Assembly (NCBI RefSeq): GCF_014205165.1
Contig: NZ_JACHMZ010000001.1
Coordinates: forward strand, 6,430,501-6,494,500
Source of the DNA: Micromonospora carbonacea
GTDB taxonomy: Bacteria > Actinomycetota > Actinomycetes > Mycobacteriales > Micromonosporaceae
Length of the DNA stretch: 64,000 nt
Reading direction: 5' to 3'
In this document: piece by piece, positions 1 through 64,000 of the stretch
How the letters are laid out: every line of letters begins with the position of its first letter
Position numbering within the stretch: position 1 is the first letter of the stretch
Notes under the pieces: model-generated
What the model was told of the DNA's origin: nothing
Database searches by the model: none
Seen by the model: the letters and a program-made list of their open reading frames with translations, nothing else
Translations under genes and position numbers: made by a program

Positions 1-170
1 TCGGCGACCTCGCCGGGCGGCACGACGGTCACGGTCACCATGCCGTCGGCACCTTCACCGAACCCCTCTGGCCGCGGGCTGCCCTCGGCCGTGCTGGTGA
101 TGCTATCGAGAGCGGACATCGTTTCGGAGAGCGCCCGGCCGAGGCCGGACGGGTCAACGGGTTCGGCCAT
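1..170 (-). CDS. YbaB/EbfC-like protein, N-terminal part only
   Basis: The gene runs off the left edge, so only the first 56 codons are visible. It starts at ATG 170 behind a good GGAGGAA ribosome site. The visible part is acidic and ends in a stretch DGMVTVTVVPPGEV, which resembles the beta-strand core of the YbaB/EbfC nucleoid-associated family, where a glycine-bounded V-V-T strand is typical. A second YbaB-like protein sits in the ESX locus at 20.7 kb and has the matching DGLVSVTVDGEM stretch, so the two may be paralogues. YbaB proteins bind DNA as dimers. The family call rests on a short segment and is moderate. Confidence 0.6.
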   Translation of the reverse strand, partial: MAEPVDPSGLGRALSETMSALDSITSTAEGSPRPEGFGEGADGMVTVTVVPPGEVA

Positions 171-526
171 CTCGGCTTCCTCCGGTGTCTGATCGCCGCG
201 TGTCTCGGGTCGCCTCGCATTCTAGGTCGACAGCTCGATCCACGCCGCCCGCCTGCAGCGTCGGCCTACGCGCCCCGATGCACCTGGCGCCCCGATCTGC
301 AGCGATCAGATCGTGGAATGCGCATTCGTCCTTCTCCGGCGTGACGCAGGCGCGGGGCCGCCGAACCGACGTTGCTGCGCAAGTCTCATCAGGCCAAGGA
401 GGAACCCTCGGCAAAACGACTCCCGGTCTGAACGACGCCGAGAACGACCGACGGAAGCATCCCGGGCCTCGACAATGCGGTAAGCCCGCACCGTCGAAGG
501 GTCTTCCAACCTGGGGTCTCGCGGAG
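171..526. other. gene-free stretch, 356 bp
   Basis: No reading frame here has a ribosome site or recognisable product. It must hold the promoter of the leftward YbaB-like gene and the 3' end of the leftward lipoprotein gene. I see no repeat or strong hairpin in it. Confidence 0.5.
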
Positions 527-1057
527 TCAGGCGTGGCAGTCCCGGGCCAGCTTCGGCGGGATGTCGACGAACGTCTCCCCCAGCCACTTCGCCGGGCTGG
601 CCGCCTTCGCGCCCCCGTCGAGCTGCTTCGCGACGTCCCCGATCAGCTTCTCGATCTCCGGGTCCTCGGCGCGCGCCGCCTGCCTGCGGACGTCGCCGGC
701 CAGCCCCGCGATGGTCCGCTTGAGCCGGTCGTTGAGCTCGTCGGGGGTGGTCTCCTTGTCCTTGGTGGCGGCGGCCGAGTCGGCGGCGAGCTTCTTGCTG
801 CCGGCGAGGATCAGCCGGTCGACCTCCCCGCACACCTCGGCGGTGTTGGCGGCGGTCACGCCGGGCGTGGACGCGGACGGCGTCGAGGTGGCGGCGAACG
901 GCTCGACGGAACCGGTCGGGGCGTCGGCGGTGGGCGCGGCGGTGGCGGGACCGGCCGCCGGATCGTCTGCGGTGCCGTCTGACTGGCAGCCGGCGGCCAG
1001 CGCGAGCAGGGCCACCAGGGCGGCGGCGCGGAGCGTGGTCACGGCAGGACGAGACAT
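527..1057 (-). CDS. secreted lipoprotein of unknown function
   Basis: A 176-residue protein with a clear lipoprotein signal: basic start, hydrophobic run, then lipobox LAAGC with the acylated cysteine at about residue 24. A Ala/Thr/Pro-rich linker follows, then a roughly 110-residue helical and charged domain with two further cysteines (in EVCGEV and in the terminal RDCHA), which could pair once outside the cell. It starts at ATG 1057 behind GGGGAG. I do not recognise a named family. It should sit on the outer face of the membrane. Confidence 0.75.
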   Translation of the reverse strand: MSRPAVTTLRAAALVALLALAAGCQSDGTADDPAAGPATAAPTADAPTGSVEPFAATSTPSASTPGVTAANTAEVCGEVDRLILAGSKKLAADSAAATKDKETTPDELNDRLKRTIAGLAGDVRRQAARAEDPEIEKLIGDVAKQLDGGAKAASPAKWLGETFVDIPPKLARDCHA

Positions 1058-1193
1058 GTTCTCCCCGTTCGGTGGTGGACCGTCCCAGCATGCCGGTCGC
1101 CGTCCACCCCGGGCGCACCGGCTCGCCGCAGCACAGACGCGCGCCGGGCCGACAGGAGGGGCCGGTCCGGCGCGCGCGACGGGACGTACGGAA

Positions 1194-1367
1194 TCAGCTC
1201 TTGAAAGCGTCCTTGATCTTCTCGCCGGCCTGCTTGAGGCTGGCCTTGGCCTGGTCGTTGCGGCCCTCGGCCTCCAGGCGCTCGTCGTCGGTGGCCCGCC
1301 CGGCGCCCTCCTTCAGCTTGCCGGCGGCGTCCTCGGACGCGTTGGCGATCTTGTCGTCGAAACCCAT
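1194..1367 (-). CDS. CsbD family small stress protein
   Basis: A 57-residue, very hydrophilic helical protein. The sequence begins MGFDDKIANASEDAAGKLKE and contains the repeated D-K-I/A-G-K pattern typical of CsbD-like proteins, which are general-stress (sigma-B type in Bacillus) proteins of unknown biochemical role. Two ATG codons are adjacent (1370 and 1367); I chose the second because it lies at a normal distance from GGAGG and gives the family's usual MGF/MG start. It lies 74 bp downstream of the copA stop on the same strand and may be read separately. Confidence 0.8.
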   Translation of the reverse strand: MGFDDKIANASEDAAGKLKEGAGRATDDERLEAEGRNDQAKASLKQAGEKIKDAFKS

Positions 1368-1441
1368 CATGAACCTCCAACGTCCTGGTCACTGGGGTGG
1401 TGCAACACCCATCCAGTACCCCGACGTGGCCCGCCAAACCC

Positions 1442-3700
1442 TCAACCGACGCGGGCCGGCCGGAAGCGGCGCAGGCGGAGGCTGTTGGCGACGACGAAGA
1501 CCGAGGAGAACGCCATCGCCGCCCCCGCGATCATCGGGTTGAGCAGGCCGGCGACGGCCAGCGGGAGGGCGGCCAGGTTGTAGGCGAACGCCCAGAACAG
1601 GTTGCCCTTGATGATCGCCAGGGTGCGGCGGGACAGCCGGATCGCGTCCACGGCGGCGGTCAGGTCGCCCCGGACGAGGGTCAGGTCGCTGGCCTCGATC
1701 GCCACGTCGGTGCCGGTGCCCATCGCCAGGCCCAGATCGGCCTGGGCGAGGGCGGCGGCGTCGTTGATCCCGTCACCGATCATCGCCACGGTGCGACCGG
1801 CGGCCTGGAGCTGCTTCACCACGTCGACCTTGTCGGCGGGCAGCACCTCGGCGGTCACCTCGGCGATGCCGACCTCGGCGGCCACCGCCCGCGCCACCGT
1901 GGCGTTGTCGCCGGTGAGCAGGATCGGCGTGAGGCCGAGGGCGCGCAGCCCGGCGACGGCCGCCGCGCTTGTCGCTTTCACCACGTCGGCCACCGCGAGC
2001 ATCCCCCGGGCCCGGCCGTCCCAGCCGGCCAGCACGGCCGTCCGGCCGGCGGCCTCCGCGCCGGTCACCGCCCGTTCGATCTGCTCCGGTACGTCGAGTC
2101 CGCGCTCCCGCAGCAGCCGGGGCCGCCCGACGGTCAGCTCGCGGCCGTCGACCGTGCCGGTGACGCCGAGCCCCTCCACGGTGACGAAGCCGGTGACCGG
2201 GGCGAGCGGGCCGGCGTCGGCGGCCCCGGCGGCCACCGCGCGGGCGACGGGGTGCTCGCTCGCGGCCTCCAGCGCCCCGGCGAGCCGGAGCAGCTCGGCG
2301 GCGTCCTCGCCGTCGGCGGCCACCACGTCGACCAGGGCCATCCGGCCGGTGGTGACGGTGCCCGTCTTGTCCAGCACCACCGTGTCGACCTGCCGGGTGG
2401 ATTCCAGCATCTCCGGGCCCTTGATCAGGATGCCGAGCTGCGCGCCGCGCCCGGTGCCGACCAGCAGGGCGGTCGGGGTGGCCAGGCCGAGGGCGCACGG
2501 GCAGGCGATGATCAGCACCGCCACGGCGGCGGTGAACGCGGCCGCCGGGCCGGCCCCCGCGCCGAGCCACCCGCCGAGGGTGCCGGCGGCGAGCGCGATC
2601 ACGATCGGCACGAACACCCCGGAGATCCGGTCGGCCAGCCGCTGCACGGCGGCCTTGCCGGTCTGGGCCTGCTCGACGAGCCGCGCCATCTGGGCGAGCT
2701 GGGTGTCGCCGCCGACCCGGGTCGCGGTGACCACCAGCCGGCCCCCGGCGTTGACGGTCGCGCCGACGACGGTGTCGCCGGGACCGACCTCGACCGGCAC
2801 GGACTCGCCGGTGAGCATGCTGGCGTCGACGGCCGAGGTGCCCTCGTCGACCACCCCGTCGGTGGCGATCTTCTCGCCGGGGCGGACCACGAACCGGTCC
2901 CCCACGACGAGCCGGTCCACCGGGACCCGGGTCTCCACGCCGTCGCGCAGCACGGCGACGTCCCGCGCGCCCAGCTCCAGCAGGGCGCGCAGCGCGGCAC
3001 CGGCGGTCCGCTTGGCGCGGGCCTCGAAGTAGCGGCCGGCGAGGATGAACACCGTCACCCCGGCCGCCGCCTCCAGGTAGATGTTGCCGGCCCCGTCGGT
3101 GCGGGTGATGTCGAGCCGGAACGGGTGGGTCATCCCCGGCTGGCCGGCGTCGCCGAGGAACAGCGCCCACAGCGACCAGCCGAACGCGGCCAGGGTGCCC
3201 AGCGACACGAGGGTGTCCATGGTCGCCGCGCCGTGGCGCAGGTTGACCAGCGCGGCCCGGTGGAACGGCAGTCCGCCGTAGACCACGACCGGGGCGGCCA
3301 GGGTCAGCGACAGCCACTGCCAGTAGTCGAACTGCCAGGCCGGGACCATGGCGAGCACGACCACCGGCACGGCCAGGGCCACGGACACCCAGAGCCGGGT
3401 ACGCAGCCCGCGCAGCTCGTCGACCGGCTCGGCGACGGTGGTGGCGGCCGGCTCGGGCGGGGGCGGCAGGGCGGCCGTGTAGCCGGTCTTGGTGACGGTC
3501 GCGATCAGGTCGTCGGGGGTGACGTTGCCGGGGTACGAGATGGTGGCCTTCTCGGTGGCGTAGTTGACCGTGGCGGTCACGCCGTCCATCCGGTTGAGCT
3601 TCTTCTCGATCCTCGCGGCGCAGGACGCGCAGGTCATGCCGCCGATCGCCAGCTCGATGCGGTTCGGTGCGACCGGTAGCGGTCGCGTGGGCGAGCTCAT
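1442..3700 (-). CDS. copA: copper-exporting P1B-type ATPase (CPC type)
   Basis: A 752-residue heavy-metal P-type ATPase that would pump Cu(I) out of the cytoplasm. It has one N-terminal heavy-metal-associated domain with GMTCASC (residues 21-27), about eight membrane segments, the actuator loop with TGES (about 293), the transmembrane metal site CPC (about 399), the phosphorylation motif DKTGT (about 443), SEHP (the P1B ATP-site histidine-proline) and MIGDGIND (about 640). CPC with this layout is the P1B-1 (Cu+) class. It is the last gene of a leftward operon copZ - HVHP protein - copA, only 12 bp behind the previous gene, and is probably under CsoR control through the operators near 5.05-5.16 kb. 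Confidence 0.95.
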
Positions 3701-3712
3701 CGCTGCCTCCCG

Positions 3713-4786
3713 TCAGTCGTGCCCGTGCCCGGGGACGCCGTGGCCGGCGTCGGCGGTCGGGGTGCTGGTGGCGGCCGGTGTGCCGGTCGCCGTCGGTGTG
3801 CCGGTCAGCGTCGGCGCGCCGGTCGCCCTCGGTTCACCGGTCGTGGCCGGTGCGCTGGACGCCGTCGGTGCGCCGGTCGCCGTCGGTCCGCCCGACGCGC
3901 CGGGGCCGGCGGGGGTGTCGGCGACGACGGTGAACTCGACGGTGCGCACCGCGTCGCCGTGCCGAAAGTCGAGGTAGAGCCGGTAGACACCGGCCGAGGG
4001 AAACTCGGCGGAGAAGCTGACCGCCGGCCCCGCCGGGGTCGCCCCGTCGCCGGGCGCGCCTGCCGGATGCACGTGCAGGTACGCAAGGTCGCCCTGGCGC
4101 AGGGCCACCAGGTGCCCGTACGCGCCGAGGTACGGCTGGAGGTCGGTGACCGGCGTGCCGTCCCGGCTGACGGTCAGGGTGAGCCGGCTGGCCCGGCCGG
4201 GCTCGGCCGTGCCGTCCAGGGTGACCGTGTAGCCGTCGACGGTCGTGGCGGTCGCCGGCGGTGGCAGCGGCCGGGCGTCGAGCGCGCCGGGGACGGTGAC
4301 GTCGACGCCGAGGGTCAGCGCCGGCCCGCCGGTCGGGGTGAAGTCGGCGAACGCCCGCCAGACGCCGGGGCCGGCGAGCGGGGACGCCACCCGCCAGGTG
4401 CCGTCCGGCCCCGCCTCGGGGTGGACGTGCCGGAAGCCGGAGAGGTCCCGCCGGGCGACGACCAGGTGCATCGGCTTGTCGTGGGCGACCTCGTAGCGGG
4501 TGACCGGCCGCCCGTCGGGGCCGGTGATCCGGAAGGCGAACTCGCCAGCCGGCGCGGCCAGCGGGGCGAGGGTGTAGCCGCGGTCGGAGACGAGCAGCCC
4601 GCCGGGCAGGTGGGCGGTGGGGGCGTCCCCGGCGTCGGCCCCGGTGGCGCCGCTGGCGTGGTCGGCGTCGTGACGGGTGTCGGCGGCCGGGGTGACGGGG
4701 CCGACCACCTGGCCGACCCCGTACGCCGCGCCGAACACCGCGGCCAGGCCGAGGGCGAAACCGCTCAGCTTCGTCGCCGTGTTCAT
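3713..4786 (-). CDS. membrane-anchored or secreted HVHP copper-site-like protein
   Basis: A 357-residue protein with an N-terminal hydrophobic signal or anchor (residues 8-30), two beta-rich domains, and a low-complexity tail. Each domain carries one HVHP motif (in GFRHVHPEAG and AYLHVHPAG), a likely metal-binding site, and the protein ends GHGVPGHGHD. The tail between about 290 and 345 is a run of Thr/Ala/Pro six-residue repeats, probably a flexible wall linker. Its place between copZ and copA in one operon suggests extracytoplasmic copper handling. I know similar proteins from other actinomycete copper loci, but not a defined function. Confidence 0.8.
   Translation of the reverse strand: MNTATKLSGFALGLAAVFGAAYGVGQVVGPVTPAADTRHDADHASGATGADAGDAPTAHLPGGLLVSDRGYTLAPLAAPAGEFAFRITGPDGRPVTRYEVAHDKPMHLVVARRDLSGFRHVHPEAGPDGTWRVASPLAGPGVWRAFADFTPTGGPALTLGVDVTVPGALDARPLPPPATATTVDGYTVTLDGTAEPGRASRLTLTVSRDGTPVTDLQPYLGAYGHLVALRQGDLAYLHVHPAGAPGDGATPAGPAVSFSAEFPSAGVYRLYLDFRHGDAVRTVEFTVVADTPAGPGASGGPTATGAPTASSAPATTGEPRATGAPTLTGTPTATGTPAATSTPTADAGHGVPGHGHD
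3751..3900. repeat. 18-bp imperfect tandem repeats coding a T/A/P linker
   Basis: Units of the type GTCGGTGCGCCGGTCGCC recur about eight times with substitutions. They encode the six-residue repeats near the C-terminus of the HVHP protein. Confidence 0.7.
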
Positions 4787-4817
4787 CGTGTGCCTCGTTC
4801 TCTCCGCAGGGGCGGCG

Positions 4818-5027
4818 TCACGCGCCGACGAGGGTGTATCCGGCCTCGTCGACGGCGGCGCGCACGGTTTCGGTGTCCAGCGGGTTGTCGCTGGTGACGG
4901 TGACCCGGCCGCCCTCCAGGTCGACCTTGACGTTGGTGACGCCCTCGATCGCGCCGACCTCGGTGACGACCGAGCCGGCGCAGTGCCCGCAGCTCATTCC
5001 CCGCACCTCGTACGTCGTGCTGACCAT
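4818..5027 (-). CDS. copZ: CopZ-like copper chaperone
   Basis: A 69-residue single heavy-metal-associated domain. The metal loop is GMSCGHC near the N-terminus, with the usual ferredoxin-like beta-alpha-beta-beta-alpha-beta length and the ending EAGYTLVGA. It would carry Cu(I) to CopA. I chose ATG 5027 because GGAAGGAGAG sits just before it; an upstream in-frame ATG at 5048 has no ribosome site. It is the first gene of the operon with the HVHP gene (31 bp gap) and copA. A -10-like TAACGT (5052-5057, minus strand) overlaps a CsoR-like palindrome. Confidence 0.93.
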   Translation of the reverse strand: MVSTTYEVRGMSCGHCAGSVVTEVGAIEGVTNVKVDLEGGRVTVTSDNPLDTETVRAAVDEAGYTLVGA

Positions 5028-5053
5028 CGCTCTCTCCTTCCGCTGCACCTCAC

Positions 5054-5072
5054 GTTACCCCCGGGGGGTAAC
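5054..5072. promoter_or_regulatory. CsoR operator-like palindrome, copZ-proximal
   Basis: GTTACCCCCGGGGGGTAAC is a G/C-tract palindrome with TA/TA flanks, the form seen in CsoR operators. It overlaps the presumed copZ -10 box, so a bound repressor would block that promoter. Confidence 0.75.
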
Positions 5073-5107
5073 CGGGAGGCGGGCCGGCCACCTTCGAAAC
5101 GCCAGCA

Positions 5108-5124
5108 ATACCGGGTGGGGGTAT
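5108..5124. promoter_or_regulatory. CsoR operator-like palindrome, middle
   Basis: ATACCGGGTGGGGGTAT has the ATACC...GGTAT ends of CsoR sites but a degenerate core. It lies midway between copZ and csoR and may be a weaker site. Confidence 0.55.
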
Positions 5125-5144
5125 CTGACGCAGGGAACCGTACC

Positions 5145-5161
5145 ATACCCCCAAGGGGTAT
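5145..5161. promoter_or_regulatory. CsoR operator-like palindrome, csoR-proximal
   Basis: ATACCCCCAAGGGGTAT is a near-perfect palindrome. It sits directly upstream of the csoR -10 box, in the spacer where repressors act. Confidence 0.85.
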
Positions 5162-5163
5162 GC

Positions 5164-5169
5164 TAACCT
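5164..5169 (+). promoter_or_regulatory. -10 box of csoR (leaderless)
   Basis: TAACCT lies 7 bases before the csoR ATG, and no ribosome site is present, so transcription should begin at or near the start codon. Confidence 0.6.
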
Positions 5170-5176
5170 CGGCCGC

Positions 5177-5479
5177 ATGACCGGACCCGTGCCCACCCCG
5201 ACCCGGGGGTACACCGCCAGCAAGGACCAGTTGCTCGCGCGGCTCCGCCGCGTGGAGGGTCAGGTCCGTGGCATCGAGAAGATGGTCGACGAGGACCGCT
5301 ACTGCATCGACGTGCTCACCCAGATCTCCGCGATCCAGGCGGCCCTGGACAAGGTCGCCCTCGGCCTGCTCGACGGGCACGCCCGGCACTGCATGCACGA
5401 GGGCGCCGTCGAGGGCCGGGCCGACGCGATGGCCACCGAGATGATGGCCGCCGTCGGCCGCCTCATGAAGCGCGGCTGA
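5177..5479 (+). CDS. csoR: CsoR family copper-sensing repressor
   Basis: A 100-residue all-helical DUF156 protein. The Cu(I) ligands of the Mycobacterium tuberculosis protein (C36, H61, C65) have exact counterparts at C43, H68 and C72, with the same spacing. The conserved N-terminal stretch LARLRRVEGQVRGIEKM is present. Copper-free CsoR binds G/C-tract palindromes and releases DNA when it takes up Cu(I). Three such palindromes lie in the 150 bp between it and the divergent copZ operon, so it probably controls both itself and copZ - HVHP - copA. Confidence 0.93.
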   Translation: MTGPVPTPTRGYTASKDQLLARLRRVEGQVRGIEKMVDEDRYCIDVLTQISAIQAALDKVALGLLDGHARHCMHEGAVEGRADAMATEMMAAVGRLMKRG

Positions 5480-5582
5480 CCCCCGCCCGGCCCGCCCGAC
5501 GCCCCCGGCCCCGCTGACCCCGCGCCTACTGACCCCGCCCAGCGCGGCTCGGGGCTCGCCCCGCGCGCCGACAGGGCGCTTG

Positions 5583-5650
5583 ATCGACTTCATGTCGGCG
5601 ACATGGGGGCATCCCGAGCTGCGGATACCCCCACCTCGCCGGCATGACGC
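5583..5650 (+). repeat. dispersed repeat family A, copy 1
   Basis: The element contains CATGTCGGCGACATG (5591-5605), a near-perfect palindrome, followed by a 10-bp hairpin (see 5605-5632) and an end CGCCGGCATG. A diverged copy in the opposite orientation lies at 9291-9360. The two align over about 65 bp with the same order of parts. Confidence 0.75.
5605..5632. terminator. hairpin between csoR and the DUF305 gene
   Basis: GGGGGCATCC (5605-5614) pairs with GGATACCCCC (5623-5632) with one mismatch and an 8-base loop. It lies between converging genes, so it could end transcripts from both sides. There is no T-run. Confidence 0.5.
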
Positions 5651-5664
5651 GTGGTGCCCGGCCG

Positions 5665-6339
5665 TCAGAGCCGGGCGAGGATCTTCCTCATCTGGTCGAC
5701 TTCGCCCTGCTGGCTGGTGGCGATCTGCTGGGCCAGCGCCTTGGCAGCAGGGTTCGCCCCCTCGGCCAACTCCTCCCTCGCCATGGCGATCGCGCCCTCG
5801 TGGTGGGCGATCATCATGGTCAGGAACTGCCGGTCGAAGCCGACGCCGCGCGCGCCGGCCAGCTTCGCCATGTCCGCCTCGGACATCATCCCCAGCATCT
5901 CGTGGTCCATCTCCGGCATGTCGTGCCCGTGCCCCGGGGCGGGCGACGGGACCGGCCGGCCCCACCCGGTCAGCCAGCCGGTCATGGTGGCGATCTCCGG
6001 TGCCTGGGCGACCTTGATCGCGGCGGCGAGCCGCTTGACCTCCGGGTCGGCGGCGCGGGTCTCGGCCAACTCGGCCATCTCCACGGCCTGCCGGTGGTGC
6101 GGGATCATCATCTGGGCGAACATCACGTCGGCGTCGCCGAACGCAGCCGCCCCGCGCGTCGGAGTCCCGGCGGCAGTGGCACCAGCCGTGGTGGTGCCGG
6201 TCGTGGTCGTGCCGGCGGCGGCCGGCTCGTCGTGGCTGGGCGAGCCGTGCTCGGTGGAGCCGCAGGCGGCCAGGCCGAGGACGGCGGTCAGGGCCACGCC
6301 GGCAAGGGCGACGCGGCGCGCGAACGTACGAGTGGTCAT
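5665..6339 (-). CDS. DUF305 lipoprotein, copper-linked
   Basis: A 224-residue lipoprotein with lipobox LAAC (acylated C26) and a His/Thr-rich linker. Its DUF305 domain has the two family signatures MMIPHHRQAVEMAE and MMIAHHEGAIAMA, helix pairs that put four histidines together in a ferritin-like fold. DUF305 proteins are common in metal-stress loci; their reaction is not established. I chose ATG 6339, which has AAGGA at good spacing and begins a proper signal peptide. The gene follows the DUF6153 gene by 84 bp on the same strand. Confidence 0.88.
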   Translation of the reverse strand: MTTRTFARRVALAGVALTAVLGLAACGSTEHGSPSHDEPAAAGTTTTGTTTAGATAAGTPTRGAAAFGDADVMFAQMMIPHHRQAVEMAELAETRAADPEVKRLAAAIKVAQAPEIATMTGWLTGWGRPVPSPAPGHGHDMPEMDHEMLGMMSEADMAKLAGARGVGFDRQFLTMMIAHHEGAIAMAREELAEGANPAAKALAQQIATSQQGEVDQMRKILARL

Positions 6340-6423
6340 GGTGGATCCTTCGGTCTCGGTCACGTACATGGGCAGGACGGAGACACGGGTCACCGGCGGA
6401 GCCGGGCACCGCGCCGGGGCGTC

Positions 6424-7038
6424 CTACGTACGCGACACCGAGACCTCGGCAAGCCGAAGGCCGAGCGGGCGGGGTGGCGGGGCGCGCGGTCCGGCGGGCC
6501 CGCCATCGGGCCGCCTGCCGGGCGGACCGGCCGCCCGGGCCCCGGTCAGCAGGAGCACGGCGACGAGCAGGGCCGCCCCGAGCGCGCCGAGCACCGCCAG
6601 GCAGGCGCTCCACCCGGACGACCCGTCGGCGCGACCACCGTCCGCGAGCAGCCGGTCGGGCGCACACCCACCAGCCGGACAGCCGGTGTGGGCACCCACG
6701 GTGACGGCGGCGACCACGCCGACGCGGACGGCCACTCCACCGGCGAACGCCCGGAGCGCATCCGCGCCCCCGGCAAGCGCCACGGGAACAGCCGCGCCGC
6801 CGACAAGCGCCACGGGGACACCCATTCCGCTGGCGAGCGCCACGGGAGCACCCGTGCCGTCGGCGAGCGCCGCCGGGGCCGGGTGGGCGTCGCGCGGTGT
6901 GGCCCCGTCGTGGCCGGAGTGGGTGCCGCCGGAGTGCGCGCCGTGGCCGAGGGTGTGCATGGCGGCGAGGCCGACCAGGGTGCAGAGCAGCAGCGCCAGG
7001 CGGCCCCACCGCCCGCCCGCCACCGCCCTCGTCCGCAC
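6424..7038 (-). CDS. DUF6153 family small membrane protein with internal repeats
   Basis: A 204-residue protein starting at GTG 7038. It has an N-terminal membrane segment with the LVGLAAMHTLGHG signature of DUF6153 proteins, a His-rich stretch, a run of ten-residue repeats (about 55-100), a cysteine pair region (GCPAGGC) and a second membrane segment ALLVAVLLLTGA near the end. Proteins of this family sit next to DUF305 genes in Streptomyces copper regions; the function is unknown. A -10 box TAGCGT lies 6 bases before the start, so the message is probably leaderless. Confidence 0.8.
   Translation of the reverse strand: MRTRAVAGGRWGRLALLLCTLVGLAAMHTLGHGAHSGGTHSGHDGATPRDAHPAPAALADGTGAPVALASGMGVPVALVGGAAVPVALAGGADALRAFAGGVAVRVGVVAAVTVGAHTGCPAGGCAPDRLLADGGRADGSSGWSACLAVLGALGAALLVAVLLLTGARAAGPPGRRPDGGPAGPRAPPPRPLGLRLAEVSVSRT
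6741..6880. repeat. 30-bp tandem repeats inside the DUF6153 gene
   Basis: Units of the form CGGCGAGCGCCACGGGAGCA plus ten more bases recur in register at 6741, 6771, 6801, 6831 and, in part, 6861. They encode ten-residue repeats rich in V, A and G. Confidence 0.8.
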
Positions 7039-7044
7039 ACCACC

Positions 7045-7050
7045 ACGCTA
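7045..7050 (-). promoter_or_regulatory. -10 box of the DUF6153 gene (leaderless)
   Basis: TAGCGT on the minus strand, 6 bases before GTG 7038, with no ribosome site in between. Confidence 0.55.
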
Positions 7051-7181
7051 GAGCCTCGGCCGAGGTCGACCCACGCCGCCTCGCGGATGCGGGCGCGGAA
7101 GGTGACCCGGCACCACGAGCCGGGCCTGTGCCCGGCACTCCACTCACCAACACTCGTTGAGGCCCTCACCCCTGCCCGGCA

Positions 7182-9269
7182 TCAGCCGGGGGTGAGGCGG
7201 ACCCGGCGGAGCAGTTGGGCGTTCAACGCCACGACGATCGTGGAGGCCGACATCAGGATCGCCCCGACCGCCGGGCTCAGTGCCACCCCGGCCCAGGCCA
7301 GCACCCCGGCGGCCAGCGGCAGGGCCACCACGTTGTAGCCGGCCGCCCAGGCCAGGTTCTGCACCATCTTGCGGTAGGAGGCCCGGGAGAGCCGGGCGAC
7401 CGCCGCCACCCCGCGCGGGTCGGACGAGGCGAGCACCACCCCGGCGGACTCGATCGCCACGTCCGTGCCGGCCCCGATGGCGATGCCCACGTCGGCGCGG
7501 GCCAGCGCCGGGGCGTCGTTGACCCCGTCGCCGACCATCGCCACGGTCAGCCCGCGTCGTTGCAGCTCGGTCACCTTTCCGTCCTTGTCGGCCGGCAGCA
7601 CCTCCGCGAAGACCTCGTCGACCCCGGGACGGAAGCCGAGGTCGGCGGCGACCGCATCGGCCACCGCCCGGGCGTCCCCGGTGATCATCGCGATGGTCCG
7701 GATGCCCTGGGCGCGCAGCTCGGCGATCGCCTCGCGGGCCTCGGGGCGTGCTTCGTCGGCGAGGGCGAACGCGCCGAGCACCGTGCCGGGGAGGCGGACG
7801 AGGTGCAGCACGGCGGCCCCCCGCCCCGCCCAGCCGGCGGTGGCCTGCTCCAGCTCGGCGGGGAGGCCCGCGCCCAACTCGCGCAGCAGCGCAGGCCCGC
7901 CCACCGCGTATTCCGTGCCGTCGATCGTGGCCCGCACCCCACGGCCTGGCAGGGCGCGAAAGCCGGTGGCAGGCGGGTGCCCGCCGCGCTGCTCGGCGGC
8001 GGCGACGATCGCGCGGGCCAGCGGGTGCTCGCTGTCCGCCTCGACGCCGGCGGCCAGCCGCAGCAGTTCGTCCTCGCTGGTGCCGGCGGCGGCCGCGACG
8101 CCGGTCACGGCGTGTTCGCCCCGGGTCAGGGTGCCGGTCTTGTCGAACAGCACCGCGTCGACGGTGCGCATCCGCTCCAGCGCGAGACGGTCCTTCACCA
8201 GGATACCGGAGCGTGCCGCCACCGCCGTGGACAGCGCGATGACCAGCGGGATCGCGAGCCCCAGCGCGTGCGGGCAGGCGATGACCAGCACCGTGACGGT
8301 CCGCACGACGGCCTCGTCGGGGTCGCCCAGGGCGGACCAGACCACGACCGTCAGCACGGCGGTGGCGGTCGCGACGTAGAACAGCCAGGCCGCGAAGCGG
8401 TCGGCGAGCACCTGGGCCCGGCCGCTGGAGCGCTGCGCCTCGGCGACCATGCGCTGGATGCCGGCGAGGGTGGTCTCCTCGCCGGTGGCCTCGACCTCGA
8501 CCCGGATCGCCGAATCCGTGGCCACCGTGCCCGCCACCACCCGGTCGCCGGCCGACCGGGTGACCGGGCGGGACTCGCCCGTGATCATGGATTCGTCCAG
8601 CTCGGCGTCGCCGTCGACGACCCGGCCGTCGGCCGGCACCCGACCGCCCGGCCGGACCAGCAGCACGTCGCCGACGCGCAGCCCGGCGACCGGGACCCGC
8701 TCGGTGCCGCCGTCCGGGCGGACCCGCTCCGCGTCGTCGGGCAGCAGCGCGGCCAGCGCCGCGAGGGCGCCCCGGGCCTGGCCGATCGCCCTCATCTCCT
8801 GCCAGTGCCCGAGCAGCATGATGGTGACCAGCGCCGCCAGCTCCCACCAGAAGTCGAGGTCGAACGCGCCGGCGCTGGTGGCCAGCGACGCGACGTATGC
8901 CACGCTGATCGCCATCGCGATGAGCAGCATCATGCCCGGTGCCCGGTCGCGCAGCTCCCGGACCGCGCCGACCAGGAACGGCCACCCGCCCCACCAGAAG
9001 ACCGCCGAGCCGAGCACCGGGCCGACCAGGGCCCGGCCGGGGAACTCCAGCGAGTAGCCGAACCAGTCCATCACCATGTGGCTGGTGACGACGATCGGCA
9101 GGGTCAACGCGAGGCAGGCCCAGAACCGGCGGCGGAACATCTCCGGGTCGTGCCCGGCGTGCTTGTCGTGCCCGCCGTGCCCGGCATGGTTGTCGCGCTC
9201 GGCATGGGTGGGGTGCCCGACATGGGTGGGGTGCCCGGTGCGATTGGCGTGCGCGTCGTGGGCCATGTC
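7182..9269 (-). CDS. copB: P1B-type copper ATPase, CPH type, His-rich N-terminus
   Basis: A metal-pumping P-type ATPase of about 695 residues. The membrane metal motif is CPH, not CPC, which marks the P1B-3 (CopB) group. It has no heavy-metal-associated domain; instead the first 45 residues are histidine-rich with repeats such as GHPTHVGHPTH and HAGHGGHDKHAGHD. Other motifs are TGES, DKTGT, SEHP and MVGDGVND. The start is uncertain: ATG 9269 has GGAG close by, while an in-frame ATG at 9314 adds 15 residues but lies inside a repeat element and lacks a ribosome site. It would remove copper together with CopA, and it precedes the DUF6153 and DUF305 genes. Confidence 0.92.
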   Translation of the reverse strand, partial: DMAHDAHANRTGHPTHVGHPTHAERDNHAGHGGHDKHAGHDPEMFRRRFWACLALTLPIVVTSHMVMDWFGYSLEFPGRALVGPVLGSAVFWWGGWPFLVGAVRELRDRAPGMMLLIAMAISVAYVASLATSAGAFDLDFWWELAALVTIMLLGHWQEMRAIGQARGALAALAALLPDDAERVRPDGGTERVPVAGLRVGDVLLVRPGGRVPADGRVVDGDAELDESMITGESRPVTRSAGDRVVAGTVATDSAIRVEVEATGEETTLAGIQRMVAEAQRSSGRAQVLADRFAAWLFYVATATAVLTVVVWSALGDPDEAVVRTVTVLVIACPHALGLAIPLVIALSTAVAARSGILVKDRLALERMRTVDAVLFDKTGTLTRGEHAVTGVAAAAGTSEDELLRLAAGVEADSEHPLARAIVAAAEQRGGHPPATGFRALPGRGVRATIDGTEYAVGGPALLRELGAGLPAELEQATAGWAGRGAAVLHLVRLPGTVLGAFALADEARPEAREAIAELRAQGIRTIAMITGDARAVADAVAADLGFRPGVDEVFAEVLPADKDGKVTELQRRGLTVAMVGDGVNDAPALARADVGIAIGAGTDVAIESAGVVLASSDPRGVAAVARLSRASYRKMVQNLAWAAGYNVVALPLAAGVLAWAGVALSPAVGAILMSASTIVVALNAQLLRRVRLTPG

Positions 9270-9290
9270 TCCAACATGCCCTGCCGCCCG

Positions 9291-9360
9291 TCGATCCGGC
9301 GGCATGTCGGCCATGTGGCGGTATCACGGCGGCCGGAACACCGCCATGTCGCCGACATGG
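9291..9360 (-). repeat. dispersed repeat family A, copy 2 (inverted)
   Basis: Read on the minus strand this matches 5583-5650: palindrome CATGTCGGCGACATG (plus-strand 9345-9359), then a hairpin with GATACCGCCAC, then GGCCGACATG. A shorter cousin, CATGT-CTCCA-ACATG, lies at 9264-9278. Confidence 0.75.
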
Positions 9361-9635
9361 TGTCGGTCGACCTGCATTCGCAGGTGAGGGTGGCTACGAT
9401 TCCGGGCGGTGGGACGCGGGATGCCGCTCCGGACGGCCGGCGGAGCGGGAGACCGGGGCCGACGGAGAGGGAGACCCGGGGCCGGCGGAACGGGAGACCG
9501 GGCGGCCGGAGGAACGGAAGGCCGGGCGGGCCGGGCGGCGGGAGCCGGGCGGCCGGCGCCGACCGATCGCCCGCCACGCTGAACCGTCCGGGCCGCCGGG
9601 CCGTATCCCGCGCTGACACCGTTTGGAGATCGTCG
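9361..9635. other. intergenic, purine-rich imperfect repeats
   Basis: Between the divergent copB and YibE/F genes. From about 9430 to 9560 it is a degenerate run of GGGAGACCGGGGCCGG-like and GGCGGAACGGGAGACC-like units. No gene is convincing here. It should hold both promoters. Confidence 0.5.
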
Positions 9636-11060
9636 ATGGGCGCCGACCACAACCGACCCGCCCCGCCCACCCCGCCGGGGGTGCGGCGGGTCCTCGTCGC
9701 GACCGTGGTGCCCCTCTTCGTGATCACCGTGATCGCGGCGGTCGTCCTGTGGCCCCGCGACGGCGGCCCGGAGGTCGACGGCGGTTCGCCGGTGCCCCGC
9801 TACCACGGCACGGTGACCCGGGTGGTCACCGAGGAGTGCCCGCCGCAGCCCGAGACGCCGGAGGGCGGCGGGCCGGGCGTCGCGGACGGCCCGTGCGGCA
9901 CCGTGACCGTCCGGGTGGAGCAGGGGCCGGACGCCGGGCGGCAGGTCGAGACGCCGGTCCCGACGGGCCCCGGCGCGCCCACCGTCGCCGTCGACGACCG
10001 GATCGTGCTGGTGAAACTCACCGATCCGGCGGACCCGACCGCGAGCGCCTACAACATCGCCGAGCACCAGCGTGGCGCCCCGCTGATCTGGCTGGCGGTG
10101 GTGTTCGCGCTGGCGATCGTCGCGTTCGGCCGTTGGCGGGGGGTGGCCGCCCTCGCCGGGCTCGCCGCCACCTTCGCCATCCTGCTGACCTTCGTGCTGC
10201 CCGGCATCGGCGCGGGCGGGTCGCCGCTGCCGATCGCCGTCGTCGGCTCCGCGCTGATCATGTTCGTGGTGCTGTACCTCACCCACGGGGTCACCGCGCA
10301 GACGTCGGTGGCGGTCCTCGGCACCCTGGGCAGCCTGGTTCTCACCGGCCTGCTGGGCACGCTGGCCACGGCCGCCACCCACCTCACCGGGTACGGCAGC
10401 GAGGACGCCACCACCCTGTCGATGTTCCGGGGCGACGTGGACCTGCACGGCCTGCTCCTGGCCGGCATCATCATCGGGTCGCTCGGGGTGCTCGACGACG
10501 TCACCGTGACCCAGGCGGCCACCGTCACCGAGCTGGCGCACGCCAACCCGGGGCTGTCCCGGTTGCAGCTCTACCGGGCGGCCACCCGCGTCGGCCGGGC
10601 GCACATCGCCTCGACGGTCAACACGATCGTGCTGGCGTACGCGGGTGCGTCGCTGCCGCTGCTGCTCCTGCTCACCGCCGACTCCCGCCCCGTGACCGAG
10701 ATCCTGACCAGCGAGTTCCTCGCCCAGGAGATCGTCCGCAGCGCGGTCGCCACGCTGGGCCTGATCGCCGCCGTGCCGCTCACCACCGGGCTGGCCGCCG
10801 TGGTCACGGCGGCAGGACGCACGGCGGCGGCGGGACCCACGGCGGGGCAGGGGGCCGCGCCCCGGACCCGCCCGGCGGGCGGCGGGGACGTGCCGGCGGC
10901 GCGTACCCACGGGGGCGGGCGGCGGACCGCGGACCGCGATCTCGCGCTGGAGGCGCTCGGCGGCGGCCGGGCGGCCGAGGGGTTCCCCGACGACCACGCC
11001 CCCACCCACCCCCCGGCCGGACGGCCGCACCGAGAAGGAGGCACGGAGACCGCATGGTGA
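9636..11060 (+). CDS. YibE/F family membrane protein
   Basis: A 474-residue protein. It starts at ATG 9636 behind TTTGGAGA. It has one membrane segment at about 23-42, an extracytoplasmic domain of about 100 residues with two cysteines, then seven or eight membrane segments typical of the YibE/F family, including the signature GVLDDVTVTQAATV. The last 90 residues are a charged, Gly/Pro-rich cytoplasmic tail. The family's transport substrate is unknown. It stands alone, and the next gene downstream is separated by a riboswitch. Confidence 0.88.
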   Translation: MGADHNRPAPPTPPGVRRVLVATVVPLFVITVIAAVVLWPRDGGPEVDGGSPVPRYHGTVTRVVTEECPPQPETPEGGGPGVADGPCGTVTVRVEQGPDAGRQVETPVPTGPGAPTVAVDDRIVLVKLTDPADPTASAYNIAEHQRGAPLIWLAVVFALAIVAFGRWRGVAALAGLAATFAILLTFVLPGIGAGGSPLPIAVVGSALIMFVVLYLTHGVTAQTSVAVLGTLGSLVLTGLLGTLATAATHLTGYGSEDATTLSMFRGDVDLHGLLLAGIIIGSLGVLDDVTVTQAATVTELAHANPGLSRLQLYRAATRVGRAHIASTVNTIVLAYAGASLPLLLLLTADSRPVTEILTSEFLAQEIVRSAVATLGLIAAVPLTTGLAAVVTAAGRTAAAGPTAGQGAAPRTRPAGGGDVPAARTHGGGRRTADRDLALEALGGGRAAEGFPDDHAPTHPPAGRPHREGGTETAW

Positions 11061-11177
11061 CACTGCGCAGCGTGACCGGCGGCGGCATCCGCCCTGAGAA
11101 GCGCATCACTGATTACCGACGGCGATTACGAAATGACGCTTTTAGTCGGCATCCGGACGTAGCTCCCCGCATGTGCT

Positions 11178-11345
11178 CTCGGGTAACCTCGCTGCCGGTC
11201 ACCGCCGAAGGCGCGAAGCGGCGCCTGCGGTGCCGCCGCCCAATCGCCGCGAGGCGAGCCGGGGAACCAGGTGCCCGGGGTGAATCCGCGCGAGCGGTAG
11301 GGGCCGCTTCCGCCCCGAACCCGTCAGCTAACCCGGTCGGCGGTC
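11178..11345 (+). ncRNA. c-di-AMP riboswitch (ydaO/yuaA type)
   Basis: The leader of the downstream cell-wall gene carries hallmark conserved blocks of the ydaO class: GCCGAAGGCGC, GGGGAACCAGGTGCCC, GGGGTGAATCCGC and CCGAACCCGTCAGCTAACCC, ending GGTCGGCGGTCGATGGAAGG. In actinomycetes this class binds cyclic di-AMP and sits before secreted cell-wall hydrolase genes, as here. High c-di-AMP is expected to switch the gene off. The exact ends are estimated. Confidence 0.92.
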
Positions 11346-11361
11346 GATGGAAGGGAACACT

Positions 11362-12387
11362 GTGACGGCACCCCTGCACCGCTGGTTGACACCCGTGGTG
11401 GCCGTGCTCGCTGCCCTGGCGGTCGTCGCCGGGCCGGCCGCCCCGGCGCTCGCCCTGCCCGCCGCCGCCCCCCAGCCCTCGGGGCACGAGGAGGACGACG
11501 AGCCCCAGCTCATCACCGACGTGATCGAGGCGACGAACCGGGACTACGTCCAGGCCAAGTCGAAGCTCGAAAAGTCCAAGAAGCGCCAGGCCCAGCTCGC
11601 CGACGAGGTGCGGAAGGCCCAGGAGGAGCTGGACGCGCTCGCGCCGCAGGTCGGCGAGATGGCCGCGCAGTCGTACCGGACCGGGCGGGTCGGCGCGATG
11701 GCGATGCTGCTGGAGAGCAACAGCCCGGACTCGTTCGTCAAGCGCGCCTCCGCCCTCGACGAGCTGAACATGGTCAACGCCAACAAGCTGGCCGAGGTCA
11801 GCGCGGCGAAGAACCGCGCCGAGCAGGCCAAGCTCGCGCTCGACGCCGAGGTGCGCGAGCAGCAGAAGCAGGCGTCGGTCATGGCGAAGAAGAAGCACGA
11901 CGCCGAGAAGGCGCTCGCGCTGGTCGGCGGCAAGGGCTTCACCGGCGGCCTGGTCAACGCCACGTCCCCGGTCGCGCGGATCGCGCCGGGCCGGACGTCG
12001 GACGGCACCTGGCGGCCGGAGTCGTGCAGCGAGAACGACCCCACCACCTCCGGCTGCGTGACACCCCGCACGCTGCACGCCTACAAGGAGGTCAAGCGGG
12101 CCGGCTTCAACCGGTTCGTGGGCTGCTACCGGCCGGGCGGGCCGTGGGAGCACCCCAAGGGCCGGGCCTGCGACTGGTCGCTCCAGAACAGCGGCTTCTC
12201 CCCCTGGCACAACAACGACACCCGGATGTACGGCAACAACCTCGCCGCGTTCCTCATCCGCAACGCCGACCGGCTCGGCATCTACTACGTCATCTGGAAC
12301 CGGCAGATCTGGTTCCCGGCGAACGGCTGGAGTTCCTACAGCGGGCCGTCCAACCACACCGACCACGTGCACATGTCGCTGCTCTGA
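11362..12387 (+). CDS. secreted coiled-coil cell-wall hydrolase-like protein
   Basis: A 341-residue protein under the c-di-AMP riboswitch. It has a signal peptide ending near APALA, then a long alpha-helical coiled-coil (about 45-185) like those of RipA/NlpC-P60 hydrolases, then a C-terminal domain with a conserved RACDWS block, YVIWNRQIW and the ending SNHTDHVHMS. That end matches the ARB_07466-like domain, whose His/Asp residues resemble metal peptidases. I chose GTG 11362 over ATG 11347 because AAGGGA lies 6 bases upstream and inside-out fits the riboswitch end. It probably acts on peptidoglycan in growth or resuscitation; the exact bond is unknown. Confidence 0.87.
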   Translation: MTAPLHRWLTPVVAVLAALAVVAGPAAPALALPAAAPQPSGHEEDDEPQLITDVIEATNRDYVQAKSKLEKSKKRQAQLADEVRKAQEELDALAPQVGEMAAQSYRTGRVGAMAMLLESNSPDSFVKRASALDELNMVNANKLAEVSAAKNRAEQAKLALDAEVREQQKQASVMAKKKHDAEKALALVGGKGFTGGLVNATSPVARIAPGRTSDGTWRPESCSENDPTTSGCVTPRTLHAYKEVKRAGFNRFVGCYRPGGPWEHPKGRACDWSLQNSGFSPWHNNDTRMYGNNLAAFLIRNADRLGIYYVIWNRQIWFPANGWSSYSGPSNHTDHVHMSLL

Positions 12388-12406
12388 GGCGACGCGCCGC
12401 GCACGA

Positions 12407-12443
12407 CGAGAGGGGCCGCTCCGCTACGGGGCGGCCCCTCTCG
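12407..12443. terminator. strong terminator hairpin
   Basis: CGAGAGGGGCCG (12407-12418) pairs perfectly with CGGCCCCTCTCG (12432-12443) across a 13-base loop, 20 bp after the hydrolase stop. It lies between converging genes and may work both ways. Confidence 0.85.
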
Positions 12444-12562
12444 CGTCGCGTCCCGGGCGCGCCGGGCTCAGGTCACAGCACTGGGCGTCGGTGCGGCGCT
12501 GGGCGGCGGGCGACAGCGGCGGGCGGCGGTAGGCGGCCGGTGACAGCGGCGGGCGGCGCGTC

Positions 12563-13303
12563 TCAGGCGGCGGCAGCAGCCGGGGTGGGGTCCGTGGCCA
12601 TGGCGGCCGGCACGGCGGCCACCGTCCGCACCCCGCCGGCACTGAGCCGGTACGACATCCCGACGACCGCGCACCGGCCCGCGTCGACCTCGGCGGCCAG
12701 CACGGGCGACCGGTCGAGCATCGCCTCGACCGTGCACGCGATGTGGATGTCGACGATCTCGTCGATGCTCTCGACGCCCCGCTCGGCGGCCCGGTGCAGG
12801 CTGGGCACCACGGCGTCCACCACGGCCCGCAGGTTTCCGGCGGGCTCGCTGCCGGTGCCGGCCGCCGCCTTGGCCGCCTGCACCGCCCCGCAGGAGTCGT
12901 GGCCGAGCACCACCACCAGGGGGGTGCCCAGCACGGTCACGGCGTACTCGACGCTGCCCAGCACCTCGGGGCCGACGGTGTGCCCGGCGGTGCGCACCAC
13001 GAAGAGGTCACCCAGGCCGCGGTCGAAGATGATCTCGGCGGCGAGGCGGGAGTCGGAGCAGCCGACGATCACCGCGAACGGGTTCTGGCCGTCGGCGACG
13101 GCCGCCCGGTGGTCGGCGTCCTGGTTGGGGTGGCGCGGCGCCCCGGTGACGAAGCGGTGGTTGCCGGCGTGCAGCTCGGCGAGGGCCCGGGCCGGGGTGC
13201 AGCGAGCACCCGGGGTACCCGGTTCGCCCGGTCGCCCGACGGACGTGCGGGGATCGAGCTGCCCGGAGCCCGCCTGGGCCATCGACATGCTGGACTGCTC
13301 CAT
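12563..13303 (-). CDS. beta-class carbonic anhydrase
   Basis: A 246-residue cytoplasmic zinc enzyme that interconverts CO2 and bicarbonate. The zinc ligands and catalytic pair of the beta class are present: CSDSR (Cys, Asp, Arg) and HDSC (His and Cys) in LGHDSCGAV. The first 35 residues are disordered-looking and the last 15 are Ala-rich. It starts at ATG 13303; a second in-frame ATG lies 5 codons on. It is transcribed away from the winged-helix gene at 13.5 kb, across a 170-bp region that should hold both promoters. Confidence 0.93.
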   Translation of the reverse strand: MEQSSMSMAQAGSGQLDPRTSVGRPGEPGTPGARCTPARALAELHAGNHRFVTGAPRHPNQDADHRAAVADGQNPFAVIVGCSDSRLAAEIIFDRGLGDLFVVRTAGHTVGPEVLGSVEYAVTVLGTPLVVVLGHDSCGAVQAAKAAAGTGSEPAGNLRAVVDAVVPSLHRAAERGVESIDEIVDIHIACTVEAMLDRSPVLAAEVDAGRCAVVGMSYRLSAGGVRTVAAVPAAMATDPTPAAAAA

Positions 13304-13471
13304 GCCCCATCACCTCGTCATTCACGCGCACGACCAGTTCCCCCACGGTCACACGCAGCAAAAGGCACGTCAAGCGTTACGTGATACACATTTCCTGCGT
13401 TGGGAAGGGGTTGCGCAGGCCCGTGCCTCGGTCCGCGCAGGCCCAGGAGCGTGGGCGTCGTCGCCGAGCCC

Positions 13472-13477
13472 TAACAT
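13472..13477 (+). promoter_or_regulatory. -10 box of the winged-helix gene (leaderless)
   Basis: TAACAT lies 7 bases before ATG 13485. It is part of CATGTCGGACATG (13475-13487), a perfect 13-base palindrome that could be a self-operator. Confidence 0.5.
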
Positions 13478-13484
13478 GTCGGAC

Positions 13485-13946
13485 ATGGCGACGACAGCAG
13501 GCGGGAACGGGAGCACCCGGAACTGGACGTTCCTCACCAACCACGGCCACGTCCTGCTCGCCATCGCCCGCAACCCGACCGCCCGGCTGCGGGACGTCGC
13601 GGACGAGGTGGGCGTGACCGAGCGCGCGGCCCAGGCGATCGTGGCCGACCTGGAGGCCGGCGGCTACCTGCGGCGGACCCGGGTCGGCCGGCGCAACGAA
13701 TACACGGTCAACCCCAGCGGCCACTTCCGCCACCCGGCCGAGGCGGACCGCCAGGTCGGCGACCTGCTCGCCCTCTTCACCACCGAGCAGGCCGAACGGC
13801 GCACCCCGGACGGGGCCGAACGGCGTACACCGGACGAGGCCGAACGACCGGCCCCGGACCAGGGCGAACGGCGCACCCCGGACCAAGCCGGGCGGCAGGC
13901 CCCAGGTGGGCACGCCCCGGGCCAGGCCGGGCGGGACGCCGGGTGA
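13485..13946 (+). CDS. winged-helix regulator with octapeptide-repeat tail
   Basis: A 153-residue protein. Residues about 10-90 form a MarR/ArsR-like winged helix (LTNHGHVLLAIARNPTARLR, then VGVTERAAQAIVADLEAGGY and the wing RRTRVGRRNEYTVN). From about 103 on, the protein is four to five copies of the octapeptide AERRTPDG/E/Q, a charged, probably disordered tail. Its stop overlaps the GTG of the mycosin gene (GTGA), so the two are translationally coupled, which suggests it regulates or reports on the ESX locus. ATG 13476 is an alternative start three codons upstream. Confidence 0.82.
   Translation: MATTAGGNGSTRNWTFLTNHGHVLLAIARNPTARLRDVADEVGVTERAAQAIVADLEAGGYLRRTRVGRRNEYTVNPSGHFRHPAEADRQVGDLLALFTTEQAERRTPDGAERRTPDEAERPAPDQGERRTPDQAGRQAPGGHAPGQAGRDAG
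13791..13886. repeat. 24-bp tandem repeats (4 copies)
   Basis: Four in-register units beginning GCCGAACGGCGCACCCCGGA at 13791, 13815, 13839 and 13863, plus a degenerate fifth. They encode the octapeptide tail of the winged-helix protein. Confidence 0.85.
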
Positions 13947-15139
13947 CCGGGCGGGCCGGGCTGCGGCGGGTCGCGCCGCCCGCGCTGGCGGCGCTGCTCG
14001 CCGCCGCCGTCGTGCCGCCCGCCCCGGCGTCGGCCGCCCCGACCTGCGGGCCGACCGGGAACCCCGCGCCCACCGGGGCGCCCTGGGCGCTGACCCGGCT
14101 CGACCCGGCCTCGGCCTGGCGGGTCACCCGGGGCGAGGGCGTCACCGTGGCGGTCGTCGACTCCGGCGTGTCGGCCACCCACCCGCTGCTACGCGGCCAG
14201 GTGCGCCCCGGCCGGGACTTCAACGCGCTGCCCAGCAACGCGGGGCAGTGCGACGCGGCCGGGCACGGCACGATCGTCGCCGGCATCATCGCCGGCCGGG
14301 AGGGCACCGGCTCGCCGTTCACCGGCATCGCGCCGGCCGCCCGGATCCTGCCCGTACGCGTGCTGCCGGACACCCGGCGCACCAACGACGAGGGCCTGCC
14401 GGCACAGATCGGCCTGGCCATCCGCTGGGCCGTCGACCAGGGCGCCGACGTGATCAACCTGTCCCTGGTCACCCTGCCCCGCCCGGAGCTGGCCGCCGCC
14501 GTCGAGTACGCCCTCGCCAAGGGCGTCGTCGTGGTGGCCGCCGCCGGCAACCGCCAGGAGCAGCAGCAGGACCTGCCGGCCTACCCGGCGGCGTATCCCG
14601 GGGTCATCGCCGTGGCCGGCGTCGACGCGCAGGGCGGCCACGTCGGCAGCTCGGTCAGCGGGGACTACGTGGACATCGCCGCCCCGGGGCTGGACATCGT
14701 CGGCCCCGCGCCCCGGGGGCAGGGCTACCTCGCCGAGCCGCAGGGCGGCACGAGCTTCGCCGCCGCGTACGTCTCGGGGGTGGCCGCGCTGGTCCGCGCC
14801 GCGCATCCGGATCTCACGCCGGACGGGGTGGGCTACCGGCTCACCCGCACTGCGGACAACCCCCCGGACGGGCACAACGCCGAGGTCGGGTACGGGGTGG
14901 TGAACCCCTACCGGGCGGTGACCAGCGTGCTCGGCACGCGCAGCGACCCGCCGCCCGGGGCGCTGGCCGCGCCCGCCCCGCCGCGCGACCCGCTGGGCTG
15001 GCAGCGGGCCGTGGCGGTCTGGGTGGCGGCGGTCGGCGCGGTCCTGGCCGGCGCGCTGCTGGCCGTCAGGCCGATCCTGGCCCGGGGACGGCGTCGGGGC
15101 TGGCGGCCGGGCCGCCGCCCCTCCACCGTCGAAAGCTGA
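13943..15139 (+). CDS. mycP: mycosin, ESX-associated subtilisin protease (first copy)
   Basis: A 398-residue membrane-anchored S8 serine protease. It has a signal peptide (to about residue 32), the triad D73 (AVVDSGV), H108 (GHGTIVAG) and S271 (GGTSFAAAYVSG), the oxyanion N203 (AAGN), and a C-terminal membrane helix AVAVWVAAVGAVLAGALLAV with a short basic cytoplasmic end. Mycosins sit on top of the ESX channel and process some substrates. Its GTG start overlaps the stop of the winged-helix gene. It converges with the leftward ESX operon. A second mycosin lies 2 kb away on the other strand. Confidence 0.93.
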   Translation: MTGRAGLRRVAPPALAALLAAAVVPPAPASAAPTCGPTGNPAPTGAPWALTRLDPASAWRVTRGEGVTVAVVDSGVSATHPLLRGQVRPGRDFNALPSNAGQCDAAGHGTIVAGIIAGREGTGSPFTGIAPAARILPVRVLPDTRRTNDEGLPAQIGLAIRWAVDQGADVINLSLVTLPRPELAAAVEYALAKGVVVVAAAGNRQEQQQDLPAYPAAYPGVIAVAGVDAQGGHVGSSVSGDYVDIAAPGLDIVGPAPRGQGYLAEPQGGTSFAAAYVSGVAALVRAAHPDLTPDGVGYRLTRTADNPPDGHNAEVGYGVVNPYRAVTSVLGTRSDPPPGALAAPAPPRDPLGWQRAVAVWVAAVGAVLAGALLAVRPILARGRRRGWRPGRRPSTVES

Positions 15140-15157
15140 CCCCGGCCGGCCGCACGG

Positions 15158-16471
15158 TCAGCGCAGGATGCCGGGGGTGGCGTCGCCGCCCGCGCCCCAG
15201 ACGTCCTCGTCCTCCTCCAGCCAGGTGTTGCGCACCTGCTCCTCCTCGCCGTAGCCGGCCCCGCCCGCCGCGCCGGCCAGGCCGCCCCGCCCGGCCGTCG
15301 CGCCGCCCGGCCGGCCGGCACCCGCCGCGCCCCGGCCGCCCGCGCCCCGGGCACCGGCACCGCCGGCCGTGCCGGGGGCCACCATGCCGCCCATGCCCGG
15401 CTTGCCCGCGCCCAGCCGACCGCCCGCGCCCCGGCCCGCCGCCCGGCCCGCGCCGGCCGCGCCGCCGCCGAGCATCGGCGGCAGCCCCGGGCTGACCGTC
15501 TTGCCGAGCGCACCGCCGCCGGGAATGCCGCCGCCCGCGCCGCCGGTCGACAGGCCCGCGCCGCTGCCGCCGCCCAGCCCGCCCCCGCCGAGGCCGGTGG
15601 TGGCCGGCCCGCCGGCACCGGCCAGGCCCGTCCCGTAGTCGTCGTCCAGCCCGCCCGGGTCCACGGACCCGGTGTCGGGAAGGTCGGCGACGGGGGTGAG
15701 GTCCGGGTGGGTCGTCGACCCGAAGTCGGGCTTGCCGTCGCCGACCTCCGGCAGGGTGCCGATGCCGCCCGGGGAACCGCCGCCGACGCCGCCGGTCGAC
15801 GGCATGCCGCCCACCGACGGGACCCCACCGACGCCACCGGCGCCCGGGCCGCCGCCGAGGTCCGGCACCTCCGTGGGGCCCGTGCTCAGGCTGCTGGGGG
15901 TCACCGAGCCCGGCGCCTCCATCGTGCGGTCCTTGAAGTTGCCGTTGACCTCGTCGTAGACCTTGCGGGCGTCGCCCTCCTGGTCGGAGAACCAGCCCGT
16001 GACCCAGTCGCCCACCTTGCCGAGCTGCTCGACGGGCCAGCTGCCCATGACCTCCGCCGTGACCCGGGTCTCGAACAGCCCCACCCCGAGGGTGATCTCG
16101 CCGTTGCGGGCCGCCAGGACGTCACCGACGCAGGCCGCCGGGATCGGCATCTTGTTCTGGGCGTCCTCCAGCTGGCTGGCGGCCGTCTCCAGGGTGGTCA
16201 CGATGCTGACCTTGCCCCGCCCCGGGTTGTCGATGTCGTCGACCATCGACCTGGCGTTCTTGGCGAGCCCCTCGATGTGCGTCTTGAACGCCTCGTAGGC
16301 CGGGCCCTTCCAGACCACGCCGAGGTCCTTCACGTTCTTCTCCAGGCTCTCCCGGACCTGATCGACGTTCTTGATCAGCTCCTTCCAGCCCAGCGCGGCG
16401 CTCTGCACGTCGGCCGGGCGGCCGTCGACGAGCACCTCCCGGGCCATGTCCTCCCAGCTCTTGTCGCCCAC
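15158..16471 (-). CDS. large WXG-domain ESX protein with Gly-rich region and TWL tail
   Basis: A 437-residue protein starting at GTG 16471 behind GGGAG. Residues 1-110 are helical with WKG at 54-56, the turn of WXG100 proteins. After a second helical part (about 110-220) comes a long Gly/Pro/Ala-rich region (about 225-405), and the protein ends in an acidic stretch and the tail TWLEEDEDVWGAGGDATPGI. The protein at 30109-31332 has the same plan and the same tail. It is probably an ESX substrate or a surface partner. It is the last gene of the leftward ESX operon, with a 17-bp gap to the gene before. Confidence 0.85.
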   Translation of the reverse strand: MGDKSWEDMAREVLVDGRPADVQSAALGWKELIKNVDQVRESLEKNVKDLGVVWKGPAYEAFKTHIEGLAKNARSMVDDIDNPGRGKVSIVTTLETAASQLEDAQNKMPIPAACVGDVLAARNGEITLGVGLFETRVTAEVMGSWPVEQLGKVGDWVTGWFSDQEGDARKVYDEVNGNFKDRTMEAPGSVTPSSLSTGPTEVPDLGGGPGAGGVGGVPSVGGMPSTGGVGGGSPGGIGTLPEVGDGKPDFGSTTHPDLTPVADLPDTGSVDPGGLDDDYGTGLAGAGGPATTGLGGGGLGGGSGAGLSTGGAGGGIPGGGALGKTVSPGLPPMLGGGAAGAGRAAGRGAGGRLGAGKPGMGGMVAPGTAGGAGARGAGGRGAAGAGRPGGATAGRGGLAGAAGGAGYGEEEQVRNTWLEEDEDVWGAGGDATPGILR

Positions 16472-16488
16472 GTTCCGCTCCCGTCGAT

Positions 16489-17028
16489 CTAGCTGCCGCC
16501 GCGGGCGGCGTCGGTGAAGGCCTGCTGCATCTCCTGCGCGGTCATCTTGTTGGCCCCCTCGGCGGTCTCGTAGTTGCGCTTCACGGTGCGCAGCGCCTCG
16601 GCCGCCGAGTAGAGGTTCTCCGAGAGGGTGCGCAGCCCGCTCTCGGTGCCGCTGTAGACCTGCTGGTGCCGCTGGGCGAGTTGCAGGGCGTACGGGAAGC
16701 CACCGAGCGGCCCCTTGCCGGCGACGGCCTCGCCGCCGCCGAGCTTGTCGGAGATGTCGGCCATGTCGTAGGAGAGCCGGTTGAGGTAGCTGGCGTGCGT
16801 CTCCAGCCAGGTGATCGCGGAGTCGAGGTTGCCGGCGTCCCACTCCGTCTCGACGCCCTTCTCGCCCGCGCCGGCAACCAGCCCGCTCGGCGTCTCGGCC
16901 TGGTCGACGCCGATGCGGTCGAAGCTGATCCCCCGGATGTCGACCATCCCCGGGTAGGCCGCGTTGACCGGCAGCGGCACGGGCAGGTCGATCTCCACCC
17001 GGTCCGGATCGTGCTGTTCGTCGCTCAT
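16489..17028 (-). CDS. ESX-locus protein of unknown function, helical
   Basis: A 179-residue soluble protein without signal peptide or membrane segment. The first 45 residues look extended (VEIDLPVPLPVNAAYPGM), the rest is helical, ending in EGANKMTAQEMQQAFTDAAR. It has no clear WXG motif but has the size and helix pattern of WXG/PE-like ESX partners. It lies between a mycosin gene (37 bp gap) and the large WXG gene (17 bp gap) and is probably their secretion partner. I do not recognise a named family. Confidence 0.75.
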   Translation of the reverse strand: MSDEQHDPDRVEIDLPVPLPVNAAYPGMVDIRGISFDRIGVDQAETPSGLVAGAGEKGVETEWDAGNLDSAITWLETHASYLNRLSYDMADISDKLGGGEAVAGKGPLGGFPYALQLAQRHQQVYSGTESGLRTLSENLYSAAEALRTVKRNYETAEGANKMTAQEMQQAFTDAARGGS

Positions 17029-17065
17029 GATGCCCCTCCCTGGCCCCGTTTCTCAGGTGTCGGTG

Positions 17066-18415
17066 TCAGCGCGGCTGCGGCCCCGCCGGGCCGGGCGGCC
17101 GTGCCTGCGGCGGCGGCCCCGGCGGGTGCGGCCCGGGCGGGTGCGGCGGTGGGACGCCGAGCGGTGGCCCCGGCGGGTACGGCCCGGACGCGTAGGGCCC
17201 CGGCGGGTACGGGCCGGGCGGGACACGGCGGCGCGCCGCCCGGCGGTTGACCACGACCAGCCCCACCACCAACGCGCCGGCCAGGAGCACCACGAGCAGG
17301 CAGAGCGCCAGCCGGAACGGGGCGTTGTCGCCCAAGCTCACGGAGACCGCCGGCCGCCCGTCGGCGGGGTCGTCGCCGTCGTCGGTCGCGGCGGGGCCAC
17401 CCGGCTTCGCGGACGCGCCGGTCAGCAGCGGGTTGCCGGTCACCTCGGGCACGGCGGCGGTCAGCGCGGCCAGCACGTCGACGCCGCCGAAGCCGTACTC
17501 CGGGTCGCGGCCCGGGGCGCCCCGGTCCCGCGCGGTGCGGATCAGCCGGTTGACCACGTTGGCGGCGTCGAGCCGCGGATAGCGGGACCGCACCAGCGCG
17601 GCGACCCCGGAGACGATCGCCGACGCGTTGCTGCTGCCGTCGCCCACGCCGTAGCCGTTCGGCGACACCGGCGGCGGCACCGTGCTGATGATCCGTTCGC
17701 CGGGCGCGGCGATCCCCACCTCCGGGCCGGTGACCGACCCGCTCCACCGCGAGCCGTTCTTCCCGGTGCCCGCGACCGCGAGCACGCCGGGGACGTTGGC
17801 CGGCGTCGGCACGCCCTGGCTGGCGGCGCGGTTGCCGGCGGCGGCCACCAGCACCGCGCCCTTGCCGAGCGCGTACTCGACGGCCTCGGTGACCTGGGGG
17901 TCGTCGCCGGGGGTGCCGACGGACAGGTTGATCACGCCTGCTCCGGCGTCGGCCGCCCAGCGGATGCCGCCCGCGATGTCCCACTCGCGCGGCTCGCCGA
18001 GGGCGACCGGCAGGATCTTCGCCTCCGGGGCGATGCCGAGCAGCCGCATGGACCCGCCGCCCCGGCCGGCGATGATGCCGGCCATCGCGGTGCCGTGGCC
18101 CTTCTCGCGGTCCGGGTCGGCCTGGCCGTCGGCCCGCACCCCGCTGGACCGCGAGGTGCCCCTCAGGACCTGCCCCCGCAGGTCGGGGTGGGCGGCGTAG
18201 ACCCCGCCGTCGATCACCGCGACCGTGACGCCCGCGCCCCTGGTCAGCTTGTGCGCCTCGGGGATGCGCAGCGTGTCGAGGTGCCACTGGAGGCCGCGCA
18301 CCGTGTCGGCGGCGCGCGCCGGGGCAGGCGCGGTCAGCAGGCCGCCGGCCACGGCGGCCAGCGCCAGCATGGCGGCGGACCGCCGCAGCGGTCGCCGGTG
18401 TCCCCCCGTGTGCAT
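17066..18415 (-). CDS. mycP: mycosin, ESX-associated subtilisin protease (second copy)
   Basis: A 449-residue S8 protease with signal peptide (residues 1-36, ending PARAA), D69 (AVIDGG), H107 (KGHGTAMAG), N in AAAGN, and the catalytic serine in GSSNASAIVSG (about S262). A membrane helix (about residues 360-385) is followed by a Pro/Gly-rich cytoplasmic tail of about 60 residues, which the first mycosin lacks. ATG 18415 was chosen because it gives a proper signal peptide and follows GGGGGAGG. It lies directly after the WXG100 pair in the leftward operon. Confidence 0.92.
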   Translation of the reverse strand: MHTGGHRRPLRRSAAMLALAAVAGGLLTAPAPARAADTVRGLQWHLDTLRIPEAHKLTRGAGVTVAVIDGGVYAAHPDLRGQVLRGTSRSSGVRADGQADPDREKGHGTAMAGIIAGRGGGSMRLLGIAPEAKILPVALGEPREWDIAGGIRWAADAGAGVINLSVGTPGDDPQVTEAVEYALGKGAVLVAAAGNRAASQGVPTPANVPGVLAVAGTGKNGSRWSGSVTGPEVGIAAPGERIISTVPPPVSPNGYGVGDGSSNASAIVSGVAALVRSRYPRLDAANVVNRLIRTARDRGAPGRDPEYGFGGVDVLAALTAAVPEVTGNPLLTGASAKPGGPAATDDGDDPADGRPAVSVSLGDNAPFRLALCLLVVLLAGALVVGLVVVNRRAARRRVPPGPYPPGPYASGPYPPGPPLGVPPPHPPGPHPPGPPPQARPPGPAGPQPR

Positions 18416-18497
18416 CGTCCTCCCCCGGCCCTCGTCTGCCGTCACGCAGAACGGCTCCGGCCCGGTCGAGCCGGACCGGAGCCGCGTCGGCGTCAGC

Positions 18498-18779
18498 TCA
18501 GCTGTTCCACACCCGGGAGTTGCTCATCTCCGTGGTGACGTAGTTCTCGCGGGCGATGCCGACCGCGCCGCCGATGTCGTTCAGGATCTTGTTGATGTCC
18601 CGGACGGCGGCGTCCCACTGCGCCTGGTGCTGCTCGTAGGCGGTGCGGTCCTCGCCTTCCCAGTGCAGCTTGCTGAGCATGGAGCGCAGCGTGTCGAGCT
18701 TCTCGTCGATGGTCCGCGAGATCGCGGTCATCTGCTGGTGGCTGCTTTCGAGGACCGCGTAGTCAACTTTGATGCTCAT
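18498..18779 (-). CDS. WXG100 protein (ESAT-6-like)
   Basis: A 93-residue helical hairpin protein. The turn has WEG (in LHWEGEDRTAYEQHQ) instead of the usual WxG with small residues, still a fit. The end YVTTEMSNSRVWNS places a helix and a tryptophan after the hairpin. With the neighbour 28 bp upstream it should form the secreted heterodimer of this ESX system. Confidence 0.92.
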   Translation of the reverse strand: MSIKVDYAVLESSHQQMTAISRTIDEKLDTLRSMLSKLHWEGEDRTAYEQHQAQWDAAVRDINKILNDIGGAVGIARENYVTTEMSNSRVWNS

Positions 18780-18807
18780 GATTTCCTCCCCTACGCCTGG
18801 CTGCCGG

Positions 18808-19116
18808 TCACGGGTTCAGCGCAGCGTGGAACTTGTCCAGCATCTGCTGCTGTTCCTCGTCGTTGACCTGGTGGGTCGTGCCGGACTTGTCGAGCAGGTC
18901 GGCGATGTTGTCCATCGCGGTCAGCAGCTTGGCGGTGTCCTCGTTCCAGCGCAGCATGAGCTGCTGGAAGCCGGAGGACGCCTGCCCCTTCCAGGCCATC
19001 GCCAGGTCGTCGACCACGTTCCACAGCTTCTTCAGCTCACCGTCGACATCGCCGCGCGTGGACCGCACGTCATTCGCCGCGGTATGCAGAGTCGATGCGT
19101 CGACCTCGAACGCCAT
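18808..19116 (-). CDS. WXG100 protein (CFP-10-like partner)
   Basis: A 102-residue helical hairpin protein with WKG in the turn (MAWKGQASSGFQQLM). It forms the pair with the next gene. In such pairs one partner carries a C-terminal YxxxD/E export signal; here I see no clear YxxxD/E motif at the very end, so the signal may lie on the partner (YVTTE, residues about 80-84 of the other protein fits). Confidence 0.92.
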   Translation of the reverse strand: MAFEVDASTLHTAANDVRSTRGDVDGELKKLWNVVDDLAMAWKGQASSGFQQLMLRWNEDTAKLLTAMDNIADLLDKSGTTHQVNDEEQQQMLDKFHAALNP

Positions 19117-19337
19117 GCTTCACACCCTTCCGTCATCGTTGTGGCGGCGGAACTCTGCCGCGCCCCTCCCCCGTGGCAAGGCGACCAACCCCACCGACGG
19201 ACATTCAGGATGCACCGTAACCGACCTCGTCCAACCCGCGCAGCCCTGCCGCGGCGTCGTGGCCGCCCGAACAGGGTCCTCCCGGAGGGATCGCCCCAGC
19301 GTGGACCGTCCCCAGCGGACCCGGGCCGCGCCCCGGC

Positions 19338-19595
19338 TCAGGAGGGCCGACGGTACGACCGCACGTGCAGCACCACGCCGAACACCAGCAGCGCGGCCAG
19401 CAGCACCACGGCCGCCCAGAGCACCGGCTTCTCCAGGGCCCGGTCCAGCACCACCGGCAGCAGCGCGGCGATGCCGACGAGGACCGTCGCCTCGCTGGCC
19501 CGCTTCGCCCAGGTCGCCCGCGTGAGCTGCGCGACCAGCCCCAACACGAGGAAGACCGGGATGGTGACCAGGGCCAACACGAAGAGCGTCACCAT
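19338..19595 (-). CDS. small membrane protein of the ESX operon
   Basis: An 85-residue protein with three hydrophobic segments (residues 3-25, 36-50 and 57-77) and a basic end HVRSYRRPS. It starts 12 bp after the stop of the upstream gene. A gap of 221 bp separates it from the WXG100 pair, which may have its own promoter. Function unknown. Confidence 0.75.
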   Translation of the reverse strand: MVTLFVLALVTIPVFLVLGLVAQLTRATWAKRASEATVLVGIAALLPVVLDRALEKPVLWAAVVLLAALLVFGVVLHVRSYRRPS

Positions 19596-19607
19596 GTCGC
19601 CCGCCTC

Positions 19608-20333
19608 TCACTGGTAGAACTTGGAATCCTTGACCCAGTCGATCTTGATGTCCTTGATGTCGGGGTCGGTCCCGGTGGCCGCCCAGCCCGGGCGGGAGTC
19701 CGACACGAAGGCGAACCGGTTGTTGTGCTGGAACCCCGCCATCACGGTGGTGAACAGCGCGCTGATGTCGCCGAAGACCAGGGCGAGGATCGCCACGCTC
19801 ACGGTCAGCCCGGCCACCCCGATGGCCTCGGCGATGGGTGCGGTCGGCGGGAACGCCTGGAGGGCGACCGACGCGATCACAGCGATCAGGATCGGGATCA
19901 GCGCCTCGACCAGCGCGTCGACGGCGTCGTTGAAGGCGTCCCGGGCGGCGGTGAGGCTCTCCTTGTTGGCGTTGAACGCCTCGGCCAGCGAGTTGATCTC
20001 CGCGCCCAGCTTCCGGAGGAACAGCTCGAACGCGTCCCGGTCGTCGAAGTCCCACTCCTCCGCGGACGGCGGCACCTCGCCCAGGGCCGCGCCGAACTGG
20101 TCCGCGCCGAGCAGGCGGGCGGCGTCGCCCCACTCCTTGATGGACTTGTTGACCTCGTCGTTGTCGAACGTCTCCAGATAGGCGATCATCACGCCCAGGA
20201 AGCCCGCGCCGACCAGCCACATCCAGTTGGCCCGGGCCGCCGGGAGCAGGCCCCGCACCGGGGCCGTCGTCGCGGCGACCGTGTGCGTGCCGGTCACCGC
20301 GCCGGACGCGTTGGCGATCAGGATCTCCGTCAT
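19608..20333 (-). CDS. ESX-locus membrane protein with helical domain, unknown family
   Basis: A 241-residue protein. A membrane segment at about 35-50 is followed by a 90-residue charged helical part (about 55-145) of WXG-like length, then two hydrophobic segments (ALIPILIAVIASVALQAF and VAGLTVSVAILALVFG) and a polar end DIKIDWVKDSKFYQ. It looks like a WXG-type helical domain fused to a membrane module. It is co-directional and closely spaced with its neighbours. No known function. Confidence 0.75.
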   Translation of the reverse strand: MTEILIANASGAVTGTHTVAATTAPVRGLLPAARANWMWLVGAGFLGVMIAYLETFDNDEVNKSIKEWGDAARLLGADQFGAALGEVPPSAEEWDFDDRDAFELFLRKLGAEINSLAEAFNANKESLTAARDAFNDAVDALVEALIPILIAVIASVALQAFPPTAPIAEAIGVAGLTVSVAILALVFGDISALFTTVMAGFQHNNRFAFVSDSRPGWAATGTDPDIKDIKIDWVKDSKFYQ

Positions 20334-20364
20334 CGGTGCTGCCCCCCGTCGCGCCCCCGGCCGG

Positions 20365-20658
20365 TCACTTGACCACCCAGGGCTGATCCGACTTCTCCCA
20401 GTTGTTGGCGGTCTGTTCGAGCTGCTGGGCCGCCCGGTGCAGGTGCTCGATGCCGGTCTTCACGTTCTCCAGGTGGCCGTCGACCGAGGCGTTGTGCGCC
20501 TCGACGGTCGCGCCGCCGAAGAGGGTCAGCGACCCACCCGGCAGCTTCACGCTCTCCAGCAGCGACTGCACGTTGCGCAGGTACTGGATCGGGCCGTCCG
20601 GGGCGTCGAGCTTCTGGCCCGCCCTGCGGATCGCGTCGACGTCGACCGTGTTCGCCAT
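20365..20658 (-). CDS. small helical ESX-associated protein
   Basis: A 97-residue soluble protein of the same size as WXG100 proteins but without a WXG turn. It is mostly helical, with a middle stretch KLPGGSLTLFGG that could form the turn, and ends NNWEKSDQPWVVK. It sits between the YbaB-like gene (18 bp gap) and the membrane protein gene (31 bp gap), which supports a role as ESX substrate or chaperone. Confidence 0.78.
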   Translation of the reverse strand: MANTVDVDAIRRAGQKLDAPDGPIQYLRNVQSLLESVKLPGGSLTLFGGATVEAHNASVDGHLENVKTGIEHLHRAAQQLEQTANNWEKSDQPWVVK

Positions 20659-20676
20659 CGTGTCTCCCTGCCGGAC

Positions 20677-21096
20677 TCAGCGGCGCAGGCCGCGGAACGG
20701 GTCGCCCAGGTCCACCCCGAACCGGCGGAACCAGTCCTCGGGTGTCAGCGTGCCGGCCTGGGCCTGCCGGACCAGCTCGGAGCCGCCGAGCATCTCGGTG
20801 AGCAGCTCCTGCTGGTGCTCGCCGAAGGCCGCGTACGCCGCGTCGATCGCCGCCTGGAGCGACTCCGCGAGGGAGAAGCTGTCCAGCCGCATCGCCCGCG
20901 CGTTGATCTCGATGTCGCCGACCTTCATCTCGCCGTCGACCGTGACGCTGACCAGGCCGTCCGGGCTCTCCCCGGTCACCCGCAGCTCGGCGCGCTGCCG
21001 CTGGAACTCGGCCAGCCGACGCTGCTGCTCCTGCGCCTGACGCAGCATGCTCTCGACGGCGCCGTTGAGGCCGCCGTATCCCCCCGAGGTGCTCAC
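20677..21096 (-). CDS. YbaB/EbfC-like protein of the ESX locus
   Basis: A 139-residue protein: an N-terminal coiled coil rich in Q, R and E (MLRQAQEQQRRLAEFQRQRA), then the YbaB core DGLVSVTVDGEMKVGDIEIN and a helical C-terminus. YbaB proteins bind DNA, but copies inside ESX loci are thought to have other roles. I chose GTG 21096 because AAGGGA is 5 bases before it; the longer frame has no ribosome site. It is the first gene after eccC. Confidence 0.83.
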   Translation of the reverse strand: MSTSGGYGGLNGAVESMLRQAQEQQRRLAEFQRQRAELRVTGESPDGLVSVTVDGEMKVGDIEINARAMRLDSFSLAESLQAAIDAAYAAFGEHQQELLTEMLGGSELVRQAQAGTLTPEDWFRRFGVDLGDPFRGLRR

Positions 21097-21184
21097 CACG
21101 GTCCCTTCTGCACAACCGACGATCGGCCCGACGCTACCGGACCGGGGCACCCGGCGTCCGTCCCCGGCCGTGCCGGACCGTGGC

Positions 21185-24100
21185 CTAGGCCGGTTCGGAC
21201 CAGGCCGTCTGGACGAGTTGCTGGCCGTCGCGCCGCCGCACCAGCGTGCCCCGGCCGGGCGGCTGCGGGCTCGGGCGCAGCGTGCCGAAGACCGGCCCCT
21301 CCTCCCGCGCGCCGGACATCAGCAGGCCGGGCGAGTCGAGCTCGCGCAGGCGTTGCAGCACCGGCTCGTACAACGCCCGCGCCACGCCGCCGACCCGGCG
21401 GGCGACGATCAGGTGCAGGCCGATGTCGCGGGCCTGCGGCAGCAGCTCGTGCAGCGCGCTGAGCGGGTTGTTGCCGCCGGAGGCCACCAGGTCGTAGTCG
21501 TCGACCAGGAGGTAGAGGTCCGGCCCCTTCCACCAGCTCCGGTCGCGCAACTGGGCGGTGGTGACGTCCGGGCCGGGCAGCCGGTTGGACAGCGCGCTGC
21601 GGATCGACGCGAGGCCCTGGGCGAAGACCTGGTTGGACGGGGCGTAGTCGAGCAGGTGCTCGCCCTCGACCGCGCCGAGCAGGCCGCGCCGGTAGTCGGC
21701 GATGACCAGGCGGGCCTGCGCCGGGGTGTAGCGCTCGACGATCCCCCGGGCGATCACCCGCAGCAGGTTGGTCTTGCCGCACTCGGCGTCGCCGAACACG
21801 GTCAGGTGCGGCTCGCTGGCCAGGTCCAGGTAGACCGGCGCGAGCGCCGACTCGTCGACCCCGATCGGCAGGCCCGGCGCGGTGCGGTCGGCCACCCGGG
21901 CCAGCTCGGCCAGCGGCAGCCGGCGCGGCAGCAGCCGTACCTTCGGGGCGGGGGTGCCCGGCCACGCCCGCGCCACGTGCCCGGCCAGGGCGACCGACGC
22001 CTCGGTCAGGTCGTCGACGTCGCGGCGGCCGTCGATCCGCGACACCGCCGCCAGGAAGTGCAGCTTGTCGCGGGTCAGGCCGCGGCCGGGGGTCTTCTCC
22101 GGCACGTTCTGCGCGGCCCGCCGGTCGATCTCCGACTCGGCCGCGTCGCCGAGTCGCAGCTCCAGCTTCGTGCCGAGCAGGTCGCGCAGGTTGATCCGGA
22201 TCTCCGCCCAGCGCACCGCCGTGATCACCACGTGGATGCCGAAGCCCAGCCCCCGGTTGGCCAGGTTGGTGATGGTCTGCTCCAGCTCCTCGTACTCCTG
22301 GCGCAGCGTGTTCCAGCCGTCCACCACGAGGAACACGTCGCCGAACGGGTCGTCGGCGAACTCGCCGGCCGCCCGGCGACGCCGGTAGGCGGCCACCGAG
22401 TCGATGCCGTGCCGGGCGAACCGCTGCTCCCGCTCGTCGATGATCCCGACCACCTCGGCGACCGTGCGGCGGACCGCCTCGGTGTCCCGCCGGCCGGCCA
22501 CCCCCGCCGTGTGCGGCAGCCCCTCCAGGCTGCGCAGCGCCCCGCCGCCGAAGTCGAGGCAGAAGAACTGCGCCTCGCGCGGGGTGTGGGTGAGCGCCAG
22601 CGAGGCGAGCAGCGACCGCAGCAGGGTGCTCTTGCCGGACAGCGACGCGCCGACGATCACCACGTTGCCGCCCGCCCCGGCCAGCTCCACCATCATCGGG
22701 TCACGGCGCTGCTCGTACGGGCGGTCGACCACCCCGACCGGGACGGTGAGCCGCCCCCGGCCCGCCCAGCCGGCGGTGGTCAGGCCGTACGTCGGGTCGA
22801 CGGCGAGCTGGCCGAGCAGGTCCGCAAGGCTCGGCGGCTCCGACAGCGGCGGCAGCCACACCTGGTGGGCGGGGCGGCCCTGGCCGGCGAGCCGACCGAT
22901 CAGCACGTCGAGCGTGGCCACGGCCTTGCCCTCGGCCGGCTGCTCCGGCTCGGCCACCGGCTCCGCCGCCAGGTCCGGGGCGGGCGCCGGCACGAACTCC
23001 GTGCCGTACGGCACGATGCGGCGGCGCACCAGCGCCTGCGCCGAGCGCGCCTGCTCCCCCGGGGCCCGGTACGGGCCGGACACGTACGCGGCGCGGAACC
23101 GCAGCATGGTGGCGGTGTCGGTCTTGAGGTAGCCGTGGCCGGGGGCGCTGGGCAGCTCGTACGCGTCGGGCACGCCGAGCACGATCCGGCTCTCCACCGC
23201 CGAGAAGGTGCGCAGGCCGACCCGGTACGACAGGTGCGTGTCGAGGCCGCGCAGCTTGCCCTCCTCCAGCCGCTGGCTGGCGAGCAGCAGGTGCACGCCC
23301 AGCGACCGGCCCAGCCGGCCGATCATCACGAACAGGTCGATGAAGTCGGGCTTCGCGGCGAGCAGCTCGCTGAACTCGTCGCAGATGATGAGCAGGCTCG
23401 GCATCGGCTCCAGCGCCTCGCCGGCGGCCCGCGCCTTCTCGTACTCGTAGCGGGAGACGTAGTTGCCGGCGGCCCGCAGCACCTCCTGGCGGCGGTTCAT
23501 CTCGCCGGCCAGGGCGTCGCGCATCCGGTCGACCAGCGGCAGCTCGTCGGAGAGGTTGGTGATCACCGCGCTGGTGTGCGGCAGCGCGTCCAGGGAGGCG
23601 AACGTCGCGCCGCCCTTGAAGTCGACCAGGACGAAGTTCAGCTCCTCCGAGGAGTGGGTGACGGCGAGGGCGGCGACCACCGTACGCAGCAGCTCGCTCT
23701 TGCCGGAGCCGGTCGCGCCGATGACCAGGCCGTGCGGGCCCATGCCCTCGTGGGCGGACTCCTTGAAGTCCAGCTCGACGACGGTGCCGTCGGGGCCGAC
23801 GCCGAGGGGGATGCGCAGCCGGTCGCGGTGGCTGCGCGGCCGCCACGTCTGCCGCACGTCGACGGTGGCGGCGTCGCCGACGCCGAGCAGGTCCGGCAGC
23901 TCGGTGCTGCGGGCCAGCGGCTCCTCCGCGCCGGCCTGCTGCTGGGAGAGGCGGTAGGGGGCGAGCTGCCGGGCCAGCCCCTCGGCCGCGGCGGCGGTGA
24001 GCCGGTCGGGGCGGCCCAGCCGGGTGCTGGTGGCACCCCGGACCAGGTCGACGGCGGTGCCGTCGCCGACGTCGAGGCAGAGCAGCCAGCGGCCGGCGTC

Positions 24101-25147
24101 GCGGGGCACGGCCCCGGAGAGGTCCACGACGGTGGTGCCGAGCAGGCTCGGGCCGGTGAGCTGGCAGGTGGCGGCGACCTCGCCGCCGTCGACGACCACC
24201 AGCAGGTGCGGCGCGGTGGTCAGCGGCTTGGCGTCCGGGCTGAACCGGTGCCGGCCGGCCAACTCGTCGGCGAGGGACTCCTCGGCCTCGGCGAGGGTGG
24301 CGAAGACGAGACGGCGGGCCCCGGCGGCGTCGGTGCGGCCGGGGTGCTGGGCGTGCGGCAGCCACTTCACCCAGTCCCAGGCCGGCTGCCGGTCGTCGGC
24401 GGCGACCACGACGACGACCAGGTCGTCCGGGGCGTGGAAGGTGGCGAGCTGGCCGATCGTCGCCCGGGCCAGGTCGAGGACCGGCTCCCGCTCGCCGCGC
24501 AGCACCACCCGGGAGAACGCCCGCACCGACAGCGCGGTGGGCAGGTCCGGCACCGTGGAGTGGGCGCGGACGAACCGGCGCAGCGCGATCGCGCTCATCG
24601 GCTCCAGGTCCTCCACCGGCTTCGTCTCCGGCGGCACGATCTCCACCGCCAGCCGCTGCGGGCCGACCGCGATCCGCGCCTCGCCGAAGTCGTCCTCGGT
24701 GACCCGGCGTTCCCACAGCCGGCGGGACGCGGCGATCGACCAGAGCGCGTCGGGCTCCGGGTGCCGCCACGTCATCGCGGCCCGCTGCTGCTCGGCCGCG
24801 CGCCGGGTGCGCTTGCGCATCTGGGCCAGGTAGCGCATGTAGTCGCGGCGCTCGGCGTTCAGCTCGGCCTTGTCGTTGCCGCCGTTGCTCAGCGAGCCGA
24901 CCGCCATGCCGAGCATGGAGACCCCGAAGAGCCCACCCGCGACGTACGTCATCATGCCGCCGCCCCGGCCGGCGTAGAGGAACGCCATCGCGCCGACGCC
25001 GCAGACCATCGGCAGGATCATCAGCAGCTGGCCCATGCCCCGGGGGGTCGGCTCGGGCAGCTCCGGCGGGGATTCGAGCAGCACCTCGCCGCGCGGCAGG
25101 GCGGGCCCCGGCTGACGCGGAAGCCGACGGAACACGACGGTGCTCAC
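21185..25147 (-). CDS. eccC: EccC, ESX core ATPase with three FtsK-like domains
   Basis: A 1320-residue motor of type VII secretion. Two membrane segments lie at about 38-75. Then come three FtsK/SpoIIIE ATPase domains with Walker A motifs [16 protein letters not shown] and GDAECGKT. The first domain has a complete Walker B ([12 protein letters not shown]); the second ([10 protein letters not shown]) and third ([11 protein letters not shown]) lack the catalytic glutamate, as is usual for EccC, where only the first domain is the active motor and the last binds substrate tails. It starts at GTG 25147 behind GGAGGAG. The chain is one polypeptide, not split into EccCa/EccCb. It diverges from eccD. 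Confidence 0.96.
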
Positions 25148-25349
25148 GGCGTTCTCCTCCCCCAGAAGCGGCCCGGACGCCGGCCGGCGCGGCGTGACGT
25201 GCGGCCGGGGTGGCGCGACGACCGGGCGCGGGCCGTCGGGTGGGCATCGTACGTGGGGGTCATCGTAGGTAATCTCCCGTGGGCGTCGGGGACCCGCTTC
25301 GGCGGCGGCCCGGGCCGGGTGGAGCGCAGGCGAACGCGAGGAGGCCACA

Positions 25350-26747
25350 GTGGCGACGAGGACGGCGACCGGCGGCCTGAGCCGGGTCACCATCGTGGCG
25401 CCCCGGACCAGGATGGACCTCGCCCTCCCCGCCGACGTGCCGTTGGCGGACCTGCTGCCGACCCTGCTGCGGTACGCGGGTGAGGACCTCGCCGACGAGG
25501 GGGCGCGGCACGGCGGCTGGAGCCTGGCCCGGCTCGGCGGGCAGCCCCTCGACGGTGGTCGGACGGCCGCGCAGCTCGGCGTCCGCGACGGCGAGGTGCT
25601 CTACTTCAACCCCCGCGCGGCGGCGGCCCCGGAGATCGTCTTCGACGACGTGGTGGACGCCGTGGCGACCGCGACGAACCAGCGCCCGGGAAGCTGGCAG
25701 GTGAGCACGAGCCGCGCGTTCGCGGTGCTGTTCGCGGCGGCGGCGCTGTCGGCCGGCGCGCTGGCGACCCTGTTCGCGGGCCCGCCGCAGCTGCCCGGGG
25801 CGATCGCCGCCCTGCTGGTGGCGGTCGCCCTGCTGGTCGGCGCGGCCGTGCTGTCCCGGGCGGCCGGCGACAGCCGCACCGGCGCGGTGCTGGCCCTGGT
25901 CGGCCTCGGGTACGCCGCCGTCGGCGGCCTGCTGGTGCTGGCCGGCGACCGGGGCCTGGGCGAGCTGGCCGCCCCGCACGTGCTGCTCGCCGCGACCGCC
26001 GTGGTGGTGTTCGGCGCGGTCGCCGCGCTGGCGGTCGGCGACCGGCTGCCGCTGTTCTTCGCCGCGGTCGCCGTCGGCGGGGCGGTCGGCTTCGGCGCGG
26101 TGGTGGGCCTGGCGTTCTCGGTGGGCGCGCCGGCCGCCGCCGCGGTGGTCGCCACGGTCGCGTTCGCCACCCTGCCGGCCCTGCCGATGGCGGCGTACCG
26201 GCTGGCCCGGCTGCCCGTGCCGTCCATCCCGACCGGCCCGGACGACCTGAAGACCGACACCGAGACCGTCGACGGCCGCAGCGTGCTGCGGCGCAGCGAG
26301 CGGGCCGACGAGTTCCTCACCGGCCTGCTGTGGACGGTCGCGCTGCTGGTGCTGGGCGGGGAGGTCGTGCTCGCCCTCGACGGCCGGCTGCCAGCGGTGC
26401 TGCTCTGCCTGGTGCTGGCCCTGCTGTCGCTGCTGCGCGCCCGGCCGTTCCTCGGTCGCGCCCAGCGCGTGCCGGTGCTGCTGGCCGGCGGCCTCGGGCT
26501 GGGCCTCACGGCGGCGGCCACCTTCGCCGCGGGCGGCGCGGCCGTCCGGCTCGGCGTGGTCCTCGGCGGGCTGGTGGTGGCGGCCGTGGTCAGCCTGATC
26601 TACGGCCTGACCGTGGCGGGCAAGCGGATCTCGCCGGTGTGGGGGCGGCTGCTGGACATCGTCGAGGTGCTGCTCATCATCTCGCTGGTGCCCCTGGCGG
26701 TCTGGGTCTGCGGCCTCTACGGCTGGATCGTCAACCTCCGCCCCTGA
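25350..26747 (+). CDS. eccD: EccD, ESX membrane channel protein
   Basis: A 465-residue protein with an N-terminal ubiquitin-like domain of about 90 residues ([20 protein letters not shown] onwards) and 11 predicted membrane segments. EccD dimers line the inner-membrane pore of the ESX machine. It starts at GTG 25350 with GAGGAGG before it. The region 25148-25349 is shared with the divergent eccC and should hold both promoters. It converges with eccE, with only 12 bp between the stops. Confidence 0.94.
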
Positions 26748-26759
26748 CCCCGTCGCGGC

Positions 26760-27953
26760 TCAGTCGGGGCGGTGGTCGAGGACGCGGCGGGCCGTCGGGG
26801 CGGTGCCCCAGGCGGCGGGGCCGTGCTCGCCGTCCAGCGGCCGGGCCGGGACGCCCGCCCGGCGGGCGACGTCCCGGACCACCTCGACCAGCGCCCCGAC
26901 GTGGTCGGCCGGGGCGGCGACGCGCAGCAGCGGCGGGCCGGGCCGGTCGCCGGGGCGGACCACCGCCGCGAACGTGTGCGACGGCGCGGCGGTGGCGGTG
27001 ACGGCGTCCACCAGGGGCCCCCAGGTGGCACCGGCGCGGGGGCGCAGGGCCAGGCAGCGCTGGGTCCAGCCGCCGCCGCGCAGCCCGGTCCAGGTCTCCG
27101 CCTGCGGCTCGGGCGTCAGGTCCAGCCCGGCCGCCGAGAGCAGCGCGGCGCGCAGCTCGTCCCGGCCCAGGACCCGGTGGCCCAGGCCGGCGGCGTGCAG
27201 CGACTTGCCGAGCCGGCCGACCGCCGCCGCGACGGTGCGGTGCACGCCGAGCGTCCCGCCGCCCCGGGTCACCGCCTCGGTGCGGGCGTCGCGCACCGAC
27301 AGCCGCACGGCCACCCAGACGGTGCGGTGGGCGGCCGGGGGCGCGCCCGGGGCCGGGTACCAGACGAGGGTGTGCGAGACGACCTGGGCCAGCGACACCG
27401 GCGCGGTGAAGTCGGCGAGCACGGCCAGGGCCCGGTCCACCGTCGCCGCGTCGACCGAGCCGGCGGGCGCGCCGGGGGGCGGGTCCAGCGCCACGGCGGC
27501 GAACCAGCCCCGGACGTCCTGGCCGACGCCGAGGCGGGTGCCGCGCTCGGTCAGCTCGACCATGGTCAGCTCGGGGGCGACGACGGCCAGCCGGGTGTCG
27601 CCCGGGTCGCCGCCGGCCGCCGCCCGCGCCTCCTCCCGGCGCAGCCGCAGCCGGCGGCGCAGCAGCAGGTCCTCGTACCACCAGCGGCCGCCCCGGCGGG
27701 CGAAGGCGGCGGCGACGGCCGCCACCGCGACGACCCCGACGACGGCGGCCAGCCACGTGGGTCCGCCGAGCGCGGCGTAGCCGGCCACGGCGGCCAGCTC
27801 CGCCACGACGAGCTGGCCGACGACGACCGGGCCGAGCCGGCCCCGGCTGCGCCGGTCGGCGGGGACCACCGCGCGGTCGGGCGGCGCGGGCCGGGCGGGC
27901 GGATCGGCCGGGCCGGCGGCCGGGCGACCGGGTGGCGCCTGCACCTGCGTCAT
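26760..27953 (-). CDS. eccE: EccE, ESX membrane complex protein
   Basis: A 397-residue protein: Pro/Ala-rich N-terminus, two membrane segments (about 42-90), then a basic patch (LLLRRRLRLRREEARA) and a soluble domain of about 290 residues. This matches type VII secretion EccE, which sits at the edge of the core complex. It starts at ATG 27953 behind GAAGGGA. Unlike in mycobacteria it is on the opposite strand from eccD and eccB, which flank it. Confidence 0.88.
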   Translation of the reverse strand: MTQVQAPPGRPAAGPADPPARPAPPDRAVVPADRRSRGRLGPVVVGQLVVAELAAVAGYAALGGPTWLAAVVGVVAVAAVAAAFARRGGRWWYEDLLLRRRLRLRREEARAAAGGDPGDTRLAVVAPELTMVELTERGTRLGVGQDVRGWFAAVALDPPPGAPAGSVDAATVDRALAVLADFTAPVSLAQVVSHTLVWYPAPGAPPAAHRTVWVAVRLSVRDARTEAVTRGGGTLGVHRTVAAAVGRLGKSLHAAGLGHRVLGRDELRAALLSAAGLDLTPEPQAETWTGLRGGGWTQRCLALRPRAGATWGPLVDAVTATAAPSHTFAAVVRPGDRPGPPLLRVAAPADHVGALVEVVRDVARRAGVPARPLDGEHGPAAWGTAPTARRVLDHRPD

Positions 27954-28174
27954 CGGCGGCGTCCCTTCTCGACAGCGGGTCTGCTGGCAGCCGGCGCGGG
28001 TGGTGGCTCCCGTCCCGGACGGGCGGTGAGGCCGTCCCCGGGCGGTGGCCCCGGTGACCGGCCGGCGGCCCCTTATCGTAGGGAAGCCCGTGGCGACGCT
28101 CGGACCTGATCGCCACGGCCCACCCCGTCGTCGGGCTCGATCGTCGCGGCCCGACCCGCCGCCGGAGGTAGCTC

Positions 28175-29587
28175 ATGCGGACCCGCCGCGACCAGGTGCA
28201 GGCGTACCGCTTCGTCACCCGCCGGATCGTCTCCGCGCTGCTCTCCGGCGACCCCGAGACGACGAACCTGCCGATGCGGCGGCTCGGGCTGGCGGTGGTC
28301 GGCAGCGTGGTCGCCGCGGCGGTGGTGCTCGGCGGCGTCGGCGCGTACGGCCAGCTCACCGGCAACGCCGCGCCGCTGGAGGCGAACACGCTGGTGATCG
28401 AGCGGGAGACCGGGGCGACGTACGTCTACGTCGACGGCCTGCTGCACCCGACCCTGAACTACGCCTCGGCCCGGCTCGTCCTCGACGCGGCGGACCCGAC
28501 GGTGCGGACCATGTCGCGGGCGTCCATCGCGGACCGGCCGCGCGGGCGCACCATCGGGATCGTCGGCGCGCCGGACGCGCTGCCCGACCGCAAGGCGCTG
28601 GTCGGGCTGCCCTGGTCGGTCTGCGACGTGCCGGACCCGGCCGCCCCCGACCGGTCGACCACCCACCTGGTGATCGACCGGCCGCTCGCCGGCGGCACGC
28701 CGCTGGGCGACCGCGCGGTGCTGGCCACCGTGGACGGCCGGCGTTACCTGCTCACCGGCGACGCCCGGCTGCGGATCGCCGGCGGGGACCCGGCGGCCGC
28801 CGCGCTGCGGATGGCCGGGGCCACCACGCTCACGGTCGGCGAGCAGCTGCTCAACGCGGTGCCGGCGGGGCCGGTGCTCCGCGAGCCGCAGCTGCCCGGC
28901 GAGGGCGAGACCGGCCGGCAGGCCGTGGGCGACGGGCCGGCCAAGGTCGGCGACGTGTTCCGGGCCGCCGGCCAGCACTACGTGCTGACCCGGGAGGGGC
29001 TGGCGTCGATCGGCGAGGTCAGCGCCCTGCTGCTGCTGCGCGACGGCGGCCGGATCACCGACATCACCCCGGACGAGGCCGGCCGGCTGCTGACCCGGCA
29101 GCGGGTGGAGGCGGAGGGCACGCCGCGCACCCTGCCGGCGCTGCACCCGGTGCAGGCGGGCCGGACGGTGCTCTGCGCCACCTACCGCCGGTCGGCGGCC
29201 GACGCGCCGCCCACCACCACCCTGGAGATCTTCGACCGGGCGCCGACCGAGCTGACCGGCCCGGCCGGGAACCCGGTCCGGCAGGGGGCCGGCGACGCGG
29301 TCCGCACCGCCGAGCAGGTGCTGCTGCCGGGCGGCCGGGGCGTGCTGGTCCAGGCCGCGCCGGGTGCCGGGGAGGGCGGCGCGGGCGCGCCGGGCTCGAC
29401 GGTCTACCTGGTCACCGCCCAGGGGGTACGCCACCCGCTGGGCACCCGGTCGGGCGACGCGCTGACCGCCCTCGGCTACGGCGGGGTTCAGCCGCTGGCG
29501 GTGCCCGCGTCGCTGCTGGCCCTGATCCCGACGGGTCCCGCCCTGGAACGCCAGGACGCGCTGGCCTACTTCGCCCCGGGCACGTAG
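28175..29587 (+). CDS. eccB: EccB, ESX periplasmic core protein
   Basis: A 470-residue protein. It starts MRTRRDQVQAYRFVTRRIVS, the near-invariant EccB beginning, has one membrane segment at about 45-65, and a large extracytoplasmic domain with two paired-cysteine positions (in WSVCDVPD and VLCATYRR). EccB forms the upper ring of the complex. It starts at ATG 28175 behind GGAGGTAG. It is followed by two WXG-type genes on the same strand. Confidence 0.95.
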   Translation: MRTRRDQVQAYRFVTRRIVSALLSGDPETTNLPMRRLGLAVVGSVVAAAVVLGGVGAYGQLTGNAAPLEANTLVIERETGATYVYVDGLLHPTLNYASARLVLDAADPTVRTMSRASIADRPRGRTIGIVGAPDALPDRKALVGLPWSVCDVPDPAAPDRSTTHLVIDRPLAGGTPLGDRAVLATVDGRRYLLTGDARLRIAGGDPAAAALRMAGATTLTVGEQLLNAVPAGPVLREPQLPGEGETGRQAVGDGPAKVGDVFRAAGQHYVLTREGLASIGEVSALLLLRDGGRITDITPDEAGRLLTRQRVEAEGTPRTLPALHPVQAGRTVLCATYRRSAADAPPTTTLEIFDRAPTELTGPAGNPVRQGAGDAVRTAEQVLLPGGRGVLVQAAPGAGEGGAGAPGSTVYLVTAQGVRHPLGTRSGDALTALGYGGVQPLAVPASLLALIPTGPALERQDALAYFAPGT

Positions 29588-29747
29588 CCGCTGCCGGCGG
29601 GCGCGTAACCGCTGCTGGCGGGCACCTCGGTGCTGCCGCCCGGGCGCGCAGGGGCCGCCGTGGGGCGTCGTCACGGGTCGCCCGGTCTGGTCGCCGTCCA
29701 CTAACCTGATCCTCGCCAACGGTTATCGACGACGTACGGGGAATGCC

Positions 29748-30116
29748 ATGACCGGGCGCACGACAGTCGACGTACTGTCCCTGGAGGACTTCCAGCGACG
29801 GTTGGCCGCGCGGCTCAGCGAGGCCGAGGCCGTGCTCAGGAAGCTCACCACCGAGTTGCAGTGCCGGCCGCCGGATCTGGGCACGTTCGCCGACGCGACC
29901 AGCAACGCCCGCCGCTACTCGGCGCTCCAGACGAGCTACGCGCAACGGGTCGAGCGGCTGCGCGACGCGGTGAAGGCGGCGCAGAGCGCGACCGGCACGA
30001 TCCTGACCAACTACCGGACCACGGAGGCGCGCAACGCGGCCAACGCCGCCGACATCGCCGCCGCGCTCACCGGGGTCGACGACGCGCTGAACGGGAGGGA
30101 CGACCCTCGTGTCTGA
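29748..30116 (+). CDS. small helical ESX-associated protein
   Basis: A 122-residue helical protein with no signal peptide, likely a long hairpin: two charged helices (about 12-40 and 55-110). It has no clear WXG turn. The last codons overlap the next gene by 8 bp, so it is coupled to the large WXG protein and is likely its partner. An in-frame ATG at 29742 would add two residues. Confidence 0.78.
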   Translation: MTGRTTVDVLSLEDFQRRLAARLSEAEAVLRKLTTELQCRPPDLGTFADATSNARRYSALQTSYAQRVERLRDAVKAAQSATGTILTNYRTTEARNAANAADIAAALTGVDDALNGRDDPRV

Positions 30117-31332
30117 ATACACCGCGCGCTACGAGGACGTCAGCCACCAGCGGCTCTACGACGCGGTGCGGGCCGGCGACCCCGAGCAGATCGACGGCCT
30201 CGCCAGCAGCTGGAGCTCCATGAAGGGCACCCTCGACGACCTCGCCCGCGACCTGCGGGCCGACCTGGAGAAGCTGGCCAACGGCTGGACGGGCGACGCC
30301 GGCCGGGAGTTCCAGCGGCGGGTGTCGCTGGTCGTCGACTACTCGACGTCCCTCTCCGAGGGGATGGCCGACGTGCGTCAGGGGCTGACGCTGATGGCCA
30401 CCGACCTGCGGGCCGCGCAGAAGGAGGCGGAGAGCCCCGCCGAGACCGACGACCACGACAAGACGGTCTCCGGGGCGATCACGGGCGGCCTCACCGGTGG
30501 CCTGCCGGGCGCGATCGTCGGCGGCTTCCTGGGGCACGAGCAGGACAAGGCCGAGCAGGAGAAGGCGCACCGGCGGATGGTCCAGGTGGTCGCCGAGCTG
30601 GCGGCCGGCTACGACCTATCGGCGTACGGCCGGCTGGTCGATCCGCCGCCGCCGGACGGCGACCTGCCGTACGACCCGAGCACCAGCACGTCGACGCCGT
30701 CGGCCGGTCCCGGGGCCCACGCGCCGCGGAGCGCGCCGGGCGGCGGCTTCGGCACCCCGACCACGGGCCAGGCATGGCTGGACGCCCCGGGCAACCTGAC
30801 GGACGGGCCGGACACGCAGCAGCCGGGCGGGGACGACGGCGGCTCGGTGTCGCCGGGCGGCACGGCCGGGGCCGGCGACACCGGCCTCGACACGGGCACG
30901 TCGCTCGCCGGCGCCGTGCCGCTCGACGGCGGCCTGTCGGCCGGCCCGGTGGGCGCGGCGGGCGGCGTGACGGCCGCCGCGTCGGCCGGGGCCGGGGCCG
31001 GGGCCGGGGCGGGGCTGCTCTTCGGCGCGCCCGCCGGGGCGTCGGTCGGCGTGCTCGGCGGCGGCACCGGCTCCCTGGCCGGGTCGGCCCGCACCGGCGC
31101 GACGGTGGCGGCCCGGCCGGCGGGTGGCCTGGCGGGGGCGGAGCACCGGGCCGCCACGGGCGTGGGCCGGGCGGGCGCGAACGGCACCGGCGGCGGGCGC
31201 ACGGGCGTGCTGGGCGGGCGCGGGCGGGCCGACGACGACGAGTCCGACGAGCGGCTGACCTGGCTGACGGAGGACGACATGGTCTGGCGGGACGGCGACC
31301 CGGGGGTCCCGCCGGTGCTCGACGCCGGCTGA
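30109..31332 (+). CDS. large WXG-domain ESX protein with glycine zipper and TWL tail
   Basis: A 407-residue protein starting at GTG 30109. Residues 1-110 form a WXG100-like helical hairpin with WTG at 60-62. At 121-142 there is a glycine-zipper-like stretch (SGAITGGLTGGLPGAIVGGF) that could insert in a membrane. A long Gly/Ala/Pro/Thr-rich part follows, then an acidic block and the tail TWLTEDDMVWRDGDPGVPPV. The tail matches that of the protein at 15158-16471. It is probably an ESX substrate. A strong terminator follows. Confidence 0.85.
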   Translation: MSEYTARYEDVSHQRLYDAVRAGDPEQIDGLASSWSSMKGTLDDLARDLRADLEKLANGWTGDAGREFQRRVSLVVDYSTSLSEGMADVRQGLTLMATDLRAAQKEAESPAETDDHDKTVSGAITGGLTGGLPGAIVGGFLGHEQDKAEQEKAHRRMVQVVAELAAGYDLSAYGRLVDPPPPDGDLPYDPSTSTSTPSAGPGAHAPRSAPGGGFGTPTTGQAWLDAPGNLTDGPDTQQPGGDDGGSVSPGGTAGAGDTGLDTGTSLAGAVPLDGGLSAGPVGAAGGVTAAASAGAGAGAGAGLLFGAPAGASVGVLGGGTGSLAGSARTGATVAARPAGGLAGAEHRAATGVGRAGANGTGGGRTGVLGGRGRADDDESDERLTWLTEDDMVWRDGDPGVPPVLDAG

Positions 31333-31367
31333 CGCTTCCGCCGCGCAAGGCTGCCGCTAAAGGCTGC

Positions 31368-31394
31368 GGGGCCCTCTCCGACGGGGAGGGCCCC
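31368..31394 (+). terminator. terminator of the ESX locus
   Basis: GGGGCCCTC (31368-31376) pairs with GAGGGCCCC (31386-31394), loop of 9 bases, followed by TCTTCC. It lies 35 bp after the last ESX gene. Confidence 0.8.
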
Positions 31395-31418
31395 TCTTCC
31401 GACCTGCCTATCCACGGC

Positions 31419-31440
31419 GTGTATACGTGGTGTGTATAGT
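31419..31440 (+). promoter_or_regulatory. PadR promoter and candidate operator
   Basis: GTGTATAC (31419-31426) and GTGTATA (31432-31438) form a direct repeat with a 13-bp step. The -10 box TATAGT (31435-31440) lies 7 bases before the padR start. No ribosome site is present, so the message is probably leaderless and PadR may bind the repeats. Confidence 0.65.
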
Positions 31441-31447
31441 CGCGGCC

Positions 31448-31972
31448 ATGTCGATCGGTCAGACCTTCCTCGGGCTCCTGGAGTCCACCCCCCGCCACGG
31501 CTACGACCTGAAACGCGCCTACGACGAGCGCTTCGGCCAGGCCCGCCCGGTGCACTTCGGCCAGGTCTACGCCACCCTGTCCCGGCTGCTGCGCAACGGC
31601 CTCGTCGAGGTGGACTCGGTCGAGGCCGGCGAGGGCCCCGACCGCAAGCGGTACGCGATCACCGAGGCCGGGGTCACCGACGTGCGGCGCTGGCTGTCCC
31701 AGCCGGAGAAGCCCGAGCCGTACCTGCACAGCGTCCTCTACACCAAGGTGGTGCTGGCGCTGCTCACCGGCCGCTCCGCCGCCGACCTGCTCGACACGCA
31801 GCGCGCCGAGCACCTGCGGCTGATGCGCGAGCTGACCCGGCGGCGCGACTCCGGCGACCTGGCCGAGCGGCTCATCTGCGACCACGCCCTGTTCCACCTG
31901 GAGGCCGACCTGCGCTGGCTGGAGCTGACGGCGGCCCGGCTGGACGAGCTGGCCGAGGCGGTGCGGCGATGA
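31448..31972 (+). CDS. PadR family repressor
   Basis: A 174-residue regulator with an N-terminal winged helix (HGYDLKRAYDERFG, then the wing PDRKRYAITEAG) and a C-terminal helical dimerisation domain, the PadR subfamily 2 layout. Its stop overlaps the ATG of the ABC ATPase gene (ATGA). PadR genes coupled to exporters usually repress them and respond to the drug exported. ATG 31448 fits the leaderless promoter better than an upstream GTG at 31427. Confidence 0.92.
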   Translation: MSIGQTFLGLLESTPRHGYDLKRAYDERFGQARPVHFGQVYATLSRLLRNGLVEVDSVEAGEGPDRKRYAITEAGVTDVRRWLSQPEKPEPYLHSVLYTKVVLALLTGRSAADLLDTQRAEHLRLMRELTRRRDSGDLAERLICDHALFHLEADLRWLELTAARLDELAEAVRR

Positions 31973-32736
31973 CGGGCCCGCGCGTGGACGGCGGGGCAGC
32001 GGCGACGGGCCCACGCGCCGACGGCGGGACGACGGCGGCGGCCGACCGGGGGACCCCGGCGGAGGAGCTGCTCGTCGCCGAGGAGCTGCACCGGGCCTTC
32101 GGCCCCACCCCGGCGCTGGCCGGGGCGTCGCTGACCGTCCGGGCCGGCGAGGTGCTGGCGGTGCTGGGCCCGTCCGGCTCCGGCAAGTCGACCCTGCTGC
32201 ACTGCCTCGCCGGCATCGTCCGCCCCGACTCCGGGCGGGTGCGCTACCGGGGCGCGGACCTGACCACCCTGTCGGACCGGGAGCTCAGCGCGCTGCGGCG
32301 GGGGCAGTTCGGCTTCGTGTTCCAGTTCGGGCAGCTCGTGCCCGAACTGACCTGCCTGGAGAACGTGGCCCTGCCGCTGCGGCTGGAGCGGGTCGGCCGG
32401 CGGGAGGCGGAGCGGCGCGCCGCCGAGTGGCTCGACCGGCTGGAGGTCACCGAGGTGGCCGGCAAGCGCCCCGGCGAGGTGTCCGGTGGGCAGGGCCAGC
32501 GGGTCGCCGTGGCCCGGGCGCTGGTCACCGGCCCCCGGGTCATCTTCGCCGACGAGCCGACCGGCGCGCTCGACTCGCTGCACGGCGAGCGGGTGATGCG
32601 GCTGCTGACCGGGGCGGCCCGGGACACGGGTGCCGCCGTGGTCCTGGTGACGCACGAGGCGCGGGTCGCCGCGTACTCGGATCGGGAGGTCGTGGTGCGC
32701 GACGGCCGCACCCGCAGCCTGGAGGCGGCGGCGTGA
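31969..32736 (+). CDS. ABC exporter ATPase, MacB/LolD type
   Basis: A 255-residue ATPase. The first 35 residues are a variable linker; then Walker A GPSGSGKS, the Q-loop FVFQFGQ, the signature VSGGQGQRVAVARAL, Walker B VIFADEPTGALDS and the switch histidine VTHE. The PTGALDS form is typical of the MacB/LolD branch that drives FtsX-like permeases. It overlaps padR by 4 bp and the permease gene by 4 bp. Confidence 0.94.
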   Translation: MTGPRVDGGAAATGPRADGGTTAAADRGTPAEELLVAEELHRAFGPTPALAGASLTVRAGEVLAVLGPSGSGKSTLLHCLAGIVRPDSGRVRYRGADLTTLSDRELSALRRGQFGFVFQFGQLVPELTCLENVALPLRLERVGRREAERRAAEWLDRLEVTEVAGKRPGEVSGGQGQRVAVARALVTGPRVIFADEPTGALDSLHGERVMRLLTGAARDTGAAVVLVTHEARVAAYSDREVVVRDGRTRSLEAAA

Positions 32737-35039
32737 CCGGGGTCCAACCGCCGGGCCGGCGCGGCCGGGTCCTGGCCGACCTGTGGCTGGGCGCGCGGAT
32801 GGCCGTCACCGGCGGCCGGGACGGGTGGACGCGGGCGGCGCTGACCGCGCTCGGCGTCGGCATCGGGGTGGCCATGCTGCTGTTGGCCGCCGCCGTGCCG
32901 GGCGCGCTCGACGCCCGGGCGGTCCGCACCGAGGCCCGCAACGACACCGGGTGGCGACCCGAGCAGGCCGCGGCCGCCAACACGGTGCTGCTGGCGTTCG
33001 CCGACACCGAGTTCCGGGACCATCCGGTGCGCGGCCGGATCGTGCGCGCCGAGGGGCCGGCCGCGCCGGTCCCGCCGGGGTTGACCCGGCTGCCCGGGGC
33101 CGGCGAGGTGGTCGTCTCCCCGGCGCTCCGGGACCTGCTCGACTCGCCCGACGGCCCGCTGTTCGCGCCCCGGCTCCGCGGCGCGCAGGTCACCGGCACG
33201 ATCGGCGCGCAGGGCCTCTCCGGCCCGGGTGAGCTGGCCTTCTATCTCGGCAGCGCGGACCTGACCGACCAGGGGGCCGTGCGGCGCGACAGCTTCGGCG
33301 GCGGGGAGCCCGGCGAGGAGTTCTCGCCCGTGCTGATGGTCCTCGTCGTGGTCGTCGTCGTGGTGCTGCTGCTGCCGATCGTCGTCTTCGTCGGCGCGGC
33401 GGTCCGCTTCGGCGGGGACCGCCGGGACCGCCGGCTCGCCGCCCTGCGCCTGCTCGGCGCGGACACCGCGATGATCCGGCGGATCGCCGCGGGAGAGGCG
33501 GCGGCCGGCGCGGTGTTCGGCCTCGCCATCGGCGGCGTCCTGTTCGCCGCCGGCCGCCAGCTCGCCCCGCTGGTCACCCTCCGCGACATCAGCGTGTACG
33601 CGGCGGACCTGCGCCCCGCCCCTGCCCTGGTGGCGGCGGTCGCGGTCGCGGTGCCGGTGCTCGCCGTGCTGGTGGCGCTCGTCGCGCTGCGCCGGGTCGT
33701 GGTCGAGCCCCTCGGGGTGAGCCGCCAGGGCGCGACCGTGCGTCGCCGCCTGTGGTGGCGGCTGCTGCTGCCGGCCGCCGGGCAGGCCCTGCTCTACCCG
33801 CTGACCGGCGTCGGCGAGGGCCGTGCCGACACCGCCGACTACCAGGTGGCGGCCGGGGCGGTGCTGCTGCTGGTCGGCACGGTCACCCTGCTGCCCTGGC
33901 TGGTCGACCTCGCCGTACGCCGGCTGCGCGGCGGCCCCGTCCCGTGGCAGCTCGCGGTGCGCCGGTTGCAACTGGACAGCGCCACCTCCGCGCGACTGGT
34001 CAGCGGCGTGGCGGTGGCGGTGGCGGGCAGCATCGGCCTGCAGATGCTCGTCGCCGGGGTGGAGGCGCGGTTCACCACCCGCACCGGCCAGGACACCTCC
34101 CGGGCCCAGGTGTTCGTCAACCTCGCCGAGCTGGCCGACCCCGGCGCGGCGCTGGCCCGGCTGGCCGCCGTCCCCGGCGTGGTCCGCAGCGCGGGCACGT
34201 CGGGCACCTTCGCGCTCGGCAGGGGCGCGGCCGACCGCACCGCCGAGGTACGCATCGGCGACTGCGCCGCGCTGGCCGAGTACGCGCGGCTCGGCTCCTG
34301 CGCCGACGGTGACGTCTTCCTCGTCCAGCCGCCGGCCGGCGAACCGCAGCTCGTCGGCTTCGGTCCCGGCGGCCGGGTGACCGTGGGCCCGAACGGCACG
34401 GCCTGGACCCTGCCGCGGCGGCTGCCCACCGTGCCGGCGATCCCGGACCCGGTCGGCTGGACCGGCACGGGCCTGCTGGTCACCCCCGGCGCGGCCGACG
34501 CCGCCTGGACGGGGCTGCGCGCGCAGGCGCTGATCAGCCTCGACCCGGCCGACCCCGACGCGCTGGAGCGGGTCCGCAACACCGCCGCCGAGGTGGACCT
34601 GCACGCCCAGGTCCTCGCGCTGGCGGACGAACGCCAGGCCACCCAGTTCGTCAACGTCAAGCGGGGCCTCGTCGCCGGCGTCGCGGTGACCCTGCTGCTG
34701 CTCGGCGCGAGCATGCTCGTCGGCGTGCTGGAGCAGTTGCGGGAGCGCCGCCGCCTGCTGGCGATGCTGACCGCCGTCGGCACCCCGCGCCGCACGCTGG
34801 GGCTGTCGGTGCTGTGGCAGGCGGCCGTGCCAGTGCTCGTCGGGCTCGGCCTCGCCGTCGCCTTCGGCCTGGGCCTCGGTGCGGTGCTGCTGCGCATGGT
34901 CGGCGCGCCGGTCTCGGTGAGCTGGCCGGTGGTCGGCCTCGGCGCGGCCCTCGGCGGCGGCGTGGTGCTGCTGGTCACCGGCGCGAGCCTGCCTGCCCTG
35001 TGGCGGCTGACCCGGCCGGAGGGCCTGCGGACCGAGTGA
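32733..35039 (+). CDS. ABC permease, FtsX-like, two-repeat
   Basis: A 768-residue permease starting at GTG 32733, overlapping the ATPase stop (GTGA). It has an N-terminal membrane segment and large outer domain, a group of membrane segments at about 200-350, a second outer domain, and a last group at about 645-760, the two-fold FtsX arrangement seen in actinomycete drug or lipid exporters. With the ATPase and PadR it forms a self-regulated export operon; the substrate is unknown. Confidence 0.92.
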   Translation: MTGVQPPGRRGRVLADLWLGARMAVTGGRDGWTRAALTALGVGIGVAMLLLAAAVPGALDARAVRTEARNDTGWRPEQAAAANTVLLAFADTEFRDHPVRGRIVRAEGPAAPVPPGLTRLPGAGEVVVSPALRDLLDSPDGPLFAPRLRGAQVTGTIGAQGLSGPGELAFYLGSADLTDQGAVRRDSFGGGEPGEEFSPVLMVLVVVVVVVLLLPIVVFVGAAVRFGGDRRDRRLAALRLLGADTAMIRRIAAGEAAAGAVFGLAIGGVLFAAGRQLAPLVTLRDISVYAADLRPAPALVAAVAVAVPVLAVLVALVALRRVVVEPLGVSRQGATVRRRLWWRLLLPAAGQALLYPLTGVGEGRADTADYQVAAGAVLLLVGTVTLLPWLVDLAVRRLRGGPVPWQLAVRRLQLDSATSARLVSGVAVAVAGSIGLQMLVAGVEARFTTRTGQDTSRAQVFVNLAELADPGAALARLAAVPGVVRSAGTSGTFALGRGAADRTAEVRIGDCAALAEYARLGSCADGDVFLVQPPAGEPQLVGFGPGGRVTVGPNGTAWTLPRRLPTVPAIPDPVGWTGTGLLVTPGAADAAWTGLRAQALISLDPADPDALERVRNTAAEVDLHAQVLALADERQATQFVNVKRGLVAGVAVTLLLLGASMLVGVLEQLRERRRLLAMLTAVGTPRRTLGLSVLWQAAVPVLVGLGLAVAFGLGLGAVLLRMVGAPVSVSWPVVGLGAALGGGVVLLVTGASLPALWRLTRPEGLRTE

Positions 35040-35117
35040 CACCGGCCGGGAGCCGGCGGGCACCGTGCCCGGTCGCTCCCCGCGCCTGCCGACCCACGCC
35101 CGCCCGGGGGCGGGCAG

Positions 35118-35163
35118 CCGGCCCGTCGAGTCCCGGCCTGCGGGCCGGGCGTCGACGGGCCGG
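35118..35163. terminator. nested bidirectional terminator hairpin
   Basis: CCGGCCCGTCGA (35118-35129) pairs with TCGACGGGCCGG (35152-35163). Inside it CCCGGCC (35132-35138) pairs with GGCCGGG (35143-35149). It lies between the converging permease and lipocalin genes. Confidence 0.8.
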
Positions 35164-35171
35164 CCGGGCGG

Positions 35172-35783
35172 TCAGCAGAAGCTGCCGGCGTCGGCCCCGC
35201 CGTCCTGCCGGGTGGTGCGGAAGTCGCAGAGGTCGTAGCCGTTGGCGGTCAACACCGCCTTCGCCTCGGCCAGGTCGGCCCCGCCCAGCGCCGGCCCGCG
35301 CGACAGCACGAAGCCCGTGCGGCGCTCCGGGTCGCCGACGACGGCCCAGCCGTAGTCGGTGTCGAGGCCCATGACCACGTAGTTCGGCCCGCCGAAGTAG
35401 AGCCAGTGCCCGCCGACCTCCAGGAAGGAGACGGTCAGGACCGAGTTGGCCGGCGGGTTCTCGCTGCGGGCCCGGCCGGTGACCGCGCTGGTGGTGCCGA
35501 GGATCGTCCGGCAGGTGTTGCGCACCCCGACGGTGCCGTCGGGCTGGACGTCGTACCGGGCCTGCACGTTCTTGAAGCACTGGAGCTCGAAGATCGCCGG
35601 GAGCGCGGCGATCTGGTACCAGTCCCCGGCGTAGCGCTGGAGGTCGACCGCCGCCACCGGGGTCACCGCTGCGGTGTCCACCGAGGGCGCGGCGCTCGCG
35701 GGCGCGCCGGTGGCCGCCACCGTCGCGGCCACGAGCAGGGCGGTGGCGGCGACGGCGTGCGCCACCTGTCGACATGCTCCCAT
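35172..35783 (-). CDS. secreted lipocalin (Blc-like)
   Basis: A 203-residue secreted protein. The signal peptide runs to about residue 32 (GAPASAA). The lipocalin signature YAGDWYQIA follows, then the GLDTDYGWAVVGDPERRTGFVLSR region matching strands G-H of bacterial Blc, and cysteines at FELQCFKN, RNTC, YDLCDF and the C-terminal FC, which could make two disulfides. Lipocalins bind small hydrophobic molecules. It starts at ATG 35783 behind GGAGGAG. Confidence 0.9.
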   Translation of the reverse strand: MGACRQVAHAVAATALLVAATVAATGAPASAAPSVDTAAVTPVAAVDLQRYAGDWYQIAALPAIFELQCFKNVQARYDVQPDGTVGVRNTCRTILGTTSAVTGRARSENPPANSVLTVSFLEVGGHWLYFGGPNYVVMGLDTDYGWAVVGDPERRTGFVLSRGPALGGADLAEAKAVLTANGYDLCDFRTTRQDGGADAGSFC

Positions 35784-36031
35784 GGGGTCTCCTCCGGTCT
35801 TGCGCTCCACCGTGGGGTGCGGCACCCCACGGGCGACGGCGGGGCCGCGCTGCCCGTCAGGTGCCCGGGGGCGCCGCCGGGAAACTGTCGGCCTTCTCAT
35901 GGCCGTCGATGCATCCGGCGGCGGCGCGACCGTCGTATCCCGACGGGACGAGTCTGTCCCACTGCGCCGGGTCGTGGCCCGGGTCACCAGCCGGGGCGGC
36001 CGGCGAGGCTGCGGACGGGCCGCAACGGCGA

Positions 36032-36037
36032 TAGGTT
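36032..36037 (+). promoter_or_regulatory. -10 box of the 36.0 kb gene (leaderless)
   Basis: TAGGTT lies 6 bases before GTG 36044, with no ribosome site between. Confidence 0.5.
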
Positions 36038-36043
36038 GGTGTC

Positions 36044-36457
36044 GTGCAGTCCGTAGCGTTCGCCAGGCCGTCCCTGCCGGCGACGCTGCGCGGGTCGCGC
36101 CGCTCGTGGCGCTCGACGCTGCGCCGCATCGGGGAGTTGGGTCGCCTCGCGCTGACCACCCTGGTCCTCGCCGTCGGCCTCGGCGGGGTCGCCGCCCTGG
36201 GGCCCGGCGCTCCCGCCGTGGCGGCCGCACCGGCCCGCCCCGTCGTGGTGGCCAGCCGGGTCGACTCGCTGGGCCCCGACGCGCCGGCCGGGCCGCGCGC
36301 CGACTCGGCCGCCCCGCAGGCCCGCCCGGGCGTCGGCGACGCGCGGCGGCCGGTCCCCGCCCCGGCGGGCAGGCCCGTGACGGCCGCCCCGGCCGACCGG
36401 ACCGCCGTCGACCCGACCGGCGGCGGCGTCGTCCGGCGCGGGCCGCCCCGGCACTGA
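36044..36457 (+). CDS. small secreted or anchored protein, unknown
   Basis: A 137-residue protein: basic start, one hydrophobic segment (about 35-60, LALTTLVLAVGLGGVAALG) and then a Pro/Ala/Arg-rich part without recognisable domains. The only support beyond the open frame is the -10 box with leaderless spacing and the signal-like segment. I do not recognise a family. Confidence 0.5.
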   Translation: MQSVAFARPSLPATLRGSRRSWRSTLRRIGELGRLALTTLVLAVGLGGVAALGPGAPAVAAAPARPVVVASRVDSLGPDAPAGPRADSAAPQARPGVGDARRPVPAPAGRPVTAAPADRTAVDPTGGGVVRRGPPRH

Positions 36458-36694
36458 CCCGGGCCGCCACCAGCCGCCGATCCGGTCCGCCCCGGCGTCG
36501 TAGCGCCGCACCGGCACCGCACCGGCCCGCCGCGAGCCCACCGCCGGCCGCGCCCCGCGCCGCCGACGACCCGCCCGCCGTCCCGCCCCGGTGACGACCG
36601 CGGCGGCGACCGTCCGGCACCGGTCGACGCGCGGCCCCGCCCGCACCGCGGGCCCCGACCGTCAGTCCACTTCGTCCCCTCCGAGGTGCCCCTC

Positions 36695-37513
36695 ATGCAG
36701 ACCGCGTTCTCCTCCGTCCTGCTCGACGTGCCCCGGGCCGCCGCGATCTGGCTGGCCCTGCTCGTCCTCGCCGTCGTCGCCGTGGCGGGCCTGGTCGCCC
36801 GGCCCGACCTGTTCCGCTCCGTGATCGGCGGGCGGATCCGCGAGGCCGCCATGCCCAGCCTCCTGGAGGAGGCCGCCGAGGAACGCGCCCACCGCCGGTA
36901 CGCCGACGAGGTGGCGACCGCGGCGGAACGGGCCGCGGCGACCGCCGGCCGGATGCGGGCCGAGTGGCTGTCCGCCCAGGACGAGGTCGAGGCCGCGTGG
37001 CAGGCGTACGAGGCGGCGGAGGACGACGTCCGCCGGCTGGCCGCCGCCACAGCCCTGCCCCGCCCGCACACCGGGCGCACCCCCGCCGAGTACGCCGACC
37101 GCGAGCGCTACCTGCACCGGGCCGCGCTGGCCGCGTACTGGCGTCGGGAGCTGTCGGAGGAGCAGCTCAGCGACGTGTTCGCGCACCGCAACGGGTGGGA
37201 CCCCCGGCTGCACCCGGTCGACCAGGAGCTGGTGCTGCGCCGGGCCGTGCGCGACCACCTGCGCGCCCGGCAGGAGGCCGCCCGGGAGCGGGAGCAGGCC
37301 GCCTGGCGGGCCGCCGAGCAGGCCGCCGTCGCCGCGCGCAGCCTGCGGGACGAGGCGCTCGCCGCGACCGTGCCCGCCCAGCAGGAGCAGGCGTCGCTGC
37401 TGCCCGGGGTCGCCGACGAGCCGTCGCCGGCCGCCGAGCAGACCCGGGAGATGCCGGTGGTCGCCCGGCAGAAGCCGACCGTGGCGCGGGGCCGGGCCGC
37501 CGTCCCGGCCTGA
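36695..37513 (+). CDS. membrane-anchored coiled-coil protein, unknown
   Basis: A 272-residue protein with an N-terminal membrane helix (about 9-35) and a long, highly charged, alpha-helical part rich in A, E and R, probably a coiled coil inside the cell. It starts at ATG 36695 behind GAGG; GTG 36686 is an alternative. It has no domain I recognise. The segment 36458-36694 upstream is a low-complexity, C-rich stretch without a gene. Confidence 0.7.
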   Translation: MQTAFSSVLLDVPRAAAIWLALLVLAVVAVAGLVARPDLFRSVIGGRIREAAMPSLLEEAAEERAHRRYADEVATAAERAAATAGRMRAEWLSAQDEVEAAWQAYEAAEDDVRRLAAATALPRPHTGRTPAEYADRERYLHRAALAAYWRRELSEEQLSDVFAHRNGWDPRLHPVDQELVLRRAVRDHLRARQEAAREREQAAWRAAEQAAVAARSLRDEALAATVPAQQEQASLLPGVADEPSPAAEQTREMPVVARQKPTVARGRAAVPA

Positions 37514-37593
37514 GCCGCCCCGGGCGAGCCGCTTCCGCCGGCGCCGCCTCCGGCAGCACGGCCCCGGCGGCCGGCGTGCCGCCCCGGCCGCCG

Positions 37594-37646
37594 CGGTGAG
37601 AAGGGGACCCTTCTCGACCGGGGGCGTTAACAGGGGGCCCTTCCTT
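37594..37646 (+). repeat. dispersed repeat family B, copy 1
   Basis: The element reads GTGAGAAGGGGACCCTTCT, a spacer, GCGTTAACAGGGGGCCCTTC. Each half is itself nearly palindromic (AAGGGGACCCTT; AAGGGCCCCCT on the other strand). Copies lie at 39841-39895 and, inverted, at 49228-49282. Confidence 0.85.
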
Positions 37647-37659
37647 ACCCGGCGTCGGC

Positions 37660-37665
37660 TAGCGT
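37660..37665 (+). promoter_or_regulatory. -10 box of the DUF1232 gene (leaderless)
   Basis: TAGCGT lies 6 bases before ATG 37672, with no ribosome site. Confidence 0.55.
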
Positions 37666-37671
37666 GGGCGC

Positions 37672-38004
37672 ATGACGGAGCGCACCTGGCTGCTGGTCGT
37701 CGTCGGCCTCTTCGCGGCGGCGACGCTCGTCGGGGCCGTCGTGCTCGCCGTACGGGTGGTCCGCACCCGCAAGCTGCTCGGCACGCTGGGCGTCGGCGGC
37801 AAGGTCGCCTTCTGGGGCGCGCTGGCCTACACGATCTTCCCGATCGACGCGCTCCCCGACCCGATCTACCTCGACGACATCGGGGTGCTCGCCGCCGCCC
37901 TGCTCTACCTGGGCCGACTGGTCCGGCAGCGCCGTGCCGCCCAGCGGCAGCTCCCCGGCCAGCCCGGGCCGCAGGAGGGCAGGACCCGCCGCCCGGTCGG
38001 CTGA
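37672..38004 (+). CDS. YkvA-like DUF1232 membrane protein
   Basis: A 110-residue protein with an N-terminal membrane helix (about 6-27) and the DUF1232 core YTIFPIDALPDPIYLDDIGV, a well-conserved motif. A second hydrophobic part follows and the end is basic. The family's role is unknown. Its probable leaderless promoter touches the family B repeat upstream. Confidence 0.88.
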   Translation: MTERTWLLVVVGLFAAATLVGAVVLAVRVVRTRKLLGTLGVGGKVAFWGALAYTIFPIDALPDPIYLDDIGVLAAALLYLGRLVRQRRAAQRQLPGQPGPQEGRTRRPVG

Positions 38005-38090
38005 ACCCGTGCCATGATCGGGGCCGGGCCCCGCGTGCGGGAACCGCACAGGGCCCGCGCAGGGCGGCCGGATCGGACGGGGGCGGGACA

Positions 38091-38498
38091 ATGCCGGGCG
38101 ACCATCGGCTGGGCATCGACGACGAACGGGTCCTCGCGTTCTGCCGGGAACGGCACCTGGCCACCCTGACGACGCTGCGCGCGGACGGCACCCCGCACGT
38201 CGTACCGGTCGGGATGACCCTCGACCCGGCGGCCGGGCTGGCCCGGGTGATCACGTCGGGCACGTCGGCCAAGGCCCGGCACGTCGCGGCGGCCGGCGCG
38301 GCGGGCGCCCCGGTGGCGGTCTGCCACGTCGACGGGAGACGCTGGCTGACCGTGGAGGGCCGGGCGGTGCTGCGGGCCGACCCGGCGTCGGTCGCCGAGG
38401 CCGAGCGCCGCTACGCCGAGCGCTACCGCGTCCCGCGCCCCAACCCGCAGCGGGTCGTCATCGAGATCGCCGTGACCCGGGTGTTGGGCAGTCTCTGA
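38091..38498 (+). CDS. pyridoxamine-phosphate-oxidase-fold protein (flavin or F420)
   Basis: A 135-residue split beta-barrel protein. The pattern HLATLTTLRADGTPHVVPVG with a following TSGTSAKARHV (the phosphate-binding K-A-R) matches the PPOX-class or F420-dependent family common in actinomycetes. Typical members bind FMN or F420 and reduce small substrates; which cofactor is used cannot be told here. The ATG 38091 has only a weak GGGCGGG ahead of it. Confidence 0.82.
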   Translation: MPGDHRLGIDDERVLAFCRERHLATLTTLRADGTPHVVPVGMTLDPAAGLARVITSGTSAKARHVAAAGAAGAPVAVCHVDGRRWLTVEGRAVLRADPASVAEAERRYAERYRVPRPNPQRVVIEIAVTRVLGSL

Positions 38499-38598
38499 CC
38501 GGACGACCGGTCCGGCTGGGTGGTCGAGACGAACACCCAGGCTGACCCCTAGCAAATTTGGACCTTTGGGAGCAAAAGACGCTTTAGTGTGTCAAAGT

Positions 38599-38623
38599 CC
38601 GGTTACGCATAGTATGTAACCGG
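38599..38623. promoter_or_regulatory. inverted repeat upstream of the DUF3494 gene
   Basis: CCGGTTAC (38599-38606) and GTAACCGG (38616-38623) are perfect inverted repeats around GCATAGTAT, which contains a -10-like TAGTAT (38610-38615). The region is AT-rich for this genome. It is a candidate operator over a promoter. Confidence 0.55.
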
Positions 38624-38684
38624 TGTCATCGGGGAGCCGCCGTGATGGCGGGAACCCCGAGGCGCACCACGAGAGGGCCACATC

Positions 38685-39782
38685 GTGACACGCACCAAAG
38701 TCCGACGACTCCGCCGCGCGGTACTGCCGGCGCTCGCAGCCGTCACCGCCACCGGCGCCGCCGTAGCTGTGCTGATCTTCAGCGGCACCGGCGCGAGCGC
38801 CGCGGAAGCGCCGGTCAACCTGGGAACGGCGGCGAACTTCTCCGTGCTGGCCGGCTCCACGGTGACCAACACCGGGCCGAGCTTCCTGGCACAGAGCCTC
38901 GGCGTCCATCCCGGCAACACCGCGCCGGGTTTCCCACCGGGCGTCGTGGCCGGCGAGATCCACCTCGGCGACGCCGTCGCCCTCCAGGCCAAGAACGACC
39001 TCACCACCGCCTACAACGACGCCGCCGGCCGGACCCCGTTCACCATCCTCCCCGCGGAACTCGGCGGCACCACGCTCACGCCCGGGGTGTACCGGATCGG
39101 TGCCGCGCAACTGACCGGCACCCTGACGCTCAACACGCAGGGCGACCCGGCCGCCGTGTTCATCTTCCAGATCGAGTCCACACTCATCACTGCCTCCGGC
39201 AGCAGCGTGGTGTTCATCAACGGCGCCTCACCCTGCAACGTCTACTGGCAGGTGGGCAGTTCCGCGACGCTCGGGACGGGCACGCAGTTCGTGGGCAACA
39301 TCCTGGCCCAGGCTTCGATCACCATGAACACCGGTGCCACTCTCCAGGGCCGCGCCCTGGCCCAGACCGGCGCCGTCACCCTCGACACCAACACCATCAC
39401 CCAGCCCGTCTGCCTCGGGCCGACGGGCACCCCAACCACAACCCCCACGGGCACCCCGACCGGCCAGCCCACGGGCACCCCGACCGGCCAACCGACGGGC
39501 ACGCCAACCGGCCAGCCCACGGGCACCCCGACCGGCCAGCCCACGGGCACCCCGACCGGCCAACCGACGGGCACGCCAACCGGCCAGCCCACGGGCACCC
39601 CGACCGGGCAGCCCACGCCAACACCGACCGGATACCCCACCCCGAGCCGCACAGCGCTGCCGGTGACCGGGGGTAACGACGGTGCCGCGTCGCTGCCCCT
39701 CCTGACCGGCATCGGCGGGATCGCGCTCACCACCGGCGTGGCCTTGTTGATCGTCTACCGACGGAGGATGTCCGAGTCCTGA
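38685..39782 (+). CDS. DUF3494 ice-binding-like surface protein, sortase anchored
   Basis: A 365-residue protein. A signal peptide (about 1-40, GASAAEA) leads into a DUF3494 beta-solenoid (about 43-245: LGTAANFSVLAGSTVTNTGP, then TPGVYRIG and DPAAVFIFQ), the fold of many ice-binding proteins. Seven PTGTPTGQ repeats follow, then the sortase signal LPVTG (325-329), a hydrophobic stretch and RRRMSES. It should be attached to the cell wall on a Pro/Thr stalk. Ice binding is not proven for the family in soil actinomycetes; adhesion is another option. It starts at GTG 38685. Confidence 0.92.
   Translation: MTRTKVRRLRRAVLPALAAVTATGAAVAVLIFSGTGASAAEAPVNLGTAANFSVLAGSTVTNTGPSFLAQSLGVHPGNTAPGFPPGVVAGEIHLGDAVALQAKNDLTTAYNDAAGRTPFTILPAELGGTTLTPGVYRIGAAQLTGTLTLNTQGDPAAVFIFQIESTLITASGSSVVFINGASPCNVYWQVGSSATLGTGTQFVGNILAQASITMNTGATLQGRALAQTGAVTLDTNTITQPVCLGPTGTPTTTPTGTPTGQPTGTPTGQPTGTPTGQPTGTPTGQPTGTPTGQPTGTPTGQPTGTPTGQPTPTPTGYPTPSRTALPVTGGNDGAASLPLLTGIGGIALTTGVALLIVYRRRMSES
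39444..39611. repeat. 24-bp tandem repeats, 7 copies, with 72-bp super-period
   Basis: Seven exact-length units, CCCACGGGCACCCCGACCGG plus CCAG or a variant. The variant CAACCGACGGGCACGCCAAC recurs exactly 72 bp apart (39489 and 39561), so blocks of three units were copied together. It codes the PTGTPTGQ stalk. Confidence 0.9.
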
Positions 39783-39840
39783 CGGGAAGGCCCCGGCGGC
39801 CGGTCATCGGCCGCCGGGGCACCACTGCTGCGTACGCGCG

Positions 39841-39895
39841 GCGGTGAGCAGGGGCCCCAGCCGCGCCCGCGGCGTTGATCGGGGCCCCTTCCCGC
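39841..39895 (+). repeat. dispersed repeat family B, copy 3 (diverged)
   Basis: GGTGAGCAGGGGCCCC, spacer, GCGTTGATCGGGGCCCCTTC aligns with 37594-37646 in the same orientation with several changes. Confidence 0.65.
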
Positions 39896-40013
39896 TGCTC
39901 GGGCCGGGCGAACTGGACGACGGCCGATTCCCTCCACTGTCATGGGTTCGCTCGAACAGCGCAGGGTACCTGCCCCAGCACCGACCGATCCGCAACCGGT
40001 AAGGGGCACCGAC

Positions 40014-40637
40014 ATGACCGACCCGCAGAGCACGACCGGCCGCCCGCAGGGCGTGGCCGACCAGGACGTCGTGGACGTGCTGGTCGCCGACCACCGCGAG
40101 GTGGAGGCGATCTTCGTGGAGTTGGAGGGCCGGCAGGGCACCCCGGAGCACCGCCGGCAGCTCGCCGACGTGGTGATCGCCGAGTTGGTCCGCCACTCGG
40201 TCGCCGAGGAGCAGTACGTCTACCCGGCAGCCCGCCGCGCGCTGCCCGACGGCGACCAGCTCGCCGAGCACGAGATCGCCGAGCACGCCGAGGCCGAGCG
40301 GACCATGAAGGAGCTGGAGTCGGTCGACCCGTCGGAGGCCCGGTTCGAGCCACTGCTGGCCCACCTGACCAAGGCGATCCGCCACCACGTGCAGGAGGAG
40401 GAGTCCGACCTGTTCCCCCGGCTGCGCGCCGCGATGGCCCGGGAGGAACTGGTGGAGCTGGCCGGCAAGGTGCGGGCGGCGAAGAGGTCGGCACCGACCC
40501 GGCCGCACCCGGGCGCGCCGGACCACCCGCCGGCGAACCGGCTGTTCGCCCCCGGCACCGGCCTGGTGGACCGGCTCCGGGACGCCCTCGCCGGCCGCCC
40601 CACCTCCATGGAGGAGCTGCGCGAGAAGCAGCTCTGA
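40014..40637 (+). CDS. hemerythrin HHE-domain protein
   Basis: A 207-residue protein. The HHE domain has DHREVEAIFVELE, RHSVAEEQYVYP, HEIAEH and HHVQEEESDLFPRL, which supply the His/Glu ligands for a di-iron site; such proteins sense or bind oxygen, NO or iron. The C-terminal 45 residues are a basic, proline-rich extension ending SMEELREKQL. ATG 40014 was chosen for AAGGGG before it; the frame is open upstream without a ribosome site. Confidence 0.9.
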   Translation: MTDPQSTTGRPQGVADQDVVDVLVADHREVEAIFVELEGRQGTPEHRRQLADVVIAELVRHSVAEEQYVYPAARRALPDGDQLAEHEIAEHAEAERTMKELESVDPSEARFEPLLAHLTKAIRHHVQEEESDLFPRLRAAMAREELVELAGKVRAAKRSAPTRPHPGAPDHPPANRLFAPGTGLVDRLRDALAGRPTSMEELREKQL

Positions 40638-40734
40638 CGACACGACCCGCGCTGCCGCCCGCCGGGTCCTCCCCCGGGCGACCCGGCCGGCGGCGACGGC
40701 TGTCGTCCTCAGTGGACGGCGGGCGCGTCGCCGG

Positions 40735-40983
40735 TCAGGGCTCGGGGGCGATCTGCCGGCGGCTGTCCGCCTCGGAGACGAGGATCGCCTCCATCGGGCA
40801 GGAGTCGGCCGCGTCGAGCACCGCCTGCGCCGGGGCCACCCGCTCGGCCAGCGGGCGGGACAGCCCGTCGACCAGTTCGAAGTGCTTGGGCGCCGTGCCG
40901 GCGCAGATGCCCGAGCCGATGCACCGGGTCGGGTCGACGTGTAGCTGCCACCCCGGGCCGGGCTGTCCTTCCGCCATGCTCAC
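40735..40983 (-). CDS. 3Fe-4S ferredoxin, P450 partner
   Basis: An 82-residue ferredoxin. The cluster motif is CIGSGIC with serine where 4Fe-4S ferredoxins have the middle cysteine, plus the distal CPMEAI, which is the [3Fe-4S] type that feeds P450s in actinomycetes. It starts at GTG 40983 behind GGAGG (5 bases); an ATG two codons on is badly spaced. It lies 13 bp after the P450 gene on the same strand. Confidence 0.93.
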   Translation of the reverse strand: MSMAEGQPGPGWQLHVDPTRCIGSGICAGTAPKHFELVDGLSRPLAERVAPAQAVLDAADSCPMEAILVSEADSRRQIAPEP

Positions 40984-40996
40984 CTGTTCCTCCCCC

Positions 40997-42199
40997 TCAC
41001 CAGGCCACCGGCATCGCGGTGAGGCCGCGTACCAGCAGGCCGCTCTTCCAGACCAGCTCCGGCTCGGGCACCGCCAGGCGCAACTGCGGGGTGCGGTCGA
41101 GCAGGGTGTCCAGCACCACCTGGAGCTCCATCCGGGCGAGCTGGGCGCCGACGCAGTGGTGCACCCCGTGCCCGAAGCCCAGGTGCGGGTTGACCTTCCG
41201 GCCCAGGTCGAGCCGGTCGGCGTCGGCGAAGACCGTCTCGTCCCGGTTGGCCGACGGGATCGACACGACCACCGGCTCGCCCGCGCGCACGAGCACGCCG
41301 CCGATCTCGACGTCCTCCTTCGCGTAGCGGGCGAAGGCGGCGGTCGCGCCGAGCGGGACGAAGCGCATCAGCTCCTCGACCGCGCGGGGGACCAGCGTCC
41401 GGTCCGCCCGCAGCCGGGCCCACTCGTCGGGGTGGTGCAGCAGGACGTACACGAAGTTCGGGATCTGGGTGACGGTGGTCTCGTGGCCGGCGGCGAGCAG
41501 CCCCGCAGCGAGCTGGACCACCTCCCCCTCGCTGAGCCGGTCGTCGGCGTCGCGGGCCCGGACCATCGCGCCGATCAGGTCGTCGGTCGGCTCGTCGCGT
41601 CGCAGCGCGATCAGCTCGCCCATGTACGCGAACAGGTTGTCGATGTACTGCTGGATCTGCTCCTGGCTCAACGAGGTGGTCGAGACGATCGCCTCCGACC
41701 AGGTGTGGAACCGGTCCTGGTCGGCGACCGGCACACCGAGCAGGTCGCAGATGACCCGGATCGGCAGCGGGGTGGCCAGGTGTTCCACCAGGTCGGCCGG
41801 CGGGCCGGCGGCGAGCAGGTTGTCGACCAGCTCGTCGGCCACCTGTCGAGTGCGGGGCCGCAGCTCCTCGACCCGGCGCGCGGTGAACGCGCGGGCCACG
41901 AGCCGGCGCAGTCGGGTGTGGTCGGGCGGGTCCATGGACAGGATGCCGCCCCGGATCTGCCGGGCCGTGTTGCGCGGCTCGTCGCGCCCCACGGCGGCGG
42001 CCCGGCTGAACCGGGCGTCGCCGAGCACCGTGCGCACGTCGGCGTGCCGGGTGGCCAGCCAGGCCGGCTCGCCGTACGGCAGGCGGACGCGGATCAGCGG
42101 CTCGTCCCGGCGCAGCCGGGCGTAGCGCGGATCGAGGTCGAGCCGGTCGGGATCGCCGAACGGGTAGCGCTGGATCGTCGCCTCGGATGTGTCGGTCAC
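40997..42199 (-). CDS. cytochrome P450
   Basis: A 400-residue soluble bacterial P450 (CYP105/107-like by general pattern). The oxygen-binding I-helix is AGHETT, the ExxR is in VEELMRF, and the heme loop is GFGHGVHHCVGAQLARME with the cysteine ligand. It starts at GTG 42199 with GGGAG before it. The ferredoxin gene follows at 13 bp, so the pair is an operon for hydroxylating an unknown substrate. No biosynthetic cluster surrounds it. Confidence 0.94.
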   Translation of the reverse strand: MTDTSEATIQRYPFGDPDRLDLDPRYARLRRDEPLIRVRLPYGEPAWLATRHADVRTVLGDARFSRAAAVGRDEPRNTARQIRGGILSMDPPDHTRLRRLVARAFTARRVEELRPRTRQVADELVDNLLAAGPPADLVEHLATPLPIRVICDLLGVPVADQDRFHTWSEAIVSTTSLSQEQIQQYIDNLFAYMGELIALRRDEPTDDLIGAMVRARDADDRLSEGEVVQLAAGLLAAGHETTVTQIPNFVYVLLHHPDEWARLRADRTLVPRAVEELMRFVPLGATAAFARYAKEDVEIGGVLVRAGEPVVVSIPSANRDETVFADADRLDLGRKVNPHLGFGHGVHHCVGAQLARMELQVVLDTLLDRTPQLRLAVPEPELVWKSGLLVRGLTAMPVAW

Positions 42200-42407
42200 C
42201 GGATGACTCCCTCTCGTCCGCGGCCCCGCCGTCGGGCCGCCCGGTCCGCCGGGGGCGACCCACCTGGAGTCATGCCCCGAATACGGATCGTAGCGAGAGA
42301 GCTCGATGGTCGGCCAGTGAGCGGGACCGGTTTTCCGGTTCCGGACCGCCCTGGCACGACGGTCCCGGGCCGCCGCAGGGCGACGGCCCGGGACCGGGCT
42401 GGCCGGG

Positions 42408-42593
42408 TCAGCGCGGCGAGGTGTCGCCCCCGCCGGTGCGCCGCTGGGCCATGTCGACGCCCTTGTCGACCTGCTTGTCGTACTTGCCGCCGCTGCGCCG
42501 GTCGGCCATGTCGCCGGCCTTCTCGATGCCCTGGTCGACCTGCTTGTCGTGCTTGTCGGCGAGGTCCTTGGCCTTGTCCATGAAGTCACCCAC
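42408..42593 (-). CDS. MT0933-like antitoxin family small protein
   Basis: A 61-residue, highly charged helical protein. It begins MGDFMDKAKDLADKHDKQVD from GTG 42593 and contains an internal duplication, (K)HDKQVDQGIEKAGDMADRR followed by KYDKQVDKGVDMAQRR. This fits the actinobacterial MT0933-type antitoxin family. No toxin gene lies next to it, so a toxin-antitoxin function is doubtful. Confidence 0.75.
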   Translation of the reverse strand: MGDFMDKAKDLADKHDKQVDQGIEKAGDMADRRSGGKYDKQVDKGVDMAQRRTGGGDTSPR

Positions 42594-42832
42594 GCGCGGT
42601 CCCCCTCCTCCGCTGGATCCCTCCGCCGCCTGCCCGGCGGAGGCGTTGCCTGGTGGCGGCGTTCCCTGTCCCATCAGCCACAAACCGCCGCCGGGCCGGT
42701 CGCGCGCCGGGCGACCTTGGACAGTTCGCGTTCCGTCCGGACGACAACTGTCCAAGATTGGTACGGAGAGCGCGGGGTGTCGGGGGAGCGGTGTCCGGGT
42801 AACGGGGAGCTCGCCGAGAGTGGGAGGCTGAC

Positions 42833-44062
42833 GTGGTCGACGACGGTGGCGGGGACACGACGGACGGCGGGCGACGTGCCCGGCCCGCGACGGACGGCGG
42901 GGACGTCCGGGCGGCGACGGACGGCGGGCGCGTCCGGGCGGCGACGGACGAGGGGCGGGGCGGCCCGCCCGTGACCGGCGCGGGGCAGGGGGCGGGGCCG
43001 CGCCAGGCGTGGGCCGGGCTGCCGTGGCTCGTCCGCTCGGCCGTGCTGTGGAGCGCCTGCCTGGTGGTGGTCGTCGCCGGGCTGTACCTGGTCGGGAAGA
43101 TCGCCGTGCTGCTGGCCCCGCTGGCGATCGCGCTGGCCGCGACGCTCTTCCTCACCGCCCTGCTCGACCCGGTGCTGCTCCTGCTGCGCCGACTCCGGCT
43201 GCCGGCGGCGCTCGCCGCCCTGCTCACCGTGCTGTTCCTGCTCGGCATCCTGGTCGGCGTCGGGGTGCTGGTGTGGAACCTGACCGCCAGCCAGTTCAGC
43301 GAGCTGAGCCAGGAACTCGACCAGGGGCTCCAGCGGACGCGGGACTTCGTCACCTCCACCCTCCCGGTCACCGACGACCAGCTCGACAAGCTGATCCGGC
43401 AGACCCGGGACGGGCTGGGCGGCGGCGCTCCCGACCCGGTCGGCGGGGCGCGGACGGCCGCCGAGGTCGCCGGTTCCGTCCTGCTCTCCCTGGTGCTGCT
43501 CTTCTTCCTGCTCAAGGACGGCCGGTCCATGTGGCACTGGGTGCTGCGCCGCACGACCGGCCCCAACCGGGACGTCGCCGCCGAGGCCGGCCGGGTGGGC
43601 TGGCGGACGCTCGGCGCGTACAGCCGGGGGACGATGATCATCGCGGCGATCGACGCGCTCGGGATCGGCCTGGCCCTGGTGCTGCTCCGGGTGCCGCTCG
43701 CCCTGCCGCTGGCCCTGATCACCTTCCTCGGCGGGTTCGTCCCCATCATCGGGGCCACCGTGGCCGGGGCGGTGGCGGTGCTGGTGGCGCTCGCCGCCAA
43801 GGGGCCGACCGTCGCCCTGCTCACCCTGGCCGCCGTGATCGCCGTACAGCAGATCGAGGGCAACCTGCTGGAGCCGCTGGTGATGAAGCGGCAGGTCCAG
43901 CTGCACCCGGCGGTGGTCCTGGTGGCGGTGACGGCCGGCACGCTGATCGCCGGCATCGCCGGGGCGTTCGTCTCGGTGCCGATCACGGCGGTCGCCTACC
44001 GGGTGATCGACACCGTGCAGCGGCACCGGCAGGCCGCCGCCCGGCCGCCCGCACCGGCCTGA
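42833..44062 (+). CDS. AI-2E family membrane transporter
   Basis: A 409-residue protein. The first 60 residues form a charged Gly/Asp-rich tail with repeats of ATDGGRVRA type. Then come about eight membrane segments with the family's FLGGFVPIIGATVAGAV and QQIEGNLLEPLVM signatures. Members are permeases for varied small molecules or Na+/H+ exchange; autoinducer-2 export is not implied. It starts at GTG 42833 behind GGGAGG. Confidence 0.9.
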   Translation: MVDDGGGDTTDGGRRARPATDGGDVRAATDGGRVRAATDEGRGGPPVTGAGQGAGPRQAWAGLPWLVRSAVLWSACLVVVVAGLYLVGKIAVLLAPLAIALAATLFLTALLDPVLLLLRRLRLPAALAALLTVLFLLGILVGVGVLVWNLTASQFSELSQELDQGLQRTRDFVTSTLPVTDDQLDKLIRQTRDGLGGGAPDPVGGARTAAEVAGSVLLSLVLLFFLLKDGRSMWHWVLRRTTGPNRDVAAEAGRVGWRTLGAYSRGTMIIAAIDALGIGLALVLLRVPLALPLALITFLGGFVPIIGATVAGAVAVLVALAAKGPTVALLTLAAVIAVQQIEGNLLEPLVMKRQVQLHPAVVLVAVTAGTLIAGIAGAFVSVPITAVAYRVIDTVQRHRQAAARPPAPA

Positions 44063-44122
44063 CCCGCCGCCGGCCGCCGCCCGGCCCGGCGTCAGGCGGG
44101 CGGGGGTCAGGCGGGCGCGGGG

Positions 44123-44806
44123 TCAGGCGGGCGGGCGCAGGTGGGTGGCGAACCAGTCGGCCGCCGCGTCGGCGACCTGCTTCAGCGCGCCCGGCTCCTC
44201 GAACAGGTGGGTCGCGCCGGGCACCACCCGCAGCTCGCCCGCCTCCCCCAGCTCCGCCACCGCCTGTTCGTTCAGCGTGATCACCTGCTCGTCCAGGCCG
44301 CCCACCAGCAGCAACGTCGGGGCGGCCACCCGTGACAGGGCGACGCCGGCCAGGTCCGGCCGGCCGCCCCGGGAGACCACGGCCCACACCCGCTCGGGGC
44401 GGGCCGCCGCGGCGACCAGCGCGGCGGCGGCGCCGGTGCTCGCGCCGAACAGGCCCACCGGCAGCCGGGCCAGCGCCGGCTCGACGCCCGTCCAGTCCAC
44501 GATCGCGGCCAGCCGGTCGGCGAGCAGCCCGATGTCGAACCGGAGTTCGGCCGTACGGGCGTCGACCCGGTCCTCCTCCGGCGTGAGCAGGTCCACCAGC
44601 ACCGTGCCGAGCGCCCGCTCGTTCAGCGCCCCCGCCACGGCCGTGTTCCGGGGGCTGTGCCGGGAACTGCCGCTGCCGTGCGCGAAGACCACGACCCCCG
44701 TGGCCCCGGCCGGGACCAGCACGTCGGCCGACAGCCCTGCGTCACCCGCCGGGATGGTGACCTCGCCGCCCCGGGTCGTCGTGCCCACCTGTCCACGTGC
44801 CGCCAT
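44123..44806 (-). CDS. dienelactone-hydrolase-like alpha/beta hydrolase
   Basis: A 227-residue alpha/beta hydrolase with the triad S123 (GASTG elbow), D172 (GGLDEQV) and H200 (GATHLFEEPG). The FAHGSGSSRHSPRNTAVA stretch is the oxyanion-hole region of the phosphoribosyltransferase-linked or KANL3-like hydrolase group. The substrate is unknown. It starts at ATG 44806. It diverges from merR; the two share the 126 bp between them. Confidence 0.87.
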   Translation of the reverse strand: MAARGQVGTTTRGGEVTIPAGDAGLSADVLVPAGATGVVVFAHGSGSSRHSPRNTAVAGALNERALGTVLVDLLTPEEDRVDARTAELRFDIGLLADRLAAIVDWTGVEPALARLPVGLFGASTGAAAALVAAAARPERVWAVVSRGGRPDLAGVALSRVAAPTLLLVGGLDEQVITLNEQAVAELGEAGELRVVPGATHLFEEPGALKQVADAAADWFATHLRPPA

Positions 44807-44873
44807 CGCACACCCCCCACGGACTCCGCCTCGTCCGGTGCCGCTTACCCGCCCCGGCGGCCGGGATTCGCCG

Positions 44874-44904
44874 TTGCCTTGACATCGGCGGCAAGGTCTA
44901 GCGT
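44874..44904 (+). promoter_or_regulatory. MerR-type promoter with 19-bp spacer and dyad
   Basis: A -35 TTGCCT (44874-44879) and -10 TAGCGT (44899-44904) are 19 bp apart, the long spacer used by MerR activators. In between lies the dyad CCTTG (44877-44881) ... CAAGG (44892-44896). Confidence 0.65.
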
Positions 44905-44932
44905 GACGGTCGGTGGCGGCGAAGGAGGTCGG

Positions 44933-45325
44933 ATGCTGATCGGTGAGCTGGCGGAACGCGCCGGCACGAGCACCCGGACCCTGCGGTACTACGAGGCGCA
45001 GGGGCTGGTCCGGCCCCGACGCTCCGCCAACGGCTACCGCGTCTACGACGAGGCGGAGCTGCGGGTCGTACACGAGATCCGGGCCCTGCTCGCGGTGGGC
45101 TTCGGCCTGGACGACATCCGGCCGTTCGTGGCCTGCCTCCGGGCCGGGCACGCCTCCGGGGACGTCTGCCCCGACTCGGTGGCCGTGCTGCGCCGCAAGC
45201 TGGCCGAGGTGGACGCCTACCTCGACCGGCTCGGCGCGGTACGGCGACAACTGCACGACCAACTCGCCCAGGCCATCGCGTACCGGGAGGAAACATGCCT
45301 CAGGAAGCGGGAACGTCCCCGCTGA
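44933..45325 (+). CDS. MerR family regulator
   Basis: A 130-residue regulator. The N-terminal winged helix (MLIGELAERAGTSTRTLRYY, EAQGLVRPRRSANGYRVYDE) is followed by a coiled-coil dimer helix (about 80-115). Cysteines in VACLRAGHASGDVCPD and EETCLRK could act as a thiol or metal sensor. It overlaps the thioredoxin gene by 31 bp, so both belong to one transcript, started from a promoter of MerR architecture. A redox role is likely. Confidence 0.92.
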   Translation: MLIGELAERAGTSTRTLRYYEAQGLVRPRRSANGYRVYDEAELRVVHEIRALLAVGFGLDDIRPFVACLRAGHASGDVCPDSVAVLRRKLAEVDAYLDRLGAVRRQLHDQLAQAIAYREETCLRKRERPR

Positions 45326-45651
45326 CCGCCGTCACCGACGCCTCGTTCGCCGCCACGGTGCTCGCCGCCGACCGGCCGGTGGTCGTCGACTTCTGGGCCG
45401 AATGGTGCCCGCCGTGCGTGGTGGTCTCCCGGAGCCTCGCCGAGCTGGCCGTGGAGTTCGGCGACCGGCTGCGCATCGTCACGCTGAACACCGACGAGAA
45501 CCCGGCGACGACCCGGGCGTACCGGGTGATGTCGATGCCGACCCTGCTGGTGTTCCGCGGTGGGGAGGTGGTCGGCTCGACCGTCGGGGCGCGCCCCAAG
45601 AGCAACCTGCGGCTGAGCTTCGCCCGGCACCTGGAGCCCTGGCGGCCCTGA
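45295..45651 (+). CDS. thioredoxin
   Basis: A 118-residue thioredoxin. The active site is WCPPC (C38, C41) rather than WCGPC, which raises the redox potential in known mutants; the cis-proline is in MSMPTLL. It is expressed with merR through the 31-bp overlap. It acts in the cytoplasm to reduce disulfides. Confidence 0.93.
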   Translation: MPQEAGTSPLTAVTDASFAATVLAADRPVVVDFWAEWCPPCVVVSRSLAELAVEFGDRLRIVTLNTDENPATTRAYRVMSMPTLLVFRGGEVVGSTVGARPKSNLRLSFARHLEPWRP

Positions 45652-45697
45652 CCCGGCCGGGCCGCCGCCCCCAGTCCGCCATCCGCCATCCGCCGCC

Positions 45698-45746
45698 GGC
45701 CGCTGTTTGCCGCCCGTGGATGGCGCGGCCGCTGTTTGCCGCCGGG
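45698..45746. repeat. 17-bp direct repeat
   Basis: GGCCGCTGTTTGCCGCC occurs at about 45698 and 45730, 32 bp apart, in the gap after the thioredoxin gene. Confidence 0.6.
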
Positions 45747-45815
45747 CCGGGCGGGAAGGCCCGGGGTGACCGCAGCACCGGCGCAGCCGCGCCCCGACGG
45801 ATCGCGAGGATCGTC

Positions 45816-45998
45816 ATGGCCCGACGACAGGACAGGTCCAGGCAGCAGACCGCCGAGCGGGACGAGCAGCGGGAACGGGACGCCGAGCGCAGCCGGGACT
45901 GGGCGGACGAGGCGGCGCAGGCCCGCACCGCCGACGACCCGCGTGCCGTCGCCCCGCACGACGCGGCCGGTCGGCCCTCCAACGGGCGACAGTTCTGA
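45816..45998 (+). CDS. small hydrophilic protein, unknown
   Basis: A 60-residue, highly charged (R, D, E, Q) protein without a hydrophobic core, beginning MARRQDRSRQQTAERDEQ. It starts at ATG 45816 with AGGA 6 bases before it. The charge pattern suggests a disordered or coiled-coil protein. It is small and only moderately supported. Confidence 0.55.
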   Translation: MARRQDRSRQQTAERDEQRERDAERSRDWADEAAQARTADDPRAVAPHDAAGRPSNGRQF

Positions 45999-46061
45999 CC
46001 CTTCCCCGGCCGGTCGGGGAAGCGCCCCGACCGACCGGGAACGCCCGCCGGGGGGACGGGC

Positions 46062-48434
46062 TCAGCCGGGCTGCTCCGGGAGGCGGAGCAGCGGCGCCCG
46101 GCCGGGCGGCTGCTCCGGTTCGGTGTCCGGCGGCGTGAACGGCGGCACCGGCACGGTGACCGGCTCCGCGTAGGTCACCCGCACCTTCTCGCCGTGGTGC
46201 CGCAGCTCCACCACGTCGCCGGAGCGGCCGTGGCGCAGCGCGTACGTCGTCTGGTGCGCCCGGACGTCGACCCGCAGCCGCAGTCCCCGCCACTGCAACG
46301 AGAACTCCAGCCGGTCGAGCCGGCTCGACAACCGGGGCGCGAACGCGAGCATCCCGTCGTGGTCGCGCAGCCCGCCGAACCCGGCGACCAGGGCGATCCA
46401 CGCCCCGGCGAGGGACGCCATGTGCACCCCGTCGCGGGTGTTCTCGTTGAGGTCGTGCAGGTCCATCAGCGCGGCCTCGCGCAGGTACCGGTGGGCCAGC
46501 TCCAGATAGCCGACCTCGGCGGCGATCACCGCCTGCGTGCAGGCCGACAGCGACGAGTCCCGCACGGTGCGCCGCTCGCAGTAGAGGAAGTTGCGCCGCT
46601 TCTGCTCCTCGGTGAACGCGTCGCCCCGCCAGTGCATGGCGAGCACCAGGTCGGCCTGCTTGATGACCTGCTTGCGATACAGGTCGAAGTACGGGTAGTG
46701 CAGCAGTAGCGGGTACTTCTCGGTCGGCGTGTGCTCGAAGTCCCACTCCTGGAGCCGGGTGAACCCCTCCACCTGCTCGTGCACGTCGACGCCCTCGTCG
46801 TACGGGACGCACATCGCGTTCGCCGCGTCCCGCCAGGCCGCCGCCTCCTCCTCGGTGACCCCCAGGTCGATCGCCTGGTCCCGGAAGCGCATCGCGCACT
46901 CGGCGGCGGTGAGCAGGTTCCGCTGCGCCATCAGGTTGGTGTAGACGTTGTCGTTCTTCACGGCCGTGTACTCGTCGGGGCCGGTCACGCCGTCGATGTG
47001 GAACCGGCCGTGCCGGTCGTGGTGGCCGAGGGAGCGCCACAGCCGGGCCGTCTCGATCAGCAGCTCCAGGCCGATCTCCCGCTCCAGCGCCTCGTCGCCG
47101 GTGACCAGCACATACCGGCGCAGCGCGTCGGCCACGTCGGCGGCGATGTGGAACGCCGCCGTCCCCGCCGGCCAGTACGCCGACGACTCCGGCCCCTCGA
47201 TCGTGCGCCACGGGAACGCCGCGCCGGCCAGGTTCAGCGTGCGGGCCCGCTCCTGCGCCTGGGCGAGGGTGGAGTGCCGCCAGTACAGGGCGTCGCGCAC
47301 CGCCCCCGGCTGGGTGTAGGTGAGCACGGGCAGCACGAACATCTCGGTGTCCCAGAACGCGTGCCCGTCGTACCCCGGGCCGGTGAGGCCCTTCGCGGAG
47401 ATCGGTCGGCGTTCGGCCCGCGCCCCGGCCTGGAGCACGTGGAACAGCCCGAACCGCACCGCCTGCTGCACCTCCGGGTCGCCCTCGACCCGGACGTCGG
47501 CGGCGTCCCAGAACTCGTCGAGGTATTCCCGCTGCTCCCGGCGCAGCCCGTCCCAGCTGTCGAGGCGGGCCGCGGTGAGGGCCGCCCCGACCTGGTCGCG
47601 CAGCGCCGGCAGCGACCGGCGGCTCGACCAGCCGTACGCCAGGTACTTGACCACCCGTAGCTTCTCGCCGGGCTTGAGCACGCAGCCGACGGTGGTGCGC
47701 ACCCAGTCCTCGTACCCCTCGGTGGTGACGGTGGTGTGCTCCGGCGCGTGCACGTCGTGGTCCATGGCGGCGGCCACCCGCAGCCCGCTGACCTTGGTGC
47801 GGTGGATGAGCAGCCCGCCGTCGTTGGTGGTCAGCTCCTCCTCGGCCTGCAACGGCGACTCCAGCACCGCCGCCACCCGGGGGTCGCGGCTCTGCGCCGG
47901 CAGGGACTCGTTGGCCACCAGCTCCGACTGGAGGATCAGCCGCAGCGGCCCGTCGACCGCCTCCACCTCGTAGTTGATGGCGGCGACGGAGCGCTGGGTG
48001 AACGACACCAGCCGGGTGCTGCGCACCTTGACCTCGCGCCCGGCCGGGGTACGCCAGTGCAGCTCCCGGTGCAGGGTGCCGGCGCGCAAATCGAGGACCC
48101 GCTCGTGGGCGAGGAGCTCGCCGTACCGGACGTCGAGGGGCTCGTCGTCGACGAGCAGCCGGATCAGCTTGCCGTTGGTGACGTTGACGATGGTCTGGCC
48201 GGACTCGGGGAAGCCGAACCCGGCCTCCGCGTACGGCAGGGGGCGCAGCTCGTAGAAGCTGTTCAGGTACGTCCCGGGCAGGCCGTGCGGCTCGCCCTCG
48301 TCGAGGTTGCCGCGCAGGCCGATGTGCCCGTTGGAGAGCGCGAAGACCGACTCGGACTGGGCCAGGACGTCCATGTCGAGCCGGGTCTCCCGGATGTGCC
48401 AGGGCTCCACCGGATAGGCGCGTTCCCGGATCAT
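46062..48434 (-). CDS. GH65 disaccharide phosphorylase (trehalose/maltose/kojibiose)
   Basis: A 790-residue glycoside hydrolase family 65 enzyme. The N-terminal beta-sandwich ([20 protein letters not shown]) leads to an (alpha/alpha)6 barrel with the catalytic acid in [20 protein letters not shown] and a C-terminal beta-sheet. GH65 enzymes split alpha-disaccharides with phosphate into beta-glucose-1-phosphate and glucose. The coupled beta-phosphoglucomutase gene (ATGA overlap) fits this chemistry. Which disaccharide is used cannot be told. It starts at ATG 48434 behind GGAGG. Confidence 0.94.
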
Positions 48435-49183
48435 GCGTCGGGCCTCCTGTCCACCAGGTCGGCGAGGTCGGTCACCACGACGTCCGCCCCGTGCCCGCGC
48501 AACTCGTCGGCCTGGCCCACCCGGTCGACGCCCACGACGTACCCGAATCCGCCGGCCCGGCCGGCGGCGACCCCGGCGAGGGCGTCCTCGAAGACGGCGG
48601 CCCGCGCGGGGTCGACGCCGAGCAGCTTCGCGCCGGCCAGGAACGTGTCGGGGTGTGGCTTGCCGCGCAGCCCCTGCTCGCGGGCGACCACCCCGTCGAC
48701 CCGCGCTTCCAGCAGCGGCTCCAGCCCGGCGGAGGCGACGACGTCGCGGCAGTTGGCGCTGGCCGAGACGACGGCGCGGCGCAGGCCGGCGGCGGCCGCC
48801 GCCCGCAGGTACGTCACGGAGCCCGGATAGACCTCGACCCCGTCGGTGTGGATGCGCTTGAGCAGGACGGCGTTCTTCCGGTTGCCGACGCCGTGGACGG
48901 TGTCCGCGTCGGGCGGGTCGTCGGGCGAGCCCTCCGGCAGCACGATGCCCCGGGAGGCGAGGAACGACCGCACCCCGTCGGCGCGGGGCTTGCCGTCGAC
49001 GTACCGGTTGTAGTCGGGCCCCGGGTCGAACGGCCGGTACGGCTCGCCGGTGGCCGCCGCCCGGCGCTGGAGGAACGCGTCGAACGTCTCGGTCCACGCG
49101 GCGTTGTGCACCCGGGCGGTCTGCGTCAGCACACCGTCCAGGTCGAAGAGACACGCGGTCACGTGAGCAGGCAGGCCCAGCAC
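48431..49183 (-). CDS. pgmB: beta-phosphoglucomutase family HAD phosphatase
   Basis: A 250-residue HAD-superfamily enzyme. Motif I is [10 protein letters not shown] (D14 nucleophile, D16), motif II is in VVSASAN, motif III is the lysine of RGKPHPDTF and motif IV is VFEDALAGV. It should convert beta-glucose-1-phosphate to glucose-6-phosphate. It overlaps the GH65 gene. GTG 49183 is the start, with the -10 box TAGATT 6 bases before it, so the operon message is probably leaderless. Confidence 0.92.
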
Positions 49184-49189
49184 GCTACG

Positions 49190-49195
49190 AATCTA
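49190..49195 (-). promoter_or_regulatory. -10 box of the pgmB - GH65 operon (leaderless)
   Basis: TAGATT on the minus strand, 6 bases before GTG 49183. Confidence 0.55.
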
Positions 49196-49227
49196 TCCAC
49201 CCCCGGAACCCCCGAAACCCCTCTGAG

Positions 49228-49282
49228 AAGGAAGGGCCCCCTGTTAACGCCTACGGTATAGAAGGGTCCCCTTCTCACCGCG
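49228..49282 (-). repeat. dispersed repeat family B, copy 2 (inverted)
   Basis: On the minus strand it reads GTGAGAAGGGGACCCTTCT, spacer, GCGTTAACAGGGGGCCCTTC, like 37594-37646. The spacer differs but has similar length. Confidence 0.85.
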
Positions 49283-49329
49283 CGCGGCGCGCGGGGGCGC
49301 GCGGGGGCGCGCGGCGCGCGGCGCGCGGG
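49279..49329. repeat. 51-bp run of only G and C
   Basis: A simple tract of CGCGCGG/GCGCGCGGG units directly after the family B repeat, with alternating CG stretches. Confidence 0.9.
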
Positions 49330-49348
49330 TGGGGATCGGGGCGCGGGG

Positions 49349-49816
49349 TCAGCGGTGGGGGCGCAGCGTCCACACGACGGTCATCGCCGAGGTCGGCGTG
49401 CCGTCCTCGGTGCCGATCTCCACGTCGACGGGGAACTCGGGCCGCTGCCCGGCCTCCAGCTCCGCGAGCACCTCGGGCGCCGGCCGACCGAGCCGCGCGG
49501 TCGCCAGCACCGGCCCCGTCGCCACCTTCCGGTACGCGATCTCGGCCCGCACCGCGAGCGGCACCACCCGGTCGAGGAGCTGCCCGAACGCGGCAAGCAC
49601 CACCGCGCCGGAGGCGGTCTCGCCGAGGGCGAACAGCGCTCCGGCGTGCGGGCCGCCGACGTGGTTGTGGTTGGCCGGCGAGTCGGGCAGCCGGACCACG
49701 GCGCGCACGCCGCCCTCGGCCTCCGGGGCCACCTCGACGAATTCGACGCCGAGGGTGCGGGCGAACGGCACCGCCTCCAGCATGCCGGCGGCGACCTGGC
49801 GCGAGTCGATGGTCAT
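49349..49816 (-). CDS. hotdog-fold thioesterase (DUF4442/PaaI-like)
   Basis: A 155-residue hotdog protein. The pattern NHNHVGGPHAGALFALGETASG matches the DUF4442/PaaI thioesterase helix, with His and Gly residues at the expected places. It probably hydrolyses acyl-CoA thioesters; the substrate is unknown. The start ATG 49816 has a -10 box TAGCGT 6 bases before it and no ribosome site. Confidence 0.85.
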   Translation of the reverse strand: MTIDSRQVAAGMLEAVPFARTLGVEFVEVAPEAEGGVRAVVRLPDSPANHNHVGGPHAGALFALGETASGAVVLAAFGQLLDRVVPLAVRAEIAYRKVATGPVLATARLGRPAPEVLAELEAGQRPEFPVDVEIGTEDGTPTSAMTVVWTLRPHR

Positions 49817-49822
49817 GCCCGC

Positions 49823-49828
49823 ACGCTA
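49823..49828 (-). promoter_or_regulatory. -10 box of the thioesterase gene (leaderless)
   Basis: TAGCGT on the minus strand, 6 bases before ATG 49816. Confidence 0.55.
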
Positions 49829-50045
49829 CTCCGCAGTAACTTGCGGCTCAAGCATCCGGCGGGGCCAGCCGGGCGGGAAGGTCCACTGTGCGCACCACGA
49901 CGGTGCCCGACCCCCGACAGCTCGACCCTCGACAGCTCGACAGCCGGCCCCGGACAAGCCCGACCGCACGGGCACGCGCACAGGACCGCGCCCGATCAGG
50001 GATCGAGTGGCCACGTCGCGCCCGAATGACAACTCTTTCCGCGAT
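49829..50045. other. gene-free stretch leading into tandem repeats
   Basis: No gene is convincing. It contains short direct repeats (CGACAGCTCGAC three times at about 49915-49943) and, at its right end, AACTCTTTCCGCGATCGAGC, which joins the 20-bp repeat array. Confidence 0.5.
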
Positions 50046-50205
50046 CGAGCACGATCATGCGGGGTCGCGCGCCATCACTCGGGGTCGAGCACGATCATGC
50101 GCGACCGAGCACGATCATGCGGGACCGAGCGCCATCACTCGGGAACGAGCGCCATCACGCGGGACCGAGCGCCATCACGCGGGGTCGAGCGCGGTCAGGC
50201 GCGCC
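50046..50205. repeat. eight 20-bp tandem units
   Basis: Eight units in perfect register. They come in two forms, CGAGCACGATCATGCGGGAC and CGAGCGCCATCACGCGGGAC, arranged A B A A B B B and a diverged last unit. No unit codes for a supported protein. The first unit with its left flank matches part of 62440-62490. Confidence 0.92.
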
Positions 50206-50221
50206 GAGCCGACCCGCGACG

Positions 50222-50241
50222 GGCCCGGGAATCCCCGGGCC
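50222..50241 (-). terminator. terminator of the 50.2-51.4 kb gene
   Basis: GGCCCGGG (50222-50229) pairs with CCCGGGCC (50234-50241) with a 4-base loop, just after the stop of the leftward gene. Confidence 0.75.
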
Positions 50242-50245
50242 GGCG

Positions 50246-51424
50246 TCAGAAGAGGTTGCCGATGGTACGGATGATCTCGGCGTAGAAGTTGCCCTCGATG
50301 CTGCGGAACAGCGCGAACCCCTCCCCCGGGCTGCCGAAGAACGGGCGCAGCGTCCAGGCGAGCTGGGTGCCGACGAAGCCGAACAGCAGGATCCACACGT
50401 ACAGCAGGGTCATGCTGGCCGGACGCTGCGCGTCGGGTACGGGGCGGCGGGCCGCCGGGTCCGGCCACTGCCGGTACTGCGGTGCCGGGTAGCCGGGCGG
50501 GAGCAGGCCCGGCCCGGCCGGCACCAGGTGCTGCCCGGCCACCACCTGCTGCGGCGGGACGCCGACCGCGACGGGTACGGGCGCGGCGATGGGCTCCCCG
50601 GCCGCGGTCGCCGGGGCGGCGGGGGTGGCCGGAGCCGCCGTTACCGCCGGAGCAGCAGGAGCAGCCGGAACCGCCGGAGCGGCCGGGACCGCCGGGGTCG
50701 CGGCGCCCGCGCCGTTCGCGCCGACCGCCACCGGCTCGGCGGCGGGCTGGTCGGCGGCCTGCGGCGTCACCTGAGCAGCCGGCACCGCCAAAGCCGGCGC
50801 GCCCGGAGCAGCCGGAGCCGAAGCCGCCGGAGCCGAAGCCGGAGCAGCCGGAACCAGGGCAGCGAGAGCCGGAGCAGCCGGGGCTACGGCCGGCGCGGCG
50901 ACGGGAGGAGCCGCCGCCGGGGTGAGCAGGCCGTGGGCGTTGAGCACCTGCATCCCGCCGGTCAGGAAGCGCAGCCCGACCACCGCGCTCAGCGTCAGGA
51001 TCGCGACGTTGAGCAGCTTGAAGAAGCCGTAGTCCGGGGCGGTGATCAGGAAGAACAGGCTGATCGGCGCGAACGCCACGGCGAGCATCGAGGTGACGGT
51101 GATCGCCACCATCACCAGCGCCAGCGACTGCCGCACCGACAGCCGGGCCCCGAACACGAGGTTGAACAGGTAGAGCGTGGGCAGGCAGATGGCGAGGGTG
51201 ACCAGGAACAGCAGGGGCAGCTTGACCGCCGACGTCAGCGCCATCAGCACGCTGTGGAACGCGCCCAGCACCGCGCCGTAGCAGGCCAGGGCGACGCCGG
51301 AGCTGGCCAGCATGCGCAGGGTGAGGCCGTTGAGCTCACGGTCGGCCACGATCTGCTGCCAGACGCCCTGCCGGTCGCGCAGGATGCGCTCGATGACGAG
51401 CGGGCTCGGACGGTCACCCGACAC
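50246..51424 (-). CDS. polytopic membrane protein with long Ala/Pro linker
   Basis: A 392-residue protein. Five membrane segments lie in the first 165 residues (Yip1-like spacing), then an Ala/Pro/Val-rich linker of about 150 residues, then one or two more segments (LLYVWILLFGFVGTQLAWTL). The end carries a conserved-looking AWTLRPFFGSPGEGFALFR. Proteins of this type are annotated as membrane proteins of unknown function. I chose GTG 51424 because AAGGGG precedes it; GTG 51445 lacks a ribosome site. Confidence 0.75.
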   Translation of the reverse strand: MSGDRPSPLVIERILRDRQGVWQQIVADRELNGLTLRMLASSGVALACYGAVLGAFHSVLMALTSAVKLPLLFLVTLAICLPTLYLFNLVFGARLSVRQSLALVMVAITVTSMLAVAFAPISLFFLITAPDYGFFKLLNVAILTLSAVVGLRFLTGGMQVLNAHGLLTPAAAPPVAAPAVAPAAPALAALVPAAPASAPAASAPAAPGAPALAVPAAQVTPQAADQPAAEPVAVGANGAGAATPAVPAAPAVPAAPAAPAVTAAPATPAAPATAAGEPIAAPVPVAVGVPPQQVVAGQHLVPAGPGLLPPGYPAPQYRQWPDPAARRPVPDAQRPASMTLLYVWILLFGFVGTQLAWTLRPFFGSPGEGFALFRSIEGNFYAEIIRTIGNLF

Positions 51425-51561
51425 GGGCTGACCCCTTTCTGACACCGTGCTCAGTGGACGAGGTCCGCTGACCGTAGGGCACCGCCCACCCCGCCCGCCA
51501 CCCCGCTCCGCGCCGGACCGCGCCGCGCCGGCCCGCGCCGCGCCAGATCGAGACGGGTCGC

Positions 51562-52875
51562 TCAGCGCCAGCCCACGTCGATCCGGTCGCCGCGCTCGTC
51601 GAAGAAGTGCAGGGCGTCCATGCGTACGGAGATGGCCAGCGGATGCCCGGGGCTGACCGCCGGGTACGGGGCGAGCCGTACCGCCAGCTCGGCGGGGCGG
51701 CGGTGGTGCCGGCCCGGGTCGTTGAGCACGCTGGTGCGGTTGCCGCCGTCCCGGTTCTGCTCGGCGGGGGCCGCCTCGGCGTCACCGGAGCGCCCGGTGA
51801 GCCGCTGCATGACCTGCCCGAACCGGCGCAGCCCGCGCTGGCCGCCGCTGGTCTCCTCGGCCCGGTTGCCCATCTCGTCGACCACGATCGCGGTGGCCCC
51901 GATGTCGAGGAAGGCCAGCGACTCGTGGCCGTGGTGCTCCAGGTAACGGATCCGGCCCTGGAGGACGTGCCCGGGGGTGTCGGGCGCGACCGGGGTGAGC
52001 GCCTCGGCCCGCATCCCGACCACGATCCGCTCGCCGTGGTAGTGCGCGACGGCCCGGCTGCGGATGTCGTCCCAGGGCAGGTAGAGCGACTGCTCGCCGA
52101 GGTTCAGCGCGACGTACCGGTCGAGGTGGACGTAGACCGACGCCTCCAGCAGGTTCATCCTCGGGCTGCCGAGGAACGCGGCGACGTAGAGGGTGGCCGG
52201 CCGCCCGTACACCTGGGTGGGGGTGCCGACGTCCTGGAGGACGCCCTTGCGCATGATCGCCACCCGGTCGGCCATGGTGAGCGCCTCGGCCTGGTCGTGG
52301 GTGACGTAGATGGTGGTGACGCCCAGCTCGCGGGTGAGGGCGGAGATCTCCGCGCGCAGCTCCGCCCGCAGGCCGCTGTCGAGGTTCGACAGCGGCTCGT
52401 CCATCAGGAACAGGCCGGGCCGGCGGACGATGGCCCGGCCCATCGCGACCCGCTGGCGCTGCCCGCCCGAGAGCTGGCTGGGCTTGCGGCCCAGCACGTC
52501 GCCGATGCCCAGCGCGCTGGCCACGTCGGCGACCCGCTCCCCGCGCGGCGACGGGTCGACCCCGGCCAGCCGCAGGGGGAAGCCGATGTTGTCGCCCACC
52601 GTCATGTGCGGGTAGAGGGCGAAGTCCTGGAAGACCATGGCGATCTTCCGGTCCCGGGGCGGCAGGTCGTTGGCCAGCTCGCCGTCGAGCAGCACCGCGC
52701 CGGCGCTCGGGTCCTCCAGCCCCGCGATCATCCGCAGCACCGTCGACTTCCCACAACCCGACGGGCCGAGCAGGACCATGAACTCCCCGTCGTTCACGTC
52801 CAGGTTTATCTTGTCGACGGCCACCGTGCCGTCCTGAAATACCTTGGTCACATCCTTGAGCGCGACGGTTGTCAC
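51562..52875 (-). CDS. sugar ABC importer ATPase, MsiK/UgpC type
   Basis: A 437-residue ATPase: Walker A GPSGCGKS, Q-loop FQDFALYPHMTV, signature LSGGQRQRVAMGRA, Walker B LFLMDEPLSNLDS, switch VTHDQAEA, then an OB-fold regulatory domain (RYLEHHGHESLAF, SVRMDALHFFD at the end). This is the CUT1 type that can serve several sugar importers, as MsiK does in Streptomyces. It carries an extra segment of about 60 residues in the regulatory domain. No permease or binding-protein gene is nearby. It starts at GTG 52875 behind GGAGGAG. Confidence 0.92.
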   Translation of the reverse strand: MTTVALKDVTKVFQDGTVAVDKINLDVNDGEFMVLLGPSGCGKSTVLRMIAGLEDPSAGAVLLDGELANDLPPRDRKIAMVFQDFALYPHMTVGDNIGFPLRLAGVDPSPRGERVADVASALGIGDVLGRKPSQLSGGQRQRVAMGRAIVRRPGLFLMDEPLSNLDSGLRAELRAEISALTRELGVTTIYVTHDQAEALTMADRVAIMRKGVLQDVGTPTQVYGRPATLYVAAFLGSPRMNLLEASVYVHLDRYVALNLGEQSLYLPWDDIRSRAVAHYHGERIVVGMRAEALTPVAPDTPGHVLQGRIRYLEHHGHESLAFLDIGATAIVVDEMGNRAEETSGGQRGLRRFGQVMQRLTGRSGDAEAAPAEQNRDGGNRTSVLNDPGRHHRRPAELAVRLAPYPAVSPGHPLAISVRMDALHFFDERGDRIDVGWR

Positions 52876-52996
52876 CGTCTCCTCCCCCAGCCCCTCGGTT
52901 GAACCCCGAATGAATGTGACCAGGATCATGGACGCCGCACATCGGGTAAACGTGCCATGTTCGGCTCGTGACAGACCTATTACATGAACCTGCGGT

Positions 52997-55186
52997 TCAG
53001 CCGCCTTCCCCCAGGAACACCCGCCGGACGACCCGCTCGGCGGCCTGCCCGTCCTCCAGCGCGCAGAACCGCTCGCGGAACCGGCGGCGGGCCGCCGTGG
53101 CGGCCTCGGCGTCGACCGCGCCGGAGCGGAACAGGTCCAGCAGGCCGGGGAAGCTGGTGGTCACCGCGCCGGGCGGCTCGGCGAGCAGGTCGAGGTAGAC
53201 GCCCCGGGCCAGCCGGTACGCCTCCCAGTCCGGGGCGTAGACCACGATCGGCCGGTCCAGCACGGCGTAGTCGAACATCGCCGACGAGTAGTCGGTGACC
53301 AGCACGTCGGCGGCCAGGTAGAGGTCCTCCACCCGGTCGTGCCCGCTGACGTCGCGCACCCGCGCGGGACCGGGCGACGGGCTGGCGGCCGCCGACCGCC
53401 GGTCCCGGTCGGCGAAGTAGTGGCTGCGCATCAGCAGCACGCCGGCCGGGCCGAGCGCGTCACACAGCAGCTCCGGGTCGAACGGCGGCCGGTAGCCGGG
53501 CAGGTGCTCGCGGTGCGTCGGCGCGTACAGCACGACCCGGTCGCCGGCGGCGAGGCCGAGCCGGGCGCGCACCTCGCGCACGTCGCTGTCGGTGGCGGTG
53601 ACCAGCCGGTCGTTGCGCGGGTAGCCCACCTCCAGGGTGGTGTACGCGGCCGGGTACGCCCGCTCCCACATCTGGGTGGAGAAGCTGTTCGCCGAGACGC
53701 TGTAGTCCCAGCGGTCCACCCGGCGCAGCAGCTTCGCGAAGTCCATCCCGACCGCGCCGACCGGGTACCGCTGCTGGTCCAGCCCCATCACCTTCACCGG
53801 GGTGCCGTGGTGGGTCTGCACGTGCACCGACCCGGGACGCTTGCGCACGAAGTCGGGGAAGTTGACGTTGTTGACCAGCCACGTCGCCCGCGCCAGCACG
53901 CGGTGGTACTCGCGGGTGCCGGCGACCACGTACTCCACGCCGGGCGGCAGGGACGCGACCCGGTCCCGCCGGACGATCCACACGCCGCGCACGTGCGGGG
54001 CCATCCGGCGGGCCGCCTCGTAGATCGCGGCCGGGTTGCAGGCGTACCCCCGGAACCAGTAGGCGGCGTAGACGGCGAGCTGCGGGTCGAGCGGCCGGCG
54101 CAGCTCGGCCAGGTAGTACTCGCGCAGCACCGCGTCCCGGCCCAGCCGGGCGGCCCGGCGGGCAACGGGCCTGCCCCGGCGGACCTGCCGCCCGGCGGCC
54201 TCCCGGGCCTGGTTGGCGGCCCGCAGCGCGCTGAACGTCCGCCACCGGCCGGCGGCGACCAGCCGGTGCTTGAGCCCCTCGACCCCCGGCGGGGACGGGT
54301 AGCCGCCGGGCGGCAGCCAGCGGGCGTGGTCGGCGGTGATCCGGTCGAAGAAGGCCGGCCGCAGCTCGGGGGCGATCCGCTCGCCGTTGCCGAGCACCGT
54401 CAGGTAGTGCCAGATCATCCGTTCGAAGACCGCCGGCCGCAGGCCGTCGGCCGGCGGGGTCCGCCCGTCCATCCACCGGAACACCCGGTGCCACTGGACG
54501 AAGACCTCGAAGTGCCGGTCGCCCCGGGTACGGGTGATCGCGCCGGCCCGCCGCTGCCGGTAGTTGAGGCAGACCCGGTCGAGCACCCCGATCCGCTCGG
54601 CGGCCAGCAGCAGCGGGAAGCTGAACGCGACGTCCTCGTACCAGCCGGGCTCGAAGCGCAGCCCGAGGTCGACCAGGAACTCCCGCCGCACCAGCCGGTT
54701 CCAGGCGGTGTGCAGCAGCCGCAGCGCCTCCGGCCGCTCGGCCAGCCGGAACGGCTCCTCGCCGGGCGGGGTGGGGAAGACGTCGGCCATCGCGCTGCGG
54801 GTGGCCCGCCCGTCCCAGCGCACCCGCACATGGTCGACGAGCAGCACGTCGGGGCGGGTCCGGCGCAGCCGGGCGGCCACCTCGGCGAGGCAGTCGGGGG
54901 CGAGCCAGTCGTCGCCGTCGACGAACCAGACGTACTCGCCGCCGGCCCGGTCCAGCCCGACGTTGCGGGCCGGACCGAGGCCGACGTTGTCGTCGAGCCG
55001 GACGGCGTGCACCCGGTGGTCCCGGGCCGCGTACTCGGCGAGGATGTCGCCGCTGCCGTCCGGCGAGTGGTCGTCGACGCCGATGACCTCGACGTCGTCG
55101 AACGGTTGGCCGAGGATCGAGTCGAGGCACTCGCTCAGGTAGGCCTGCACCCGGTAGGCCGGTACGACGAAGCTGATCAGCGTCAT
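52997..55186 (-). CDS. GT2 glycosyltransferase fused to CDP-glycerol glycerophosphotransferase
   Basis: A 729-residue two-domain enzyme. Residues 1-250 are a GT2 glycosyltransferase (VVPAYRVQAYLSECLDSILG, EYVWFVDGDDW with the DxD). Residues about 350-725 are a TagF/TagB-like glycerophosphotransferase (HVQTHHGTPVKVMG, YAPTHRE, VLVTDYSSAMFDY). Such enzymes build teichoic-acid-like polymers from CDP-glycerol or similar donors. It is the last gene of the leftward operon, 16 bp after the CDP-alcohol enzyme. It starts at ATG 55186. Confidence 0.92.
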   Translation of the reverse strand: MTLISFVVPAYRVQAYLSECLDSILGQPFDDVEVIGVDDHSPDGSGDILAEYAARDHRVHAVRLDDNVGLGPARNVGLDRAGGEYVWFVDGDDWLAPDCLAEVAARLRRTRPDVLLVDHVRVRWDGRATRSAMADVFPTPPGEEPFRLAERPEALRLLHTAWNRLVRREFLVDLGLRFEPGWYEDVAFSFPLLLAAERIGVLDRVCLNYRQRRAGAITRTRGDRHFEVFVQWHRVFRWMDGRTPPADGLRPAVFERMIWHYLTVLGNGERIAPELRPAFFDRITADHARWLPPGGYPSPPGVEGLKHRLVAAGRWRTFSALRAANQAREAAGRQVRRGRPVARRAARLGRDAVLREYYLAELRRPLDPQLAVYAAYWFRGYACNPAAIYEAARRMAPHVRGVWIVRRDRVASLPPGVEYVVAGTREYHRVLARATWLVNNVNFPDFVRKRPGSVHVQTHHGTPVKVMGLDQQRYPVGAVGMDFAKLLRRVDRWDYSVSANSFSTQMWERAYPAAYTTLEVGYPRNDRLVTATDSDVREVRARLGLAAGDRVVLYAPTHREHLPGYRPPFDPELLCDALGPAGVLLMRSHYFADRDRRSAAASPSPGPARVRDVSGHDRVEDLYLAADVLVTDYSSAMFDYAVLDRPIVVYAPDWEAYRLARGVYLDLLAEPPGAVTTSFPGLLDLFRSGAVDAEAATAARRRFRERFCALEDGQAAERVVRRVFLGEGG

Positions 55187-55202
55187 CGGCCGGCCCCTCA
55201 CG

Positions 55203-57272
55203 TCAGCCCGGCTGGCGGACCTCACCGCCCGCCGGGACCCCCACGCCCCGCCGGGCGCGGGCGGGCAGGACGACCCAGGCCAGGACCACGCTCCCGACGA
55301 AAACCACGAGCAGGTACGCACCGAGTGTAGCCATGGCAATCCCCGCGAAACCGGCGAAAGCCGCTACCGCGAGCACCGCCGAGCGCCCCTCCCAGCCCAG
55401 CGTGGCACCGTGCAGCGGCGGGGCCGCCTGCCGCTTCTCCAGCCGGGCGGTCAGGTCGTAGTGGTGCAGGGTGAGCACGAAGACGTAGCCGAAGACCACC
55501 CAGGCGGGGGCCCCGCCGACCAGGCCGGCGGCGATGGCGAACAGGTATTCGCCGGCCCGCAGCGCCGCCGGCACCAGCCAGTCCAGCGGGCCGTTGTGCG
55601 CCGCCCCCGCCCCGAGCGCGGCGACCAGCAGCACCAGCAGCGCCACCGGCACCGCCCAGGCCAGCCCGCCCGCCTCGTCGCCGGCACGCACCCGCAGCCC
55701 GGCCGCGGCCAGCAGCGCCGCCGGGCCGAGCGCCCCGAGCACGGCGAGGGTCAGCGGGCCCATCGGCCGCAGCACCGGGAACCGGGCCGCGATCGGCCCG
55801 TCGTCGCGGTGCAGCGTCGCGTCGACCGTGTCCAGCACCGGCACCCACATCCAGCGGGCCCGCAGGGTGCGCAGCGCACCCGTGTAGGCGAACGCCAGCA
55901 CCCCCCAGGTCAGCACGGCGACGAGGCTGACCAGGGGCCCGAACAGCGCCACGGTCAGCGCGATCAGCGCCCACCGCTCCCCGATCGGGAACACCACCGT
56001 GCGCTTGAGCCAGTAGGACAGCGAGCCCGTGTCGGCCTGCACCCGGGTCGACGCGGCGTTCAGCCGGTCGCCGATCCCGCCGCCTCCTCCGCCAACCGCC
56101 TTGGGTCGGCGGGCCGCCTCGTCGTGCAGCACCCCGTACCACGTGTCGGTCATGTGCCGGACGGTCTGCAACGTCATCGCGGCCACGGCCAGCGCCCAGC
56201 CGTAGCGGAACCCGGCGGCCGTCGCGCCGTAGCCGAGGCCCGCGTAGACCAGGTATTCCTTGGCCCGGTCGGCCATCGTGTCCAGCCAGCCGCCCCACGC
56301 GCTGAAGTGCCGGGTGTAGCGGGCGAGCTGCCCGTCGACGCAGTCCAGCACGAAGCCGAGGTAGAGCAGCACCGCGCCGGCCACCAGCGCCGGCCGTCCG
56401 CCGACGCCGAACAGCACCGCCGCGACGGCCGCGAACAGCACCGAGATCGCGGTGACCCCGGTCGGCGTCAGGCCGAGCTTCGCCGACGCCTTCGTCACGT
56501 ACGGCGACCAGGTGCTGACGAAGAACGTGGTGAAGAAGTCGTCCTTCTCCTTCACCGACAGCCGCAGCTCGGCCCGGTCCTCGTCGACGGCGGCGACGGC
56601 GGCCTCGGCGGCGGCCAGCCCGGCCGGGCCGGCGACCCGGTGGGCGACGAGCAGGCGTACCCGGTGGGCGAACGTCAGCGTGCCCAGCGCGGTGAGGCCG
56701 GTGAACAGCCGGTCCACGGCGGACCCGGCCGCCTCGGGCCCGGCGGCCGGCGGCGTCGCGGCGACGGCGGCCGGGTCCGTGCCGGCGATCGGCGTGCCCG
56801 CGACGGCGGCGCGGGCGGCGGCGGCCAGCGCGGGCAGGTCGTCGCGGCCCACCCGCAGCGCGCCGCCGAACACCCCGGTCTGCCCGCCGTCGAGCCGCCC
56901 GTCCGGGCCGGCGTCGACGACCTGGCCGCGCTCCTCGCGCACCACGGCCTGCCCGGGGGCCGGCGGGTCGGTCAGCACCAGGGCCACCGTCGGGCCCACC
57001 GGGCTGGTGGCCAGGTGCCGCAGCACGGCGGTGTGCGCCACCAGGTCCGTCCCGCTGACGATCACCGGGCCGGTGGCGGCGTCGACAAGCGTCGCCAGCT
57101 CGGTCAGGTTCGCGGCGCGCCGCACGTGGGTCACCCCGGCCCGGTGCCACTGCTCGGCGAGCCGGTCGGCGAGGGCGGCCCCGAGGGGTTCCCCGCCTCC
57201 CACCTGGGCACCGGCGGCCGTCGGCTGGCCCGCGGCCGGCGTTCCGGCGGCGAGCACGATCGCGACGGTCAC
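55203..57272 (-). CDS. CDP-alcohol phosphatidyltransferase with nucleotidyltransferase-like N-terminus
   Basis: A 689-residue membrane enzyme. The first 200 residues start like a nucleotidyltransferase (MTVAIVLAAG) but the sequence that follows is degenerate. The middle holds the complete CDP-alcohol motif DCVDGQLARY...GGWLDTMADR (pattern D-x2-D-G-x2-A-R-x8-G-x3-D-x3-D), which catalyses transfer of a phosphoalcohol from a CDP donor. About ten membrane segments follow, like the DUF5941-type C-terminus. It starts at GTG 57272, overlapping the ATPase stop (GTGA). Confidence 0.9.
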   Translation of the reverse strand: MTVAIVLAAGTPAAGQPTAAGAQVGGGEPLGAALADRLAEQWHRAGVTHVRRAANLTELATLVDAATGPVIVSGTDLVAHTAVLRHLATSPVGPTVALVLTDPPAPGQAVVREERGQVVDAGPDGRLDGGQTGVFGGALRVGRDDLPALAAAARAAVAGTPIAGTDPAAVAATPPAAGPEAAGSAVDRLFTGLTALGTLTFAHRVRLLVAHRVAGPAGLAAAEAAVAAVDEDRAELRLSVKEKDDFFTTFFVSTWSPYVTKASAKLGLTPTGVTAISVLFAAVAAVLFGVGGRPALVAGAVLLYLGFVLDCVDGQLARYTRHFSAWGGWLDTMADRAKEYLVYAGLGYGATAAGFRYGWALAVAAMTLQTVRHMTDTWYGVLHDEAARRPKAVGGGGGGIGDRLNAASTRVQADTGSLSYWLKRTVVFPIGERWALIALTVALFGPLVSLVAVLTWGVLAFAYTGALRTLRARWMWVPVLDTVDATLHRDDGPIAARFPVLRPMGPLTLAVLGALGPAALLAAAGLRVRAGDEAGGLAWAVPVALLVLLVAALGAGAAHNGPLDWLVPAALRAGEYLFAIAAGLVGGAPAWVVFGYVFVLTLHHYDLTARLEKRQAAPPLHGATLGWEGRSAVLAVAAFAGFAGIAMATLGAYLLVVFVGSVVLAWVVLPARARRGVGVPAGGEVRQPG

Positions 57273-58051
57273 CGCGCGACCGCGGCGTGGTACGCGTCGA
57301 GCGCCTCGGCGATCGTCCCGTCGACGGTCAGCCGCCCGGCGTCGAGGTAGAGCCCCCGACGGCAGAACCGGGTCAGATCCTTTTCGTTGTGTGACACGAG
57401 CACGAGTGTGCGTCCCTCCCGAAGCAATCTCTCGATCGTCGCATAGCACTTCTCGCGGAACTCCGCGTCCCCGACCGCCGTCACCTCGTCCATCAGCAGG
57501 ATCGGGTGCGGGAGGTGGGAGATGATCGCGAAGCCGAGGCGGACCTTCATCCCCGACGAGTAGTGCCGCACCGCCGTGTCGATGGCCCGTTCCACCTGCT
57601 CGCCGGCGAAGGAGACGATCTCATGAAAGTGTTTCCGCAGGTAACGCGCCGACAGGCCGTGCAGGCCGCCGACGAGGTAGAGGTTCTCCCGCCCGGTCAG
57701 GTCGTTGGAGAAGCCGGCCGACAGCTCCAGCAGCGGGGCCACGTCGCCGCGGACCCGGATGCTCCCCTCGTCGGGGATGAGCACCCCGGCGATCAGCCGC
57801 AGCAGGGTGCTCTTGCCGGTGCCGTTGCGGCCGACCACCCCGACCGTCTCGCCCGGCGCGACGCGGAACGACACGTCCCGCAGCGGCCAGAACCGCCCGT
57901 CGTCGACGGACCGGCTCTTGTCGGCACCGGATCCGGCGGCGCCCCGCCCGCCGGGGCGGATGAAGAACTCGCGCAGCCGAAGCTGCCGCCGCCGGTTGCG
58001 GACGAACCGGATGCCCAGCCCGTCCGCCTCGATGATCGGGTCGGCCGCCAT
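57269..58051 (-). CDS. polysaccharide/teichoic acid export ATPase (Wzt/TagH type)
   Basis: A 260-residue ATPase. It has Walker A VGRNGTGKS, a signature YSSGMKVRLGFA (the SSGM form of polysaccharide exporters), Walker B ILLMDEVTAVGD and switch VSHN. A basic segment (NRRRQLRLREFFI) and a Gly-rich insert precede the core. No C-terminal carbohydrate-binding domain is present, as in TagH-less Wzt. Its ATG overlaps the permease stop (TGATG), and its stop overlaps the next GTG. Confidence 0.93.
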   Translation of the reverse strand: MAADPIIEADGLGIRFVRNRRRQLRLREFFIRPGGRGAAGSGADKSRSVDDGRFWPLRDVSFRVAPGETVGVVGRNGTGKSTLLRLIAGVLIPDEGSIRVRGDVAPLLELSAGFSNDLTGRENLYLVGGLHGLSARYLRKHFHEIVSFAGEQVERAIDTAVRHYSSGMKVRLGFAIISHLPHPILLMDEVTAVGDAEFREKCYATIERLLREGRTLVLVSHNEKDLTRFCRRGLYLDAGRLTVDGTIAEALDAYHAAVAR

Positions 58052-58905
58052 CACAGCTCCTTGAGCACGGCGGGTTCGAGCCGCCGGAACGCCCACCAGC
58101 CGGCCACCAGCACCAGCACGCTCACCGCGACCGTGGTGGCGAGCAGCCGGGCGTCGGGGAACTGGTCCGGGTACCACACGGCGTGGTGCAGCTGGAAGAT
58201 GCCGACCAGCGGGTTCAGCTCGTACGCGGCCTTCACCCAGCCCGGCAGCGTCGACTCGCGCACCAGGCTCAGGGGATAGATGATCGGGGTGGCGTAGAAC
58301 AGCACCCGGATCACCAGCCGCATGAACCGCTCGATGTCCCGCATCAGCACGTTCAGCGCCGACAGCAGCAGCGCCAGCCCGACCAGCAGCACCGCCTGCA
58401 CGGCCACGGCCAGCGGCAGGGCGAGCACCGACCAGCCCGGGCGCACCTCGCCACGCACCGCGTACGCGACGGCGATGGCGGCCAGGATCGGCAGGCCGGC
58501 GGCGTACTCGGCGAACCGGCCGGTGATCCGGCCGATGGGGAACACCTGGCGCGGCACGTTCATCGTGGTGATCAGCCGGGCCTGGCCGGTGAGCGCGTTG
58601 GTCGCCTCGCTCAGCGCCGAGCTGGTCCACATCCAGGCGAAGACGCCGGTGATCAGGAACAGCGGGTACGACCCGGCGGCCTGCCCCAGGTGCCGGCTCG
58701 TGTCGCCGGAATAGAGCACCCCGAAGACGAACCAGTAGATCGCGCCCATGCCCAGCGGCTCGATCAGCGACCAGAGGTAGCCCAGCACCGACTGCTGGTA
58801 TTTCACCGCGAGGTCGCGGCGGACGAGGATGCGCAGCGAGCCGCGGTGCGCCCACAGGCGGGCCACCGGCCCGTGCGGGCCGGCCGCCCGGACGCCAGAC
58901 GTCAC
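58051..58905 (-). CDS. polysaccharide/teichoic acid export permease (Wzm/TagG type)
   Basis: A 284-residue ABC-2 permease with six membrane segments and the family stretch VKYQQSVLGYLWSLIEPLGM near the N-terminus. It starts at GTG 58905 behind GAGGAGG. It is the first gene of the four-gene operon and works with the next ATPase to move a finished polymer across the membrane. Confidence 0.93.
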   Translation of the reverse strand: MTSGVRAAGPHGPVARLWAHRGSLRILVRRDLAVKYQQSVLGYLWSLIEPLGMGAIYWFVFGVLYSGDTSRHLGQAAGSYPLFLITGVFAWMWTSSALSEATNALTGQARLITTMNVPRQVFPIGRITGRFAEYAAGLPILAAIAVAYAVRGEVRPGWSVLALPLAVAVQAVLLVGLALLLSALNVLMRDIERFMRLVIRVLFYATPIIYPLSLVRESTLPGWVKAAYELNPLVGIFQLHHAVWYPDQFPDARLLATTVAVSVLVLVAGWWAFRRLEPAVLKEL

Positions 58906-58924
58906 CGCCCGCCTCCTCGCCCGC

Positions 58925-60295
<1,371 letters not shown>

Positions 60296-60510
60296 CTGCA
60301 CTTCCTCGCCGTCGTACGCCCTGGTACGGACCCGACGGGCGAGCCTACCCGCAGCCCGCTTCCCTCCCCGGCGCGTCGGGGCGGGCCCGCCCGGGTAAGC
60401 ACCTACGGGTCAGGGGTCCCGGGATCCCCCTCGCGACGGAGGGCGGGCGCGACGGCGGTTCCTACCGTTGAGTCAGAGGCGGCGGCACGCCGCAGAGTGG
60501 GAGGACGACG

Positions 60511-60717
60511 ATGAGTCGCAAACTGGTCCGGCCCCGCGAGGGGCGCATGCTCGCCGGCGTCTGCGTCGGCCTGGCCCGCCGGTTCAACACGTCCGCCAAC
60601 CTGGTCCGCCTGCTGTTCCTGCTGTCGCTGCTGCTGCCCGGCACCCAGGTGATCGTCTATCTGGTGCTGTGGGTGCTCATGCCGAACGAGGACCGCTACG
60701 CCACCGCCCGCTACTGA
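60511..60717 (+). CDS. PspC-domain membrane protein
   Basis: A 68-residue protein. The PspC signature RMLAGVCVGLARRFNTSANLVRL is followed by one membrane segment LLFLLSLLLPGTQVIVYLVLWVLMP. PspC is linked to envelope stress response. It starts at ATG 60511 behind GGGAGGA. Confidence 0.92.
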   Translation: MSRKLVRPREGRMLAGVCVGLARRFNTSANLVRLLFLLSLLLPGTQVIVYLVLWVLMPNEDRYATARY

Positions 60718-60783
60718 CCCTGCCGACAGAGACGCCCGCCCCGGCTCCCCCCGGGACGGGCGTCTCGCCGTTCGCGTCGACGG

Positions 60784-61470
60784 TCAGGGCGCGACGTAGG
60801 TGACGGTCACCTTCTCGTATCCCAGGGAACGCAGCAGTCCCTCCAGCATCTTGTTGGTGTTCTCCTGCGCGCGGCCGGTCAGGCCGCTGTCGCGGGCGGC
60901 TGCCGTGATCCGGTCCTCGGCGAGCTTGTAGACCTGCTGCTGGCGGTTCGGGTCGCCCTTGACCAGGTCGTTGATCCGGTTGAGCAGGCCGCGCTGCTCC
61001 GCCACGACATAGCTCTTCTCCATGTCGAGGTTGGTCTGGCCGAGCTGCGGCGCGGGCAGCTTCACCTCGACCGACTTGCCGTCGGGCGACACGACCACCG
61101 CCCCCTCACCGATCTTGGTGAAGTCGACGTAGGCCTCCACACTGCCCGCCCCGACGAAGAGGGTGCGCTGGTTGAGCAGGAACTCCGGCACGTTGTCGCG
61201 GTCGTTCTGGAGATCGACGACGACCTGGAAGTTGCCCTCGGCCGCGACGTAGCGGCTGAGGTCCTGGATCGACTTGAGCAGCGGCGGCTGGCTGCGATCG
61301 GTCTGCTCCTTGGCGAAGGGGTTGCGGAAGTCGGGAAACACGTTGGTGGCCTGCGCGCCGAGCAGCACGACCACGGCCACCGCCGCCGCGCCGAGCACCA
61401 CGAGCAACCCCCGGGCGGGCCCGGAGGGGCCCTTGGGGGCGGGCCGGTCGACCTCACCGTCGTGGGACAT
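60784..61470 (-). CDS. DUF4230 membrane-anchored protein
   Basis: A 228-residue protein with one membrane segment (about 22-40) and an extracytoplasmic DUF4230 domain (LKSIQDLSRYVAAEGNFQVV, then NVPEFLLNQRTLFVGAGSVEAYVDF). The family is widespread and uncharacterised. It starts at ATG 61470. It points away from the decayed TA locus. Confidence 0.88.
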   Translation of the reverse strand: MSHDGEVDRPAPKGPSGPARGLLVVLGAAAVAVVVLLGAQATNVFPDFRNPFAKEQTDRSQPPLLKSIQDLSRYVAAEGNFQVVVDLQNDRDNVPEFLLNQRTLFVGAGSVEAYVDFTKIGEGAVVVSPDGKSVEVKLPAPQLGQTNLDMEKSYVVAEQRGLLNRINDLVKGDPNRQQQVYKLAEDRITAAARDSGLTGRAQENTNKMLEGLLRSLGYEKVTVTYVAP

Positions 61471-61549
61471 CGCTCACCATCCTCGATCGAACATCGTCTG
61501 AGGATGACGTTACGGCCATCGTGCGACACCCGCCCGCCAACCCGTCCCG

Positions 61550-61760
61550 CCAGGCCACGAGCCGGTGGTCATCGTGCCGCTGGCAGTGTACGAGGCGATG
61601 AAGGAAACCGGGCACCTCCTGCGCAGCCCGAGCAACTCCGCCGCTCTGCGCCGATCGATCGTGGAGCTTGAGGCGGGTGATGCGCAACGAACACGAGGGA
61701 ATCGGCAAGCCGGAGCCCGTCGAGATCGTCGCCTGCCTCTACGACTACGGTGACCGCTAG
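61550..61760 (+). pseudogene. decayed YefM-YoeB toxin-antitoxin locus
   Basis: Frame one from 61553 reads GHEPVVIVPLAVYEAMKETG then HLLRSPSNSAALRRSIVELE, a clear C-terminal part of a YefM/Phd antitoxin; its first 35-40 residues are gone. At about 61680 the signal moves to another frame that reads RNEHEGIGKPEPVEIVACLY plus DYGDR and stop. This matches two separate parts of YoeB toxin, FEGxGKPEPL and the C-terminal IAACRYHY, with the middle part (about 25 residues, with the catalytic RRI and EHR) deleted. No working protein is expected. Confidence 0.8.
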
Positions 61761-61802
61761 GCAGGTGTTTCTCATTCAGTCTCCCGCAGCCCAGAGAGGG
61801 TC

Positions 61803-62348
61803 ATGGTGCCCAGCGGTCGTCTCATGCGGATCCACAGCGCCGAGTTCGAGGCCATGGCCGCCCGGGTCCGGCGGGTCACCGAGCTGACCTCCCGCCTGAA
61901 CGTGCTGCCCTTCGAGGACGAGGCGGGCAAGGCGGAGCTGTTCGCCCAGATCCTCGGCAGGCCGCTGCCGGCGCGGGTCACCATCTACCCGCCCTTCTAC
62001 ACCGACCACGGCCTCAACCTCGACCTCGCCGAGCGCGTGTTCATCAACCAGAACTGCACGTTCCTCGACTACGCCGGCATCCGGCTCGCCGAACGCGTGA
62101 TGGTCGGCCCGAAGGTCACCTTCATCACCAGCGGTCACCCGGTCGACCCCGAGGAGCGGCGGCGGTATCTCACCGGCGCGCCCATCGACGTGGCGGAGAA
62201 CGTCTGGATCGGCGCGGGCGCCACGATCCTGCCCGGCGTCAGCATCGGCCGGGACGCCGTCGTCGCGGCGGGCGCGGTCGTGGCCGACGACGTCCCGCCG
62301 GCCACCCTGGTCACCGGCGCGAAGGCGACCCCGCGCCGCCAGTGGTGA
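61803..62348 (+). CDS. sugar O-acetyltransferase, maltose/NodL type
   Basis: A 181-residue left-handed beta-helix acetyltransferase: N-terminal helical Mac domain, then hexapeptide repeats (VFINQNCTFLDYAGIRLAER, NVWIGAGATILPGVSIGRDA) and the catalytic histidine in TSGHPVD. It transfers acetyl from acetyl-CoA to a sugar. It starts at ATG 61803 behind GAGAGGG. Confidence 0.93.
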   Translation: MVPSGRLMRIHSAEFEAMAARVRRVTELTSRLNVLPFEDEAGKAELFAQILGRPLPARVTIYPPFYTDHGLNLDLAERVFINQNCTFLDYAGIRLAERVMVGPKVTFITSGHPVDPEERRRYLTGAPIDVAENVWIGAGATILPGVSIGRDAVVAAGAVVADDVPPATLVTGAKATPRRQW

Positions 62349-62399
62349 GCGCCCGCTCCCGGTAGCGCCCTCTGCCGGGAGCACCCGCTCCGGGAACGA

Positions 62400-62471
62400 G
62401 ATCGTGCTCGATCCGGGAAAGAGTGCCCTCGTGCGCATTGGACACGACTCTCTCCCGGATCGAGCACGATC
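62400..62471. terminator. 25-bp inverted repeat between converging genes (family C)
   Basis: 62400-62424 (GATCGTGCTCGATCCGGGAA plus AGAGT) pairs with 62447-62471 with one mismatch and a 22-base loop. It lies between the converging acetyltransferase and RidA genes. The right arm with TTGCGGGTCGACGCCATCA is related to the array at 50046-50205. Confidence 0.8.
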
Positions 62472-62504
62472 TTGCGGGTCGACGCCATCAGGCCAGCCGC
62501 ACGG

Positions 62505-62915
62505 TCAGTCCAGGATCGCCGTCGCCTCGACCTCGACCTCGACATCGGGCTCGAAGAGGTGGTCGACACCGATGAGCGACGCCGGGGGCAGGGGCTGCGG
62601 GAGGCCGAGCTCCCCCGCGACGTCGTCGACGCCGGCCATGAAGTCGCCGATCCGCTCCGGCGCCCAGTTCGTGACGTAGAACGTCAGGCGGACCACGTCC
62701 GAGAAGCTCGCGCCGGCCCCGGCGAGACCCTGGGCCGTGTTGCGGAGCGCCTGGGCGACCTGCCCCCGGAGGTCACCGGACGCGACCGGCCGCCCCGCCT
62801 CGTCGCGGCCGATCTGGCCCGCCACGTGAACGTGGCGCGACCCCGACGCGACCGCGACGTGGTGGTAGGGGACGGGCTGCATCATGCCCCGGGGGGAGAA
62901 GAGCTGGACACTCAT
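62505..62915 (-). CDS. RidA/YjgF family protein, catalytic arginine missing
   Basis: A 136-residue protein of the YjgF/YER057c/UK114 fold (VHVAGQIGRDEAGRPVASGD, ALRNTAQGLAGAGASFSDVV). True RidA imine deaminases have an arginine in a P-x-R-S/T motif; here the place reads PPASLIGVDHL, with serine. It is therefore probably another Rid subfamily without imine deaminase activity. It starts at ATG 62915 behind GGAAGG. It diverges from the HxlR gene. Confidence 0.9.
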   Translation of the reverse strand: MSVQLFSPRGMMQPVPYHHVAVASGSRHVHVAGQIGRDEAGRPVASGDLRGQVAQALRNTAQGLAGAGASFSDVVRLTFYVTNWAPERIGDFMAGVDDVAGELGLPQPLPPASLIGVDHLFEPDVEVEVEATAILD

Positions 62916-62940
62916 CGCTTTTCCTTCCTCGCACCAGCTT

Positions 62941-62957
62941 GGTATCTCCTTGATACC
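62941..62957. promoter_or_regulatory. operator-like palindrome between ridA and hxlR
   Basis: GGTATCTCCTTGATACC is a perfect 6-bp inverted repeat with a 5-base gap, placed between the divergent genes. It is a likely HxlR binding site. Confidence 0.75.
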
Positions 62958-62993
62958 TGGTGCTTAGAGGAAACTTCAACGAGACTAGGTGCC

Positions 62994-63380
62994 ATGGCAG
63001 ATACCGACCCCGGCACGGCGGAGCGCCTCGACCTCACGCAGGCGCACCGGGAACTCCTGGACCAAGTCCTCGACAAGTGGTCGCTGGAGGTGCTCAACAC
63101 CCTCTGCGAGCGCCCCTCACGGTTCAACGAGCTACGCCAGGCGATCCCGGCCGTCAGCCAGAAGTCGCTCAGCGCGACCCTGCGCCGCCTCGAACGCAAC
63201 GGCATCGTCGAGCGGCGCGTCCTCTCGTCGCGCCCGGTCGCCGTCGAGTACCGGATCACGCCGCTGGGCAAGACCCTGCGGCAGCCCGTCGACGTCCTCC
63301 TCGACTGGGCCGAGGAGCACCTGGGCGCGATCGAGGCGGCCCGGCGGGCGTACGACGGGGCAGACCCCGCCGCCTCGTGA
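62994..63380 (+). CDS. HxlR family regulator
   Basis: A 128-residue winged-helix regulator. It has the HxlR pattern DKWSLEVLNTLCERPSRFNE, then AVSQKSLSATLRRLERNGIV and wing SRPVAVEYRITPLG. No cysteine lies in the N-terminal part, so it is not the thiol-sensing subtype. It starts at ATG 62994. It is divergent from ridA, whose expression it probably controls through 62941-62957. Confidence 0.92.
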   Translation: MADTDPGTAERLDLTQAHRELLDQVLDKWSLEVLNTLCERPSRFNELRQAIPAVSQKSLSATLRRLERNGIVERRVLSSRPVAVEYRITPLGKTLRQPVDVLLDWAEEHLGAIEAARRAYDGADPAAS

Positions 63381-63455
63381 CGGCGGACGAGGCCCGCAGC
63401 TCGACAGCGAGCGCCCGCCCCGAGCACGGGACGGGCGCGACGCGCTCGTGTCGGG

Positions 63456-63650
63456 TCAGGCCCGCCCGGGGACGTGCGCGACGAACGCGCGCCACGCGAC
63501 CGGCCCGAAGACGAGCGCCGGCCCCGCCGGGTCCTTCGAATCGCGTACGCCGACCACGCCCGGAAGATTGTCGGCGACCTCGACGCATGCGCCGCCGTTG
63601 GAGCTGCTGCGGGTGGACTTCCGCCACCGCGCGCCGATCAGATCATCCAT
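63456..63650 (-). CDS. DUF397 protein
   Basis: A 64-residue protein with the DUF397 pattern ARWRKSTRSSSNGGACVEVA and VRDSKDPAGPALVF, ending AWRAFVAHV. These proteins are paired with helix-turn-helix DUF5753 regulators in actinomycetes and are thought to be their partners or antagonists. It overlaps the regulator gene by 13 bp. Confidence 0.93.
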   Translation of the reverse strand: MDDLIGARWRKSTRSSSNGGACVEVADNLPGVVGVRDSKDPAGPALVFGPVAWRAFVAHVPGRA

Positions 63651-64000
63651 GCTCTCGCCCTCAGCAGGTCGATGGTCTGGTCTCGCGGCAACGAGACTGA
63701 CCTGACGGTATCCCAGACCGCCCAGAGTGGAGCAACGTCGTTGGTGATCCGCCCGGCGGCCTGGTCGTCGAGGTAACCGACGTCCTGGTCGTCAGGCGTG
63801 CTCGCGATGATGAACGGCCCCGCCTGACCCGCATGAAGGCCGGCACCCAGCGGCAGCACATGGACCATGACACTGGGACGCTGCGCCACGGTCACGAGGT
63901 GGTCGAGCTGAGCATCCATCACGTCGGGATGGCCTCGGAGCAGCGCCGCCTGGTCGATCACGAAGACCGTCATCGGAGGCCGAGGGCGGTCGAAGACGGC
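63638..64000 (-). CDS. DUF5753 helix-turn-helix regulator, C-terminal part
   Basis: The gene runs off the right edge; the visible 120 residues are the end of the DUF5753 ligand-like domain (FVIDQAALLRGHPDVMDAQL, HVLPLGAGLHAGQAGPFI, ending LLRARAWMI). The N-terminal Xre-type helix-turn-helix should lie outside the window. The frame is open right to the edge, so the internal ATG at 63973 is not the true start. It is coupled to the DUF397 gene. Confidence 0.88.
   Translation of the reverse strand, partial: AVFDRPRPPMTVFVIDQAALLRGHPDVMDAQLDHLVTVAQRPSVMVHVLPLGAGLHAGQAGPFIIASTPDDQDVGYLDDQAAGRITNDVAPLWAVWDTVRSVSLPRDQTIDLLRARAWMI

Follow-up and report, generated by a model that had tools for sequence, protein, structure and literature searches.

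A conserved C-terminal tail on PPE-like proteins of actinobacterial ESX loci is a candidate recognition tag

Two WXG/PPE-like proteins encoded on opposite strands of an ESX locus in Micromonospora carbonacea, here P0002 and P0003, end in the same short tail, rich in tryptophan and acidic residues, and similar tail proteins are found beside ESX machines in several actinobacterial families. The tail did not turn up in searches of the published literature, and it has the appearance of an undescribed handle recognized by part of the ESX machine. We put a probability of about 0.5 on a more specific reading, in which the PPE-like halves of PE/PPE-type pairs, in ESX systems that lack EspG, carry the tail as a second and conserved recognition tag that is read by a conserved ESX component. 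The relevant features of the window (the whole 64,000-nucleotide stretch that was analyzed) are as follows.

13943..15139, plus strand: second subtilase/mycosin-like gene, converging on P0002 (Peptidase_S8, E 9.5e-49)
15158..16471, minus strand: P0002, a 437-aa WXG/PPE-like protein with a Gly-rich middle and the C-terminal tail (from the translation)
15197..15226, minus strand: P0002 tail core TWLEEDEDVW (residues 416-425), followed by GAGGDATPGILR and the stop
16489..17028, minus strand: 179-aa partner directly upstream of P0002, with NYETAE (YxxxE); no Pfam match
17066..18445, minus strand: mycosin (subtilase) upstream of the 179-aa partner (Peptidase_S8, E 2.6e-47)
18498..18779, minus strand: WXG100 protein of 93 aa with NYVTTE (PF06013, E 6e-13)
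18808..19116, minus strand: WXG100 protein of 102 aa (PF06013, E 3e-17)
21185..25393, minus strand: EccC, comprising EccCa and EccCb (TIGR03924 and TIGR03925, well above cut-off)
25350..26747, plus strand: EccD (TIGR03920, above cut-off)
26760..27953, minus strand: EccE (TIGR03923, E 7e-19, under cut-off)
28175..29587, plus strand: EccB (TIGR03919, above cut-off)
29748..30116, plus strand: 122-aa partner directly upstream of P0003, with NYRTTE (YxxxE)
30109..31332, plus strand: P0003, a 407-aa protein with a predicted PPE fold, a Gly-rich middle and the C-terminal tail
31258..31287, plus strand: P0003 tail core TWLTEDDMVW (residues 384-393), followed by RDGDPGVPPVLDAG and the stop

An earlier sequence-only reading had proposed that the two proteins share a tail TWLxED[ED]xVW followed by P[GP][IV]L, and both elements can be read in the translations; the spacing between them is 7 residues in each protein rather than the "about 11" first given. 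The same reading described both N-termini as WXG-like, which holds for P0003, which passes the Pfam WXG100 and WXG100_2 models, and less well for P0002, whose WXG100 match is below cut-off (E 8e-4). Since their N-terminal domains share a common origin (21% identity, E 6e-6; 99.5% in a profile comparison), P0002 and P0003 look, on sequence comparison, like old paralogues with diverged middles. Both genes lie in the ESX locus and encode a WXG/PPE-like N-terminal domain, as is characteristic of T7SS (ESX) substrates. The mycosin at 17066..18445 also matches TIGR03921 (E 2.2e-79), its 267 bits falling short of the cut-off of 279.

Because the N-terminal domain of P0003 is predicted to adopt a PPE fold, and that of P0002 less clearly so, the tail proteins and their small upstream partners look like PE/PPE-type pairs. 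The likeness to mycobacterial pairs served by the EspG chaperone lies in this predicted fold and in the partners, since an upstream protein with YxxxD/E is expected of a PPE protein and both the 179-aa (YETAE) and 122-aa (YRTTE) proteins, putatively PE-type, fit. There are also differences. The Pfam PPE model (PF00823) is not passed, with P0002 scoring 14.5 bits against a cut-off of 26 and P0003 not listed; of the 49 sequences in the P0003 alignment, 11 match it at E ≤0.01, in a table that shows no cut-off. A search for EspG (PF14011) gave no match in 14 of the 15 tail genomes scanned, including that of Micromonospora carbonacea, and a match in the other one. Finally, the window proteins bear the conserved C-terminal tail.

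Does the tail replace the general YxxxD/E signal, as was first suggested? The two partners argue against this, as each carries YxxxE (NYETAE and NYRTTE). P0003 has no YxxxD/E of its own, and the only one in P0002 is YGEEE at residue 407, beside the tail. Across tail genes with a called neighbor, the upstream gene encodes YxxxE in 73 of 78, a figure that stands without a background rate. The tail does resemble the signal, in that its core, [WYF]-L-x-E-[DE], places an aromatic residue four positions before an acidic one on a T7SS-associated protein. An aromatic-xxx-[DE] arrangement is present in 45 of the 48 printed profile-found tails, a literal YLxED occurs in some tails of family f4, and a hydrophobic residue often follows at +7. 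The tail cores of P0002 and P0003 lack the Tyr of YxxxD/E and have Trp in its place. The accessible text of Poulsen et al. 2014 (PMC3935865) extends the signal to HxxxD/ExxhxxxH, and that of PMC6954902 describes the Asp of YxxxD/E as making no contact with the ATPase domain, suggesting another component or a later step. Unlike YxxxD/E, which follows the second helix of the PE/Esx half, the tail is longer and lies near the C-terminus of the PPE-like half, past a long flexible linker, and the window pairs hold both.

The motif is unlikely to be fortuitous. Its consensus is [T]-[WYF]-L-x-E-[DE]-x-x-[V]-W, usually with P-x-[VI]-[LI]-G about 7 residues further on, at or near the C-terminus. A strict DNA pattern finds 3 copies in the 7.53 Mb genome, all in ESX loci, and 119 copies in 78 of the 200 family genomes searched; as the backwards control gave 0 in both cases, we conclude that the tail is not a chance occurrence. 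With a looser tail profile, matches were obtained in 42 of 296 class-wide genomes, with none in family f2 (by inference Mycobacteriaceae; at least 20 genomes searched).

Since P0002 and P0003 are paralogues, their shared ends need no convergence, and the tail might have no present function, either as a relic of their common ancestor or as an acidic end that arose by chance. The pattern of conservation strongly contradicts this reading, which we consider very improbable. Among orthologues picked by the N-terminus alone (the best 120 of 150 matches), 112 of 120 keep the strict tail, and 7 of the 8 misses are "partial" records; orthologue tables selected by the tail were left out of this evidence. 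Conservation in close orthologues of the window proteins, which the initial reading had named as a check, is thus borne out. Within these 112 orthologues the tail core is 98% identical on average, whereas the adjoining linker has diverged. Codons also vary beneath four fixed residues in 133 distinct strict copies (5 for Leu, 3 for Val, 2 for Thr and 2 for Glu, with the residues unchanged); the fixed Asp is GAC in 133/133. The 119 family copies against 0 in the control likewise count against a leftover or accident.

The tail is strongly tied to ESX loci in each set of genomes, proximity to eccC having also been posed as a check. In a tail-only scan of named genomes, 78 of 380 motif stretches were kept by similarity to the P0003 tail and 302 left out, so that these loci lean towards P0003 orthologues; 12 of the 78, below 15 kb in length, were not counted (9 of these show no Ecc gene), and all 66 loci of at least 15 kb contain an Ecc gene, EccC in 64. 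Within the family, where EccC positions were completed by a second listing for 38 genomes, EccC lies within 12.3 kb of 73 of the 119 strict copies, and most others sit in orphan cassettes. Of the 46 tails away from EccC, 31 are in g11 and 10 in g6 tandem cassettes, for which one of five genomes was read (L038); the others are L039, L040, one in G098 (L044, 32 kb off) and two near contig starts. Outside the family, 35 of 45 copies are ≤15 kb from EccC. The 10 that are not comprise three near contig starts (60-1,653 bases), one on a contig truncated nearby (G745), four that were read as lying in orphan cassettes (one each in G804 and G798, two in G832), one left unread (G550) and one likely chance hit in G827, a genome without an EccC match. 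The companion expectation, an N-terminal WXG domain on tail proteins, held in part: a WXG-type Pfam domain was found in only 5 of 10 diverse ones. Of 81 tail proteins, 76 have W.G in the first 300 residues, compared with 278 of the 906 other proteins encoded in the same loci, these being related rather than independent sequences.

Which part of the machine might read the tail? The putative receptor may be EccC, a mycosin or another ESX part, and published work points both ways. Like the tail, the EsxB C-terminal signal LxxxMxF is short and lies at or close to the C-terminal end of a T7SS substrate. It differs in sequence, and the EccC ATPase3 pocket that binds it is called hypervariable in the accessible text of PMC6954902; since the tail is almost invariant across families, that pocket fits poorly as its receptor. 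On the other side stands EspB of mycobacterial ESX-1, which, as far as the available part of PMC9811218 describes, joins PE and PPE halves in a single chain with its own YxxxD/E and is trimmed at its C-terminus by the mycosin MycP1; this removal precedes oligomerization of the mature protein. Like EspB, P0002 and P0003 have a PPE-type fold, predicted less clearly for P0002, with a flexible stretch at the C-terminal end, and are linked to mycosin; unlike EspB, they have partners encoded by separate genes.

It is possible, if rather unlikely, that the tail is an EspB-like docking or processing handle for mycosin, used during or after passage, with the tail-bearing end trimmed outside the membrane. 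In the window, P0002 and its 179-aa partner are flanked by two subtilase genes. Because mycosins are core ESX genes, such nearness within ESX loci says little, and the tail stretches read away from EccC are divided: 5 of 11 have a mycosin match (L038, L039, L040, L184 and L185, with the mycosin directly following the tail gene in the last two), but the other 6 have none (L035, L036, L037, L042 and L043, all g11, and L183), and L044, with an EccC 32 kb away, shows none either. According to the accessible text of PMC5082899, EspB is the only known mycosin substrate, and protease activity is dispensable for secretion in the species studied.

Rings or channels proposed for EspB after export (PMC9811218, in the part available) raise another idea, that the tail has an extracellular or envelope role, driving assembly of the exported PPE-like protein or anchoring it to a surface partner. 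One locus can hold several different tail proteins, and in five g11 loci as well as L183 the genes for the small partner and the tail protein are separated by a lipoprotein-like gene, named by eye. Nevertheless, the tail is common to proteins with widely differing N-domains and linkers and tracks ESX loci, and we regard a role of this kind as improbable. Even less likely, in our view, is binding of the tail by a chaperone-like factor of the cytosol with a link to ESX, either an EccA-like tandem AAA+ ATPase or a protein of YbaB/EspL type. CbxX-type AAA+ matches do occur in pairs near some long-class tail loci (e.g., G000, G036, G444 and G754), but EccA is above cut-off in none of 15 scanned genomes, with no match at E 1e-20 in two, and the nearest match in the M. 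carbonacea genome is ~100 kb from the window. Small YbaB-like proteins, also named by eye, are encoded near several tail genes but were not noticed at all of the tail loci.

Under the recognition-tag reading that we prefer, P0002 and P0003 would be substrates of an actinobacterial ESX system without EspG, each of them the PPE-like half of a PE/PPE-type pair whose small partner, with the general YxxxE signal, is encoded just ahead of it. The tail, borne on a long flexible Gly-rich tether, would serve as a second, conserved short linear motif for recognition by an ESX component that is itself conserved, either ahead of export or in its course. This supposes that the tail proteins are exported, that they are bound through the tail by a component of the machine and that such binding makes a difference to export. 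More tentatively, and somewhat against the odds, ESX systems outside mycobacteria may use a previously undescribed second targeting code, aromatic-LxE[DE]..VW, which is chemically akin to YxxxD/E and marks the PPE-like half, such that both halves of each pair are tagged. In lineages without EspG the tail would then select substrates as EspG does in mycobacteria, and orphan cassettes would be served in trans by the resident ESX machine.

The tail bears on how EspG-less ESX systems choose PPE-like cargo, on YxxxD/E binding and on mycosin recognition. Near-invariant, portable and 10 residues long, it is a ready bait, open to deletion, to swapping or to use as a peptide. In Micromonospora, Actinomadura, Streptosporangium and other non-mycobacterial actinobacteria it is also a search handle for likely ESX cargo, including that of orphan cassettes remote from any machine.

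The two tail-bearing proteins of the window are:

15158-16471, minus strand: P0002, 437 aa, C-terminal end ...RNTWLEEDEDVWGAGGDATPGILR
30109-31332, plus strand: P0003, 407 aa, C-terminal end ...RLTWLTEDDMVWRDGDPGVPPVLDAG

Both have the plan described in the sequence-only reading, namely a WXG-like N terminus, a Gly-rich middle, an acidic stretch and a C-terminal tail with the core TWLxED[ED]xVW, although the spacing from VW to the following P-[GP]-[IV]-L block is 7 residues rather than the roughly 11 claimed. P0003, for which a PPE fold is predicted, is over the Pfam cut-off for both WXG100 and WXG100_2; the WXG100 match of P0002 falls under it. Since their N-terminal domains are related (BLAST E 6e-6; profile 99.5%), the two look, from sequence, like old paralogues that retained both ends as the middle diverged.

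The tail is strongly conserved in P0003 orthologues chosen by residues 1-180 alone. Among the best 120 of 150, the exact (strict) core is retained in 112; seven of the eight tail-negative proteins are named 'partial', and the other, P0166 (408 aa), ends in unrelated residues. In the 112, core columns average 98% identity, compared with 76% over residues 1-110 and 57% over the linker. A set of 133 distinct strict tails shows constant residues and varying codons (five for Leu, three for Val, two each for Thr and Glu), with the fixed Asp always encoded by GAC.

A back-translated search of the 7.53 Mb genome found three copies of the strict pattern and none of its reverse. The third copy, TWLKEDEKVW, lies within a 1044-aa protein in a separate, different ESX locus (L004), which has EccC, EccD and EccB matches in the order eccC, eccD, eccB, followed by small genes of WXG type (by eye) and the tail gene. 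In 200 Micromonosporaceae genomes there are 119 strict copies, from 78 genomes and 14 genera, and the reversed pattern is absent from all 200. All 30 loci retrieved from this search place the motif close to the end of a long reading frame, and a tail profile detected relaxed copies in 17 of 44 hand-picked strict-negative genomes of the family.

These copies are tightly linked to ESX genes. Within the family, 62 plus 11 of the 119 are at most 12.3 kb from an EccCb match; of the remaining 46, a single genus (g11) accounts for 31 and tandem cassettes in another (g6) for 10, while two are single orphan cassettes (L039, L040), two are near contig starts and one is 32 kb away from EccC. When named species genomes were scanned with the tail alone, 380 motif stretches resulted, 78 of which were kept by a similarity test. 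Every tail-scan locus of at least 15 kb contained an Ecc gene (66/66; 21/21 outside Micromonospora) and 64/66 contained EccC, with Actinomadura, Microtetraspora, Streptosporangium and Actinokineospora among the hosts. Across the Actinomycetes, profile A4 detected the tail in 42/296 genomes and 15/114 genera. Outside the Micromonosporaceae, 35 of 45 copies were at most 15 kb from EccC, a nearness whose positional expectation is ~1% of the genome, given two EccC copies. No genome of family f2, Mycobacteriaceae by inference only, matched this profile (20 listed without a match).

How might the tail work? Most likely, the PPE-like half would present it on a flexible tether to an ESX component that reads it. 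In both window pairs, the partner, a small protein encoded directly upstream of the tail gene, carries YxxxE. The tail core, [WYF]-[LM]-x-[ED]-[DE], likewise has an aromatic and an acidic residue four apart, often with a hydrophobic residue at +7, and some tails in family f4 read YLxED. Aromatic-xxx-[DE] occurs in 45 of the 48 profile-found variants listed (19/22 and 26/26 in two sets); the exceptions have Arg for the aromatic (L051), Thr at +4 (L146) or this region outside coverage (L150). The many acidic residues of the core make this kind of match unsurprising by itself, and a relationship to the YxxxD/E grammar is a possible lead.

Among 15 tail genomes scanned, 14 had no EspG match and none had an EccA match over the cut-off. 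EccC is a candidate reader that fits poorly, since the available part of PMC6954902 calls the signal pocket known in EccC hypervariable. The main rival is that a mycosin reads the tail: P0002 and its partner are flanked by two subtilase genes, a mycosin is kept in 5 of 11 EccC-free tail stretches read (L044, with EccC 32 kb away and no mycosin match within its stretch, is excluded), and EspB is C-terminally trimmed by a mycosin, according to the portions available of PMC9811218 and PMC5082899.

The EccC-distant loci recur in two arrangements. One, partner, tail protein and mycosin, is found in L038, L039, L040, L184 and L185; in the last two the tails are DYLAEDEETW and DYLTEDEETW, respectively, and the mycosin gene directly follows the tail gene. 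The other, small partner, lipoprotein (by eye) and tail protein, is found in L183 and five g11 loci (L035-L037, L042, L043), all six without a mycosin match. In one g11 genome, a mycosin match and a tail of variant sequence, TWLREDDVDW, are found at the EccC locus. L183, with tail SFLIEDDPEAVFGTDEVTAPPVIGG, has an adjoining espG (7397-8164, minus strand) directly downstream, and its genome gives 12 EspG matches. L184 also contains a tandem duplication (7176-11434, plus strand) of full tail protein, mycosin, a 98-aa remnant bearing the same tail and a second mycosin. A short frame at a contig start (L042:86-220, plus strand) ends in VEDANMWGYVDEDDDPYA and resembles a degenerate g11-type tail. 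L117, L126 and L128 each group together two or three distinct tail proteins.

Several neighboring features were also seen. Small YbaB/EbfC-like proteins (by eye) lie beside eccC or tail genes at 20677-21115 of the window (minus strand) and L004:13542-13991. In L004, a 649-aa protein between eccC and eccD (4308-6254, plus strand) looks by eye like a DXD-type sugar transferase, and a very long frame downstream of the 1044-aa protein gene (14394-19901, plus strand, running past the stretch end) encodes a product resembling polymorphic-toxin-type ESX cargo (by eye). In several families of the long tail class (L153-L179, L004), the tail is preceded at a short distance by a Met/Pro-rich stretch such as GMPFMPMGGMGG. 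Near ESX loci of this class lie CbxX-type AAA+ matches that are paired within one frame and score under the EccA cut-off (G000:C1:2308916-2310541, similarly genomes G036, G444 and G754). An EccC-type gene (L180:9700-14043, minus strand; 1448 aa) has an extra N-terminal part that looks caspase-like by eye; matches to EccB, EccD and mycosin are all absent from the 20 kb read.

An ESX cluster containing two mycP genes has already been published for Micromonospora (PMC4182475). In the sections available of the nearest literature, PMC4791881, on ESX evolution, describes ESX-4 clusters from nine species that are not mycolic-acid producers and has pe/ppe and espG being gained later, on a plasmid line; PMC5311947 has system specificity working through EspG, and PMC3935865 concerns a C-terminal pattern located within the WXG100 helix. 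As the literature searches turned up no paper seen to describe such a tail, we file the tail proteins as PPE-type T7SS cargo with a conserved tail undescribed so far.
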